In this document: piece after piece, positions 1 through 64,000 of the stretch
How positions within the stretch are numbered: the stretch's first letter is position 1
Layout: every line of letters starts with the position of its first letter
Assembly: GCA_029204225.1 (NCBI GenBank)
Contig: CM055102.1
Coordinates: 3,466,827-3,530,826, forward strand
DNA from: Diphasiastrum complanatum
Taxonomy: Eukaryota; Streptophyta; Lycopodiopsida; Lycopodiales; Lycopodiaceae
Reading direction: 5' to 3'
DNA: 64,000 nucleotides
Notes under the pieces: model-generated
Databases searched by the model: none
Told to the model about the DNA's origin: nothing
The model's input: only the letters and a program-made list of their open reading frames with translations
Translations under genes and position numbers: made by a program

Positions 1-75
1 AAGATCTTGTAAATTTTTCTATGTTGGAGTTGTGCTTTCTATTTTTCACCTAATCTACTCGAGAGCACCCCAACA
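1..75 (+). repeat. 3' edge of a Ty1/copia 5' LTR
   Basis: The window opens inside an LTR. It ends in CAACA at 75, and three bases later comes a primer binding site, TGGTATCAGAGGC (79-91), which closely matches the complement of the 3' end of plant initiator tRNA-Met. A gag gene follows. The matching 3' LTR was not recognised, so the element's true length is unknown. Confidence 0.7.
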
Positions 76-148
76 GAGTGGTATCAGAGGCAACGTTCCA
101 AACTATTGTTAGTATTCGAAATTGTTTAATGTACTTAGATCATTCATC

Positions 149-920
149 ATGGAAGGAACATCTTCAAAAATCTGCTTGATCAACAAGTTCGACGGTGATG
201 ACTTCCACATGTAAAAGTTCAAGATGAAGATGATACTCACAAAAAAAGAACTCTGGGGATACGTCCATGGTTCAGTAGCCAGACCGGCTGAACCTGACAT
301 GCTAACCACTTGGGAAGCCAAGGATGGCAAAGCTCTTGCCATTGTATCTTTGAATCTCAAAGATTCGCAAATAGCTCATGCAGCTAATTGTTCCAGCTCC
401 AAAAAATCATGGGACATTCTTACTGGTCTGTACGAGACAACAGATGTTTTGACTCGCCTCTTCTTGAGGAAGACATTTCTATCACTCAAGATGAGTGAAG
501 GGACCTCAGTCACTAATGATCTAAACAAATTCAAACAGCTACTCAATCAATTAGTTGCAGTAGATTTGCCAGTGTCAAACAAAGATGCTAACATGTCTCT
601 TCTGTCTAGTCTTCCTCCCTCTTATGACAATTTAGTACTGCTACTCAGTAATACTCCTAACTTGTCTCTGCAAAAGGTGACAGCAAGTTTATTGCTGGAA
701 GAAGTAAGAAGAAAAAGCTTATCCACGTCGAATACGAATACAGTCGCTCTTTATTTGAATAAGCAACAGCTCTCGAAGAAGAAATCTTCGAAGGACAACA
801 AGACAAAAGCTGAGTAAACTGATTCAGACCAGCAATCACAATAGCACAATCGACAACATCAAAAGCCTAAGACCAGACTCTTCTGTAAGTATTGTAAGAG
901 AACCAACTATTGGTTGATTC
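149..920 (+). pseudogene. Ty1/copia gag (UBN2-type), broken
   Basis: This is the capsid/nucleocapsid gene of the copia element whose PBS lies at 79-91. It opens with MEGTSSKICLINKFDGDDF, the usual substrate-loop start of copia gag, hits a TAA at 212, then stays open to 817. Typical gag pieces are visible: ILTKKELWGYV, SSKKSWDILTGLYE, LFLRKTFLSLKM and LPPSYDNLV. After the stop at 817 another frame shows CKYCKR (about 884), the first half of a CCHC zinc knuckle. Protease, integrase and RT do not follow, so the element was truncated or rearranged near 920. Family assignment is firm; expression is unlikely. Confidence 0.8.
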
Positions 921-2115
921 TGACAAATCTCCAAGATGCTCGGCCAGAGCTACTCAAGAGCATCTCTCACCTTAGATCGAGGAGGTCTCTGAGAAGACGA
1001 GACGAACGAAGATTGAGAACCAAGAAATGCTAGCTAGGAATGACAAGCAAGAACTGTGTAAGCCTCATGGTGAATCCCGGAAGATGGAATGACCATGTAG
1101 GAACTAGTATTTCTAGGCAAAGTAATAAATGCATGTAGACCTCTCTTGAAGAAAGTAGAGTGAGCCACCTTTTGATGGTGACCTCTAGTGGAGAGCATTA
1201 TTCCACTTGTAATTTGTGTAATGTGGAAATGCCATTAGGATGCCACCTAAGGAGCTCTCTTGCTTATTTAAGAGACTCCCTCTTTGAGAAGAGGAGCCTT
1301 TGTGAAATGTACCTACTCCATACTGAATTGAAAAGAGCCTCCACGAGTTTTGGTGCATCCATTGAGCTCCTTGATCATGCTTGTTTCTTGAGTGATGCAT
1401 TCATGATCTTGCCCTTCCCTCCTTTGTGTGTGGTTGTGGATAGTAGAGTATATTAGTTTTCCTGCTTTCCTAGAGTGGATTAGATTTCAATTCTTGTTTG
1501 TGGATTCATGTAGGAATCAGCATTCAAGTAAACTAAATAGGCTGGGTTTGTGATGTAATTCTTGCATATCCTCTTACAACCATATTCTTGATGTTCTTGA
1601 GAAGTCCAAGAATCAAAAGACATGTTGGTTTTTTGATTCTTGGACTTCTAAAATGCTGTAGAATAGCTTCTTGTTTCTCGTTTTGTGGATTTATGCAAGT
1701 ATAATAGTGTTTAGGATCTAATTTGTAACTCGTTTTGCAGGGTTTCAGTCATTGTTCAACGGATTTGCATGCTAATTTGATGATTGAATGTTTTGGCATG
1801 CATGATTGATTGATTGTGGTCGTTTATGCATGTGCTTCAGTGCAAGAGTGACAAACCTCCTGAGTGTCCTCTGACAGGCAGGACAATACTACAACATTAG
1901 TCAGTCTCCTCTGCCTGATATGGGCTCTGAAACAAGAAAGATAAACTTAAAAAGGACCCACCGTCTCTATTGACAGCAGGCAGAACAAGACACAAAGTTG
2001 TAAGCAGGAGAGAAGCCAACAGATTCTGTAGAGTCGACATTTGCAAACATTTGGCCCATTGCCACTTGCCCACTCACATTCTGAAACAATCAATGCTGCA
2101 ACACTACCCCTGATC
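921..2115. other. Non-coding stretch with a short perfect hairpin
   Basis: No credible gene was seen. Open frames here are short and lack family motifs. The only clear structure is a 19-nt perfect inverted repeat (1600-1618 and 1631-1649, starting AGAAGTCCAAG) with a 12-nt loop. The 1160-1456 frame has no recognisable domain. Confidence 0.5.
1600..1649. repeat. Perfect 19-nt inverted repeat
   Basis: Arms at 1600-1618 and 1631-1649 are exact reverse complements, separated by 12 nt. It is too short for a typical plant pre-miRNA. It could be the remnant of a small foldback element or a transcript hairpin. Confidence 0.7.
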
Positions 2116-2119
2116 ATCA

Positions 2120-2620
2120 AATCTTGACCAAGTTATTCCTTTCCGATCTCAACCGGAGATTCTACTTCAATCTCAACCGCCAACCTCCATCAGCTTTTGA
2201 CCGTCGGGTCTGCTTGAGAACTCGATCGACGACACTATCGAGCCACCACACTTCTTCACCATCTCGCCCTCGTCTCTTCACTCAATCTCGACCATGTCTT
2301 CTTCTTCAAATCTCAACCGCGCCCTACATGTGAAATCTTGACCGCGCCTTCTTCCTCAAATCTCGACCGGGCCCCCTCCACGCCATCTCGACCGTGTCAG
2401 ATTTCCATCAAATCTCAACCAGATCCTTCACTTCATATTTTGATCGGGTCCGCACTTCAAGTCTCGATTGGGGCGTTCAGCCTCAGATCTTGACCGGGGG
2501 CCTTGCATTTCAAATCTCAACCGCGTCCTCTCTGAGAAATTTCACCTGTACATCTCGCTCAGATCTCGATTGAGTTCGGGACATCAAATCTCAATCGAAT
2601 CTCGACCGGACCAAATTTGA
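2120..2620. repeat. Array of TCTCRACCG-type motifs
   Basis: About sixteen variants of a short motif (CTCAACCG, CTCGACCG, CTTGACCG, CTCGATTG) recur every 20-35 bp over 500 bp, often followed by a C/G-rich run such as CGCGCC or CGGGCC. The spacing is irregular, so this is a degenerate array and not a clean satellite. It sits 1.5 kb upstream of a gypsy-like gag and may belong to that element's LTR or leader. Confidence 0.6.
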
Positions 2621-2639
2621 GCCTTCTCTAAATTTTTTC

Positions 2640-4080
2640 GATACTTGTTAATTTACAAGACTTTATTACTTTTCTGAGCCTTTGTTATTTTTTTGAGCCT
2701 TCGAAAAAAATTTCGACCCTTTGTATCAAACCAAAAAAAAAAAAAATTCAACTAACTACCCTCCTTGCGAACTTGATTGACGACCTCACTTCCATTTCGA
2801 CTTGACCAACATAATTTTTTGAGTCACAAATTTTTTCGAGTTACCAATTTTTTGAGTTCGAGCCATTAGTTTTTTTCGCGTTTTTCGTCCTTTTTTTCGT
2901 TTTTTTTTTCGTGATTCTGCCCAAAACATTTGGGTTTTTCTCCAGTGCCTTCCGACTTTTTGCAATTTTTTCCATCACTCTCGTAATTTTCGTTTTTTCC
3001 ACCACCTAGGACCTTCACCTTCTTTGCTTTTTTTTTTTGTTTTCCTAATCAAAATCAATTTGTCGTTTTTTTTTGCCTAAATTCTAAACCTTCGTATTTT
3101 TTGGCTTTTTTCCATAGCCCTAAAACTTTCATTTTTCCATTTTTTACCGTTACGCTCAACCTTCAGATTTTTTGTTTTAGAGACCTTCCGGTTTTTCGTT
3201 TTTTGTAGACTTTCGGTTTTCGGTTTTTCACTTTTTTGTAGACCTTCACATTTTTCGCTTTCTCCCTAAACCCTACTTTGTCGCATTTGTTTGTTTTTTA
3301 CCGTTACCCGCAAACGTTCGCTTTTTCATTTTTTAGCGTTACCCTCCACCTTCGCATTCTTCTGTTTTTTTAAAACCTTCGGGTTTTTCGGTTTTAGCTT
3401 CGTTATACTAACTTCACAGTACTACCAAGAGGCATACACAAAGTACCATGTATTAGTCATATTATTTCAGTTTTTAACTCACATTATTTGACTTTTCCGC
3501 CTTCGCATATTTCGCTTGTTTACCTTGCATTTTTCGCTTTTTCGGAAACTTCAAGTTTTTTGGTTTTAGCTTCGCGTTTCTACCTTCACATTTACCCTAA
3601 AATCATCGTGTTTTTTTTTTTTTACCATTAAATTTGACCTTCCCGTCTTTTGTTTTTCTAGAAATTTGTTTTTCAGTTTTTCGTTTTTTGTAGACTTTCG
3701 ATTTTTTCGCCATAACCCCGACTTTTCGCATTTTTTGTTTTTTACCCTAATCTTGGATTGTCGCATTTTTCATTTTTAACCTAACCCTAAACCTTCACAT
3801 TCTTCGCTTTTTATCTTAACTCTAAATTTTTGTATTTTTATCTTTTTTACATTAACTCTAAACCTTCGAAGGCCTTTTTCGCTTTTGTCTGCGCCTTCGG
3901 GTTTTTCGCTTTTTTAAACTGACATATTTTTTGTTTTTCAGAAATTTTGCAAGTTGTTTGGATTTTTGAGAATTTTTGATGATCTTTATAATTTTTGAGA
4001 TTCTTTGATTTTTTTCAAAAATCTATTGCTTTCAAGCTTTTCCACGTTTTTTCAGGATTTTTTCTTTAAAAAAAAATTAA
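2640..4080. repeat. T-rich low-complexity repeat tract
   Basis: About 1.4 kb is built from diverged units of the form ACCTTCGCATTTTTCGCTTTTT, mixed with (A)ACCCTAAACC pieces. The strand is strongly T-biased with regular TTCG steps. No coding potential was seen. It probably arose by slippage and is placed like a leader or LTR before the gag at 4138. Confidence 0.65.
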
Positions 4081-4137
4081 AAATACAAAAACACCAAAAA
4101 TCCATACAAAACACAAAAAAAGACACAACAGTACATA

Positions 4138-5112
4138 ATGGACCACCATACTGATCCAGATATCCCATCAGATTATCCATACGAAATGTAGTCTCCTACA
4201 GCTGAACAAATTAGATGTCATAGGTTCTATTGAATGCGGTCCCACATACACGAGCCCTCCACAAACCCATTCGAGAGACAAGAGTCTGATCGAGCCGAGT
4301 CTTCACGAGCACAAGCCCATGTTCATAGTGTTGAAGCATCATATGCTAGAACACAACTGAATGGAGCTTCTGCCACTTACAGAGCTCATCTTGAAAGAAG
4401 AACACCCAAGTTAGATCTACCAAAGTTTGACGGTAGTTCGGACCCTCAAAGATTCTTGCAAATCTTTAAGAATGTGTGTGACGTTTACAACGAAACATCC
4501 CCCGACGCTATGGTCCAACTGTTTTTCGATGACCATGATGTTAACGAATCTAGGGAAAGGAGAGCACCATGTGCTCATGTCCATGAATCGAAGTCGATTG
4601 AGGATATCCAAGATCAGCTTTGGAAATCCCAATTGGAGTTGCTTAATAAGCAACACCAACTATAGATGGAGAAACTCATAGATGAGTTTTAAAATGCCCT
4701 GAAGTCTATCCAACGCAGTATGCCTAGTCAGCCAAACTCTACACCGGTACCTTATAGACAAAAAACAATATGGTGCCCACATCGTCGGGCTACGCATCCT
4801 ACTGATGCTTGTCCTTCATATCAGCCTATCCAAGCACACATATTCCAACAATATGAAAAACAACAATCACAATCTGGACATTCCTTGACTTATCATGAAT
4901 ATCCACCTGAAAGTCCAGATCCACTAGCCATACAAGATGGCTATGTCATTATACAAGGGCCATTGAACAAGAGATGTTTCATCTATGGTGAAACCAGCCA
5001 TTTTATGGTTGATTGTCCAGTCAAGACCAAATACCACACTGTGTGTCCCGACTGTCCGAAACAACCAAGTAAGATCATACCTGCCTGCCACGTTAGTTAT
5101 GAATCACGATAG
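4138..5112 (+). pseudogene. Ty3/gypsy-like gag remnant
   Basis: A reading frame with several stops encodes retrotransposon gag-like protein. The segment LDLPKFDGSSDPQRFLQIFK resembles the start of a gypsy capsid domain. A coiled-coil-like stretch (IQDQLWKSQLELLNKQHQL) and then a knuckle-like motif, CFIYGETSHFMVDC, follow. That motif has CCHC spacing, but the second Cys is replaced by Tyr. Stops lie near 4188, 4212, 4663 and 4690. No protease or RT is found downstream. Gag identity is inferred from these motifs; gypsy versus another gag class is less sure. Confidence 0.6.
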
Positions 5113-7690
5113 GATCCTCAAGACAACACCACATGAGCACCATAGCATCCAACCTCTCAACCTATTGCTCACGCGAAAAGTTTCTTGCAAACTTTTACAT
5201 TACCATGCAATTCACCAGCTCCATAATCCAAAAAAAACACTAATATGAAATGAGTCCCTGTAGGAAGAAAGTGAAACCGATATTCCATCATCTGCTACAA
5301 TATCCAACCAAGAGCCACCTCCATAGATAATTGACAGTTTTTCTCCCCTTCTGCAACCTCAAATCTATTTGTCTTTTCACATGTTGATAAGATTTTCAGT
5401 CAAGGTGAATTATACATATTGATGAATGCAAGTTTTGTTCAACAAGTGCTATACAGTTCTCACTCTATGTACAGTTTGCTTATTTTCTTGTTTCTCTTCA
5501 CCTGTTTCGTGTAATTGATTTTTGCATGAGAAATAACTAATCCATGAGAGTCTTCCGTAGAGCATCTCAATAATACATTTTCATTCATCTATCCATCTTT
5601 AGATCACCTTTTTGTACAGAGCCTAGGATCTTTGCGCATACATAAAATTTGAAAAATCCCTATCACTTTAGAGTTGATTCTTGTATCTCATCGTCATATT
5701 CAGCTTCGAGTCAACTACAACAAGATCAAACAAATTTAGTTAAAATTTGTTCAAACTTTAGTCCAGTCGCATGTTCAACGTGTTTCAACTACGTGTTCCA
5801 CACATCGATCCAATCTTGAGCATGAACAGTTGCCAGCAACAACATCCCCACCAACAGATTTTGGGGGTGGGGTGGGGTTGGGGGGGGGGGGGGGGGGGAG
5901 AGTGGATATGCAGGCATCCACTGGAGCAGCCACATTGCCAACAATATCATCAACAAGATCGACAACCAAGGTCACAAAACCAAAGACGACAACGACAAGA
6001 CTAAGAAGACGGATGGGCAATCTAAAGTGACTCAATCAGGAAAAGTACCCTAATCACGACAAAAATCCTTCATAAAGGGAAACACACAGCATTGGAAAAT
6101 CAGTCTCCTTCTTCAACCAGCCTCTTGCCATACTTCTACACCCATTCTCATGCCTATCACCCACGCCATCTATCGTTGCCACCACCACCACCACCCTTCC
6201 TTCCATCTGTTTGTTTATCATCAGTTCACTGTTCTTCTGAAAAATCTCCAATTTTTTGATAGTCTTACTGAAGCAGCCAATAGATCATTGCAAATCTCTT
6301 GCGGAGACCAACTACCACCTACAATGGTTGGTAACCAGAAAAGAAGACCTAAGTAACAAGCAAAGCAACTAGAAGAAATAAAGAGCAAGATCCAAGAAGC
6401 TGAGGAGGAAAGGACAAAACTTAAGCAATAGTTGAGTCAGATCGATCTTGATAAAAAAAAACTCTCTGGAGCAATGATAGTTGAATCCCCTCCTATTGCA
6501 GCCGGAAGAGATCCAAAAGTAACGGATCAAAAGAAAAAGCTGCAGAAAAAGAAAAGATGAAGACAACCGTGAACCTGCAAAATAAAGCGAGCTCCTCACC
6601 CAGCAAGTGGTGGTCAAAGCTCGACATTGCAAGAGTCCAAGGTTGCGTTGGTAGAATTATCGGTTCCTTCATCCTTCCAACAAGCCTTCATCATGTTTCC
6701 CTACCGTCATCAACCCATCTGTCCAATCTGTTTCTACTCCTAATTTGTTGATGAGTTCATTTGCTTGAAGATTGATACCCAAGGTTTGTGAAACCTATCA
6801 GGAAAGAGCATCGACAAGATTGGAACTTCAACTGAGAGAGAAACTACAGAAACGTCTAGAAGCGAAATGGAGGATACAGACCTCCTAGAAGTTAGTGCTT
6901 GCCAAGAAACCAGAGATGAAACCGTCAATGACAAATACAAGTGATAAGAGAAAAAGACACGCGAGAAGCACCCAAGCATGCAAGATTGTGAAGTTGCTGG
7001 GGACTCTCCAATTTTGAGAATGTCAATCACTTGTAGTAATAAGACATTCTGGTTAAATTGCGGCAAGTTGCAAAAACAGTTTTTGATAAAGACCGGCATA
7101 CTGACCAGATCCTTTTGGTACCTAATAATCAAATGTATCATGATAACAATTGATATGAGTATCACGATGATCTAACTACAATGCATCCACCATCTACTTT
7201 GGCTGTCTTAATATCATCCATTAGTTCTCTTCAATAGTTGTTGATCAATTTGAAAAGTTTTTGATAAACTAATAGATACAGGTCAACTATTAAGAATCCA
7301 ATGTAGATCTCCAATTTTCTTTTGATCTACCATCTACACCATCAACAACTAATTTTGTTTCGATCTTAGATCTCTTTATTGCGAAATATAAGTTTTCTTT
7401 TTATCAAGGGTAACCATATCATCAGAACAAGTAGATCTTTGATCAGGCACTGATAATTGAGAGATCCTTGATTAGATTGTTTTTTTTCTTTTGACCAGTA
7501 AATCCATAAAAAAAAAAAGTCTCTTAGAAAGGTTCCAAAAAAGTTCAACAAAACCTCTTAAGAGGCCATTTCTTGAGTTCATAGAAGCCTGTTACAAGCC
7601 GTAAAATCATTTTTTGCTTTTTCATTAAGAAAAAGGTGGCACCTCACATAACGTAATTTCCGTGCCTCCTTTTCTCGATTCTAATTTTTT
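5113..7690. other. Unassigned stretch with a G-run and charged fragments
   Basis: No recognisable gene was found. A G homopolymer of about 20 bases sits at 5879-5898. Short + strand open pieces between 6360 and 6870 (for example QAKQLEEIKSKIQEAEEERT and LELQLREKLQKRLEAKW) look like broken coiled-coil coding sequence, perhaps the rest of the retroelement starting at 4138. Stops are frequent. Confidence 0.4.
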
Positions 7691-7695
7691 TTTAC

Positions 7696-8069
7696 ATGGC
7701 AACACCATTTGCCTTATAAAGAAGATGTGAATGTAATATGTATCACGAGAGTCCCTGACTTGCTTTAAAATCAAAAACAAAAAATTAATGAATAAAAATA
7801 AGACATTGCCCTAAAACAAGATCTCTGTGCATTGAGACTTTTATAAACTTCGGATATTGGCTTCTGAGAGTCTCTTTAGAGTTCACGATAACGGGGCCGA
7901 GGGTAGGTCACCCTCCGGTGTGAAAACCTTTTTTACTTTTTTTTTCTTTTGTTTTTAATGTAAATTTTTACGTACAATGCACTTTCCACACGGAAGGTCA
8001 CATACCAGTAAAGTCAACTGCAAAGGGACTTCTGATTTAGCCCAAATCTTTGTGGAAAGATTATTTGGG
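7696..8069 (+). repeat. Left arm of a 374-bp inverted repeat
   Basis: This arm is the reverse complement of 9448-9820 at roughly 97 percent identity by eye, with about ten substitutions and small indels. Its inner end encodes part of a gypsy integrase (frame reading TSDLAQIFVERLFG). Its outer end copies the region just upstream of the gene 1 start codon, including TTTATAAGG. Confidence 0.9.
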
Positions 8070-8620
8070 CTTTTTATGGATTGCCAAGTGATATTGTTAG
8101 TGACAAATATCCTAAATTTGCAGGTCACTTTTGGTCAGTTGTATTCCATAAGCTAGAAACCTCGCTTAATTTTAGTTCTACTGATCATCCAGAATCAGAT
8201 GGTTAGATAGAAATGACTAATCAAACTATGGATGATATGTTGAGAACTTATGTGTCTCACATGCAGTCTCGGTGGGAAGATTACATTCTTTTAATTGAGT
8301 TTGCTTACAATAGTAGAAAAACATTCCGCTATAGGTTATAGTCCGTTTATGCTGATGTATGATTTTCAACCTAAGCCAAACTTCACTGTCCCCCTGAGAT
8401 ATCAGAGTTATATCAATAAATGTCGACAAAATATTAAAGTTCTCAATCATCAATTGTTCAAGCATTTCTCTCACATAGTTGGTTTGACTCAACCAAATAA
8501 TTGACTCCATTTGTTGCGATTCATTGCAAGTCTGTGAATTCCATAAAAATAAGGAAGCTCTCCCAGATCTCGTCCATTTCAAATTTTTAGGCCAGCCCAT
8601 CTTGGATTGTTCAATGCCCA
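8040..8620 (+). pseudogene. Ty3/gypsy integrase fragment
   Basis: Broken + strand frames encode the integrase core of a gypsy element: AQIFVERLFG, then YGLPSDIVSDKYPKFAGHFW with the second catalytic Asp, then TDHPESDG and MTNQTMDDMLRTYV, then EFAYNSRKTF. A stop replaces the Gln of the usual SDGQTE. The rest of the element is missing. It lies in the spacer of the inverted repeat and partly in its arms, so integrase sequence was present before the inverted duplication formed. Confidence 0.75.
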
Positions 8621-9447
8621 TATGAGATCATTTATATGTAGGTGATGAATTCTATTGACCGCTCTCTTCTTTTGATGTTACCACTTTTTGTAGCACTAGA
8701 TATCAGGGCTTGTTTTGGACAATATGTGATTCATCCCGTCTGGAGACAAGGCCAAACTGCTTTTCACCTTGGGTTGTTTCATCTCTAGCTCTTCATGAAG
8801 ATCTCCACGTGGAAATGTAGTGTTGGCATCCATTTGCTGGACATTAGCACTAAAAAATAACGTTAATCTTGCCTTCTATCTCTCAATTTTTTATCTCCCC
8901 TGAGTGTTGCCTTGGTGGTAAAGATTTCGCATTTAAGATTAGCCAAACTAAACTCAATATATTAGTACATTGTTTTTTTGATAATGTACAAAAAAAGTTA
9001 TAATCTACGGAAATGTGTCTATGTAAGGACATGATTAGATCTTCCATTTATATAACTTTTGAAGCTCAGCATGAAAGTCAAAGTAATATCTATCTTTTTG
9101 ATATGATATCATACAATTTTTGCTTTTGTGTAGTCAAGCAACTTATTTTTGATGTTTCACTCATATCAGCACAAGTAACTCATCATTGGCCTGTGAACTA
9201 CCACCCTTTATCGTGTCTAGCTAGTCTAGAGCTTCAAAAATTTTAAATCAATTTTCCAATATCATGAGTAGATTGTGGATGCTACATATTTTGACATTAT
9301 GATTTTAGCCTTTGGCTAGAAAAACAACCTAAATGAAAAAAATCATGAACATATAGTCAATGCTAAGAAAGCAAGATTGGACAACGGGTAAAACAATGTG
9401 AACATTAAAACAAACATTCATAGTGAAGATTTTCCATTGTCATTTAA

Positions 9448-9820
9448 CCCAAATAATCTTTCCACAAAGATTTGGGCTAAATCAGAAGTCTTTGTAGTTG
9501 ACTTTACTGGTATGTGACCTTCCGTGTGGAAAGTGCATTGTACGTTAAAATTTACATTAAAAACAAAAGAAAAAAAAAAGTAAAAAAGGTTTTCACACCG
9601 GAGGGTGACCTACCCCCGGCCCCGTTATCGTGAACTCTAAAGAGACTCTCAGAAGCCAATATCCGAAGTTTATAAAAGCCTCAATGCACACAGATCTTGT
9701 TTTAGGGCAATGTCTTATTTTTATTCATTAATTTTTTGTTTTTGATTTTAAAGCAAGTCACGGACTCTCGTGATACATATTACGTTCACATCTTCTTTAT
9801 AAGGCAAATGGTGTTGCCAT
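9448..9820 (-). repeat. Right arm of the inverted repeat, abutting gene 1
   Basis: Reverse complement of 7696-8069. It ends 15 bp before the gene 1 ATG (9836), so the visible proximal promoter and 5' UTR of gene 1 consist of this arm. It contains a TATA-like TTTATAAGG near 9796. Confidence 0.85.
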
Positions 9821-9835
9821 TTTGTGTGAAGAGCA

Positions 9836-12800
9836 ATGGCGGCAGCTTCATGGGGCACCATGGATCCCCTTGCGACGCTCTCTGACGACGATCAAGACTC
9901 TTCGGACGACGAGCATGAGGACTCGGTATCCAATTCCGAGCAGGAAGACAATGACCACCACACTCCAAGGAATGCTTCTCAAAAAGGTTTATATCGTTCA
10001 ATCCATTCCATGCTTTTGCATTCTAGTATATATATATTTTTGTTGTTGCTTCTTTTGGGTTACGATCTTTCCTTTTTGCAAGATCCACCTAGAGTTGCTC
10101 TTCCATTCAATTTCAACAAAGCGCACCATTATGCAGTGTTAGGGTTTGCACATTTTCATTTCTTTCGGAACAGAAATCCATTTGTAGGTTCGCACGTTCG
10201 ATTCAACGCTCTTGGTGTATCTCTTGCAAGCTGTAATATATCATTTTGTTGTTTTTTATTTTATCATTATCTTTCCTCTTTTACTAGGTCCACGTAGTTT
10301 TTTTCTTTCATTCAATGAAGCACAGAAACGCAGTATTGGGGTTTGCACATTTTCATTTCGTTCAGAGCAAAGATATATTTGTAGGTTCAACCATATTGAG
10401 TTCTAGTCAATCCATTAGGGCTTTGGTATCATAGCCTTTCCATTTTTTCAAATTCAGGTACTTTTGCTGTTATATTCACCAAAGTACAATACTGCAGCCA
10501 TAGATGCCCGTTCCGTTTCGGAACACATACTGAACGGCTGTTCCGAAACGGAACGAGACAAAAAAATTTCTTTTGTTTGGAATGTAGATGTGCTACATCT
10601 TTTTTTTTTTTGCAATTTTTAAAAAATATTATTGCTATGAAGCCGAACACCCTGTCCACAGTATGAAGCACGTAGAATAGCTCCACAGAACCAAAGATGA
10701 TTAGAAAAATCAGCGCCATGATGATTCAGAGTCATCGCCGACATATTCATAATCATGACTGAAGTTGATGGGTTGGCAGACTAATGAATTGCCAGCTCAC
10801 AATCTTTTTTCACATTCGCAGATCAGTGAGGCAAATGATTCCTAGAAATTGTGGGATCGCAGGAGTAGGTTTTCACAGATTCACAAATTCACAGGCAAGA
10901 AAGGTGGGATTGCAGGCAGATTCTGAATTTGCAGATCAGTTTTCACGACTTTTGTGCTGGAGTGCATAGCAGACTCGAAGCTTTAAAAAAAAATGTAGCT
11001 CGTTCCATACGTACGGCACAGAACGAGTTCCATTCCGAATGTATGGAACGGAACGTACCCAACCAAAAGGTTTGGGACGGGCATCTATGACTGCAGCATT
11101 GCGGTTTGTAGTTTCATTTTTTTTAAAAAGAAAAATTTGTAGGTTCGATTCTATTGGGAGCTATTAAATTCATTAGGGTTTTAGTTCTTGCATAAGTAGC
11201 ATGTTGGTAAAGACTTCCTTGCCTGTCGTGAGGTCAGATGTTTGACTCCATTCTCTCACACAAATGAGGACCACAAGAGTAAAAATAACTCTCTCAGGGC
11301 TTTCAGATAGTCATCTTCTGAGTTTATATGTTGGTTTGAACCTTAATTTGAACTAAATTACAGCTTTTTTTTGGGTATGATGACGTCATTTCTTGCAGAG
11401 CATGCCACAATGAAGCCTACAGGTGGTGGGATAAGTAAAAAATCAAAGGTAGATTTTGAGGCCCTGAGTAGACATGGGTATTCGGGCGGCCCATCAATCC
11501 TCTATGTTCCTGCGCCACGGCAACAACAGATTGGTAATTCGGATTGGTCCTGGTCTGATGGCAAGCAGAAACAGAGCGACAGGAACGAGGGTGAGGAATC
11601 TTATGAGGAAAGGGAGCACACTCGGACGACGGTGAATGCTGTTGCTGCCACGGTAATGTGCCATGAATCTTTACACGAGATCTTTAGTTTGACATTTTCC
11701 TAGACTTAATGTTGATGTATGTTTAGTTACCATCAAAATATCCATACAACATTGATAAAAGGAGAAGATTGCAGAATGCCAATATCATGAAGAACAATTA
11801 CAAGAAGACAATTATCTTTGGTGATCTACTGTAAATGAGCTGAATCTATCAAGGTTCTGCTAAACTGATCTGATCAGGGCCTATTTGAAGATTTGAGATC
11901 TGCCGACTTACCCTGCATGAAAGAAACACACCTGTGCAAAAGTCTTGCCTCCAAAAGCAATTTTCAAGCATAAATCTAGCTTATGTGAATGGCTTCCTTT
12001 GATATTACCTTAGTTAGTGAATCTCCCAAATTAGATGACTCTATCAATGGGGTTTGGAATATGAGATCTAGGACCTATTTGATTGCTAAGGGTCATTGGA
12101 AGACTTTTTAGTGAAATGAAGTGGAGCCCGATGACTTCTAGATCTCTTGGATTTTTTTTTAAAATTTTGAACTTTGAAGCATTGTTGCATAACACTAGAA
12201 TATTAATTGAAAAAATGTTTAGTATTCTAGAGAGACCTGTAAAAAACCAAAGAAATGATGACCAACAAACATTTCTCAACTTCATCTAAGTGGGTGACAT
12301 TGCACTAGAACTGTTAAAAACTTGGATTTCCAATACTACCGAATTTCTAGCTTTTCTAGACAATAACTCAGAAGATGCTTGATCCACCTATCCAAACCAA
12401 CTCATTTGAATCAGACTTTGCAACACCCAAATCAATTGTAGATGCATTCAATCAATCATTAAATCCATGAGAACCATGCTTCAATTCAAGATTTACTAGC
12501 TATCACGAAAGAATGTGTATAGAAGAAGCTCCAATGCCAAAAGCTTGAATTCTTTAGTTTTAAGCTGGTAAGTAAATCAAGAGTAATGAATACATGATGG
12601 CTAATATGTACTAGTCTTGCCAAGTGGTCAACCAAGTCATGTGACCAAAATCTAGCTAATCTAGTTTTAGTAGCATTTACACTAGCATGACCAAATTGTA
12701 TTGACAATTCTAACAAGACCACCTAATTAGGTCAAGAAAGTGTAAATAAAAAATTCTTTTGTGTTGAAATGAGAAGTGGAGTAGCCAACCAATGAGAGGA

Positions 12801-15404
12801 TCTTATGAACTTTTTTTTCACTTGGGCAATCGAAAATAGTTCCCATTTTGGTTTGAACTTGCTATTCTTAGTTTTGCTTCTTTTCTTGAGATCTAAGGGT
12901 GTGTTAGCTACAGTCTCATTTCACTCCCCCAACAATATGCGCTACATGTCAAATAACTAATTAGAATATGCTGTAATTTTCCCCTTGAAAAGGAATCTCC
13001 TTTTTGTTGGTACAACAATGGAGAGAGTAATTGACATTGCCAAAAGGATTGTACCATTGCTAATTAAATGCAGTGGAAGTTGCACAGTAGAATGTCAAGG
13101 ATCGTACTATTGCTAAATAAATGCAATGAAAGTTGCAATATCAATGAGGAAGATATGAGTTTTAGAATTTGTTTTAGTATAAATTTTAGGACTGGTAAGC
13201 ATGTGATACACCAATTTAAAAAGGGGCGCCATGCTCCTTCTATGGGAAGAAGGATCATTGGGAATCGGAGTGTTAAAAAAAGCAAGGAGTCCAGGGTGAC
13301 TCCAATTCAAATCTAAACTCCAATTCTAACTTAAGAAAACGACCTTCCCAAAATTGTGAACACATCAATTTTTTGTGAGTCTTGCAACACAATAGAAGCA
13401 AGTTACCAACAAGTGGAGCATGAAGGGCAAAAGCATTTCTAGATCTTGTCCATTCTGATTTGTGGTGATTTGCTCAAACACAATCTTTGGGAGGTGCTTT
13501 TTACTTCATGACTTTTATTGATGACTATTCTAGAACATACTGGATATATAATTTGAACAATAAGGCCTTGGAATTCTGTGTTGACTTCAAGAATTGGATT
13601 GAAACTCAAGTGAACAAAAAAAGGATATGCCTAAGGAGTGATACAGGTGGACAGCACAACTCTGATAAAGCTAGATATTTTTGCGTACAACATGGAGTTA
13701 AGAGGCAATCAATAACTTCTTATACACCTCAACAAAATGGTGCTTTGGAAAGAATCAAATGCTTGCTGATTTTCTACAGAAACCAGTGGATAGTAAGCTA
13801 ATTTCTAATGACATTCATGTTTCTTCACTAGAAAATGGATTGATCTGTAGATGGTGGACAACCTATCGAAGAAGATGAGTAGGTTACATTACCACCCAAG
13901 ACAGCCAAGAAGCTTCCAAGATGGTATATGAACATATTATTTGAAGATGGACACATTTTTGGAGCATGGTAAGCTAGGAGATCAAGAGTTTGGAGAGAGA
14001 AAACTCACTCTCAGACAAATATGAACTTTGCTTTAATGTGTAAAGTACCTAGTGATGATGAACCTAAGTCATTTGAAGATGCATCTCAACCTAAAGCTTG
14101 GATGGATGCAATGAAAGAGGAGTATTCTTCTACTTTGAAGAATAATAATTGGGATTGTGACAAAAAACGAAGTCAAGAGGCCAATCGGTACCAAATGGGT
14201 GTTACAATTCCAATGATGTGGACAATTTAAAGTCAAGATTGGTGCCTAAAGAGTATGTGCAAAAAGAAGATATTAACTATGATGAGACTTTTGCTTCCAT
14301 AGCAAATTGCATACTATTATAACTTTTCTTGCTATTTCCACTCATTTCAATCGGTCTATTGAGCAAATGGATTTAAAATCAGTTTTTCTTAATGGTCTTC
14401 TTGAAGAAGTTTATGTTTAGCTACTTTAAAACGAGACTTTATGGCTAGGAATAACTTGACGCATGGTATTCATGCATAGGTAACTATTCATGATGTCGCA
14501 GGGTTGGAAATATGTGCTAGCAACCATTTAACCACCAATGTTTTCTTATACTTTTTGGTTCCCACAATCAAGGATGAAAATCGTGCCCTTGGCCAATCCA
14601 ATTTTGCAAGCTACGGGTTCTGAATTTTCTTTTGTTCTTGTAAGCATCCTCCAAGGCAAACCACTGCTATTAATCCATCACACAGGGTATCAACAATAGT
14701 TACAACCATGATTCCCTTTAACAATAGTTTAATCCTTCACATACCAACTTATTGTGTACAATAGTTACAACCATGATTCCCTTTAACAATAGTTTAATCC
14801 TTCACATACCAACTTATTGTGTCGCTCTTATAGTTCTTTGGATTACCAGCCTTTGGAGATTGTCTCATCTTGGGTGTTCTGTACTCAGGTCCCTGTACTT
14901 AGCATGAGGCCTACAGCCACTTGCTGGGTAGGGAAGGGTTAATGTTCCCTACTTCAGATGGAGTGGCGTTGGTTCAGGCGGCATATACAAGATCCAGTTT
15001 ACAGAAACCAAAAAGTTGGGATCCTAAAATTGTCGCCAGACATTGACCAAAATTTTTAACAAGCAAAGTACGATTAACCTCAAGCCATACCGTGTAATAC
15101 TCCAGGGAAACAATGTATGTGACCTGCTTTTATGAGTCAATGCCAACAGAAGAAAAGTATTTAGTGCTCATCAACCTGAAAGCATGATCTTTTGACATGT
15201 TAGAAGTTGATTTGCAATCTTTCATTCGCACCTTGTTGTAAGAAAGATGATCCAACTAGATTATGAAATATCAATTTTAGCACTTTAAAGAGATGTAGTA
15301 ACATGTTCTCCTCAATGCATGAAATCTCAGCCAACTTGTAGACATAAGATTGCCAAGACGTAAAGTGCACGGTGGGAAATACAAAGATATACCCACAAGG
15401 ATAT

Positions 15405-15495
<91 letters not shown>

Positions 15496-15726
15496 CTTTT
15501 CAGGTCTGTACTGCTTTTGGTGCAGGCTGCTGCAGAGGCAATATTTGAATATCATCACACAAAAAGGCAGAAAGATGATGCTATTGCTGAGCAAAGAGCT
15601 CTTTCTTTCTCCAAAAAGGAAAAAAGGAAGAGAGATCTTGGACAGTCTAGTAGAGGTAAGAATTATGTGGAAGAGGAGAAACGGTTGCTTCGAGATCAAG
15701 GTGTCTATTCTGGATTTGACACCTAA
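9836..15726 (+). CDS. Host gene 1: conserved protein, three exons, 201 aa
   Basis: Exons at 9836-9986, 11399-11652 and 15526-15726 join in frame (phases 1 and 0), with GT donors and CAG acceptors at each boundary. The N-terminus is acidic and Ser-rich (LSDDDQDSSDDEHEDS). The middle holds SRHGYSGGPSILYVP, NSDWSWSDGK and SYEEREHTRTTVNAVA. The C-terminus is very basic, then ends in SRGKNYVEEEKRLLRDQG and a YSGFD tail. The charge pattern suggests a nuclear, RNA- or chromatin-associated protein, but that is inference; I do not recall a family name. Introns of 1.4 and 3.9 kb hold a MITE, a SINE-like unit and a copia fragment. There is no internal stop, so the gene looks intact. Confidence 0.8.
10499..11089. 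mobile_element. hAT-type MITE in gene 1 intron 1
   Basis: A 591-bp element with terminal inverted repeats, starting CATAGATGCCCGTTCC and ending GGGACGGGCATCTATG. It is flanked by an exact 8-bp target duplication, ACTGCAGC (10491-10498 and 11090-11097). Eight-base duplications are typical of hAT elements. Nested inverted copies of CCGTTCCGTTTCGGAAC lie near the left end. There is no transposase frame, so it is non-autonomous. Confidence 0.85.
11190..11345 (+). repeat. tRNA-derived SINE-like unit
   Basis: An A-box-like TAGCATGTTGG (11197-11207) and a B-box-like GTTTGACTCC (11240-11249) are spaced as in a tRNA head, followed by unrelated sequence. No cloverleaf with a proper anticodon arm was found, so a SINE fits better than a tRNA gene. 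The 3' end is not defined. Confidence 0.5.
13370..14445 (+). pseudogene. Ty1/copia integrase-RT fragment in gene 1 intron 2
   Basis: Broken frames encode the integrase core (FMTFIDDYSRTYWIY, LRSDTGGQHNSDKA, YTPQQNGALERI) from about 13,487. From 14,021 the start of copia RT follows (AWMDAMKEEYSSTLKNNNW), then decayed pieces (ANGFKISFS, a relic of the QMDV-AFLNG region). The catalytic DNGGEF motif has become DTGGQH, and stops and frameshifts are frequent. It is an old insertion on the host gene's strand. Confidence 0.8.
14693..14822. repeat. Perfect 65-bp tandem duplication
   Basis: Units 14693-14757 and 14758-14822 are identical, starting ACAATAGTTACAACC. Perfect identity points to a recent event or an assembly duplication. 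It lies in gene 1 intron 2. Confidence 0.9.
15411..15492. repeat. (AG)n microsatellite beside a splice acceptor
   Basis: About 40 AG units end 33 bp before exon 3 of gene 1. They leave only a short pyrimidine-containing stretch before the CAG acceptor at 15523-15525. Confidence 0.95.
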
Positions 15727-18100
15727 CTGTCTTTGAGAGGATCAATGCACCATGTTTGACCATAATGTACTGGCATGTGCTAGTACAAAATTACCAGAAT
15801 CACTATTGTCCGTTGAGACTCCACGTGCAGTCGTGTATGTAGAGGTTGCAGGAGAACATAAGAACCATCTCCTTGCATACTATTACAGTTCACAGTCAAA
15901 GCACAGCCAGTGAGGAATAACTTTTATGGCCAGCAAGTACAGGTATGGTAAGACTGACGTGTTTAAGACTTTTAAAGCAAGTATTTCAATGCTTTGTGTG
16001 AAGAATTACTGCTCAAAGATTTGAAATGAAATTCATAGATTAGTCTGATTTCATTCAAATTCAAGTAGTGATGTTTACAATTGATAGGTGAGTTAAGCAT
16101 GCGTTTTCAACCAAATTAGTTGATCACTGCAACATATTCATTGTACAGAAGTCAGAAACTTGCTATTTTTAGTACGCAAAAGTGAATGAAGATGTCTTTC
16201 TTTTGGAAATCAATTGAGCTGAATAGTTTGTTCTCTGATATTATTAGGAAAAATATGTTTGTCTGGTAAGCATCCAATTTGAACTTTTTTCAGATGAAAG
16301 TGAAGTGCAGTTATTTTTTCTCTAATAGGTTATATCTTACAACAATATAAAAATGGACATCAGCTGGTCTTTAAATTGTAAATAAAGGCAGAACATGTTA
16401 AGCCTGGGAGCCTTGAAATGTATTCCATTCAAGCAAGTGGAAACATTCGGTTAACTTTTGGTCGGCTTGTGAATCTGTATAAAGATAACATACAAAAAAT
16501 GAAGGATACCAATGCACAAATTTTTGGGATGTTGAAAAAAGTTTTGATGATCGATGCAAAGCAATCTGGAAACATTTTTTTATCGATCAGTGTGTACTTT
16601 CCTAAGATCATCCCATAGGTGAGGAATGTTAGTCACGTGTGAATTGTTTTTTACAATACTCCATAATAGGATCTAGCATTGACTTCAAAGTTTGCTAGAT
16701 TGGGCTATATATAACCACCACAAGCTTGAGACATTCCAATAATTGCAAATGTGGGATGCTTATGGTGTATTCCTTGGTCACCAACAAATGTCAGTGTCTT
16801 AATTGCTGTGGGACGGAGAGTACAGTAGAGTATCTTTAATCACAAGTTGTTGCCATATTCAACAAGTCAATAAGAATGAATCCATGTTAAACAGAGAGCT
16901 TAAGAAGACTAATAATGACAACCCATGCATTTCTGGAAGCTTACATCACACGAGCGATGACTGTTGAAATTACGAACATCCTTAGATTCGTTTGATGCTG
17001 GATGCTGTGAAAGGGCAGTATTGGCACCGATTATAATGCTTCGAATTCCTCCCAATTTGCTTGCAGGTCACTACACTTGATGTCTCCTTGTTTCAACTTA
17101 TCATTCTGGAACATTGGCATGCAAAATAAATCCATGGATTCCTCCGAAAGTTTGCAAACTACCGCACTTGAATGTCTCTTTGTTTCAACAGTTTCCTTTC
17201 TACTATAGAAGGTAAATTCCTTTCGATCTGATTTTTGTCTACACCATCTTCTGACTTTTCCCTCAGATTACATGATCGATATTCTTGAAAGGACTCATTT
17301 TCTTGAATGGAAGTGCCCTCAAATAATATGGCTTTGGAAGGACTCCCCTATTGCAAGCTTGATCCAACCTTGATGATAGTGCATCTTTCTTTTTGGAGCT
17401 TCTTTTGACTCAAATTCAACTTGAAGAGATTCAAATTCCCCAAAGCCGTTGGGCCTCACATCTTGCTGAGTTTCCAGTAAGAGCCATTTCTAAATATCAA
17501 TCCACCATCAACTAGTAGCCTTTGAAATTGTTTTCGATTTTGAGTTGTTGCTTTTGAAAACTTGCAAGTTTTTTTTTACCATTTAAAGATAACGGATTAT
17601 TCTAATTATAGGCACAACTTGCAAACGTAGATCATTTTGTGCCAAAAGAATTTGATAGGGTTAATTTGATAGGTCATATTGTTACTACATATACATCAAT
17701 CCTTCCCTCATTGTTTTTGAAAGCGTCCTTTTCTGAAGGTAATAAGGTCTCTCTTTCATTAGATGCTTGCTTGCTAAAATCGATAACTACGAGTATTAGT
17801 ACGTTCATTTACCATATCGAAATTTTTTTTGGAGTCCATGGTTTGTTATCAGAATGAAAAGCTAAAGTTCTAAATTGTGTAACTTTGAGTTTTAAAAAAG
17901 TCTCATTGGTCCCATCTTCTAATACTCATACTTCATTCTCTAATGAGGAAGTTCTTTTTTTTTAAGTTTCATAGATGTTTTGTCATAACGTATGTGGAGA
18001 AATGCTCAAACAATTTTGTATTTGTTTGCAAGAATTTTCATTTAGAATCATTATTAAATGAAGTTCATTATTTAGTGGGAACATATATGGTCGAATTCAA
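15727..18100. other. 3' flank of gene 1 and intergenic sequence
   Basis: No credible gene or named repeat was recognised. Open frames (for example 16418-16618 and 17639-17857) have no family motifs. Confidence 0.4.
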
Positions 18101-18104
18101 CATC

Positions 18105-19342
18105 ACTAAATGGATGTCTAGACTGGTTTTCTCAACGGGACCATTGAAGGGGAAATTTTTATGTCACAGTTAGAAGGATACAGGCTGAGGGGTAAGCAAC
18201 ACCTCGTGTGCAAAATTCACAAGGCACTCTATGGGTTGAAACAATCACCCAAAGTCTGGTTCCAGAAAATAAATGCATTTCTCATTTAGAATGGTTTTAT
18301 TCCAAACTCAGCAGACTCGAATGTTTGCTTCAAGTCTATATCGAATTTCTTCATCATCATCACTCTCTATGTAGATGATATATTATTATTTAGTAACGAT
18401 TTAAATTTGATGAAAGAAACGAAACGCATGAGTACAAAATGATTGATATGGGTCCAGCCCACTACTGTCTCAGAATAAAAAAATTTCACATTCGATCTAG
18501 CATACTGATTTTCACAATCAGCAAAGATACCTCACCAACGTGCTGGAAAAGTATGGAATGACCAACTGCAAACCGAGTCTCTTTCCTCTTGACCTTAGAC
18601 TGAAGCTGTCAAAGGAACAATCTCCTCAAACTGAGGTAGAAAAGGAAGAGATGAAGCAATATTTGTTTCATTCCATCATCGGCTCACTGATGTATGCAAT
18701 GATCTGCACTCGACTCGACATTGCATATTTGATCAGTTCACTCAGCCAGTTCCTATCAAATTCAGGTCTAATCCATTGGAAAGCACTCACAAAAGTCATG
18801 AAGTGTACATCCAGACAACCAAACATCTTAGCATCTGTTATGGATGCAGCCAACAACCTACCAACATACTTGAAGGATACATAGATGCAGATTAGGCAGG
18901 AGATATCGATACCATAAGGTCTACTTCCGGATTTGTATTTTTATACAATCAAGGTCCAATTTCTTGGAACAATCGAAAGCAGACCTTAGTAGTACTGTCG
19001 TCAATCGAATCAGAATACATTGCTGTCACGAATGCTATCAAGGAGGCAATTTGACTGAGACACCTGCTAGCAGAAATCGACCTTGCATAGTCACTTCTAA
19101 TGACCATCTTTTGTGACAACCAAAGCACCATAGCTCTCTCTCTCAATCCGAGATTTCATTCTCGAAGCAAGCATATCAAAATCAGATATCACCATTTGAG
19201 AGAGAAAGTGCAAAGCAAGGAGGTATCCTTAGTCTACTGCAGGACAAAATCAATGGCAGCAGATTACTTCACAAAGGCTCTGTCAAAGGAGCACCATCTC
19301 AAATTCAATGACATGTTGAATCTGAAAATCAAAAGTTTTTAG
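18105..19342 (+). pseudogene. Ty1/copia RT-RNase H remnant
   Basis: The 3' half of a copia pol gene, broken by stops and frameshifts. RT begins at a decayed MDV*TGFLNGTIEGEIFM, then HKALYGLKQSPKVWF and TLYVDDILLFSNDL (the YVDD active site). The RNase H part covers PSLFPLDLRLKLSKEQ, SIIGSLMYAM, LSSIESEYIAVTNAIKEA, FCDNQSTIALSLNP and TKSMAADYFTKAL. Gag, protease and integrase are absent upstream. A purine tract, AAGGGGGAG, lies just downstream at about 19,353, followed by TGCTGGAATT, the likely start of the 3' LTR. Confidence 0.85.
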
Positions 19343-19349
19343 GATCCAC

Positions 19350-19361
19350 ATTAAGGGGGAG
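19350..19361 (+). other. Polypurine tract of the 18.1-kb copia remnant
   Basis: A purine-rich stretch (TTAAGGGGGAGTG) sits directly after the RNase H stop and before a TG-starting sequence. This is the expected place for plus-strand priming and the 3' LTR boundary. Confidence 0.65.
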
Positions 19362-22300
19362 TGCTGGAATTCAAATCTCAACCTCAAATCCATTCAATAA
19401 TGAGCATCTTGAAAAACCAGAAACAGAAGGCTCGAATTTCCGAGCAGAGGATTGAAAAATTCAGAATCAAATTTTCTAGAATTTTTTGATACTGGATCGA
19501 CTCGAAAAATTCTACATTTTTCGAGTCAGTATATATTTTTCGAGTCAATATATATTTTTGAGTCAGTATTTTCCGAGTCATTGTATATTTTTCCATACTT
19601 GTAAATTTCGATACTGTTGGCTAAAATCCGACCCAACGACTTCATAATGACAGTCCGTCCACTTTGTACATTCATTAACTGTAATGAGGCAGTTGTAATA
19701 ACTGCAACAAAAAGTTGTTGTAAATATTTTGTAGGATATCAATCCTAAAATCTTCATCAGAAAACTTCTTTTGATTATTTGAGTTTTCTGTAATCAGAGT
19801 TATCATTGTCAACGACTATAAGTTGAAGTTATCACTTCAAGCATTGTACTCACTGTTTGATATTAATCAGAGTGCAGATTTTCAGTCCCACTACTGTATC
19901 GTTTCATTGTGCATTTGTCTGAATCATTCAATTTTAATATTCTGTTGTTGTTTGTGGTGGTTTCGACTCTACATGCACTCGTTCGAGCTTCGGCTGACTA
20001 ACCTTTCGATTTCTGACAGGGTCACGATGCCTCATATGATGCAATGCCTTGACTCATTTGAACCTGTTTTATTGGTTCATAGCAAATTCAAAGCTATCTC
20101 ATGTAAAACTGTCTTTTAAATGTACACTTGTCTATATATCCATCCATTTTGATCAAATTATAGTGCTTCTTGCTAAGTTCAATCTAAAGCATACAAATGA
20201 CATCCGTTTTGTGAACAATATGATTTATTGGCTAGAGAAGGTAATAGAAACCTTATGGGTAAACTTCTTGTGCCATGGGCTTGTCCCGTGTGATAGTGGT
20301 AGGCTTTGGAAGTTGGTTGTAGGTTTAAATTAGGGCAAGTGTGCCTTGAAGAAACAAGACATTCATATCTAGCCAAAATTTTGTTGATATTGATTATCTT
20401 GTGTGGTATATCCCAAATATAGCAAACATAAATATGTTGTTGAGCTACTCTAATATTTTTGAGATTATTTTCTCGTTAAGAGGGGCTCATGCATAGTTGT
20501 AAATGTATGCCAATAATGGTCATAGGTTTTAAAGGCTATTATACTTGTAATGAGTCCTTGTGCTTACTTATATAGGGATTTTTCTTGGGCCACACATGCT
20601 TATAGTGGTTTGTGCATACAACACAAAACAAGAGTGTTTTTAACCAAATATTGGATCATGACTTTTTCAAACCAAGATAGAAATAAAAAGGTCCAAAGAT
20701 TTAAACTTCAATTCCTCACAAAATGTCTAGACTTAGAGACCCCCAAGTTGGACATTAGTACAACTGTATAATGCTATTATCTGTACTGTTTGCAAATCTT
20801 TTTATGTCTATTTATATTTTCTAGTGCATTTATTCATTTGTATTTTTCCAATTATGTAGTGTGGCTTTTTGTAAAGAGCCCTTTTAAGTGTTTTGAATAT
20901 GTATATCAAGGAGTTCTACATATTTTGATGCCCTTGCAAGGAAACTTTGGATTATGTACATCATTGCACGTATACTCACCAAGTGAAAACTCACATGCAG
21001 TCGATACAAAATCTCAATTATAAATTTGTGTTAACTATATTGTGATTGAAAAGTAGAAAACAAAGTTGCAAGACATTGTGTTTACATTGGAAAAACAATT
21101 ACTATAGAAGATCAACTTCCTCTTGGCATGTTGAATCAATCGAGAAAAAGTTTGGAATTATATGTAAATCAACATTCGCAACTAGATGAGTCATATTTTT
21201 GCTTCCTTTTATTTTATTTATTTATTTGTTTATTTTTTGAAGGGGGGGGGGGGGGGAGGATAAACAATGTTTGCATGACATATGCGCAAATGTTCTAAGC
21301 TATACGCTTGGCAAATATGTAAATTAATGCATCAACGAAACTATGGAGTGTTAATATGGGGAATACCTTGATAGTCTTTGCCTATTTTTTGTAAGTAAAA
21401 GCATAATGGGATATACCTTGACAATCTTTGGGACATGGATAACAATTGGCATGCTTATTTCCCATTTTACTAACTTGTGTAATTTGTGGTGGTAGATGGT
21501 GACAAGTAATGGTTGGGAGCTCTAAGACTGCCTTACTTTACATGGTTTTTTTTTTGTTTGATCAAATAATACTTAATTTTTCTATGTTCAGTTTTGATAT
21601 GACAAGCAATATGTTTGGTATCGATTTATTGATAGGGACTATGTGACATTTGGCTCTAAGTCTCTCTCATAGATAATACAGTAGTTGTTATCTACATTGG
21701 AATCCTTGGAGATACTTAAGTTATACTCAATCTCTTTTTTTTCTAAAGGATTTTTGCTCCTCTTTACCCATATCATAGCATTACATCCTTGATGGAAGAC
21801 ACTCTTTAAAAGTTTAGTCTAGATTTTTTACTATGAAAAGTAGCGTTCTCCACAAATTCTTCATTCTAGTATTCAAATAATTAACAATAGCACTAGTTAG
21901 GTCCTTTTGGAGAAATTGGAGTAGTTAGCAATGATGTTTTTGATGTCACTTATTATGGTTAATGTAAGTGCACAAGTTTAATCCATTTAATCAGACATTT
22001 TTTAAACCAAAAGATTTGTCAAATTCATCGATTCTAATCACAAGCATAATTGACTGTCTCATTTACTAGCACATAACAATAGTTGGTTTGGATTGTGAAA
22101 GTATATAAGTCTAGCTAACAAAGCCTAGGATAGTTTCGAGCTTGTACCAATGCAAAAGAACAAAAACTACCAAATAAAAGTCCAATGTGTGATCTCTATA
22201 TGGCAAATGTGTAGCATTATATTAATCACATGTGCATAAAATTTACATGAAATATTTTAATGAGAAAAACCATGCAACTTTTTCAAAAACTTATTTATTA

Positions 22301-23037
22301 TAGAATGATGCATTTTGAAGGACTTGATTGTGGCTTTTTGGAATCAACATAATCTAATTAGATTTACATTATCATATTAAAAAAAAAGAAAAGAAAAAAG
22401 ACATCACAACTAATGCAAGCCTCTATTTTTTTTTCTCATTTGCTTCCTAATATAGATGCTTGTGTGATGTTGACTTCATTTTTTTGGCCTATGATGGTGC
22501 TTTGAATACTAGATCATTCCGCCAACTAAGTAGCATCATAATACTCTAATCTCTATCCCTAATATTGATAGATATACCTCTTTTGCATGACTATAGTGGA
22601 GGTCATAATGCTTGACATTTGTAAAAGTGGTGCTAGAATTTTGTTCCGTGTCATTTATTTTGTATCTACATACAAGATAGACTACTAATGTTAGACTTTC
22701 AATGACACAAGTTCGATAAATATACAAATCACCATCATTGCTTGAAAGATGCAAAAATTAGTGATTGTTGCGACAGTCTTGGCTTCAACATATACCTTAA
22801 AAAAGCATCATGTGGGGAATAAAAGTATTTTGCTAAGTGAACCTTGATTTGAATCATACTTGTTTTGAAATATATATAAATTGTGATTCTTCTTCTACAA
22901 TAAACTTGAATTGTATTTTCATTCTTCGGTAGTAGTACTAATAATGTATGTTGTTTGACTATGCTTTATTTATCACTATTGGAACAAAGTAGTTGTTGGT
23001 ATAATTTTGCCACATCATAGATATAAACAATGTGTAT

Positions 23038-23075
<38 letters not shown>

Positions 23076-25300
23076 GGCAACAAACATGAGATTAATGAAT
23101 TTGCCTTCTATATATGAGTACCACTATTCCTTTAAAAACCATATTGGCTAGAGCTATTTATCACAATGTTCTTTTGTAATTGATGTACAAACCTGAGTAT
23201 ATACATAATGAGTATTCTCAGCTCACAAATAACATAAGTTTATTTTTAACTATGATTCTTTTTCTCTAAGTGAAGCAAAGTTATGTAAACAAATAAGCAA
23301 ATGTAATCAATTTTTTAAATTCAAAATTAATGCTATAACACTTAGAGATGGGCTTGATGTAGTATGAGTAATTTGGAACACAAATAACAATTGTGCATGA
23401 GAATTGCAATTGTATATTTTTACATATAAAGCTTCCAAAACTAGATTTATGGTATTTTGGACAAGGATAAAATGCACTCAATGTCAACAATAGGAATAGA
23501 AGATGAAGATTGCATTCCTACAATCTTCTAGGTAGATATAATTCCAAAGTGGTAAGCAAGAATTGTGGAATCCTTAATGGCACATATATGGGGTCCATGA
23601 TTGAGCAAGGTAGAGCAATGGGGCTACTTATAAAAGTGGCTATTCATCAATTTCTTGTCACTAGCTGTATCAATTCATCATAGATAGTGTGTTACTAAAA
23701 TGTGCCTTCCACATGAAATTGAATCAATGATAAATCTTACATGTGGACACTTTGTTGCTTATTATGATACCATGGTTTTCAATAGTCATTGTTTAAAGAT
23801 GTCCATCATTTTTTCAAACCTTGAGATCATACAATGTCACAAGAAGCAATTTGAAACAAAGCATATACCTTATAATCTATTTACTTTCAAAGCCCATTTG
23901 AAAAATCTGGCTCATATTTAGAGGTCTAAAACTTGCATGAGCATGTGGTACTCAATTGTGATACATAAGTAAGAGTCATAACCTATCTAATGAAACTAGG
24001 TCAAGTCCAAAGCATTACGAGAAACCAGTATGGTGAATATGACCAAGTTCATGTACAATGCATTTATATAGCTCCAACTAGAGAAAGTCTGGACTCCAAA
24101 AGACCCTTTGTGAAGGTATTTCTTTTGACTTTTCAACTATTCTATGTCCACATGGCTTAATATAGTGTGTCCATGTGTGTTATTATGTAATGTGGCATGA
24201 GCCTTCATAATGTGAATATAGACTCTATTTGCCCATCGAGTAGGTCTAGAATGAGCCCATCGAGCAGGCATAGAAGGAGCCAAAACTAAGGTGAATAAAC
24301 TAATGTACACAAATGCCCATGATGTAAACGTAGATTATGATGTTCCACAACTAAATTTGGGCATCCTTGAACATTTCTCTCTCTAAAATCTCTCTCTCCC
24401 CTAGTTGGCACTCCTTATAGTAGTGTTCGAGAAAGCTGACAAAGTTCAGGAATGGAACCGGTAACTTTTGTCAAAAACCGGCATGCTCGAAAACTTGCAG
24501 GTTTTTTTTAGGTCATAAAACAATGTATACCGGCATGTATTGAGGGTCATCCTTGAGAAAACTGAAAGAGTTCAGAAAATACAGGTTTTTGGAGGAGAAC
24601 CCAACACTGCCTTATAGGGTCTTTTTTGGATTCAAAACTCCTTGATTTGTAATAAATGAAAGGTGAGTTTAACTAGTTGTCTTTTTTCTCAATTTCTTAA
24701 TCTTGCCAATGAACAAACCCATTGTAAATGTAGTGCTAGATTTCGTTATATGTTATATAGAAAGATGGATATAAGAATATACATTCTTTCATGTTCATTT
24801 TTCAACAAGCAAATGATCGAATGTCATGCATGGAAGGATCAAATAACTAAATGTTGCATATCTATGCCATAGATATGTGTCCACTTTTGTCAAAAAGTTT
24901 GATTGATTTCGTAAAGTCATGTTTGAAAATTAAACTGAGAAATATACACATCATAGGTATTTTTTCCATCTAAGAGACATTTGTATAGAATGTATCCAAT
25001 GCAAAATAGTTAATGTAAACTATCTAGACCAATATATTTCTCTTCTCAAGAACTAGTAGTAGGCTCTCAACATCTGACAAACAATTTGTGTGTAATTACA
25101 CTTGCATAAGACATCTCACTAATCATATCATTGTAAAAGACCAACTTTTTCGGGACTTGATTTGGTAGAGTTTCCAAATTTTTATAATTTTTTCTGAAAT
25201 GGATGTGAATTTCATTGACAATGATTGTAGAATCACTTGGATCTATCTCTTGTCCATTCATGTTATGATTTAAGATGCTTTTGTCAAGTACAAAGCTCAT
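19362..25300. other. AT-rich intergenic sequence
   Basis: It begins with a probable 3' LTR of unknown end that holds several TTTTTCGAGTCAGTATAT-like repeats near 19,500-19,600. The rest shows no gene with recognisable motifs. It includes a G-run (21241-21256) and a (CA)n microsatellite (about 23039-23074). Open frames are short and AT-driven. Confidence 0.45.
23039..23074. repeat. (CA)n microsatellite
   Basis: About 17 CA dinucleotides in AT-rich intergenic DNA. Confidence 0.95.
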
Positions 25301-25319
25301 GTTAAGAATCAAGGATCAA

Positions 25320-26290
25320 TTTTCACGATACCTTTGCTCTAGTTGCCAAGCTTGTCACCGTTAGATTGCTTATTGCACTTACAACTACTTTTCATTGGGA
25401 TTTGTTTCAACTTGATGTTACTAATGATTTCCTAAATGGATACTTGGAGGAAAAAACTTTCATGAGGTAGCCTGAGGGCTTCATCAAAGAAGGATAAGAA
25501 GAAAAAGTGTGTTTTCTCAAGGAGAGTGTTTATGGACTTCAAACAAGCACCTAGAGCTTGGTACTCTAGGCTCAATACCTTTCTAATCTCAATTGAATGT
25601 GAAATGAGACCTTATGATCCATAATTCTATCTTAAAATGAGAGATACTTTAGTCATCGTTCTAGGTTTGTATGTAGATAATATCATCTTGAATGCCAATG
25701 ATGTAGAAGGAATCAAAGATGTCAAAATTGCCTTGTCTAGAGAGTTTAGAATGGTAGATCTAGGACTTTTACATCTCTTTTCTTGGTATTGAGGTCATTA
25801 GAGGAGTAGATAAGAGTTTTATTTGATAATAAGGATATGCATTTCTATATCCTTGAAATATTTGGAATGATAGGATGTAAAAGTTGTGCCTCTTGAATCG
25901 CATTAGAAAAGTGCCAAAAATGTACTTAGATACATTTTGGGTACTATAGACTTTGGCATCTTATATAAGAGATCTAACATTGACTTGAAAACATTCTCAA
26001 ATTCTAAATTTTAGGTGATAAGGTGGATCAAAATCCCATAAGTGCCTTTGCTACATTCATTTGTGATGGGCTGCCTCACGGATTTCCAAAAAGCAAGAAA
26101 CTATCTCACTATCTTCAATATAATATGAGTACAAGGCATTAGCATCTACTATCAACGAATTTCTTTGGCTAAAGACATTGCTTGTGGAACTTCAAGTGCT
26201 AGAAGATTCTTCTAATAGATTCCAGCTAAAAGAATCGCATGAACGATATCAAAAAGCAAAATCAAGCCACCAATCTACAACAGTGTTAGA
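25320..26290 (+). pseudogene. Ty1/copia RT-RNase H remnant
   Basis: A heavily decayed copia pol fragment. Pieces in changing frames read VAKLVTVRLLIAL, LDVTNDFLNGYLEE, KESVYGLQTSTRAWYSRLN, VLGLYVDNIILNANDVEG (YVDD changed to YVDN) and LGTIDFGILY. The RNase H end is barely traceable (VQGISIYYQRISLAKDI). Many stops and the altered active site make it inactive. Confidence 0.75.
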
Positions 26291-26299
26291 TTTGACAAT

Positions 26300-28790
26300 T
26301 TTCATGATGTATAAATTAATTGTTTGACATCTATGTGGAACACACATGTGAGGACCTGTCCACATGTGTGAGGACTTGTCCACACGTGTGAAATTACATG
26401 TGTAATGTTCAGATCCATTTGTACATAGCTTCCATAAGAGACAAATGCCAAATCTCCTATTTTATAGGATCTATGTCCTAGAATGTACGAATCTAGAAGG
26501 TCAACACTTGCCACCAATTATGATGTGGCATTTCTCCTCTTATAGGAAGGGGGGAGGCTTGGGGAAGTGGATGAGGTGTTAGTACAAGTGTGAGAGGTGT
26601 AAGGGGTAAGTAGAGTGACGGGGTGAGGTGTATTAGTTAGAGGGAGTGAATGGTTGATGTGTAATAGCTTGGGAGAGTTATTATGATGATTTGGCATATG
26701 AAGTGAGAGTGTAGGAGGGCGCCCCCTTCTAGGTGTCAAATAGCCTAGAATGCATGTGGCAAAGTAGGTGGGAGGTAGGTGGTACAAGGTTTAATCTTGA
26801 CTTTTAATTATATATAGTTTTTCATGGTTACAACTTGGGAACTCACCCAAGTGCAATCTTCCTAAGGAAGAGTCAAGGTATATGTCCATCTTGTTTTGCA
26901 TAATGTCCATCAATTCCTACGCCCTTTTTTCTAGAGGTTGCCCATCCTCAATCATGGTCATTGACACTTATTTTCTAGAGGTTGCCAATCCTCAATCATG
27001 GTGGAAAAGGTCACTAGGGTGGTCAGACCCTTGGCCTTGTCCTGTTCTTTATAGACTCCTCTGAGCCTTCATTATAGACTTAGGAATAAGACTTCTTTAT
27101 AGACTTTATCAAAAAGCCTTCTTTATACTGTCTTTAAGCTTAGAAAGCTTCTTGTCTCGATTCTTGTTCTTCTGGCACTTTCTCGAGTACCTGCACATAC
27201 CCTCAAATGAAAGGTCAGTCCTTAAGCCCAGAAGGCTTCTTATGCTTGTTCTAGTTCTTCAGGCACTTTCGAGAGTGCCTGCACATTCCCTCAAAGTAAG
27301 GTCAGTATTCATACCATCTGACATGGCTCATAGTTCTACATGTATCAATGCTTGTTACTCAAATCATTCATACAATATCCTAAAAGAATATTGATCATTG
27401 ATACATTCATCAAAGTCTATATGAAGTTTGAAGCTGGGAAAGTCTTTATTACTTTGGGGCAGTTTGTCTCTACATAGGCCATCCACTTAATACAGCTTAA
27501 CAAGGGATAACTATCCTTCAAGATAGTTATGCTTAGTTAAGTTAGAGTTTTTGTCTATGAGAAGGCAAATGACACCATTTTGGAAATCTTTTGGCTCATT
27601 TTCAAATTGAGAGAGCTTGGAGCTCCACATCCTCTTCCTCCTTTGTAAATGCGAGCCTTGGGATTTGATAGAGTTTATTAAACAACATACAAAGTCACTA
27701 TTCAACACACACTTTAATTTTGTTTTGTTTATGGATTGGAGGACATAGCACTAATGGAATATCAAGTAGCTAGTTTGAAAATAACAATAGATCAATAATT
27801 AGTATACATAGTCTCATTAAATAAAAGAGTTGTCAATATGGTGGATTAACAAAGAACAACAACACTATTCGCTCAAAAACTTAATAAAAGCTTGTCATGA
27901 TTGACATATCAAACAAAGAGTTTTTACAAAAAATCAGTATTTGTATATATGATTGTAATAAATATAAAAAACATCTTGGTAATTTAGGGACGAGATGGCT
28001 AGGACTTTTTAGAGTTCTAGAAGTTTACCCCTATGGAAAACAATAAGATTAGAAACATTGCAAGGAGTTATTATTGGTTCAAATTATTGGAAGGAGATTA
28101 AAAAAATACTTCCAAGGATTAAATGGGTTGTGTTCGTGAAAACACTCACATTTCAAGGACAATTATGAGACTAATAGTATTATTTAATTTTGTTTTATCT
28201 TGAATATTGTGGATGTTGGAAGTGATAAATCTTTTTTCTCCCTTAGCCCCATTCATCACCATTGGATGGAGTGGGGCTAGCACTGAGTGGGGCTAGCACT
28301 GTAGGTCCCCTGCGGTGGACTCCTTAAGTAGAACCATTTTATAGTAGGTTATAGGGTGAGTGAATTTTGTTCTTTTGAGTTGGGAATGTTTTAAGTTAAG
28401 TACTTTAATGAAGTACTTTCAATAAGGGTTTGAAACAACAACTCAACTCTTGAAAGTCTTGATGTATTAAATGTGAAGGCAACCACCTAATAACAGTGGC
28501 AAAGTTAATCTTGCAACATTGCACATACTATCTGTTTAAGTTTATGATATTACTTAAGATATTCTAGATATTCCAACTGATTTATGGAATAGTGATTTGA
28601 TTATTCGTTTAATATCATCTAGTCTATGCCACATCAGTCGATACTTCAAATTGTGCCACACATTAGGATTTGCCAAAATTGGAACACTAGGCTAGTGGTT
28701 GATGAGCTTATACCTTCTGGATGCACCAATCACCCTTATCCAACTTGGCTATGTTGCCAAAGATCAACCACTTTCTTAAAATAGGTATTG
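26300..28790. other. Intergenic sequence with small tandem duplications
   Basis: No gene was recognised. There are short local duplications near 26,345-26,395 (GTCCACATGTGTGAGGAC type), 26,925-27,005 and 27,133-27,305 (a diverged unit of about 85 bp with AGAAGGCTTCTT and TTCTGGCACTTT). The minus frame at 26518-26787 is low-complexity and unlikely to be a gene. Confidence 0.45.
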
Positions 28791-28799
28791 CATTCCACG

Positions 28800-29050
28800 A
28801 TCCGTAGCCTAGTGGATAAGGGCATGGCTTGGGGTTTAGCCACATCGAGATTGGAATTTTTGTATTTGTGCATTACAGGTGTTTTTGCACACAAGTGCTT
28901 GGCAAGTTATTTCATGCTAAAAAATCTATGGCCCTTACCCATTGCCACATAAAGGGGGACTTATACATATGCATAAGAGGCATGGGGCCCAATAGACACC
29001 ATGATGAGCTCCGTAGATGCTAGGCAATAGTGCTCTACATCTCCATTTTT
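28800..29050 (+). repeat. tRNA-derived SINE-like unit
   Basis: An A-box TAGCCTAGTGG (28805-28815) and a weak B-box, ACATCGAGATTGG (from 28842), have tRNA-like spacing. A non-tRNA body follows. The acceptor stem does not pair, so it is not a functional tRNA gene. Confidence 0.5.
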
Positions 29051-29072
29051 CGCGAGACATTTTCTTTGCAAA

Positions 29073-29450
29073 TTAGAAGTTTATGTTTTGTTCTTTAGCG
29101 TAGTTTGCAATGATAAGGGATGAAAATAGTGCATTATTTGGCATAGCTTGCAACGGTGGGAGAACAAAATAGTGTAGCCCATGACCGATAGAAATGAAAG
29201 GGGCCCTCATGCTTGCTAGACGCATGTGACAACGAATTCGTTTTTTGATTTTGCAACATGCGCACAAGAATCGCTTACCCCATGTTGTAGTTGAAAGTAA
29301 CATACAAGATACTTGATGTGCTTGTGAGTCCTTGTTTGTCTTGGACAAAGCTTGAAGGACTTTAGGTGAGAGCTTCTCTTCCTGTACGTCCTTCCTCTGC
29401 TTGCCTTTGGGATTGTCTACCTTGACCTCAGAGGTCAATGTTCTTGACAT
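29073..29450 (-). other. Open frame of 125 aa, status unclear
   Basis: An uninterrupted minus-strand frame starts with a Lys-rich stretch (VDNPKGKQRKDVQEEKLSPK) and contains CACCKIKK. No known domain was recognised. It starts about 300 bp upstream of the TLP leader and points away from it, so a divergent transcript is possible, but chance or TE origin is just as likely. Confidence 0.2.
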
Positions 29451-29699
29451 TCGAGCGTTTACACTTGACCTCTCACGCTAATGTGCTAATGTACTCGCCG
29501 CGTGTCTTGGGTTCCCATGTTTAAATAATTGTAAATGTTGTGGGGGTGGGCCGGTTTTGGATTTAAGCTGGTGCAAAAAAAAAAGAATTGCGTAGAGACG
29601 TGTCCTGAAATTTGACGGGATTGCAATGTGAAAAGTCAAAGGTCGCTCCTATCGGATCCCAAATGCTCCATTCCAATTCAGCTTTGGGTTCCGAAGGAG

Positions 29700-30747
29700 A
29701 TTCCACGAAAATTCGAGCGAGGAGAGAAGTAGCAAGGAGACATGGCGATGGAGGCTGGGTGGGAGGCTTATGATCCGCAGGATCTCGATCGATCCATCAT
29801 AATTTTGCGAAAACGAGAATGATTAGCATCTGATGGCTTTGCTGATCCCAGATCTGCGAGTTTGGCGCTTCGATTGTGCCGAACAGGCTGGGGTGGGGGT
29901 TTGGAACTCGATAAATAAAGTCTGAGAAGGTCCGAGTGTTTTGTGTGAATCGATGAGCTTACTAGCTGTACGATTTGATGGACATGTGTGTAAGTTGTAA
30001 CTAACGATGGTTTCACGGAGCCTGCCATGCTGTGACAATAATGTTAGCCTTCGGTGATGAATATCGTAGAAGCTTTTGGCATTCTTGACAGACATTTCTT
30101 GGTTTGGAGTTTGGAAGTTAATAAGGTCTGAGTTTTTTGGTGTGAAATCTGCGGATCGATGAGCTTACTATTTGTGCAATTAGATGAATGTGTGTGTAAC
30201 TCTGGTGTTAGGGAACCTTCCAGGCTGTAATTATGATATCAGCCTTGATTGACGTACAGTTATCAAAGTTTTGACATTCTTGAAAGGCTTTCGTCGTTAA
30301 GTTGTGGCTTAGACAACTCCCTCCTATTGTATGCTTAGTGTGTCTTTACAGAGAGATAAGCTCGTCTTCAAAGGGAAAGGTGAAGCGACTTTGGCAGTAA
30401 ACAACCGTTTGCTAAAATTTTTTAAGTTTCGATGATGTGTGTAGCAATTTAATCAGGTTCAAACGTAAGTTTACTTGTTTAAGTTTTGATGATGTGTGTA
30501 GCAATTCAATCAGGTTGAAACGTAAGTTTGCTAGTTTTGAATGCTACGTTGTTTTTGTCAAAGTCGCTGGCAACTTTGGTTTCCATCGAAATTTTTCTCT
30601 GCCATCAGGACTAAGTGCAGCCAAGGTCGTTTCGGGATCATCTCGAGCTAGTTGATTATTATTGAGCTATAATATTATAAGTTTTTTATGTGTGATGGGC
30701 GCATAACTGTCTAGACTCCCAGAGCTCTACTATCTGTCTGTTTTACC
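29700..30747 (+). promoter_or_regulatory. Probable TLP leader region with internal duplications
   Basis: The GC-richer stretch near 29,640-29,780 looks like a 5' UTR start. It carries a short upstream frame beginning MAMEAGWEAYDPQDLDRS. Two tandem duplications follow: a diverged unit of about 200 bp (about 29,913-30,290, with GATCGATGAGCTTACTA shared in part) and a 54-bp unit (30,425-30,535, GATGATGTGTGTAGCAATT). Transcript evidence would be needed to place the start and any leader intron. Confidence 0.35.
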
Positions 30748-33479
30748 ATGTCTGTCTCTGGTAGAAAATCTTCTCTCACGCCTCTGAAAAGCATTCTACG
30801 AGAGATTCAGGATTTTAGAGATGGATTTGGCAGCATGTCTAGAAGGAGTTTCGAGGTAAAATTCTCTCATCACCATAGATCACGGTCTCAGAGTGCTGTA
30901 TTGGACGACTGCTCCAAGAAGCTTGAAGTTCTGCGGCAGAGTAAATGGGCCAGTATGCCACCAGAGTTGCTGAGAGATGTAATACAGCGAGTTGAAAACA
31001 GCGAGAGTGTTTGGCCCTCACGCAAGAACGTCGTTGCTTGTGCTGCTGTTTGCAGCGCTTGGAGGGAAGTCACCAAAGAGCTTGTGCAGACCCCTGAACA
31101 ATCTGGAAAGTTAACCTTCCCGATATCCCTAAAGCAGGTTCATGCTCTATCTCTAATACCCCGATAAGATAATAAGAGCTTACTGTTGCCACCTTAGGTG
31201 CGTTACTATTTAAGCAGGCTTAGAACGTTAAGGGCTGGAGGGTTTGGTCATGTAGGTTTATGCGTTATGAACAAGTAAAAAGCGAAATTTCTAGTTTGAT
31301 TCAACTGTTCTGGCCGTCAGAGTGGAACTGATTTTTTCTTGAGTCAAAACTTACGGGCATTGCCTGAGGAGGAGGGGCTGGTTAGTTTAAATGTTAGGGA
31401 TTTGAATTACCATTATGAGCGAGAATTGTGGTACAATTTTTTTTTGAATGAAATTTGTACTTTAGTTTTTGGCAGAGTCTCGAAACTCGAAACTTCAATT
31501 GGGGCATAATTTGCAGCTTCTCCCTGAAATTGGCTTATTGTACAGTCTGGGCCTTTCCAAATTACTACTATTTTTATTTTCTTGTTGGAATAGTTCTATA
31601 TGTTAGTCAAGACTCAGGGCTGAAGGGATATTGACCGCTAGTTGAATGAAGGAGTCACTTGTTCTGTGAGCTGACGAGTCTTTGATTATTTTGAATCAAC
31701 TTGTTGTTACAATGGTTTTTGTGCGCCAACAATAATAGAGTGACCTGTTGTGGCTGGAATCACTGCAGCCCGGGCCACGAGATGTGACAATGCAGTGCTT
31801 TATAAAGCGGGATCGCACAACTTCAACTTATTATCTATACCTGGGCCTATCTCCGAGTGAGTTATTTTGTGCTTAATGTTTGGCGATTTCAGCCTGAAAA
31901 TCACTTGTGTTTTGTGCTGAGATTTTCAGTCAATGTTACTGTGACACATCACGTGATAGTTGAACTTTGGAGCGATTGCTATACCATGTGTTTCTTTCTG
32001 TCAGAAGTTCTTTGGTGTTGCTTTTGTAGTTTGTTCTTCCTAGAACCATGTTACTTGCTTGAGCATTTAGCACAAAAAATAAAGCATATAATCTGAAAAT
32101 GATACTTGTTTTTCGATTGGAAAGAATAATTCTGTGAACTACTAAATGCAGATGTATTGGAGAATGGAAAATTTTTGCTGGCAGCTCGAAAGTTCAGACG
32201 TGCAACTAGTACTGATTATATAATCTCTTTTAATAGTGAAGACTTTTCTCGAGGAAGCAACTCTTATGTTGGAAAATTGCGGTGAGAAATGCTTATAACT
32301 CAGCTGGTGTGGAATAGCATTCTTCACCTGCCTAGATGACACTTTCAACTTATGTAGAAAAAGTTAGATGTTTTGTTTCCATTCTTGTGTTTGTTGATTG
32401 TGTGTTTTAAATTTGTTTTTTGATATGTTTGTCATTGCTCTCTTTGATGGTGTAATACTTTTAGAACTTTTAAATTCGAATATCATGCAAAGAGTATGAT
32501 TTCGTTGTGCTACTTTGGAATATGGATGATTTGCCTTTGTGATTTTTCCTATTTGGCCAACAAAATTCACATTTATAATTACAAGAATGATTTTGGAATG
32601 ATAGATGTGTCACGTTCTGGAATGCAGCCTTCCTATCACGGTCTGGAATGTTAGGTGGTTGTGTAGCAGAACCTTTTTTTTTGGGTTTCCTATGTAAATC
32701 ATTTTGAGTGTCGTAGGGGAAAAATTCCTAGAAAGCTAAAAAAACAATGACGTATTGTGTGTTAGGTGTTAGTAATCAAAACCAAGTTTGCTTTGCTACA
32801 TTTTTAGATCACGCAACGCAAAAGAACCTTGTATATCTGCACTATGGTTATGGAACCAGTATGCATGCACCTAGAATACGTTTTGACAGATCTTTAAGTC
32901 TTGTTGGGAATTCTTCAACCGAGTTGTACCTTGTTGCACATTATTCAAGGTACTGTGTTCTTTAACACATACAGAATGAGCAATCATTGAAGCAAGCTTA
33001 ATCCAAATTCCAAAGTGACAAAACTTGATCCTCATGAGGTTTGATTTTCTCTCTTGGTAGCACTCCTTCCTCAACACTTTATACTTTTGACATGCAAGCT
33101 TTGGCCTTGATATGCATAACCAAGGAGTAACTAACTTGACATAGATGCGTTGTATACAATAGAATTCCCTAGATTTTCAAATCTACTATTGCTCCTAGTT
33201 TACATGTCTTCTATTGGTTCCACTAGTTGTAGATAAAAAAATTTATGCTCTTTTGTCTCGTTGCGAGGTTCCAAAACGATATGTTCCGGGACGGTTTTAC
33301 CTACGGAATGCTGTTTTGATGCAAAATAGTTTGGAATCGAGATAGTTTTATAAATGTAAAAGCTCTTTTGGTATCTAGAAAGAGTTTTTAGTCAATATTT
33401 CTCTCGACTTTCTTCTCGTCATGCTTTGTTTTCTATACACTAGTGTATGCATTTCAACATACATCCCTCTGGGGGGGGG

Positions 33480-33534
<55 letters not shown>

Positions 33535-36500
33535 TATTAATGTTCGATCCATTAGTTTTAAAGGTTTATAAGACTGAAAGAGTACATTCGAAGTATGGTC
33601 TAACTTAGGGAGTTTGTAACTTTTCTGGGAAAGAGTGTTAATATCTAACATTAAACTATGACAAAGAGAGATGATTATAAGTACATAATATAACTCATCA
33701 CAAGAGTTTCAATTACTGAAAATAGTTGGAGAAAATAACCAATCTAACTAAGTGAATATCCATCATGCCATATCATGAGATGAATGCTTGAAGAAGATAG
33801 TGAGGGTGGACAATATGGGTGCCATAAGTCATGGACGATGCATGTGAGTTTGTGAAGCCCATCCTAAAGCTTTTGGTGCTACAAGTCTTAGTATTTGATG
33901 ACATTTTCTAGTCCCATTGTTTGAAAGAAAAAGTCGCCTCATCCTTTGACTACCTTTGCATTTACAACGAGGTTTGTGTCTGGAGAAGAAGGAAGTCATA
34001 TAGGATTTTATAATACTTTGTGTTGAGGATGATGCTTGCGACATATCATTCCAAACAAAATGTCTCATACTATCAATGCTACATATCTCTAGTCAACATA
34101 AGATGTCAATGAGTGGACTGTAACTGGCTATTCATGAAAGAGATAGTGGTACCTCCGTATGATCTACCTCCGTATGATCTATAATATAGAGGAGGACAAA
34201 GTGCTCGTCCATCTTGATCTTGCCCAAAATACCCAAGTGGCAAATCTCGTCTTTCCAGTAAATACCCTAGAAATGGCTTGTCTCAACATGTAGATAGTGT
34301 GATGAAACTCAAAGCTACTCCAAAGTAAACTTGAGGCTATGTGATAGTCTGGAGTCTAATCAATGAGGTAAGAGATGGACCCGTCACCTAAGTGCATGTC
34401 TCTTCAGAAAGTGAGTTCGATAGAAGTTTAGTTTGACCCTCTCTAATGGGCCCGACTAGACACTCCCAATGTGTGCATCATATTTAAACCATCAAATATA
34501 GTCATGTATACCCTCGGGTAGGTGAGGTCTGGATATACCAAACGAGTCCAATAGTCAAGAAGCTTGAAAGTACCAAGATGAGTGATAGCCTTGTCCATGA
34601 GAGGTAGTGAGTGCTAAGCATGGGTATTTGTTGTTTGCAGTATATGTGTCCCCAAACTTCAAATCCTCTAGATGGGTACAATTGGCTTGTCATAATCAAT
34701 ATCTTCTTGTTGGAATTTTCTCGCAACTAGCCTTACTTTGTATATGTTTAATGATCCATCCACTTTGTATTTGGCCTTGTAGTCCTACTTGCAAGTGATT
34801 GCTGTACCTTCTTTAGAGTTTCAACCTGCTTTACCTTTGCCAATTGTTCCAAGCCTGGTTCTTCTGCTTTGATAGATTCCTCTTCCTTGATTGACTCTTC
34901 ATTTGGCTCCAATAATGAACCATGTAACACGTCACAATTTGACCGAGTACCCAATTCATCAAATATGATGTCACGACTTAGACTCATCTTCTTGGCTTGC
35001 TGATCATACAAAGGATATGCTTTAGCTCTTTCATCATAACCTGTGAAAATGCACTCCGTAGACGTGGCATCCAGCTGCTTCTTATTTTCCTTCGGAATGT
35101 GTGCATATGCATTACATCAAAAAACTTGAAGATGTGTGTTTGGGCTTAACTCATGTAAAAGCTTCTTCAGGTGTTTTAAATTCCACCACCTTAGTTGGAC
35201 ACTTGTTTCGGACACTTGTTTTAGCACATGCACTACAGTATTGCAAGCTTTAGCCCAAAATGTATCAGGTAACTTCTTACCTTTTAGCATCAAACTTTAT
35301 ATTTCCACTATAGGCATGTTCTTCCTTCATTCTGTTGTGGCGTATGTGTATCGATCTTTGTCTCTGTGTTCTGTGCTGGATACAAAAAGGTTCAGGAGAA
35401 TTTGAGCAATGTTCATCACCTCTATTTGCCATAAGCACTTCAATGAAACGACCTCTTTGCTTTCAACCATATTTTTGATTTCACAGAAAAGTGAAAAAAC
35501 ATTTGACTTGTGTGACAAGAAATGCAATGGTGCTGCCTCCTTTTTAAAACAAACGTGGCAGCTCACTCCAATTTGCCACACATCTATCTCAGATTATGCA
35601 TTCTCTCAAATCGAGATCTTTATATATTGCCATCACCATGGCCCTGATTTTCTCACATTGCTCGAGGCTCGAGGGAATGTCTCACCTCACATTGGGCTTC
35701 ATCTTCATAGGCACTTCAGGAACATGGATAAGATATGATTTAAAGAATCAGGTATCATAGCTAAAAGCAAAAGCCCACAACAAGAAAAGAGAACACCAAT
35801 TGTTGCAATAGCATGATGATAGGGACTACAAAGGGAAATCTCACATAAGCGATAAGTACAGCCGAACTAGATAAGTTACAGGACTGTAACCACCGTTTGT
35901 CCTAATAGTCAAATGTAAAGTGAGCATTGACTTCTAACAAGCTGTGTAGATTCCTTATGGATGCGGGTGTCTAGCGGTAAGATCTGCCTCATCAGAATCA
36001 CTCTCAAAATCAGCACATGAGCAGCATCTGGAGAAGTAAGTATTGATAGATGGCTATAGAAGATCACGATCGTGTGCCAAGGTGGTATGACACTTAGCAC
36101 TCAATTAAAGCTTCTTCTTGATCAGCAAGGCTACACATCTCTTGTTCTAATGTGATATCACGGAGTGCAACACATGAAAACAATGTTGGTCCCAATTCTT
36201 GGATGCGTTCTATTTGGAAAAGAAGGCCTAAATGTTCAAGTTGTTCTGGGATGTTATTGGCAGTATTTGGGATGATATGGTATGGCAATGCATCATCTAA
36301 GCCTGGCGGAAAAGAAAAAAGATATTTTCCTTCATCATCTGTAGAATCACAAAAGGGTTTGACAGTAAGGTGAAAGAATGAAATTTGAGAGTGCAAACTG
36401 TTTTATTCTGAAAGAATGTATTTATTTAGGCTGCATCCTTGGAGAATTTTTATTATTTAATATCTTAGAAAATTGTAGACCTTTTAGAAGTTGTGCTGTA

Positions 36501-38702
36501 TTGAAAACGTTTTTGAAGGAGAAGCAGGTGAGTGCAAAAGTATCCCCCTCTCTTAAATAGAAAGAAGAGAGTTTCATGAGGGGAGGTCCAGGAGGATGAG
36601 GGATGAGTTATGCATCTTGACTGTCGAAATCAGATAATAGCATTTTAAGTCCTTCCCATTTTTATGCAATTGATTTTATAACATTCTTATATCAAAGTCA
36701 AATTTTTAGTAGGAAGTTGAATAAACAGCAAGTACTTTCAACTTCTTGTATTTGATTGATATGGAGGTGTCTTTTGTGAGAAATATGATTTAGTATTTTG
36801 GAGCACTTGTAATGTCACCTATCGGCTGTCATATAAACCCACATTTAAGAAGCTTGCCTTCTGTTTATTGAATATTTTCATGTTTTTTTCAACCATAACA
36901 AATGTTTGCTCATTAACAAACATTTAGTACAGTCTAGCCTTGGTAATTGTTAGGCCTGATGAGTGGGAAAATGATAACAATTTGGGCAGGATAACATTGA
37001 AATTTATAAGATAAAGAGTCTAACATTCACAATATAACATTGAACTGGGGTAGAATTTATGTATCTAACAATCACAATAACATGGCTAGGAGGCAAGCCA
37101 TTTATATCAAACTGTAAGCTATGAACTGTGAATTGCCATGGACGAGAGAGAGGCCTGTCAATATCATGTGAACTACCCTAGCTGGGAGGCAGGCTATTTA
37201 ATCTCTGTGAACTACGGAGGCAGGCCTTTCAATATCACGTTAACCACCCTAGCTGGGAGGCAGGCCATTGAACGTCATGTCAACAAATACAGACATACAC
37301 GTATGCCGCCCTTTTAGGACTTCATTAACATTTTTTTTGTAAATTAGTATAGTGTAAAATCTTTGTAACAATTTAGGAAGGTCAACATATGTAGAGCTAA
37401 CAATTAGTAAGGACTGTAACAAGGAGCTTCCTATGAGGTGGGAGGAAGAGCATTATTTACCCTCCCATCCTAGGTAGCTAATGGCTTTCTAGAGAATTTT
37501 GGAGAGAGATAACCAGTGAGTGGGTGTCATGGATTTGAGAGTATCCAGCCAGTGGCCATTCTTTTAGAACTCTTATGACAGCTTTCAGACAGCAGTACTC
37601 TTATTTTTGTTGATCAATAATGTTTTCTGTTGTTATAGCTTTGGGTGTTCATCATCTATCTTTGTTACAAGTGTGTCACTTCAGTAAGATGAGTTGTGTG
37701 CGTGGATGACACGCCCTAGCTTTCATTTTTAACAATATGCCTGATTGAGTATCAGTTGTTCCCAGGTCTACTTGAGTATTATTGCTTGAATTGCTATGAC
37801 AGTTTGAGCTTGTTTTTGACTGTGGTTACTGTATTCGTTTGAAACTGGGAAGTGCAAGACATATTTGACGGCATTGTAGTATTGCAGTTTCTTATTCCTT
37901 GTTCCAAGAAGACATTATATTCGTTGTTTTCTGTTATTATATTAGAAGCCAGCCAACATTTGCTCCTGAGTTAGACAAATTATTCTTTGGAACATTATGT
38001 GGTGAATCAACTTCTAGTTGGTTCTCCTGCAGGTCTAATTTCCTTGGAACTAAGTTCACAATATATGATTGCCAACCGTCACAATCGTGTGTGGCTATTT
38101 CTTCGAATCGGGCTGTGCGACGTATCGGTTCAAAGCAAGTTTCTCCTAGAGTTCCATCTTGCAGCTACAATATTGCTCACATTGCCTATGAACTAAATGT
38201 GTTGGGGACTCGAGGGCCCAGGCGGATGCAGTGCACTTTGTATTCTATTCCTGCTTCAGCAATGGAGGCGGGAGGGTGTGCTCCAACACCTACTGAGTTT
38301 GCCAAAGAAGTTGAAGAGTTATTGCCTCCACTCCCTCAGATAAAATCAAAAGCAGCTGTTGCTGACTGCAGCACTGCAGAGGCAGAATCTACTGGTGATA
38401 CCATGAGCAAGGACTCCCCACTTGTTTTAAAGAATAAGGCTCCAAGGTGGCATGAGCAGTTGCAGTGCTGGTGCTTAAATTTTCGAGGCAGGGTAACAGT
38501 GGCTTCTGTTAAGAACTTTCAACTTGTTGCAGCTAATGAACCTACACAATCTACATCACAAAGTGACCATGAGAGAGTGCTACTTCAGTTTGGTAAGGTT
38601 GGAAAAGATATGTTCACAATGGACTATAGGTATCCGTTGTCTGCTTTCCAGTCATTTTCCATTTGCCTAAGCAGTTTTGATACCAAGTTAGCCTGTGAAT
38701 GA
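30748..38702 (+). CDS. Tubby-like F-box protein (TLP), four exons, 425 aa
   Basis: Exons at 30748-31137, 31769-31856, 32152-32281 and 38033-38702 join in frame (phases 0, 1, 2) with GT-AG borders. The N-terminus has MSRRSFEV, then the F-box (about aa 70-125: [31 protein letters not shown]). The Tubby beta-barrel follows: [70 protein letters not shown], and the C-terminal signature [15 protein letters not shown]. In this family the Tubby domain binds membrane phosphoinositides and the F-box recruits SKP1 into SCF ubiquitin ligases. Length is normal for plant TLPs. A poly(A) signal AATAAA lies at 39103-39108. The first ATG was chosen because it extends the open frame; MSRRSFEV may be an alternative start. 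Confidence 0.93.
33471..33532. repeat. G-run plus (GA)n microsatellite in TLP intron 3
   Basis: Nine or ten G residues followed by about 24 GA units. Confidence 0.95.
34748..35310 (-). pseudogene. Antisense copia integrase-RT linker fragment in TLP intron 3
   Basis: The minus strand encodes the end of a copia integrase and the linker to [53 protein letters not shown] and [13 protein letters not shown], then an acidic Glu-rich linker. It has internal stops. The rest of the element is absent. It lies opposite to the TLP transcript. Confidence 0.75.
36094..36396 (-). other. Open frame of 100 aa in TLP intron 3
   Basis: An uninterrupted minus-strand frame with even amino-acid composition ([38 protein letters not shown]). 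No family was recognised. Possibly an exon-like TE remnant. Confidence 0.25.
37090..37290. repeat. Short diverged tandem repeat
   Basis: Three or four copies of a unit of about 60 bp containing CTAGCTGGGAGGCAGGC and ATATCACGT, in TLP intron 3. Confidence 0.7.
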
Positions 38703-39102
38703 TTTAAGCACCCAAGGCTGATGGGCAAACTGAAGGATGTTTGGGTTTGTGGGCATATGTTCGGTCAGCGTTTGCTCCCTGCTAAGTATTTGCATGAGGC
38801 AGCCTTTTAATTTGCATCGGCTTTAGAATCACTTTTGTGATTTTTGTAGCAGCGCTTTCATTGATGCTTTACATGTCATAATCTGGACAATCTTTGGGGT
38901 GAGGCATCACTACCAATCCTGCCTAAGTTGCTGAGGCAGCCCATGTGTAAGGGTTTACGCATTTGTAACCTGTATTGTAGCCTAAGTTGTGAACATTAGA
39001 CACTTCTACGAGCCTTCTGATGTATTGAAACTTTAAATGTGTAATATAAATTTATGTCCTGCTGGAAGAGGATTTTCTGTTTGGGTTGATTAGAACTTGC
39101 TC

Positions 39103-39108
39103 AATAAA
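39103..39108 (+). terminator. Probable TLP poly(A) signal
   Basis: AATAAA about 400 bp after the TLP stop codon, followed by T-rich sequence. Confidence 0.5.
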
Positions 39109-39109
39109 G

Positions 39110-39634
39110 TTGAATAACATATTTTGACTAATCATATGATCTTGAAACAAGTCGTAATGACTATTGAGGTATGTGCTTCATTCTTATAATAGTTACACAC
39201 TCAGGTTAGGAGACTTGACTTGTAATCGATGCTACAAGGTGATTCTGTTTTCAGAGATTCTCCATGTACACTAGTCTAATTGGCTATAACTTCATAGTTT
39301 TACTTACTCTCTCCCTCTATCTTGTTCTCTTGCTCTCTCCCTCTTTGTCGAATCCTAAACCTTGAACTAGACTCTCTCAAAGAAAAAGCAGACAAAATTA
39401 GCACATGTAGAAATTTTTAAATTGGGGTCCACGGATGCAATCGTCAACATCAACATTGGCATAAATCTCATCTATTGATATTGTTCAATGTTACTTGGAG
39501 ACAAGTACTTTTGAACTTATCAATGTTACTTGGAGACAAGTACTTGAACTTATCAATGCGTTCCAAATTTTCATCACTATTGATCGGTTGATGGTTGATT
39601 CTTGTCTTTTTTGAAGTAGTGGTGTTTGAAAATC

Positions 39635-39685
<51 letters not shown>

Positions 39686-41550
39686 CCATGTAAAATTATA
39701 ACAAGCCATACTGAAGTTAACCACATCAAAACACAAACGCATAAGACACGTTTGTAAAAACATGACAATATTTAATGTCGGGCCGCATGGCACCTGATAA
39801 ACAATATGAAAATAGTACAATGTATATCTAAGATTCGTCATCTAACTCGTACTCCAAATTATTGAACTCTATGGCACTGCCAAATAAGGACTTTGTAGAT
39901 GACTCTTAAGGGCAATGTGTCAAAGTGTGAGCCTATGCTTTTGCCTTTGCCCCCGCCTCCACCTTTGCCTTGTCTCCTGTCTCTCCATCCTCCTCTCCCT
40001 TTTATCCTCTCTTTGGTTGCCTCCAATTGCTGCTGCTCTGTATCTCTAAGTGGCCCTCGCCCCCTGTGTGCTTGAGTATGTAGTGTATGTGATGTTGTAC
40101 CTTGGAAAACCGTATGAACTCAGGGTCGACCTGGCATACAACTAGCTGCCTGTGATGTTCCTCTATACAAACAATGGACCTCTACACCTACATGAAGGAA
40201 TTGTTGGCTCCTCGTGTCTCAACATCGGGATCCACCAATAAATCTTGTATGCTCCCCCCTCCCCCTTCACCTTTGTGTCACCCATTGTTTTAAAGCTGGC
40301 TCGGGTGCATCCAGTGTGCCCCGTAAGACTCTAAGGGGTGACACTCCCTAAAGTCCCAAGCAAGTTAGGAAGTCAAGGACTGGGACTTTGACTTGTGGTC
40401 AGCCAGTCAAGTATTCACAAGTCATGAGCTAGCTTTGGAGCTCGAGTCATGGCCTAGTTTAGCTCCCGGGACCCATGTCCAGAAGCCAAGCTGATTTTGC
40501 TCGTTGGGACAACTCCCGGGACCCATATCTGAGAGCTAGACTGATTCTGCTAAGCTTGCCAAGCTTAATCAACAAAATAAAAATCAAGTCCAAAAAAGTG
40601 TGCTTTACCAAACAACACTATATTCTAGGACAGAGGGGGCACGTCGAATCACAGCAGAACTATAGGGGGAGTCCGGCGCAGACAGAAACTTGGGCAGCTC
40701 AATCAGCGCCAAAAATCCAGTCGCCAGGTCTTAGTTCCCTCTACTAGCGCGAGCCAGACACAATGCCTAGCACGTGTCAGTCCAGACACAATGCTCAGAC
40801 AGTCTATGTATGAATGTAACCTCTTCCAGATTTAATAAAGTTGATCCTTGGGGATGATTACCATTGCGATTTTGCCTTTGGGACTGGTCCAAGTGGAAGG
40901 ACCCTTACTACAACCTTTTTGCGTTGGTGGCGCCTAAGGGTCCACGTCACCGACGTGAGACCCGCCGCTGTGTCATTTGGTCAGTTTGGCGACCACTATG
41001 CCTTGGGGTTTCAGGAGTGACTTGTCTTTGCCTTTGGTTACCTTTTGGGGATGGATTCTAAGTTGGCTTTCGGGTTGGTTGGGATTGATGTTTTTCTAAA
41101 TTTAAATGGTTAGGCTTGTTGTGTTTTCTAAGTTGGCTTTTTAGTGAGTTCATGTCGGATGAATGTTAGACTTAAGCATGTCTTGGGGAAACCGCTCAAG
41201 TCCCAGCGCCCCTTTGAGATGCCGGCCCAATACCCACTCCTTCTAGTCATTAGGCCCAAAAGTCCTCTCCACCCTCCAAGAGCGCATCATTTCCTTCCTC
41301 CCCTCTCTATCTCGACGTCGAGCCTCCCTCCTATGGCACCGCATAGCCTGTGCTTCTGCATTTGCCTACCTATCACGATGGATCTCATCCTCAAAGCGCC
41401 TCCCCTGTAGGTAGTGCGCGAGGAGCATTAACAATTGTTTGTACCATATGCATGAGTTAGGGTCCACCTGCAACAACAAACATGCATGGTTCATTTGTTA
41501 GATAAGTATCCTGAAATTGAAGTACATTTAAAGATAGCTCGAACAACAAG
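39110..41550. other. Intergenic sequence
   Basis: No gene was recognised. It contains a (CT)n microsatellite (39,636-39,682) and a local duplication (ATCAATGTTACTTGGAGACA type, 39,480-39,560). The 40.3-40.8 kb stretch is GC-richer, with CCCGGGACCCAT repeated. Confidence 0.45.
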
Positions 41551-41559
41551 TAAGACAAT

Positions 41560-42860
41560 AACTCACCTCGATTAACTAGTCAACTTGTTGGTGTTTATGA
41601 AGACCAAATGCTTGCACTCCTCAATGGAGAGCTTGTTTCTTCTCTTCATGTGATAGTTGGCCCATATGCTCCAATTTTGCTCACAGGCGTGAACAATCCC
41701 ATGAGAAGACCTTTTTTACCAAATGTTGATGGTCAAGAAGCCCATGAACTCGTATATGAGACAAAGAGAGCACCCCTCTCAGTCTGATAGGCGTAGCACA
41801 TAGAAGATAGGACGAAGAACTTCTACAAGCTCCTCTAATTGTGTCCAAAAATCCTCTCCAAACAACGTGGTTTGGAAATGGACTGCATCTGCTGTGTGAC
41901 CTTTGAATTCATCAAAGCCATTACTAGTCACCATTCTGTGCAAATGATCTCGTGTGACACATGGCCGCTTGAGAAGTAGGAAAAGTGGGCAAAGCGATTG
42001 GGCGATAGCTTCTTTAGGTCCAACAACGAGAAGGTACAAAACAAGGCCAACACGCACTTCTTCTTAGTGACGAAGTTGACCATGTGCAGAGCTTGAGAAG
42101 TGATATGCAAGATAAAGATCCAACGCAAATTGCAATGGCAAAAAGGATTTTGCATTCATAAAAGAGCTGGCCAACCCATCGAGTACAAAGGGCATGCTTT
42201 ACCTACCACCCACAACACTCCAACGTCTGTCCTCTTTGCTGCACAAAGGGCTCTCTTGGTGCGCTAGCATGTCCTGTTGAGGCGACAAATGGGTGTATTG
42301 AGGGTGTGTCTGATGGTGGAGCATAAGATGTTGGGTCTCTCTGCCCCCCTCTCTCGAGGTAAGATTTGCCTCAAAAGATCGTGCATGAACAACTGATGAT
42401 GATGAGGGACGAGAATGACTTGTTGCTGAAGTAGAAAGATGAGGGGTTGCATGTGTGCCCCAACCCCCCCCCCCCCCCCCCACCGGTGTGACTAGGCCCT
42501 GCCCCACACTTGAGCTAGGCCCTGCACCTACTAACCTTTGAATAGAGCTCTGAGCTGGTCAATAGCTCAATAGACGTATCCTTGGGCCTTATGTGTCTAT
42601 CAACCTCTCCACCGTTGCATCTGATATGCGAGAGCAAATAGTTTTGCCAATTTCCCACCCATCTAACTGGTAAGAGATCCAGTGGCCCCACCAATGCACA
42701 CATCTCCATCTACAGGCACTTGAACCTTGTTGAGTAGCCACATCCTCTTCTATCATCTCAACCTCTGACCAAATGCCCCTACCAAGGACCGGCATTGTGT
42801 CGATATGGTAGCAGACTTGCAAAAGAGGAAGCAAACAAGCAGATGTTCAATATAATCCAT
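41560..42860 (-). pseudogene. hAT transposase remnant
   Basis: Minus-strand frames broken by stops encode parts of an hAT transposase. In order: CVTRDHLHRMVTSNGFDEF, then FWTQLEELVEVLRPIFYVLR (the conserved FW...P...LR core helix), then LIYEFMGFL, then CEQNWSIWANYHMKRRNKLS, matching the C-terminal dimerisation motif (CERNWS...H.K.RNRL). The N-terminal part above 42,160 is poorly recognisable. No TIRs or target duplication were located. Confidence 0.65.
42464..42481. repeat. C homopolymer run
   Basis: About 17 C residues inside the hAT remnant. It creates a spurious poly-Gly frame on the minus strand. Confidence 0.95.
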
Positions 42861-43051
42861 TGGTAGCAACGACATCCACATGTGCATTATACAACATTGA
42901 ATTGCTTACAATAACCTTGACAATTGATAAAACCCAACAACAAAGAAAAATCGTAATTTTTTTTGTTTTGACAACTGGTGAAAGTTGAAAAAAATGTCCT
43001 AAACTCTAAACAAATAGGAACAAACATCTGGGAAAGTAATGATTGGTCTTG

Positions 43052-43864
43052 CTTCATATGATCTTTCTTAGAGAAAGTAATGATTAGTCTTGCTAGATTG
43101 TGGAAAGTCGTTGTTGATCACTAGTAATGGCTCATATATTGATCATGTTTTTTCAACGTTTTCTGATCAGCGTTGATCAAGGACAAAGGTTCATTAAGTG
43201 ATAGTGTTTTCCATGTTTTTTGACTAGCGATGGTCGTTGTTAAATAAACGTTGTTTGGTAGCAAAATGCATGTAATATTTTATGGCAGTATAGCGTTGAC
43301 AGATAACCCGCACTATTTGCACATTTACATGATGAATTATAGCTAATTGCTTCATGTGTTAGATGTATTGTGGGAATGCGTTGGAAAAGCAACAATCATC
43401 ATTAGCTTTCAACAATGATGTTAACAGTTCTAGTGCTTCACAAATAATAGCTTGATAACTGCTACATTGACACTTTATATGTATACCTTCCATTCCTTGT
43501 TAGGAAACTTTCTTTGCGTGAAAAGGTTGCTTACTATCACTCCTACTTCTTGCTCATATCTTTCAATACTAATGATAGAATGGCTTACATGATACTACAC
43601 CTACCCTCTGTTATAACATCTTAATCGCTGATTTACATAATCTTCTCCTCAATAAGTGGTTGTAACCTTGCTACGATAATTTTTGCAGTCTACATTCCCA
43701 GAACTCTATTCTTGTTTCTCGATGAATATCAAAGCTTATAGCAATCACATGTATGATGCCTTCAAACTCCTGTGAAACTGGTTAAGATATGATTGTTTCC
43801 TACATACGATGAGCACTGGCTGTGATTAAAAAGCCTCTTGGCATACTAACAAGTCACTTCTACG
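43052..43864. repeat. Left copy of a direct repeat of about 0.8 kb
   Basis: Starts TTCATATGATCTTTC and ends near AAGTCACTTCTAC. It matches 47403-48212 with an estimated 5-8 percent divergence and small indels. It could be an LTR or a Penelope-type pseudo-LTR. Confidence 0.85.
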
Positions 43865-44759
43865 GTATTAGCTCATCTATAAATCTTGTTGTGGTAATGA
43901 ATGAAGATACGAAAGTAGCAAAAATATCATGGCATTTTCTCATGATCACGCTTCCAAGACCATTAAGGTATGAGCTGTGTTATAAGCATTTCAACACCTT
44001 TACTTTATCCGAGACAATAAAAAAATGGTTTTTTACGTATGTTTGCTCTCCCTTAAAACATAGTTTTCCTATTGCTTACTTTATGACACAATGTATTGCA
44101 AGCAATTATTGAACCCAATACATAGAGTCGTACCTGTCATTGGCATACAATACTTTTGGATCGTGTGGATTATTTGTGCAAGGGTTGTTATAGTCTCCGA
44201 TGTTAGTATGGCATGGATTTGCTCTAACATATTCATTGAAACTATACAAGGCAAAGACTTTTTTACTTGTTTCTTAAACACGACAGCTCAAATAAATTTA
44301 TAATTTTTTGCACATGCCCTTTCAAGTTTACCCTGTCCTGATACGGTAATATGGCGGCTTAGCCTATCACTAAAAGCAAATGGGAAGATTGGACTATGTG
44401 TTTTTCATTTTAAACAAGCTGTTAAGTAGCAATGCTTATTTTGTACATGGATAACAATTGATGTTCAGCTTTGACACGTGTCTTCCTCACATACTAACTC
44501 GCATGGTTTTGTGTTGTGGGATGGTGGCAGGTGTCTTGAAATAAGTCTTGCTTTATGGTGCTTTATTGTACTGTATTTACTTTTCAGCTATACTTTACCT
44601 TGTTGGCTTATGAATAAAGGTTTCAAAGGGTTTGGTCTTGCTTAAGTAAGAGGAACTATGTGAATGTTTTACTCGCTTTCTGCATTTTCGGGATGTAAAT
44701 CCGACTATCATTTGGTTCAGGTAGTATCAAACTTCTACCTTTTATTTATGATTCATCAG

Positions 44760-47110
44760 CTAACAAAGGATTTTTTATGAACAGTCCTCAGGTTGGTTTC
44801 AAGATGCTGTCACCTTAGGTTATGGGGAGCCCCTTCCTCCTCCTAACCATTTTGTTCAGACTTTGATATGTTGCATGAGAAAGGCTGTTACTTTACATGA
44901 GTTTATTAATATGACTGATCGGGCTACTTGTCTTGCTACTGGACCTGAAGATAGGGTCCTATGTCTTGTTGATCTTCTTGGTACTTTGAAGATATATCTG
45001 GATTTTGTTAAGAAAAAAGATCCCTTGACTACCGCGGAAACCCTTTTTGGTAACATTGTCGCAATTGCAGAAAAATTTTAGGAAGAGGAGAGGTTTTTTA
45101 ACTCACACATCAGAAAAGATTTTGAATGTTTTGAAAAAGAAAATGGTATTGCTTCCACTGAGATTGCCACTCCCCTTATCCCTGATGCACCTTTATCTCC
45201 ACACCCGCTTGTCTTTGTCGATGATCTTGATGAGGATAGCGCATCGCAACAATTCTCCCAATAAATTTGTGACATTGGTGACATTTTTGCTTACAAATTT
45301 TGCCAATCCAAAAGTTGCCAAATTCCTATGGTCCCCTATCGTACGATTGAATTCAAATCCACTCTCACTTCCTTCAAATTCTGAAGCCTCCCCATTGTGA
45401 ATTTCCGTGTTCCTATACCTATTGAACTTTGGACCTTGCTTACTCACCTTACTGCAAATGAAGTACAAACCTGTAAGCTTGCTGCTCTACATAAAAGCTC
45501 TTCTCTTGAAACTCCTATTGCTTTTGATACCATCATACGAATGAACAAATTTGAACCCTCATGTTGTTCCTCCGAGCAAACTTGGGCCACAGTCATAGGA
45601 CACTTTGAAACTAGTTTCAATCGTAAGCATCTCCATCAAGCCCGCATATGGAATTGGAAAAGACCCTTCTTCAAGTGCCGTTGTGGTGATAAGTGCAAGA
45701 GTAACTATTCCGTTATCTGGTTTGACCATGCATTTTGGTTTATGATGAGTAATTTCGACAAATTCTTTCCTGGTGCTTCTTTACAAAATCAAGTCAATGC
45801 CTTTTTCCTTTAGCTACACAAGCCAACTAGAGATGTAGTCAAGTCCTACCTTACTTTCCTATTCATCCGCCAAGACATGCTTGATGCCTCTATTGAGTTA
45901 TACAAAGATCCTAATACCAAGCTACTTGCCAACCTAGGAGGTGATACGAAAAATATTTGGGAAATTGAACATCTCCTAAAAAGATCTAGCTTTTCCACTC
46001 TTCAAAACAAATATTTCCAAAACCCTAATAGAAGAAGTGGCTCTTTTAACCTCAACAATCCTTCTTCAATCAATTCTGGGCAAGGCACGTATAAGAAAAA
46101 AAAGTTTACTACTGCTAAGGGGAATGATGAACAAGGCAACAACTCAAAAAGTGACCTACTAGTGAAAAAGTTGAATTTTTTCAGGGATTGATATGGATGC
46201 AGGATTTCGAGGAAAAGGAAAAGAGGAAGATCATCACAAATCAAGTCGGTTGACTACAACTTAGTACTGGGGAAGCTTCTCTTACACGTATGCTATCGTA
46301 ATAGGATTTTTGAAACTATCCATGTGAAGTAGTTTTACACTCACATTTTGCTACAATTATTTAATATTGTTCACGACTCTTTTTATGATATTACATTCGA
46401 CTGGTCTTATCTTCCTGATGGCAAGCATGATTGGTATTTTCCTTTGGACGTGTCTTGTAACTTTGAGATTGAGAAAATGCAACAATGCTATTGTTCTACA
46501 TCTAAGCGCTTTAATAATTTCATTTCGAACAAATTTGGCCATGTTGTATCAATAGACATTGGAATTATTAGAAGTACGTTTCTTAGACGAACTTTGGAAA
46601 AAGGCCTAAATCACATCACTCATGCAACGAATATTAATAGTATTGCTTCTGAACTCTACCACGGATGGTTTAAGCTCATGAAATTATTACCTGAGGATAA
46701 CAAATTAGAAAAGGATACTATTAATGAGCATGCTTCATTTTGCAAATTGGATATCTTACAGTTTCTTAAAAATAGAAAATGGATTCACACCAAAAATACT
46801 TCTCTCGTCAAATTGACTGAAGCCCACAACGAACGTCTATGGCTTACCAAACACTTGTATATCAATGAAATAGACAAAGCACAACATAACCCTTGTTTTC
46901 TTTGTATACATTTTGTAAGAAAACTTGTCTTGGAAAGGCTTGGTAGTGCTGATTTTACACCTTTTCCTGATTATTCAGATAACTTTGTACCCATTGCTTT
47001 ACAAATCATCAACAGTAAGCTGAGTGAATCACTGCCAGTGGAATTCATAGGTAACTTACCACCTCTTGCTTTAAGATTGTTTAAGTTAGTGGCATACCCG
47101 GGAACTCTTT
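44760..47110 (+). pseudogene. Two broken ORFs between direct repeats, possibly Penelope-like
   Basis: ORF1 (about 44,780-46,190, with stops) reads GYGEPLPPPNHFVQTLICCM, CKLAALHKSSSLETP and FKCRCGDKCKSNYSVIWFDH, ending basic and Asn-rich. I do not recognise it. ORF2 (46,348-47,112) is 254 aa, with GHVVSIDIGIIRSTFLRRTL, then EKGLNHITH, a tract FVRKLVLERLGSADFTPFP, and NLPPLALRLFKL. That order resembles, weakly, the N-terminal part of Penelope-like RT proteins (LR.L..KG.., then a short LP.L motif before the RT core). No RT active site (YxDD) follows before the second direct repeat, so the element would be incomplete. The family call is inference. Confidence 0.35.
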
Positions 47111-47402
47111 AGTGGGAGTTTTGTTTTGTTTTGTTTTTTTAAAACCCTTCTTAAATGTAAGGTTTTTTTCCACGAAGGTTCAGATGGGCGCATTATTTCT
47201 GGTATAAATCATCATTGTGTTGCTTAGAGGTATTCTAACTCTTCTTCGCTTTCTCTTCATAAACGATTGGACGCGCCCATCCACTGCATGCACTATTGCT
47301 TCAACAAGAAGCAATCGTAAGTATGCATATTACTCATGCTTTGTACATCTAAAGCACGAACATCCAGCGCTCGTTGTACTTCTACTATTGTCTGAAATAC
47401 TC

Positions 47403-48212
47403 TTCATATGATCTCTCTTAGAGAAAGTAATGTTTGGTCTTGCTAGATTGTGGAAAGCCGCTGTTGATCGCTGGTAACGGCTCATAATGTTTTTTCAACG
47501 TTTTTTGATCAGTGTTGATCAAGGACAAAGGTTCAGTGTTTTCCACGTTTTTTGACTAGCGATGGTCGTTGTTAAATAAACGTTGTTTGGTAGCCAAATG
47601 CATGTAATATTTTATGGCAGTATAGCGTTGACAGATAACCCACACTATCTGCACATTTACATGATGAATTATAGCTGAATACTTCATGTGTCAGATGTAT
47701 TGTGGTAATGCACTGGAAAAACAGCAATAATCATTAGCTTTCAACAATGATGTTAACAGTTCTAGTGCTTCACAAATGATAGCTTGAAAACTGCTACATT
47801 GACACTTTATATGTATACTTTCCATTCCTTGTTAAGAAACTTTCTTTGCATGAAAATGTTGCTTACTATCACTCCTACTTCTTGCTCATATCTATCAATA
47901 CTACTAATAGAATGGCTTACGTGATACTACACCTACCCTCTATTATAGCATCTTAATCGCTGGTTTACATAATCTTTTCCTCGATAAGTGGTTGTAACCT
48001 TGCTACGATAATTTTTGCAGTTTACATTCCCAGAACTCTACTCTTGTTTCTCGATAAATATCAAAGCTTATAGCAATCACAAGTATGATGACTTCAAGCT
48101 CCTATGGAACTGGTTAAGATATGATTGTTTCCTACCATACGATGATTAATGTATACTAGCTGTGATTAAAAGCCTCTTGGCATACTAAACAATAGTCACT
48201 TCTACAGTTTAG
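47403..48212. repeat. Right copy of the direct repeat of about 0.8 kb
   Basis: Homologous to 43052-43864 in the same orientation. It shares GTTTTTTCAACGTTTT, AGATGTATTGTGG and CTCCTACTTCTTGCTCATATC. Confidence 0.85.
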
Positions 48213-48560
48213 ACTCATTTTGCACACTACACTGATCATCAACCTTTGCTCTACCTAGTCAACAAAGCCTGCAACACAGGGAGAATCACTAGATCGTTAC
48301 TCTTGTTGCTGGAATTTGATTTCCGCATAGTGGTATGCAAAGGCAAGCAACATTATATGGTGGATCATGTATCACGAATTAAATCAACGCAAAAGGATCT
48401 CCAAACTGATGATGAGTTACCAGATGCTGCTTTATTCTACGTGGATGCTGTAAGTAAGATACATTTTTCAAAAAGAAAATATTATTTAGATAAATTCAAC
48501 GACATTTTTCTATCCCTTTTACAATCGTATGTCTTTAGTAGGGATATGCATAATAGCTAA
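48205..48560 (+). pseudogene. Ty3/gypsy RNase H fragment
   Basis: A frame reading YTDHQPLLYLVNKACNTGRI, then LLLLLEFDFRIVVCKGKQHY and MVDHVSRIKS is the C-terminal half of gypsy RNase H (TDH..L.YL, the RW..L LEFDF...KG...VAD..SR region, with RW changed to RS). It starts abruptly at the edge of the direct repeat, so the neighbouring element probably inserted into, or recombined with, this gypsy copy. Confidence 0.8.
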
Positions 48561-49560
48561 TAGAATTTAGGGCTTTCTCCTATTTATGTTCTTTAATTTT
48601 ACATTGATTCACTTTTTGCTCATTAGCTGATACATACATTTCGCATGAATCAAACTCTTCCTACGAGTGGGATCGAAAAAGGCATCACCCCTTACACAAA
48701 TTTCCCTCTTACTACGAGTGGGATCGAAAAAGCCATCACCCCTTGGACAATACCTTAAATGACGTAGAACATTTAGGGGTTTAGGGGATGTCCATGAGTT
48801 ACAAAGAGTGTCCATTGGTTAAAAGTTGTAGGAAGGATTTTGTGCTTTAGAAAATCCTTGTAAAAAGAAAGAAAAGTATGCACAAGTTTTTCTATGCCAA
48901 ATCTAAAGACCAAAGGGCTACTAGGGTTTTTTGTTAGGGTTAGGGAGAGGGTGGTTCTTAGATGCATTTGGGCATGGCGGCAGGCTATGCAGGCTGGGTG
49001 GGTGCAGCAAATGCAAGCTTAGTGGGGATGCAGCAGCGTATTCTGGAACGAGTATCCGGCAATATCTTTGCATTCAAAGAGTAGTTGCGTAATGCCGAGC
49101 GCAGTGCATTGTGACACTGCTCACGCGGAGCAGACGAGAGATGATGGATCTGCCAATTCTGTCAGACAAAAGGGTGGCATGATTGATGATTACATACACA
49201 GCAAGAAGAAACACGCGCCCCTGCGCCCCCCATCCCCCGGCTCCTGAGAAAGGGCGAGTCACGGGTACATCCACAGTGCACACAACAGCGACTCATGTGT
49301 TTAATGAATTGACAACCGCAGCAGCGCACGTTCCTGTGCTATTGCAGCGGCAGGCCGATCGGTTGCTGCATTGCTGTGGTTCGCTCGCAGCAGTGTATGT
49401 ATGTATAAATAATGTAGTGTAGACTCTTGACTCAAGCTGGTTGGTTTGATGAGACGGATAGAGACATGATGGCGGCACACGCCCTCTCACAGGTTCGTAG
49501 CGTGCAGGTTGCATGATCATCCTTCATAGCTTCCGCAGCGCAGCAGCACTAGTATATAGG
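48561..49560. other. Intergenic sequence
   Basis: No gene was recognised. A 27-bp direct repeat (CTACGAGTGGGATCGAAAAAG..ATCACCCCTT) occurs twice at 48,660-48,745. The 49.0-49.5 kb stretch is GC-rich with many GCAGC steps. Confidence 0.45.
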
Positions 49561-49803
49561 CATGCTCCTAAAATGCATGCACGCTAACCTTAAACCCTAG
49601 CAACTTAAACCCTAAAATGCATGCATGCTCGCTAACCTTAAACCCTAGCAACTTAAATCCTAAAATGCATGCATGCTAACCTTAAACCCTAGCAACTTAA
49701 ATCCTAAAATGCAGCGCAACAACAGTTGTATATAGGCATGCTCCTAAAATGCATGCACGCTAACCTTAAACCATAGCAACTTAAATCCTAAAATGCATGC
49801 TTC
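49560..49803. repeat. Minisatellite with telo-box and RY motifs
   Basis: Four or five copies of a 45-56-bp unit. Each carries TGCATGCATGC or TGCATGCACGC, then TAACCTTAAACCCTAGCAAC, then TTAAATCCTAAA. The AAACCCTA core equals the plant telo-box and CATGCATG the RY element. It borders the left side of the multi-gene unit. Confidence 0.85.
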
Positions 49804-50190
49804 AACCTAACACTTTTCTGCTCGTGAACCCTTGATAAAAGCGCGCATTGATTTGATATTCTGGATGCGAAAAGGATGATATTGGTTTAACACGTGACAA
49901 TGAGGAATGAATGGTCTTGAGATCAAGGCACGCATCGATTCGATATAACATGAGAAATTTTGGTCTAAATCATGAAAGCATTATGAAGAAAGGATCATGA
50001 AATCTCAATGACAAGTGGTTCTCATATTTATGGCCTTTTTCTGTTAATCACAGCCATACATTTGTCATACAATCTGGGGCTGTAAACGTCCACTAATAAT
50101 AATATTACAACACGATACCTGTGCCGAAAAGTAATGAATGGTCTATCATTAAAGCCTTTTAGATTCATCATTAGGCTTCAGATCCCATTT
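49804..50190. other. Left flank or left end of the multi-gene unit
   Basis: No gene was seen. A short repeat, AAGCGCGCATTGATTTGATAT versus AAGGCACGCATCGATTCGATAT, appears at about 49,840 and 49,925. No terminal inverted repeat shared with the right side was recognised by eye. Confidence 0.35.
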
Positions 50191-50194
50191 ATTA

Positions 50195-52242
50195 ATGATT
50201 CAATTATCGAGATTACAAGAAGATTGCAAATCCGTGCATTCAAGTAAGCATATTCTAAATTTTGTAAGTTCCTCAATGACATTTGGATTTAATTTCAGCT
50301 ATGGTGATATTCTGTTAACTATCTGTTTTTTTTGCAGATCTGCATTAGTAGCTCCTCGGAATATCAAAGACAATACTTCACTAGGAATGTCATTGGGCAC
50401 AATATTGACTTGCAAATCCACTGAGCATATCATGATGAACAATAGGATTTCAAATGTAAAGTGTAAAATAGCAGAGTCTTTGATGGTGGACATTCAGGGT
50501 GCTTGAGATTTTGCAAGTATTAGTAGGGAAGCATATGCAACAATATTTAAACTAATTAGAGAAGCTTTTAAGCAAGTTCAAATTAGAAAAGTCCCAATCC
50601 CTAGGACATATCACTTGAAGAAAGAGAGGGATACATTAAACATAGGTATGCATAAGATCACTGGAACTCCATTTCATATTGAGGAGGTGTATGAAACTGA
50701 TGGAAGATCGATATTCTATAGTTCACCAAACAATTTGTTTGTTGATCTAAATTACTTGCTGAGATACATCGTCACATTCTATGATATAACCTATGAAAAG
50801 GTGAATGGCAAAATAATCATAGTACTTAAGTTAGATGAGTCAGAAATTGTGAAAGGACAGAAGATGGCGAGGGTTAGTATAACTCTCATGAATGGTGCTC
50901 TATCCCAAACATAGAACCAAGAAGATTTCAGATTCAGTGTCCAGTCAGAAAATGATATATGGTGGTTGGCAGCATTTCAGGTAACTAGCCTCATTATTAC
51001 ATTACATTCGTTGAATAGTATTAATACATTGTAAACTAAGTATGATTAATTCATTGGACAAGAGCTGAAAGAGGATCATGATATATTATCATGGATATTC
51101 TCAAGGACATCTTATCCTAGGATCATCAAGGACCATATGGATGGAGGACTTCTCAATGTTCCAGGAGTTGGAGACTTCAATGTTGAATGGCACTTAGCAG
51201 GTGATTTGAAAACATTGAAATGTATGTATAATGTCTCTCACGGTGCTACATCAAAACACCCTTGTTTGTACTGCATGAAAATGGCAAAAGATGTAACTAG
51301 GAGTACAGGAATTACTAGAGAATATGCAGATCCAAACTGGAAGCCCGTGCTGGCTATCCCCTTAAAAAATGTGCATGTTTGCACTCTTCATGCAGAAGTT
51401 AGATTAATAGAAAAGATCATTTATCTTCATATAGTCTTTGCTTGGAATACTAAGCCAGCATCATTATCAAAGGAAGCTATCTCTCGATTAGATGTTTTTA
51501 TCAAAAGCAGGACTCCATAAAGGACATGTCAAAATTCAAAAAGATGAAAAACTTTCAGGAAAGAATGGGAACATGCCAACTAAGCCAAACATAGGAGGAG
51601 CAAAAGCACGTCGTTTTCTATCAAATCATACTGGTAAGGCTTCTAATATTCAACACTCAGTCTGGACAGATATTATTGCTGCCACTTAGGACTTCGAGAA
51701 AGACGGCAAAACCAGAGTACTAAAAGTTGATGTATGGAAAAAGCTTGATAGTATGATTGCTATTTTAAGAAAAGAAAAATACTCTGATATTGATAAGAAA
51801 GCTGTCCAAAGGACTTGTGTTGAGTTTGTTAATGCAATATCAAAAGCATGGGGAGAAGATCACATCACTCATTACATGGTTAGTATAAAATTTTCAAAAT
51901 GCTTTCAAATTTTCATATATATTTAGATCCAAACATAAGACTAACATTATGATTTTGACATATGCAGCACATACTAAGAGATCATACAACATTTTTGGAA
52001 ATACATATGGAAGCTTGAGTGTATGGTCATCATAAGGGATGGAGAAGTCACACTAGAAAGCACGAGCAACATTTCATCGAAATACACAACATGAACCAAT
52101 GAAAAACGAAACTACATTTGCCAATTGTTTCAGTGGTTCTACCGCAGAGTTCAGATCCGACATATGACAAAGTCCACACAATACAACAAATTTAGAAAAG
52201 CATGCAAGTTCATACAAGAAGAGAAAATTAGATGATTGCTGA
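50195..52242 (+). pseudogene. Gene A: transposase-like protein, spliced, decayed
   Basis: The model has exons ending at 50,243, then 50,338-50,980, 51,065-51,889 and 51,968-52,242, with GT-AG borders and matching phases. Features in order: LKLDESEIVKGQKMARVSIT with a candidate first catalytic Asp; EWHLAGDLKTLKCM with a second Asp; SHGATSKHPCLYCMK with a CxxC pair; and, after a frameshift, VWSS*GMEKSH, matching a QG.E..H-type helix with a candidate Glu. This D-D-E order with a Cys pair suggests an RNase H-fold transposase, but I cannot place the family. Four stops and one frameshift inactivate it. Its end overlaps the gene B end by 15 bp, tail to tail. Confidence 0.5.
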
Positions 52243-53851
52243 GTAGAAGATCATCATGACATGTTCAGAATTGCGGTGCAAATTCATTGAACAAGAGAGG
52301 AGCAATACCCAATGTAGATGTATTGCTTGTATTATACAAAGTGTCAACTCTTCATCATCAGATCTTGTATCAGATTCTATGGTAGTATTGTCATGAAGAA
52401 ATTCTCTGCTAGCGTATGCATCTAATAGATGTGCATTATCCTTATTTCCACTAAGCTCAATATAAGCGGAATACAATGAATAATGGGAGCTCCTTAAAGG
52501 AACATTCCCATCAGTAAAGCCTAAAATGTTCAAAACATAAGATCTTTTGACAAAAATGATCTCATTTGTCTTAACAAATTTATGTCCTCCTAGATAAAAT
52601 GATAAAGCTTTAACTGCCATTATAAGACTCTCCCCGACTGGGCTCAGCTTGGAATGAGCAATACAGATCTCACTCTTCAAAAAATGCCGAAGATAGTGGC
52701 CCAGTCCACTTTCCCTCTGGAACGAGGATGCGTGTTGTCTGAAACCACCTCGTCTCGCAACAAAATCATCTATTATGAGAGCATCCTGCAATAGGAAATA
52801 TATTAGCAAAAACACATTCAGTGATTGAAAACATTCAAATGCAAGGAAGATTAAACACTTACACATTCTTCATCATCAGCAGCAACCAGATCAGGATGAT
52901 CAATATAATGACCACGTACTGAAGTGGAATCATCAGTGAAATGCATTAATGATGGACGAGGGAAGCCCATCTGGGATTGAAATGCCGTGAATTCTTCATC
53001 GGATGGTCTGCCTCGCCCATCCTCAGCTATATTTGATAAAGTCTTATTCATGCATTCTTCACCGGTCATAAGACTCTCTTCATCATCAAAATCAATACCA
53101 GCAACAAGGTCATCTGTCTCAAAATCTACAAAGTCGGAGAATTCAAAAATTGTGCCGGATAATAAACATAGAACCTCGTCCTCATGATAGTCAAAAAATT
53201 TACATAAATCAGCAGTTATAAAATATACATCGTCATTAATATAATATATAGAAAAATTGAAAAGACATTTTGAATCCTCCATAGATTTGGATTTATCATC
53301 AGATGTATTTTGGCCAATGAAAGAATCTCGTAGAACATCAGTATTTAAATCAATGAAGTCACTTTCTTTATCAGGAGTGTCGATAAGAAAGTGACTGATA
53401 TCCTTAATGACTGACTGAACAGAGGAGGGTCAGCAACAGGAACTTCATCATCATCTAGGATCTGAACTAAAAGAAAAAGTACGAAACCACTCTGATATTC
53501 AACCAATCGACATTTCTTGTTGCAATACGGACACATAGAACTACTTTTGAAAAGATCAAACAATTTGGTGAACATTCTATCCAGCCTATGTCTAAAAGCT
53601 GGGAAGAAATGAACAAGATCAGTATAATGCATGTATTGGAGTTGACCTATGAAGAAAATTGGCTTGTTAAGTATATCTCTGAATCTGACATAATGTTCAT
53701 AAAATACGTCAGAATTTGGTTGTGCAGTCCTGAAAACATGTAGATATGGCCTGGATAGACTGTGGAAGTAGTCTAGGTTTTCAGTAATCCCAAATTCACT
53801 CAGAAATGAACTCAGGCCTGATTCTCGTGAGGATGATGAGGAAGAGGCCAT
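52228..53851 (-). CDS. Gene B: unrecognised two-exon protein, one frameshift
   Basis: It starts at ATG 53,851 (MASSSSSSRESGLSSFL) in a good GCCATGGCC context, just downstream of the minus-facing TATA at 54,077-54,083. Exon 1 runs to 52,863 (donor GTAAGTG) and exon 2 from 52,785 to 52,228, joining in phase 0 (DDEEC to DALIIDDF). A frame change near 53,410 (repeated AGTC) must be a frameshift or a tiny intron. Visible features: SSMCPYCNKKCRLVEY, a possible zinc-binding motif; long acidic tracts (FVDFETDDLVAGIDFDDEES); and a folded-looking C-terminal region (LGHYLRHFLKSEICIAHSKL, ALSFYLGGHKFV). No family was recognised. It is transcribed divergently from gene C. Confidence 0.5.
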
Positions 53852-53862
53852 GGCAGTAGCAT

Positions 53863-54531
53863 GACTATCGCACTTGTGCGCGTAGGAGAACTGAACCAAA
53901 ACTAACTATCAAAATGGCACAGAAGATGGATATGTACGACAGACAGATACTGAATATTGCACTTGTGTGCGAGTAGGTATACTTGCAAGCAAACGGATAG
54001 CAATGAGCGCGCACAAAAGCGATATGTTGTGAATTTCGAGAACACAAAAGTTAAAAAATTATTCGGTTTCTGTGTCATTTATACTAAATTTTTGCACGTG
54101 TGATCAACAGACTTATGACACGTGTCTACTTTCAATTCGACAACAGGCGTAGGCACGTGTGAGATGACACCTGCACACGTGTGAAATGACACCTAAACAC
54201 ATGTCGCGTGTTCATTCGATTGCTCATAAACACGTGTCACTCTCGCATTCGATCATACAAATCCCACACGTGTAATGTGATAGGGTGACATGTGTCGCTC
54301 GCTCATTTGTCCGTACAACTCCCACACGTGTGACAGGACGTTATTTCGCACGTGCGGACCCCGATATAAAATCACAAATTTCGATGAATTTTTTTCACTT
54401 TTTGTTTCGCTCCGCATATCGCATTTGTGCGCGCCCTTCACAATCGAAATTCCTCCTACTGCCTTCCATGCGCATAGGTCCGATACGTCTGCCTATGTGT
54501 CATCCCATATCGCACTTGTGCGTCTTTCCTC
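53863..54531. promoter_or_regulatory. Bidirectional promoter of genes B and C
   Basis: Eight CACGTG palindromes start at 54095, 54119, 54154, 54176, 54231, 54267, 54325 and 54349. They are flanked by a minus-facing TATA (TATAAAT, 54083-54077) and a plus-facing TATA (TATAAAA, 54365-54371). Outside the TATA boxes, in the two leaders, a second palindrome CGCACTTGTGCG or a close variant recurs (53869, 53959, 54420, 54511), and GCATAGGTCCGATA occurs twice on the gene C side. CACGTG is the G-box core bound by plant bZIP and bHLH factors. Confidence 0.75.
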
Positions 54532-55237
54532 AAATCTAATTGTTCTCTCTGATATTCGACTCGCATAGGTCCGATATACCGTACATTCTGTCCGTACATA
54601 GCGGTCCTTTGCGAGTTCTTTATCATCCCTTCCTTCTCATCCTAACCTTCATGCACAAGTCCGCTATCACATAGTTCACGCCCATGGATAGGAGAAAGCA
54701 GACAAGAAGAGACTTCTTCTCTCCTGGCTCATCTTCATCTCCTGCGGTTGCCATCACACCACCTGCTAGACCTAGAATGCGCAACCGCAACAGGTGACTC
54801 TCTGAGATACGCAAGTATCAGAGGTCAACAGCTCTGTTGATCCCAAGAGTTCCATTCTACCGTGCTGTCCGGAACATAACAAGAAATGATCTTGGACAAC
54901 ATGTTAGATTCACACCGAGTGCTCTTTAGTGCCTTCAGGAGGCTGCTGAAGATTATATTAGCCTTTTTTTTTAGGGATTTTTTTTGCTTGCCATCCATAC
55001 CAAGAGGGTTACCATAATGCCCAAGGATTTTCAGCTTCTGATGAGAATGAGGGATAGGTACCGTAGGTTACATGTATCTCAACTTGCTGCTCCTAGACCA
55101 ACTCCTGTAGATAGGACTCATCTTCCTATGAAGCGTCCTAGGAAGCAGACAGCCCCCAAGCGTGTTCCTAAGAAAGTGAAGCCTATCCCAGAATCCAGTG
55201 TAGATAATGTTGCAGTCGATAATGCTGTAAATATAGC

Positions 55238-55919
55238 TGTAAAAATTACAGCAAATAAGGATCCTAAAACACTTGAAATGATGAGAAAAACAATAGATTA
55301 TGATTTCATAAGATTAGCACAAGTTGAACCATCAAAATCCATCAAAAACCTATGCTTGAACCTCACTAAATGGCCCAAATCCTTGAAGAAGGCTTCACAC
55401 GTGTGAAAGTACGGCCTCCCACAGTCTGAGTACTGTACACCAGACCTACATTCAATCCTATAATCATTAGTAATCACAAGTACTCAAACAATTATGAACA
55501 TAGAGAGCAATTGCACCATTATGAGAGAAAAAACATGAAATTGCTTGATTGATTTTGGTGAGATATCATCACCTATATATACATGATCCATCACGGTTTT
55601 GGGCAGGTATGAGTAGCCCTAAACCTATCCCTAATGCTAATTTTGGTGGATCTTTCATCCCTACCAAGTTAGGGTTGGAATCTTGGAGATCCCTCAACAA
55701 TGCAAAAATCACCAAAAATAGCTCCTATTTTTTCTCCCTTGTATCTAAGCATAATTTGGACTCATTCCAAAGGTTCTAACACTTAGGTCTACTTGAGAAC
55801 ATCCTTATGAATGGAATCCTATGCTATTTGGCACGTGTGACAAGCCACATCATGACCATCTAACTATTTACAAGTCATATGACCAAAACTAGTCAAGCTA
55901 GAATTGTGAATTTTTAACA
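55238..55919 (-). repeat. 3' LTR of the copia element
   Basis: 682 bp, TG...CA ends. It contains the palindrome CACACGTGTG near 55,390 and GGCACGTGTGAC near 55,833. On the plus strand it follows the target duplication. Confidence 0.95.
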
Positions 55920-55933
55920 CTCCTCCTCACTAT

Positions 55934-57877
55934 CTAGCTTGGTTCAATCATGGCTTTACTAATCACTCCAAGTGATGATATGAACTTCATAAAAGGTGTC
56001 TTTTTAAGTGGTTTAGTAAGTAGATCAGCTACACATTCATTGCTTGGAACATGCTCCAAAGCAATCTCCTTGGCTTGCACCATTTCTCTCACAAAGTGAT
56101 GGCATATCTCAATGTGCTTAGATCTTGCATGGAAGATTGGGTTAGATGCAAGGTGTTGGGCTGATATATTGTCATTGTAGATGATTGGTGCCTCCTCTGA
56201 ATCCATGATCTTTAGTTCCACCAATAATCTCTTGATCCAAAGTACCTCCTTTGTAGTGGTTGTCAAAGCTTTGTACTCGACCTCGGTTGAAGATAGAGAT
56301 ATAGTTTCTTGCTTTTTTGAAAGCCATGAAACCACACCTTCTCCTATGAAAGTTGAATAGGCACTTGTTGATTTCCTATCCCTCTTGTCCCCTGCAAAAT
56401 CTGAATCACTAAATGCATGAAGGTTAATCACATCTCCTCTATATAGAATCCCAAAATCCAATGTACCCGAGATGTATCTTAGAATCCTCTTAGCCTTTTT
56501 CCAATGGATATTCAATGGCTTTTGCATGGATTGGCTCAACCTACATACACTAAAGCTAAGATCTGGTCTAGTTATAGTGATCCACATTAAGGAACCTATA
56601 AGTTGCCTAAACAAAGTGATGTCCATGAAGGATCTTTCATCATCTTCATTTGGCACTTTTACATCTTGCTCCATTGGTGTGTCAACACTTTTGCATACTT
56701 CCATCTTAAACTTCTTCAAAAGACTTTGAGCATAGTTTACTTGACTTATAAAGATAAAATCAGACCCTCTAAGTACTTCTATGCCTAAGATGAAGTGAAG
56801 ACACCCTAGATCTACCATCTTGAACTCTAAGGATAGATCTATCTTGATTTTTTCAATACCATCAACACTATTTCCACTAATGATGATGTCATCTACATAA
56901 ATGAGTAAAAGTACAATACCAACATCATCAAACTTAATGTAAAGAGTGGGATCATATTCACTTTGAACAAAAGAAAGTGAAATAAGATAGCAATGTAGTC
57001 TTGAATTCCAAGATCTTGAGGCTTGCTTCAAGCCATAGATGCTTCTTTGGAGATGGCATACTTTATTCTCCATTCCATGCTTGATGAACCCTTGTGGCTG
57101 CTCCATATAGATATCCTCTTCCAAAAAACCATTCAAGAAAGCATTAGAGACATCCATTTGACATAGAATCCATCCAAAATGTGATGCAAGTGCAATGATT
57201 AGCCTTATTGTGACCATCTTGGCCACGGGTGCAAAAGTTTCCTCATAGTCTATCCCTCTCTCTTGAGCATAACCTTTTGCAACTAATCTTGCTTTATGTT
57301 TGTTAACACTCCCATTTGCATTAAACTTAAGCTTGAAGACCCACTTGCATCCTATTACATTCCTTTGAGGTCTCTCAACAAGCAACCAAGTTTCATTCTC
57401 AATCAAGGCATCATACTCATCCAACATAGCTTTATACCATTCTTTGGAGTTCAATGCATCTTCAACATTAGACGGTTCTTCAAAACTAGATAAAGCATAA
57501 GAAGTGGATGAGATACCCTCAACTTGCTGTCCTTTGCCTTGATATGTGAGCCTTGATGGCTCCACTTTTGCCCTTGAAGATCTCCTTGGTGTGATAGGTG
57601 GGTTTGGTGCTTGCTCCTCCATGAGCTCCTCCTCGAAACTAAGATCTTGCTCCTCGGCCATCTTCTTCTTGATTGTTGGAGCACTTGAGCCTTCTTCAAG
57701 CATATGCATATGATGTTCATCAAAGATGACATCCCTTGAAACAACAAATTTGTTCAAGGATGGAAGATAGACTTTGTAGCCCTTGCTTGAGCTTGTATAT
57801 CCAAGCATGATCCCTCTTGTGGAAGATGGATCCTCCTTGGTTCTTGTTTCTAATGGCACATCACATAACATATACAC
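55934..57877 (-). CDS. Copia RT-RNase H (second part of the polyprotein)
   Basis: 647 aa, open from 57,877 but really the continuation of the gag-integrase frame, to which it is out of phase by one base. Motifs: STRGIMLGY (integrase end); RT with CKWVFKLKFNANGSVNKHKA, ARLVAKGYAQ, CQMDVSNAFLNGFLEEDIYM, SIYGLKQASRSWN and the YVDDIIISG active site; and RNase H with SDSDFAGDKRDRKST, SLSSTEVEYKAL, IYNDNISAQHLA, ARSKHIEI and VADLLTKPL. It is complete apart from the single frameshift, and so probably non-autonomous now. Closely related intact copies may exist. Confidence 0.93.
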   Translation of the reverse strand: MYMLCDVPLETRTKEDPSSTRGIMLGYTSSSKGYKVYLPSLNKFVVSRDVIFDEHHMHMLEEGSSAPTIKKKMAEEQDLSFEEELMEEQAPNPPITPRRSSRAKVEPSRLTYQGKGQQVEGISSTSYALSSFEEPSNVEDALNSKEWYKAMLDEYDALIENETWLLVERPQRNVIGCKWVFKLKFNANGSVNKHKARLVAKGYAQERGIDYEETFAPVAKMVTIRLIIALASHFGWILCQMDVSNAFLNGFLEEDIYMEQPQGFIKHGMENKVCHLQRSIYGLKQASRSWNSRLHCYLISLSFVQSEYDPTLYIKFDDVGIVLLLIYVDDIIISGNSVDGIEKIKIDLSLEFKMVDLGCLHFILGIEVLRGSDFIFISQVNYAQSLLKKFKMEVCKSVDTPMEQDVKVPNEDDERSFMDITLFRQLIGSLMWITITRPDLSFSVCRLSQSMQKPLNIHWKKAKRILRYISGTLDFGILYRGDVINLHAFSDSDFAGDKRDRKSTSAYSTFIGEGVVSWLSKKQETISLSSTEVEYKALTTTTKEVLWIKRLLVELKIMDSEEAPIIYNDNISAQHLASNPIFHARSKHIEICHHFVREMVQAKEIALEHVPSNECVADLLTKPLKKTPFMKFISSLGVISKAMIEPS

Positions 57878-59901
57878 CCAAAAACTTTCAAGTGATTAAG
57901 ATTGGGTTTCTTTCCATACAACATCTCATAAGGAGTTTTGTCTTCAATTGCTTTGCAAGACACCCTATTCATCAAGTAGTTTGCACATACAAGAGACTCA
58001 CCCCAAAAGGATTTGGGCAAACAAGCATCTAATCTTAAAGCCTTAGAACATTCACATAATGTTCTATTCCTTCTTTCAGCAACTCCATTTTGTTGAGGAG
58101 TGTAAGGACAAGAAGTCTCTTTCTTGATCCCTTCCTCCTCACAAAAGGCCTTGAACTCATTGGAGATGAATTCTCCACCATTGTCACTTCTAAGAATCTT
58201 GATGCTATGATTATGATGCTTTTCCACAAACAACTTGAACTTTACAAAAGTATCAAATACTTGAGACTTGAAGGAAAGTAAGATTACCCAACAATATCTT
58301 GAGTAGTCATCAATGAAGGTTAAAAACATGGATGAACCTCCATTAGATTTGGTGCTAGCAATGTGCACATCCGAGTGTATGAGTTCAAGAGGATGAGATG
58401 ACTTTGTGATGGAGTTAGGAAACACCTTCTTATGTGCCTTGGATAAGGCACAAGCTTCACAAACCTTGTCTTCCTTCCCAATAGACCTTGGTAGGCCTAA
58501 AGCATACTCCTCCTTGATCATAGCCTCCATGGAACCCGAGTTGACATGTCCAAGTCTTTTGTGCCATAAAGTAAAGGTAGATATCTTGCTCTTCTCGGCC
58601 AACATGACAACATTAGTATCCACAAATGCATCCAACTTATAAAGTTTGCCAAGTCTAGTGCCCTTAGCCACTATCTTACCCTTCTTCTTGATGAAACATT
58701 CATTTGAAGCAAAGTCAACATTGAAACCATTGTCTACCATTTGGCCAACACTTAGTAGATTTTTTGTTATTGTAGGAATGTACAAAACACCTTCTATGTT
58801 GATCTTTTTGGAAGATCCTAAGCAAAGGGGAATGCTACCAACTCCTTCAATCTTACAAGCTTCATCATTTGCTGTATAGATAGACTTTATAGGTCCATCA
58901 TAAGATAAGAGAGAAGAGAAAAACTCCCTTTTACTAGTCATTTGTGAACTAGCACCCGAGTCAATCCACCAAGGATCTTCTCCTTTGAAGCTTGTTGAAG
59001 AAAATATGGACATCATGAGAGAGTCCTCATGTGAACTCTCCTCCTCCTCCTCTTTGCTCATGTTGTCTTGGCTTTGATCTTGCTTCCTCTTGAAGCATTC
59101 CGAGGCATAATGCCCCATCTTGCTACAATAGTAGCACTTCACCTTTGATTTGTCCTTCTTGACTTTGGTGGTTGATGGAGATGCCTTTGGGGGTCCTTCT
59201 TGATCCTCAAGCTTTGTAGACTTCTTGAATGTTGATCCTTTGCCTTTGGACTTGCCTTTGCCTTTGGTGAAGAGAGCTTGGTCATCTCCACCTTGGATGG
59301 AAAGCCTATCCATCCTCTCTTGCATTTGGCTCCTTCTTGATTCCTCGGCCATGAGCGTGCCGTGGAGTTCTTCAAGTATGGGTAGCTTACCCATAATTGC
59401 ATATCCCTGAACCAAATTGTCAAATTCAAAGCTTAGTCCATTCAATATGAGTTGAACAAGCTCTTCATCCTTGATAGGGTCACCTATAAAGGCTAGCTCT
59501 TTGTTCAATTCCTTTACTCTTAGGACAAAAGTATGTGCACTCTCTCCTTTCTTTTGATAGCTTCTATAGATTTGATTCTTCAAAGCTAACATTCTAGTTT
59601 GGTTCTTGGATTCATAGACCTTTTGCAAAGTCTCCCAAGCATCTTGAGCTGAAGTGCAATCTCCTACCTCTCTTAAGAGTTCATTTGCAACATTCATTTT
59701 TATGCAATGTAGTGCAACATTGCACCTCTTGATGTATTTGGCTTTTTCTTGAGGATGAATAGGTTCACCCTCCTTACCATTTACAATATCCATCAGATCT
59801 TGCATGATCATGATAGATTCCATTCTAACTTTCCATATGGAATAGTTAGTTTTGTTGAGCCTTTCATTAGTATCCAAAAGATATGCATTTATAGATGCCA
59901 T
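57850..59901 (-). CDS. Copia gag-protease-integrase (first part of the polyprotein)
   Basis: 683 aa from ATG 59,901 (MASINAYLLDTNERLNKTNY). Domains in order: UBN2-type gag (about 20-200; YSIWKVRMESIM, AWETLQKVYES), Lys/Ser linker, CCHC knuckle CYYCSKMGHYASEC (about 255), aspartic protease WWIDSGASSQMT (about 313), pre-integrase LWHKRLGHVN, the zinc-binding part CEACALSKAHKK, and the integrase core with all three catalytic acids (HSDVH, RSDNGGEF, PQQNGVAERRNRTL). It stops at GCICYVMCH* through a one-base shift next to the RT frame. It supplies particle, protease and integration functions. Confidence 0.93.
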   Translation of the reverse strand: MASINAYLLDTNERLNKTNYSIWKVRMESIMIMQDLMDIVNGKEGEPIHPQEKAKYIKRCNVALHCIKMNVANELLREVGDCTSAQDAWETLQKVYESKNQTRMLALKNQIYRSYQKKGESAHTFVLRVKELNKELAFIGDPIKDEELVQLILNGLSFEFDNLVQGYAIMGKLPILEELHGTLMAEESRRSQMQERMDRLSIQGGDDQALFTKGKGKSKGKGSTFKKSTKLEDQEGPPKASPSTTKVKKDKSKVKCYYCSKMGHYASECFKRKQDQSQDNMSKEEEEESSHEDSLMMSIFSSTSFKGEDPWWIDSGASSQMTSKREFFSSLLSYDGPIKSIYTANDEACKIEGVGSIPLCLGSSKKINIEGVLYIPTITKNLLSVGQMVDNGFNVDFASNECFIKKKGKIVAKGTRLGKLYKLDAFVDTNVVMLAEKSKISTFTLWHKRLGHVNSGSMEAMIKEEYALGLPRSIGKEDKVCEACALSKAHKKVFPNSITKSSHPLELIHSDVHIASTKSNGGSSMFLTFIDDYSRYCWVILLSFKSQVFDTFVKFKLFVEKHHNHSIKILRSDNGGEFISNEFKAFCEEEGIKKETSCPYTPQQNGVAERRNRTLCECSKALRLDACLPKSFWGESLVCANYLMNRVSCKAIEDKTPYEMLYGKKPNLNHLKVFGCICYVMCH

Positions 59902-60712
59902 CTAGTCTCCTAATCAAGGACTTGACACAAATGAAGGTTACTTCTATTGATTTGATTGAAGGTCTACCTTATCCCACTTCTTAGGGACCTGAAAAGATCA
60001 GTAATAGACTTCCTATAAAGATCTAAGAATGATCTCTAACAAAATCAAATCATAGAATACTAGAAACAATGCACTTGCTTGATTGAAGTAGACAATACTA
60101 GTAGAATTGCCCCTCTTTCTATAAAGAACATTAAAGCTTCCAAATGATATGATCAAGAGTGAATTTCAGCAACCTAATATACTTCCAAAATCACTTGTAA
60201 AAGATCTAAATGGAACTTAATGAGGATGCAACACAATCTACTATCCAATCACAAGCAAAAAATGATCAAAATTGATGAAAAATTGATCTAATTTGGTGCA
60301 TAAGTCAAGCAATGGTTGGACTGAACCTAAATCACTTTAGGAGGTGCCTACTACACCTTAGAACAGCCTTGAAGAGTCCCCAAAACTCTGATCTTCCCTC
60401 TCCTTGAATGCTAGAAAGCCTTCTCTATGAAATCACCTCCAAAACTCGCTTAGAAATCAATGTTTGGAGCAAGCAAAACTTGCTATCTTGGTAATGTGAA
60501 TTGAATTCAACTTTGCCTCTGGTTTTAGACACCTAAACACCTGCAAATGAAGTCACACAACACCAATCTCCAATGTATTTGACTCACTTTGAGTTCTAGA
60601 ATCAATACTAGATGCTAAGATCCAATCTACACAAGATTTAGATAAAAAATTGTGATAAAATTGAATGCAAACCAAGGATTTAGCTCATTTCAGCCTTTAG
60701 GCTCTGATACCA

Positions 60713-61386
60713 TGTAAAAATTACAGCAAATAAGGATCCTAAAACACTTGAAATAATGAGGAAAACAATAGATTATGATTTCATAAGATTAGCACAAGTT
60801 GAACCATCAAAATCCATCAAAAACCTATGCTTGAACCTCACTAAATGGCCCAAATCCTTGAAGAAGGCTTCACACGTGTGAAAGTACGGCCTCCCACAGT
60901 CTGAGTACTGTAAACCAGACCTACATTCAATCCTATAATCATTAGTAATCACAAGTACTCAAACAATTATGAACATAGAGAGCAATTGCACCATTATGAG
61001 AGAAAAAACATGAAATTGCTTGATTGATTTTGGTGAGATATCATCACCTATATATACATGATCCATCACGGTTTTGGGCAGGTATGAGTAGCCCTAAACC
61101 TATCCCTAATGCTAATTTTGGTGGATCTTTCATCCCTACCAAGTTAGTCTTGGAGATCCCTCAACAATGCAAAAATTACCAAAAATAGCTCCTATTTTTT
61201 CTCCCTTGTATCTAAGCATAATTTGGACTCATTCCAAAGGTTCTAACACTTAGGTCTACTTGAGAACATCCTTATGAATGGAATCCTATGCTATTTGGCA
61301 CGTGTGACAAGCCACATCATGACCATCTAACTATTTACAAGTCATATGACCAAAACTAGTCAAGCTAGAATTGTGAATTTTTAACA
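60713..61386 (-). repeat. 5' LTR of the copia element
   Basis: 674 bp, nearly identical to the other LTR but lacking 8 bp (GGTTGGAA near 61,146). It is preceded, in element orientation, by the target duplication at 61,387-61,391. Confidence 0.95.
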
Positions 61387-62051
61387 ATAGCTACCTCTGT
61401 TTTGGATACTCCTATAATTCTTGTAGATACTACACATCCACCTCCTCCTCCTCCTCCCAATTTCTATACATATATAGATTTAGATGATTATCTTAAATTT
61501 GAGAAAGACATATCGGATGCTATAGATACAATTGGTACTCCTTTTTGTTTTAGACTAGAAGAACTTGATTTTAGTATTAATTTTAGAGTTCTAGATTGTC
61601 TGGATCTCAAAGACAGACGGGCTTCTATCAGTGATCCTGTGATAGAGTCCGGGTTGATACTCTTGCAATTTGACATTGCAAGAGATTCATCAAACGAGTT
61701 GTTGGTGCTGAGTAACTTTCTGCTCCAGGCCTTCAAGGAGAATAATGACACATTGTCACAGTGTCTGACAAGTGGATTCACACCAGCAACAAAGTATCTG
61801 GTCATTCCTTATCATACCAAGTAAGATATATTAAGTGCTTCTTCCTGTTTTATGCATTAACATTGACATTTTCAATTTAAATATGTCTCAGAATTGCCGC
61901 TAAAGTACTTTCAATCTTATTTTGTAGTGACCACTGGAGTTTAAACCTGATCTCTATTAAGAAATCTGTTAATAATATTATTAAATGTTCTTGTGTCAAG
62001 ATGAATTTGGCAAAAAATACACATAAGGATGTAGATATATTCATTCCATAT

Positions 62052-62968
62052 CTAAGTAAATATATTCCTACAGACGTTCCCCATTCTGTGGACTGGCAGA
62101 TCGTCAGCTTGGAGGTAAACTATGTCTTCCTTAATAGCACTCTGTCTCCATAAAGTTGGTGTCCTACAAATACTAGCACTCGAGAAAAAATCAACAAATG
62201 TATGCAATGAGATAAACCAACTTAGGTGAACAATTTTTGAGCCTGTGCTTATCTTCATAGCATTTTTAATATCAATGAGTAGCTTGCATCTCAAGGATTC
62301 AGAAACAATGCTGTCAGGAGTAGGCCACTCATCACTTTGAAAACTAGGCAATGGAATTGCTTCGAGCTTGCCAAAACCTCCATCTGTTTGTGGCGTATAT
62401 AAAGATTCATAAAAATAGATACCACAATCTGCAAGTTCCTTTGGACTTCTTCCTCTGTATTGTAGCTTTCCAACATCAGATTGAATCATGTCTAATATTC
62501 TTGCAAGTGATTGTGCGGGCTCCCATTCACTTATGGATGATGGATATAAATCTGAAAGAAAAAAACAATGTTGAAGCATTTAAATCATAATCTGAAGAGC
62601 ATCAATGAAGGAAATTACCTATAATTGTTGTAGAGTGCATATGTTTTGATATACTTACAATTACATTTTTTATGATCATGAGGATTGACATCATGTACTT
62701 TGATTTTTGAATGCATATATACATGTTGTAATAAGACTTCTGATATCGATTGACCTCCCAGGGTAGTCTTAAACTCCAAAATTTTTGCTTTCCAATAAGA
62801 TTTGTAAGTCATTTTTGCTCTTTTCTTTTGTCGAAAATTGTCCTTTGATTATGGATGCAGCAATACCCATGAGTTCTTCGTATATTTTGTTGGCTTCCAG
62901 TTATCAGCTTCATCTTTCTCATTGTAAAGAATCACAGAATCGATTGTAGATCTGGGTCTCCTCGCCAT
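62052..62968 (-). pseudogene. Gene D: unrecognised two-exon protein with a DCGIYF motif
   Basis: It starts at ATG 62,968 (MARRPRSTIDSVILYNEKDE). Exon 1 runs to 62,659 and exon 2 from 62,551 to 62,052, joining in phase 1 through GTAAGT and TTTCAG. One in-frame stop TAA (from CAA by C-to-T) lies near 62,855. The only suggestive motif is ELADCGIYFYESL, which resembles the catalytic Cys box of Ulp1 proteases, with a later ESLRCKLLIDI like the R..L...I tail of that fold. The oxyanion Gln six residues before the Cys is absent and no His box precedes it, so the protease call is uncertain. It overlaps the last visible exon of gene C tail to tail. Confidence 0.4.
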
Positions 62969-62969
62969 T

Positions 62970-63660
62970 GCTATTTTCAAAGCTTGGGTGCCAAAAATCT
63001 CTCTGATATGTTACTTAATTTTAATTTTTCATATCACATTTAATCTAATGTGAATGCCAACATAGTCACAGTTACTGCGTATACCATATTTTATGTAACT
63101 GTACATACTATATTTCTATAATTGTAACTAGTATAGTTAGAAAATTTCATTATACTAACCAGCATAGTAAAGTAAATTTAACTTGAGATATTGACGTCGG
63201 GCAGATTAGCACGTGTCGGACAAGAAGAAGAAACCAATGGGATACGTCCATGCTGTCCGGACACAAATTTCAAACTTTTCTATATTGCATTTTTATTTTT
63301 TAGTTAATTTGAACTACGTTACATAGATTTCAAATCTGTGCATTTTGATTGGGCCTGGTGACGGTCGAAACTAAACAAAAAAAATAAAAGTATCTTTACA
63401 AAGGGTCTTTTTGATATTGATAACTCCTCTAATGAAAATCTCTGCGAGAGTTCCTGACGGAGGAATCATCATTTTTTAGTGTGTGCGAGGGTTCCTAGAA
63501 TCTGAATCTTCAGAACCCTCGCAAAGCATCAAGATCATTCTACCAACCCTCGCAAGGTGCCTAAATGAAATCAGAGAATTTTGTGAAGAAGGTCCCTGCC
63601 AAAATTTGGGTGGAACTGAGCAAGGGAAAGTGGATTTCACCTAATACGCACTCTAAATTC
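62970..63660. other. Region between genes D and E
   Basis: No gene was seen. It holds AT-rich imperfect repeats (GTAACTGTACATACTATA, GTAACTAGTATAG; 63,070-63,175), one CACGTG (63,210-63,215), and an inverted repeat TGCGAGGGTTC / GAACCCTCGCA (63,484-63,494, 63,513-63,523) with a third copy AACCCTCGCA at 63,545. It could be a shared divergent promoter, or an element end. Confidence 0.4.
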
Positions 63661-63663
63661 TGT

Positions 63664-63670
63664 TATATAA
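63664..63670 (+). promoter_or_regulatory. TATA box upstream of gene E
   Basis: TATATAAGG in a plausible core-promoter context, 242 bp before an ATG. Confidence 0.5.
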
Positions 63671-63911
63671 GGGCTGAATTCGAGTCATTTGTCACCTTTG
63701 CTAGCGAAGCTCTACCGAAATTTACATTGAAATTACCAAGTTCTCTGTTTGCAACCAAATTTTTTTGAAGCTATCATCTGCTCATACTGAACCCAAACCT
63801 GTGCTCTGAACTATAATTCTTACCATTCAACACCTGTTGTGTCATTTCCACACCTTTTTACCTTTTCCACCGTTTCTCCTACTTTTTTGTCCTCTAACTA
63901 TCACTGCTAAC

Positions 63912-64000
63912 ATGGCCTCCTCATCCTCTGAAGACTCTGGCACCAAGTAGGTGATCCAGCGTGACATCCCCGAGGCCACACAGATTTGGCCCTTACCCTC
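63912..64000 (+). CDS. Gene E: 5' end of a gene cut by the window
   Basis: ATG at 63,912 starts MASSSSEDSGTK, then TAG, then the same frame continues as VIQRDIPEATQIWPLP to the window end. The TAG may be a C-to-T-derived stop (from CAG) or part of a GTAGGT splice donor. The MASSSS..SG start resembles the gene B start (MASSSSSSRESG). It is too short to classify. Confidence 0.35.

Follow-up and report, generated by a model that had tools for sequence, protein, structure and literature searches.

Plant DNA transposons can carry accessory genes with an Ulp1 (C48) domain beside the transposase gene, as in Vandal-type MULEs. In the KIU gene of non-TIR MULEs, Ulp1 is joined to VANC, and an anti-silencing effect is reported for VANC and for KIU-carrying elements (PMC13317346); the available part of the VANC paper (PMC5735166) does not contain the word Ulp1. 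The former source, a 2026 review on gene capture by plant transposons, does not use the word "histone" in its main text. Neither histone-encoding transposons nor H3-Ulp1 fusion proteins appeared among the open-access literature matches listed.

The element described here, from the lycophyte Diphasiastrum complanatum, resembles these MULEs in having an Ulp1-type domain encoded beside a transposase. It differs from KIU elements in three respects: the partner is an H3 histone fold instead of VANC; the element ends in terminal inverted repeats (TIRs, CATTAG...); and no Pfam transposase family matches it. The gene encodes a histone fold, a linker, and a C48-like domain. On balance we favor the view that this TIR family, whose members are very numerous in the genome, carries such a gene regularly, with a product that may counter silencing at chromatin.

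A dead element with a nested copia insertion

The window, meaning the whole 64,000-nucleotide stretch of contig CM055102.1 that was analyzed, contains a decayed family-A TIR transposon with a copia element nested inside (50366..63434, delimited by blastn against copies L014, L017+L039, L025, L026, and L027). The right TIR lies at 63403..63434 (CATTAGAGGAGTT... on the minus strand, 1 mismatch); the left end was not found. Its genes are these: a broken transposase gene on the plus strand, RAG1-like by weak similarity (50507..51923; ORFs 50507-50914, 51050-51517, 51492-51686, and 51690-51923; alignment A1); gene 2 on the minus strand (52228..53905, phmmer); the H3-C48 gene on the plus strand; and a minus-strand fragment of gene 3 (62055..62848).

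The H3-C48 gene begins with the histone fold (54684..55067, plus strand), which matches PF00125 at 4.7e-26 with X set at stops. A preliminary description of this DNA had one reading frame encoding the fold. The fold itself stands; the open frame does not, being interrupted by TGA at codon 38 and TAG at codons 82 and 97. The basic linker that was said to follow is present, and its first part (55068..55237, plus strand) ends at the insertion. This insertion (55238..61386, minus strand) had been called copia, and from its ORFs (57850-59901 and 55934-57895, minus strand) we likewise take it to be Ty1/copia. Its paired LTRs (55238-55919 and 60713-61386) are 98.2% identical over 682 bp, and a 5-bp target duplication, ATAGC, flanks it at 55233-55237 and 61387-61391.

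Exon 1 continues beyond the insertion (61392..61820, plus strand) and carries the remaining linker and the N-terminal portion of the C48-like domain as far as IPYHT; taken whole, exon 1 is 94.8% identical to C7, a complete copy. Continuity of the frame across copia is borne out by uninterrupted copies such as L016, which read NAVNIATSVLDTP. The proposed phase-consistent intron also holds: exon 1 ends at 61820 (AA|GT), exon 2 starts at 61928 (AG|T), and their joining yields HTNDHWSLNLI. Exon 2 (61928..62114, plus strand, GT/AG borders) extends from the His box NDHWSLNLI to DWQIVSLE, and 187 of its 187 bases align to C7 exon 2 with 94.1% identity. Homology to other copies (blastn) ends at 62139/62150, a deletion junction (62139..62150); missing is about 1.2 kb that in other copies contains exon 3, with the Cys box, and exon 4. 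The window's copy of the gene is dead: it has stops, is split by copia, and has lost the Cys-box exon in this deletion.

The fusion in uninterrupted copies

Uninterrupted copies, which the preliminary description had itself named as the test of an H3-to-C48 fusion, exist. C7 has 35-bp perfect TIRs and measures 8,681 bp, and its predicted spliced product is open: 470 amino acids comprising a histone domain (PF00125, 1e-27), the basic linker, and Peptidase_C48 (PF02902, 1.1e-10, 42.2 bits against a cut-off of 20.7). Copy L026 gives the same two matches from its own sequence (8.7e-27; and 5.4e-10, 39.9 bits). A genome scan found both halves spanned in 121 of 121 scored places among 9,788 candidates (one being the query itself), with coverage of at least residues 12-316 of the 331-residue exon and stops read through. 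In 8 of 13 copies other than the window's, C7 among them, every one of the six predicted splice sites has GT/AG borders. Of 15 family-A copies examined, only L017, L026, L034, and L035 have no interruption in any of the four exons; the plant may thus still make the protein. Judged by these predicted genes, the H3-C48 fusion is real and no accident of the window locus, and its H3-linker-C48 anatomy can be accepted with near certainty.

Family C, more diverged, carries the same fusion. Scanning for it covered at least residues 30-288, or H3 through the start of the C48 N-terminal part, in 121 of 121 scored places (8,736 candidates). Its histone folds match PF00125 at 2.7e-26 and 1.4e-24, and pieces of family C match the family-A C48 profile at values down to 1.4e-12 (best reversed decoy, 0.26). 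Family B also keeps the histone (PF00125, 4.2e-27). No C48 domain was detected in 13 family-B loci, where the best E was 2.2 against 1.7e-74 for the positive control; among these loci the whole element is shown only for L020. H3 therefore also exists apart from the protease, and an arrangement in which the two are always separate is not what families A and C display.

In families A and B the H3 gene is accompanied by the same gene set, in a different order. Gene 2 is detected by phmmer in family A and in L028 of family C; its family-B counterpart is assigned solely from position and appearance. Neither gene 2 nor gene 3 has a Pfam match above cut-off, a piece of family-B gene 3 gave nothing useful against the PDB, and the A2 scan of viral contigs for relatives yielded 66 pattern matches, 0 confirmed.

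A C48-like domain with a replaced aspartate

The match of the His box to C48 is significant in complete copies and not significant in the window alone: a profile search of exons 1b+2 with PF02902 returned nothing even at E 10, because the Cys-box exon is absent. When the genome was searched with PF02902, 150 of 520 candidates were scored and 3 matched; a domain divided among exons easily escapes such a search.

In other copies, plus-strand exon 3 encodes the Cys box, SPQQNDSF[S/N]CGWY. Among readable family-A rows, the catalytic His is present in 13 of 14, Gln in 11 of 11, and Cys in 7 of 11; the other four (L016, L034, L035, and L038, with L034 and L035 nearly identical) have Tyr. Aligned with yeast Ulp1, the Asp position falls on Lys in family A, and on Asn both in family C and in the L028 copy. 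The full His-Asp-Cys plus Gln set was not found: C7 and most copies have His, Gln, and Cys, with Asp replaced. For this reason the domain is termed C48-like and not a proven peptidase, and with the Asp replaced it may be a pseudo-protease. The Cys is present in all five family-C exon-3 stretches read (L066, L068, L069, L070, and L074), three of which have a stop two codons past it; L065 has no Cys-box stretch.

A minus-strand candidate for the Cys box was rejected. The stretch ELADCGIYFYESLY at 62.3 kb, considered as an inverted Cys box, is part of gene 3. The ADCGIYFYESLY of gene 3 is not a C48 Cys box, as the family-B homologue reads IKMGIFFYDHMY; that homologue, together with the true Cys box in plus-strand exon 3, eliminates the minus-strand reading.

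TIRs and a transposase

The description of a mobile unit is supported by paired TIRs, in C7 and in family-B copy L020 (38 bp, 95%), and by 1,755 places that match the TIR pattern within 1 mismatch, versus 0 for the reversed pattern. On 6 assumed end pairs, a target duplication of at least 4 bp was absent in C7, L020, and four of five further pairs; the fifth has a palindromic duplication, and one 3-bp match, TCA, was seen.

The transposase is weakly RAG1-like in sequence. With the spliced family-B transposase, 15 of 15 PDB matches were RAG1, at a marginal best E of 0.14; the unspliced middle exon alone gave 0 matches. A profile search returned RAG1 in 14 of 19 matches, with a best RAG1 E of 0.15 and an unrelated design ranked first at 0.13. 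The Smith-Waterman score against a RAG1 sequence was 84, which 0 of 1000 shuffles reached (34.4 +/- 5.2). No Pfam transposase family, MULE included, matched the spliced B transposase or any of the transposase ORFs from families A and B. As in RAG1/Transib, there is a catalytic-Glu region with an HxxxxH zinc module (ITHYMHI..AH..GSL..W...GME) and an upstream CxxC. The likeness has marginal statistics only; in contrast to that group, no 5-bp target duplication was seen, and the TIR does not begin with the CACWATG of RAG1/Transib.

A possible chromatin-borne counter to silencing, and alternatives

How might such a protein serve a transposon? The H3-C48 gene would be spliced and expressed, and the H3 half would pair with H4 and enter or bind nucleosomes. 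The linked C48-like domain would then remove, or merely bind, SUMO-like modifiers on silencing factors. The site of action could be the element's own chromatin, heterochromatin, or centromeres, and the outcome would be an element that gets expressed and moves, much as has been proposed for the Ulp1-bearing VANC (KIU) genes in some MULEs. Residues H113, R116, D123, and K115-R-V-T, which we take to be those of H3-H3' pairing and DNA contact, are conserved by alignment. An anti-silencing use of this kind, with a SUMO-protease-like domain tethered to chromatin, is put forward tentatively, at somewhat less than even chances. If the H3 half does enter nucleosomes, the protein would be a natural tool for aiming a protease-like domain at chromatin, and transposon resistance to silencing could be approached from the chromatin side.

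A broader proposal is rather doubtful: that a plant DNA transposon superfamily with a RAG1-like transposase took up H3 early as a core gene, and that two of its lineages made a chromatin-borne Ulp1-type enzyme, a nucleosome subunit with a built-in de-SUMOylase that would rewrite silencing chromatin.

Alternatively, the H3 half, perhaps CENH3-derived, could steer the transposition complex to selected chromatin, at centromeres or elsewhere, with the C48-like half serving as a binding scaffold and not as an enzyme. This is unlikely, at perhaps one chance in a few. Loss of the Asp position would suit a scaffold, H3 is kept in all three families, and exact TIR places on contig C1 are clustered (41 of 83 listed, by hand count, in about 7% of the contig). 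Like CENH3/CENP-A, the element H3 has LLIP, AL..LQEAAEDY, and a diverged N-tail. Family A does have the extra residue in loop 1 (one residue), which is also reminiscent of CENH3, and families B and C lack it; the Trp that the compared plant CENH3s have at the loop-1/alpha-2 border is absent; and only the element version is transposon-borne and fused to C48.

Nor is the family-A fold closer to CENH3 (49-52% to two plant sequences) than to canonical host H3 (53%). The tree neither establishes nor rejects a clade of element H3 and plant CENH3 (p-AU 0.457; support for element monophyly, 74/20), and the centromere-type identity or origin that the preliminary description gave to the histone is not shown. 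A host CENH3 candidate at C22:38025226, found with a 45-residue query, proved to be a canonical H3 fragment. Canonical host H3 (L001-L008) is 53% identical to the fold of family B as well, whose tail still opens with MARTKQTAR and whose C terminus remains H3-like. The elements depart from it by a long Pro-rich insert in B, the C48 fusion in A and C, and IPRAPF in place of IRKLPF. Also against a mere scaffold, His and Gln persist in nearly all readable family-A copies, and Cys in most.

It is still more improbable that the H3 and protease genes were picked up as passengers and do nothing for the element. Stops occur in 98 of the 121 scored family-A rows (23 have none, by hand count), and the TAG at codon 97 is common to 6 of 15 copies, so that lines with a broken gene kept multiplying. 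Against mere cargo, both domains are recognizable across A and C, the H3 gene stays with its neighbors in A and B, and dN/dS, a pooled value from non-independent pairs with no significance test, stays under 1 for H3 and C48 alike and is larger for the linker: 0.14-0.33 for H3, 0.22-0.44 for C48, and 0.44-0.82 for the linker. Over 14 copies the values are 0.33, 0.44, and 0.82; L028 contains a second, diverged H3-C48 copy, for which they are 0.19 (H3) and 0.22 (C48).

That the H3 and His box are unrelated neighbors joined by eye, as the stops in the window's H3 frame and its non-significant C48 part might suggest, is refuted by the many copies with uninterrupted single-exon ORFs through both parts and by significant Pfam matches within one spliced protein.

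Fusion gene in the window and in complete copies

Transposon copies in two families, A and C, join an H3 fold and a C48-like (Ulp1-type) domain in one predicted gene, which lies beside a transposase gene and has dN/dS below 1. The window, on contig C11 of the 1.74-Gb genome, holds a dead family-A copy. Its H3-fold frame runs on the plus strand from 54684 (translation starting MDRRKQTRRDFF...) and matches the histone profile PF00125 at 4.7e-26 in Pfam, with X put at stops. Three premature stops (TGA at codon 38, TAG at codons 82 and 97) lie in this frame, so the copy cannot encode the fusion protein. Past a copia insertion (55238-61386; LTRs 98.2% identical over 682 bp; ATAGC on either flank), the frame continues to IPYHT, and after an intron with GT/AG borders (61821-61927) exon 2, ending at 62114, supplies NDHWSLNLI. 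About 1.2 kb held by other copies is absent at 62139/62150; because that stretch is gone, the window's protease half has no match to the C48 profile PF02902, even at E 10. The preliminary description had read one frame from H3 fold to protease His box: the fold, insertion, intron and NDHWSLNLI hold for the window, and an open frame and a recognizable C48 domain do not.

Both profiles are matched in complete copies. For the uninterrupted C7 copy, a gene model with four exons, all bordered by GT/AG and in phase with one another, predicts an open 470-residue product that matches PF00125 (1e-27, residues 27-123) and PF02902 (1.1e-10; 42.2 bits, cut-off 20.7; residues 316-442). L026, a second open copy, matches them at 8.7e-27 and 5.4e-10. 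Four of 15 family-A copies, window counted, are open through all four exons: the C7 copy (L017), L026, and the nearly identical L034 and L035. All six splice sites read GT/AG in 8 of 13 copies, window excluded.

Uninterrupted copies also were found genome-wide. (Genome searches score the best candidates only, so scored numbers are not copy totals.) PF00125 yielded 6,325 candidates, 150 of them scored: 13 are canonical H3 near 1e-45, and most are divergent folds (1e-28 to 1e-24), many inside open frames of about 300-400 residues. The analysis took in 20 regions of 10 kb. A 331-residue exon from L025, covering H3, linker and first protease part, yielded 9,788 candidates. All 121 scored rows match at 83-100% identity with stops read through (the 100% row is the query itself), and all span both parts, from residue 12 or earlier to at least 316; by our own count, 23 contain no stop.

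The protease half

A PDB search with the C48 piece of mixed copies returned Ulp1-like proteases (6dg4, 0.003; yeast Ulp1, 0.024). The family-A Cys box reads SPQQNDSF[S/N]CGWY. Among readable family-A rows, His is kept in 13/14, Gln in 11/11 and Cys in 7/11; Tyr replaces Cys in the other four, L034 and L035 among them. The catalytic Asp of yeast Ulp1 aligns with Lys in family A, and with Asn in family C and the diverged L028 copy. We therefore call the domain C48-like, since His, Gln and Cys are kept but Asp is not; in both families it is a putative peptidase.

Family C, whose tail reads MARTKSTAR (L065, L066), gave 8,736 candidates. All 121 scored match, 72-89% identical apart from the query itself, and cover at least query residues 30-288. 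Against the C48 profile of family A, pieces of family-C copies reach 1.4e-12 (best reversed decoy, 0.26). The Cys-box exon is present in 4 of 8 further family-C windows; with L066 this makes five stretches (L068 and L069 being near-duplicates), of which all keep Cys and three have a stop two codons past it. L065 has no Cys-box stretch, and L066 has stops and a frame break, so no family-C copy is demonstrated open in full.

In family B (L009-L013, L015, L018-L024) the H3 has the tail start MARTKQTAR (L009, L020) and a long insert that is acidic and rich in Pro, and it ends like an ordinary H3. The complete element, L020:784-9740 (8,957 bp; 38-bp TIRs, 95%), encodes tail start ARTKQTAR, Pro-rich insert and fold, in that order. 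C48 was not detected there or in 12 other family-B loci, 10-kb windows that may hold incomplete elements (best E, 2.2).

Apparent constraint on the two domains

We estimated dN/dS by the Nei-Gojobori method from pairs among 14 family-A copies, some of them decayed, after removing L029, L030 and L035, which repeat other rows. For the two domains, the linker served as internal control. The pairs are non-independent and the estimates pooled: N-tail, 0.56; H3, 0.33; linker, 0.82; C48, 0.44. In this pooled set both domains are more constrained than the linker. For L027 against the other 13, H3 is 0.14, and C48 equals the linker at 0.44. In L028, the second H3-C48 copy gives, over its alignable parts, 0.19 (H3) and 0.22 (C48) against the 14. 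The family-B fold stands at 0.45 (13 copies).

Is the fold centromeric?

Identity of the family-A fold is 53% to host H3, compared with 52% to rice CENH3, 49% to Arabidopsis CENH3 and 47% to human CENP-A. The best 60 of its 177 PDB matches are H3 chains by name, with one row "histone domain-containing protein". In a 15-row tree, families A and C form a clade (99/98), all transposon rows taken together reach only 74/20, and a clade of transposon rows with plant CENH3 is not rejected (p-AU 0.457). Searches of the genome found no host CENH3. The fold had been described as CENH3-like; on these figures, we keep the H3 fold and withhold the centromeric label.

Possible function and precedent

The H3-C48 gene would be spliced and expressed; its H3 half would bind H4 and nucleosomes, its C48-like half might act on SUMO-like marks, and the product may be used against silencing. 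Counted against this scheme are the lost Asp, the absence of C48 from family B, and a TAG at codon 97 in 6 of 15 family-A copies (L031, L032, L033, L036, L038 and the window); these would need trans-acting help, readthrough or a splice that bypasses the stop. TAG accounts for 12 of 14 premature stops counted. The window's codon-97 context, TTTTTTTTTAG|GG, resembles a 3' splice site.

DNA transposons that carry Ulp1 in an accessory gene are a known kind. The closest model comes from some MULEs, whose VANC (KIU) genes bear a Ulp1 domain; according to a review, these genes cause related elements to become hypomethylated, and what the Ulp1 domain contributes is not known (PMC13317346). In Arabidopsis, the CENH3-loading factor alphaKNL2 is acted on by SUMO and the SUMO protease ULP1d (PMC12903445); it is thus plausible that a protease delivered to H3-type chromatin might find substrates there. 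As far as we checked, the histone partner and its recurrence in three families are not known. No transposon-borne histone or H3-Ulp1 fusion appeared in titles and abstract openings among the open-access matches listed, in keeping with the initial impression of an undescribed fusion.

Transposase

The candidate transposase (L021:1882-2964; L020:7081-8163; window 50507-51923) bears a weak resemblance to RAG1 where the catalytic Glu and the zinc module lie; that of the C7 copy is broken. The family-B middle exon matches in all 113 places scored among 13,995 candidates. Nothing in Pfam matches the transposase above cut-off, and a PDB search with just the middle exon returned no hit. The spliced family-B protein, a composite of several copies, retrieves 15 PDB chains at E ≤10. 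Every one is RAG1 (best, 0.14), and they match the part that contains the catalytic Glu and a zinc-binding His pair. Of 19 matches to a profile built from A and B ends, 14 are RAG1 (best RAG1, 0.15), with an unrelated designed protein first (0.13). Local alignment to mouse RAG1 scores 84, versus 34.4 +/- 5.2 for shuffled sequences (0/1000 reach 84). This suggests, short of proof, a RAG1-like transposase, and such an enzyme would be of interest in its own right in a plant.

Element ends and gene order

The fusion had been assigned to a mobile unit, and the ends bear this out: a 35-bp perfect inverted repeat (CATTAGAGGAGTTCTCAATATC...) encloses 8,681 bp in the C7 copy, and within one mismatch it occurs at 1,755 genome places, versus 0 for the reversed pattern. 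The window element has its right TIR at 63403-63434 (one mismatch); its left end was not found. With pairing assumed from distance and orientation, no target duplication of at least 4 bp occurs in six end pairs (C7, four of a further set of five, family-B L020), one of which has TCA on either side; the fifth pair of that set was left out for a palindromic duplication of its flank. Paired TIRs lacking a visible target-site duplication include C1:20721697/20729787, C2:29743085/29752455, the C7 copy and L020. At C1:21359432 and C1:21391595 of this genome (G000), element ends lie 32 kb apart with mutually reverse-complementary outer flanks (a palindromic duplication). By hand count, 41 of 83 exact TIR places listed on contig C1 lie at 65.1-66.7 and 95.0-100.7 Mb, about 7% of the contig.

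From left to right, the order in the A element is transposase (+), gene 2 (-), H3-C48 gene (+), gene 3 (-), and in the B element L020 it is gene 3 (+), H3 (+), gene 2 (-), transposase (-). The gene set is common, and the order different. Homologues identified with phmmer link families A and B for the transposase and gene 3, and family A and L028 (family C) for gene 2; the transposase's coiled-coil N part is shared by all three families. In family B, gene 2 is assigned by place and look only.

Adjoining the window element on the left, a 259-residue open frame (46333-47112) has a best Pfam match at E 0.19. Farther left, 30715-38702 holds ORFs resembling exons of a putative host gene of Tubby-like type (F-box plus Tubby).
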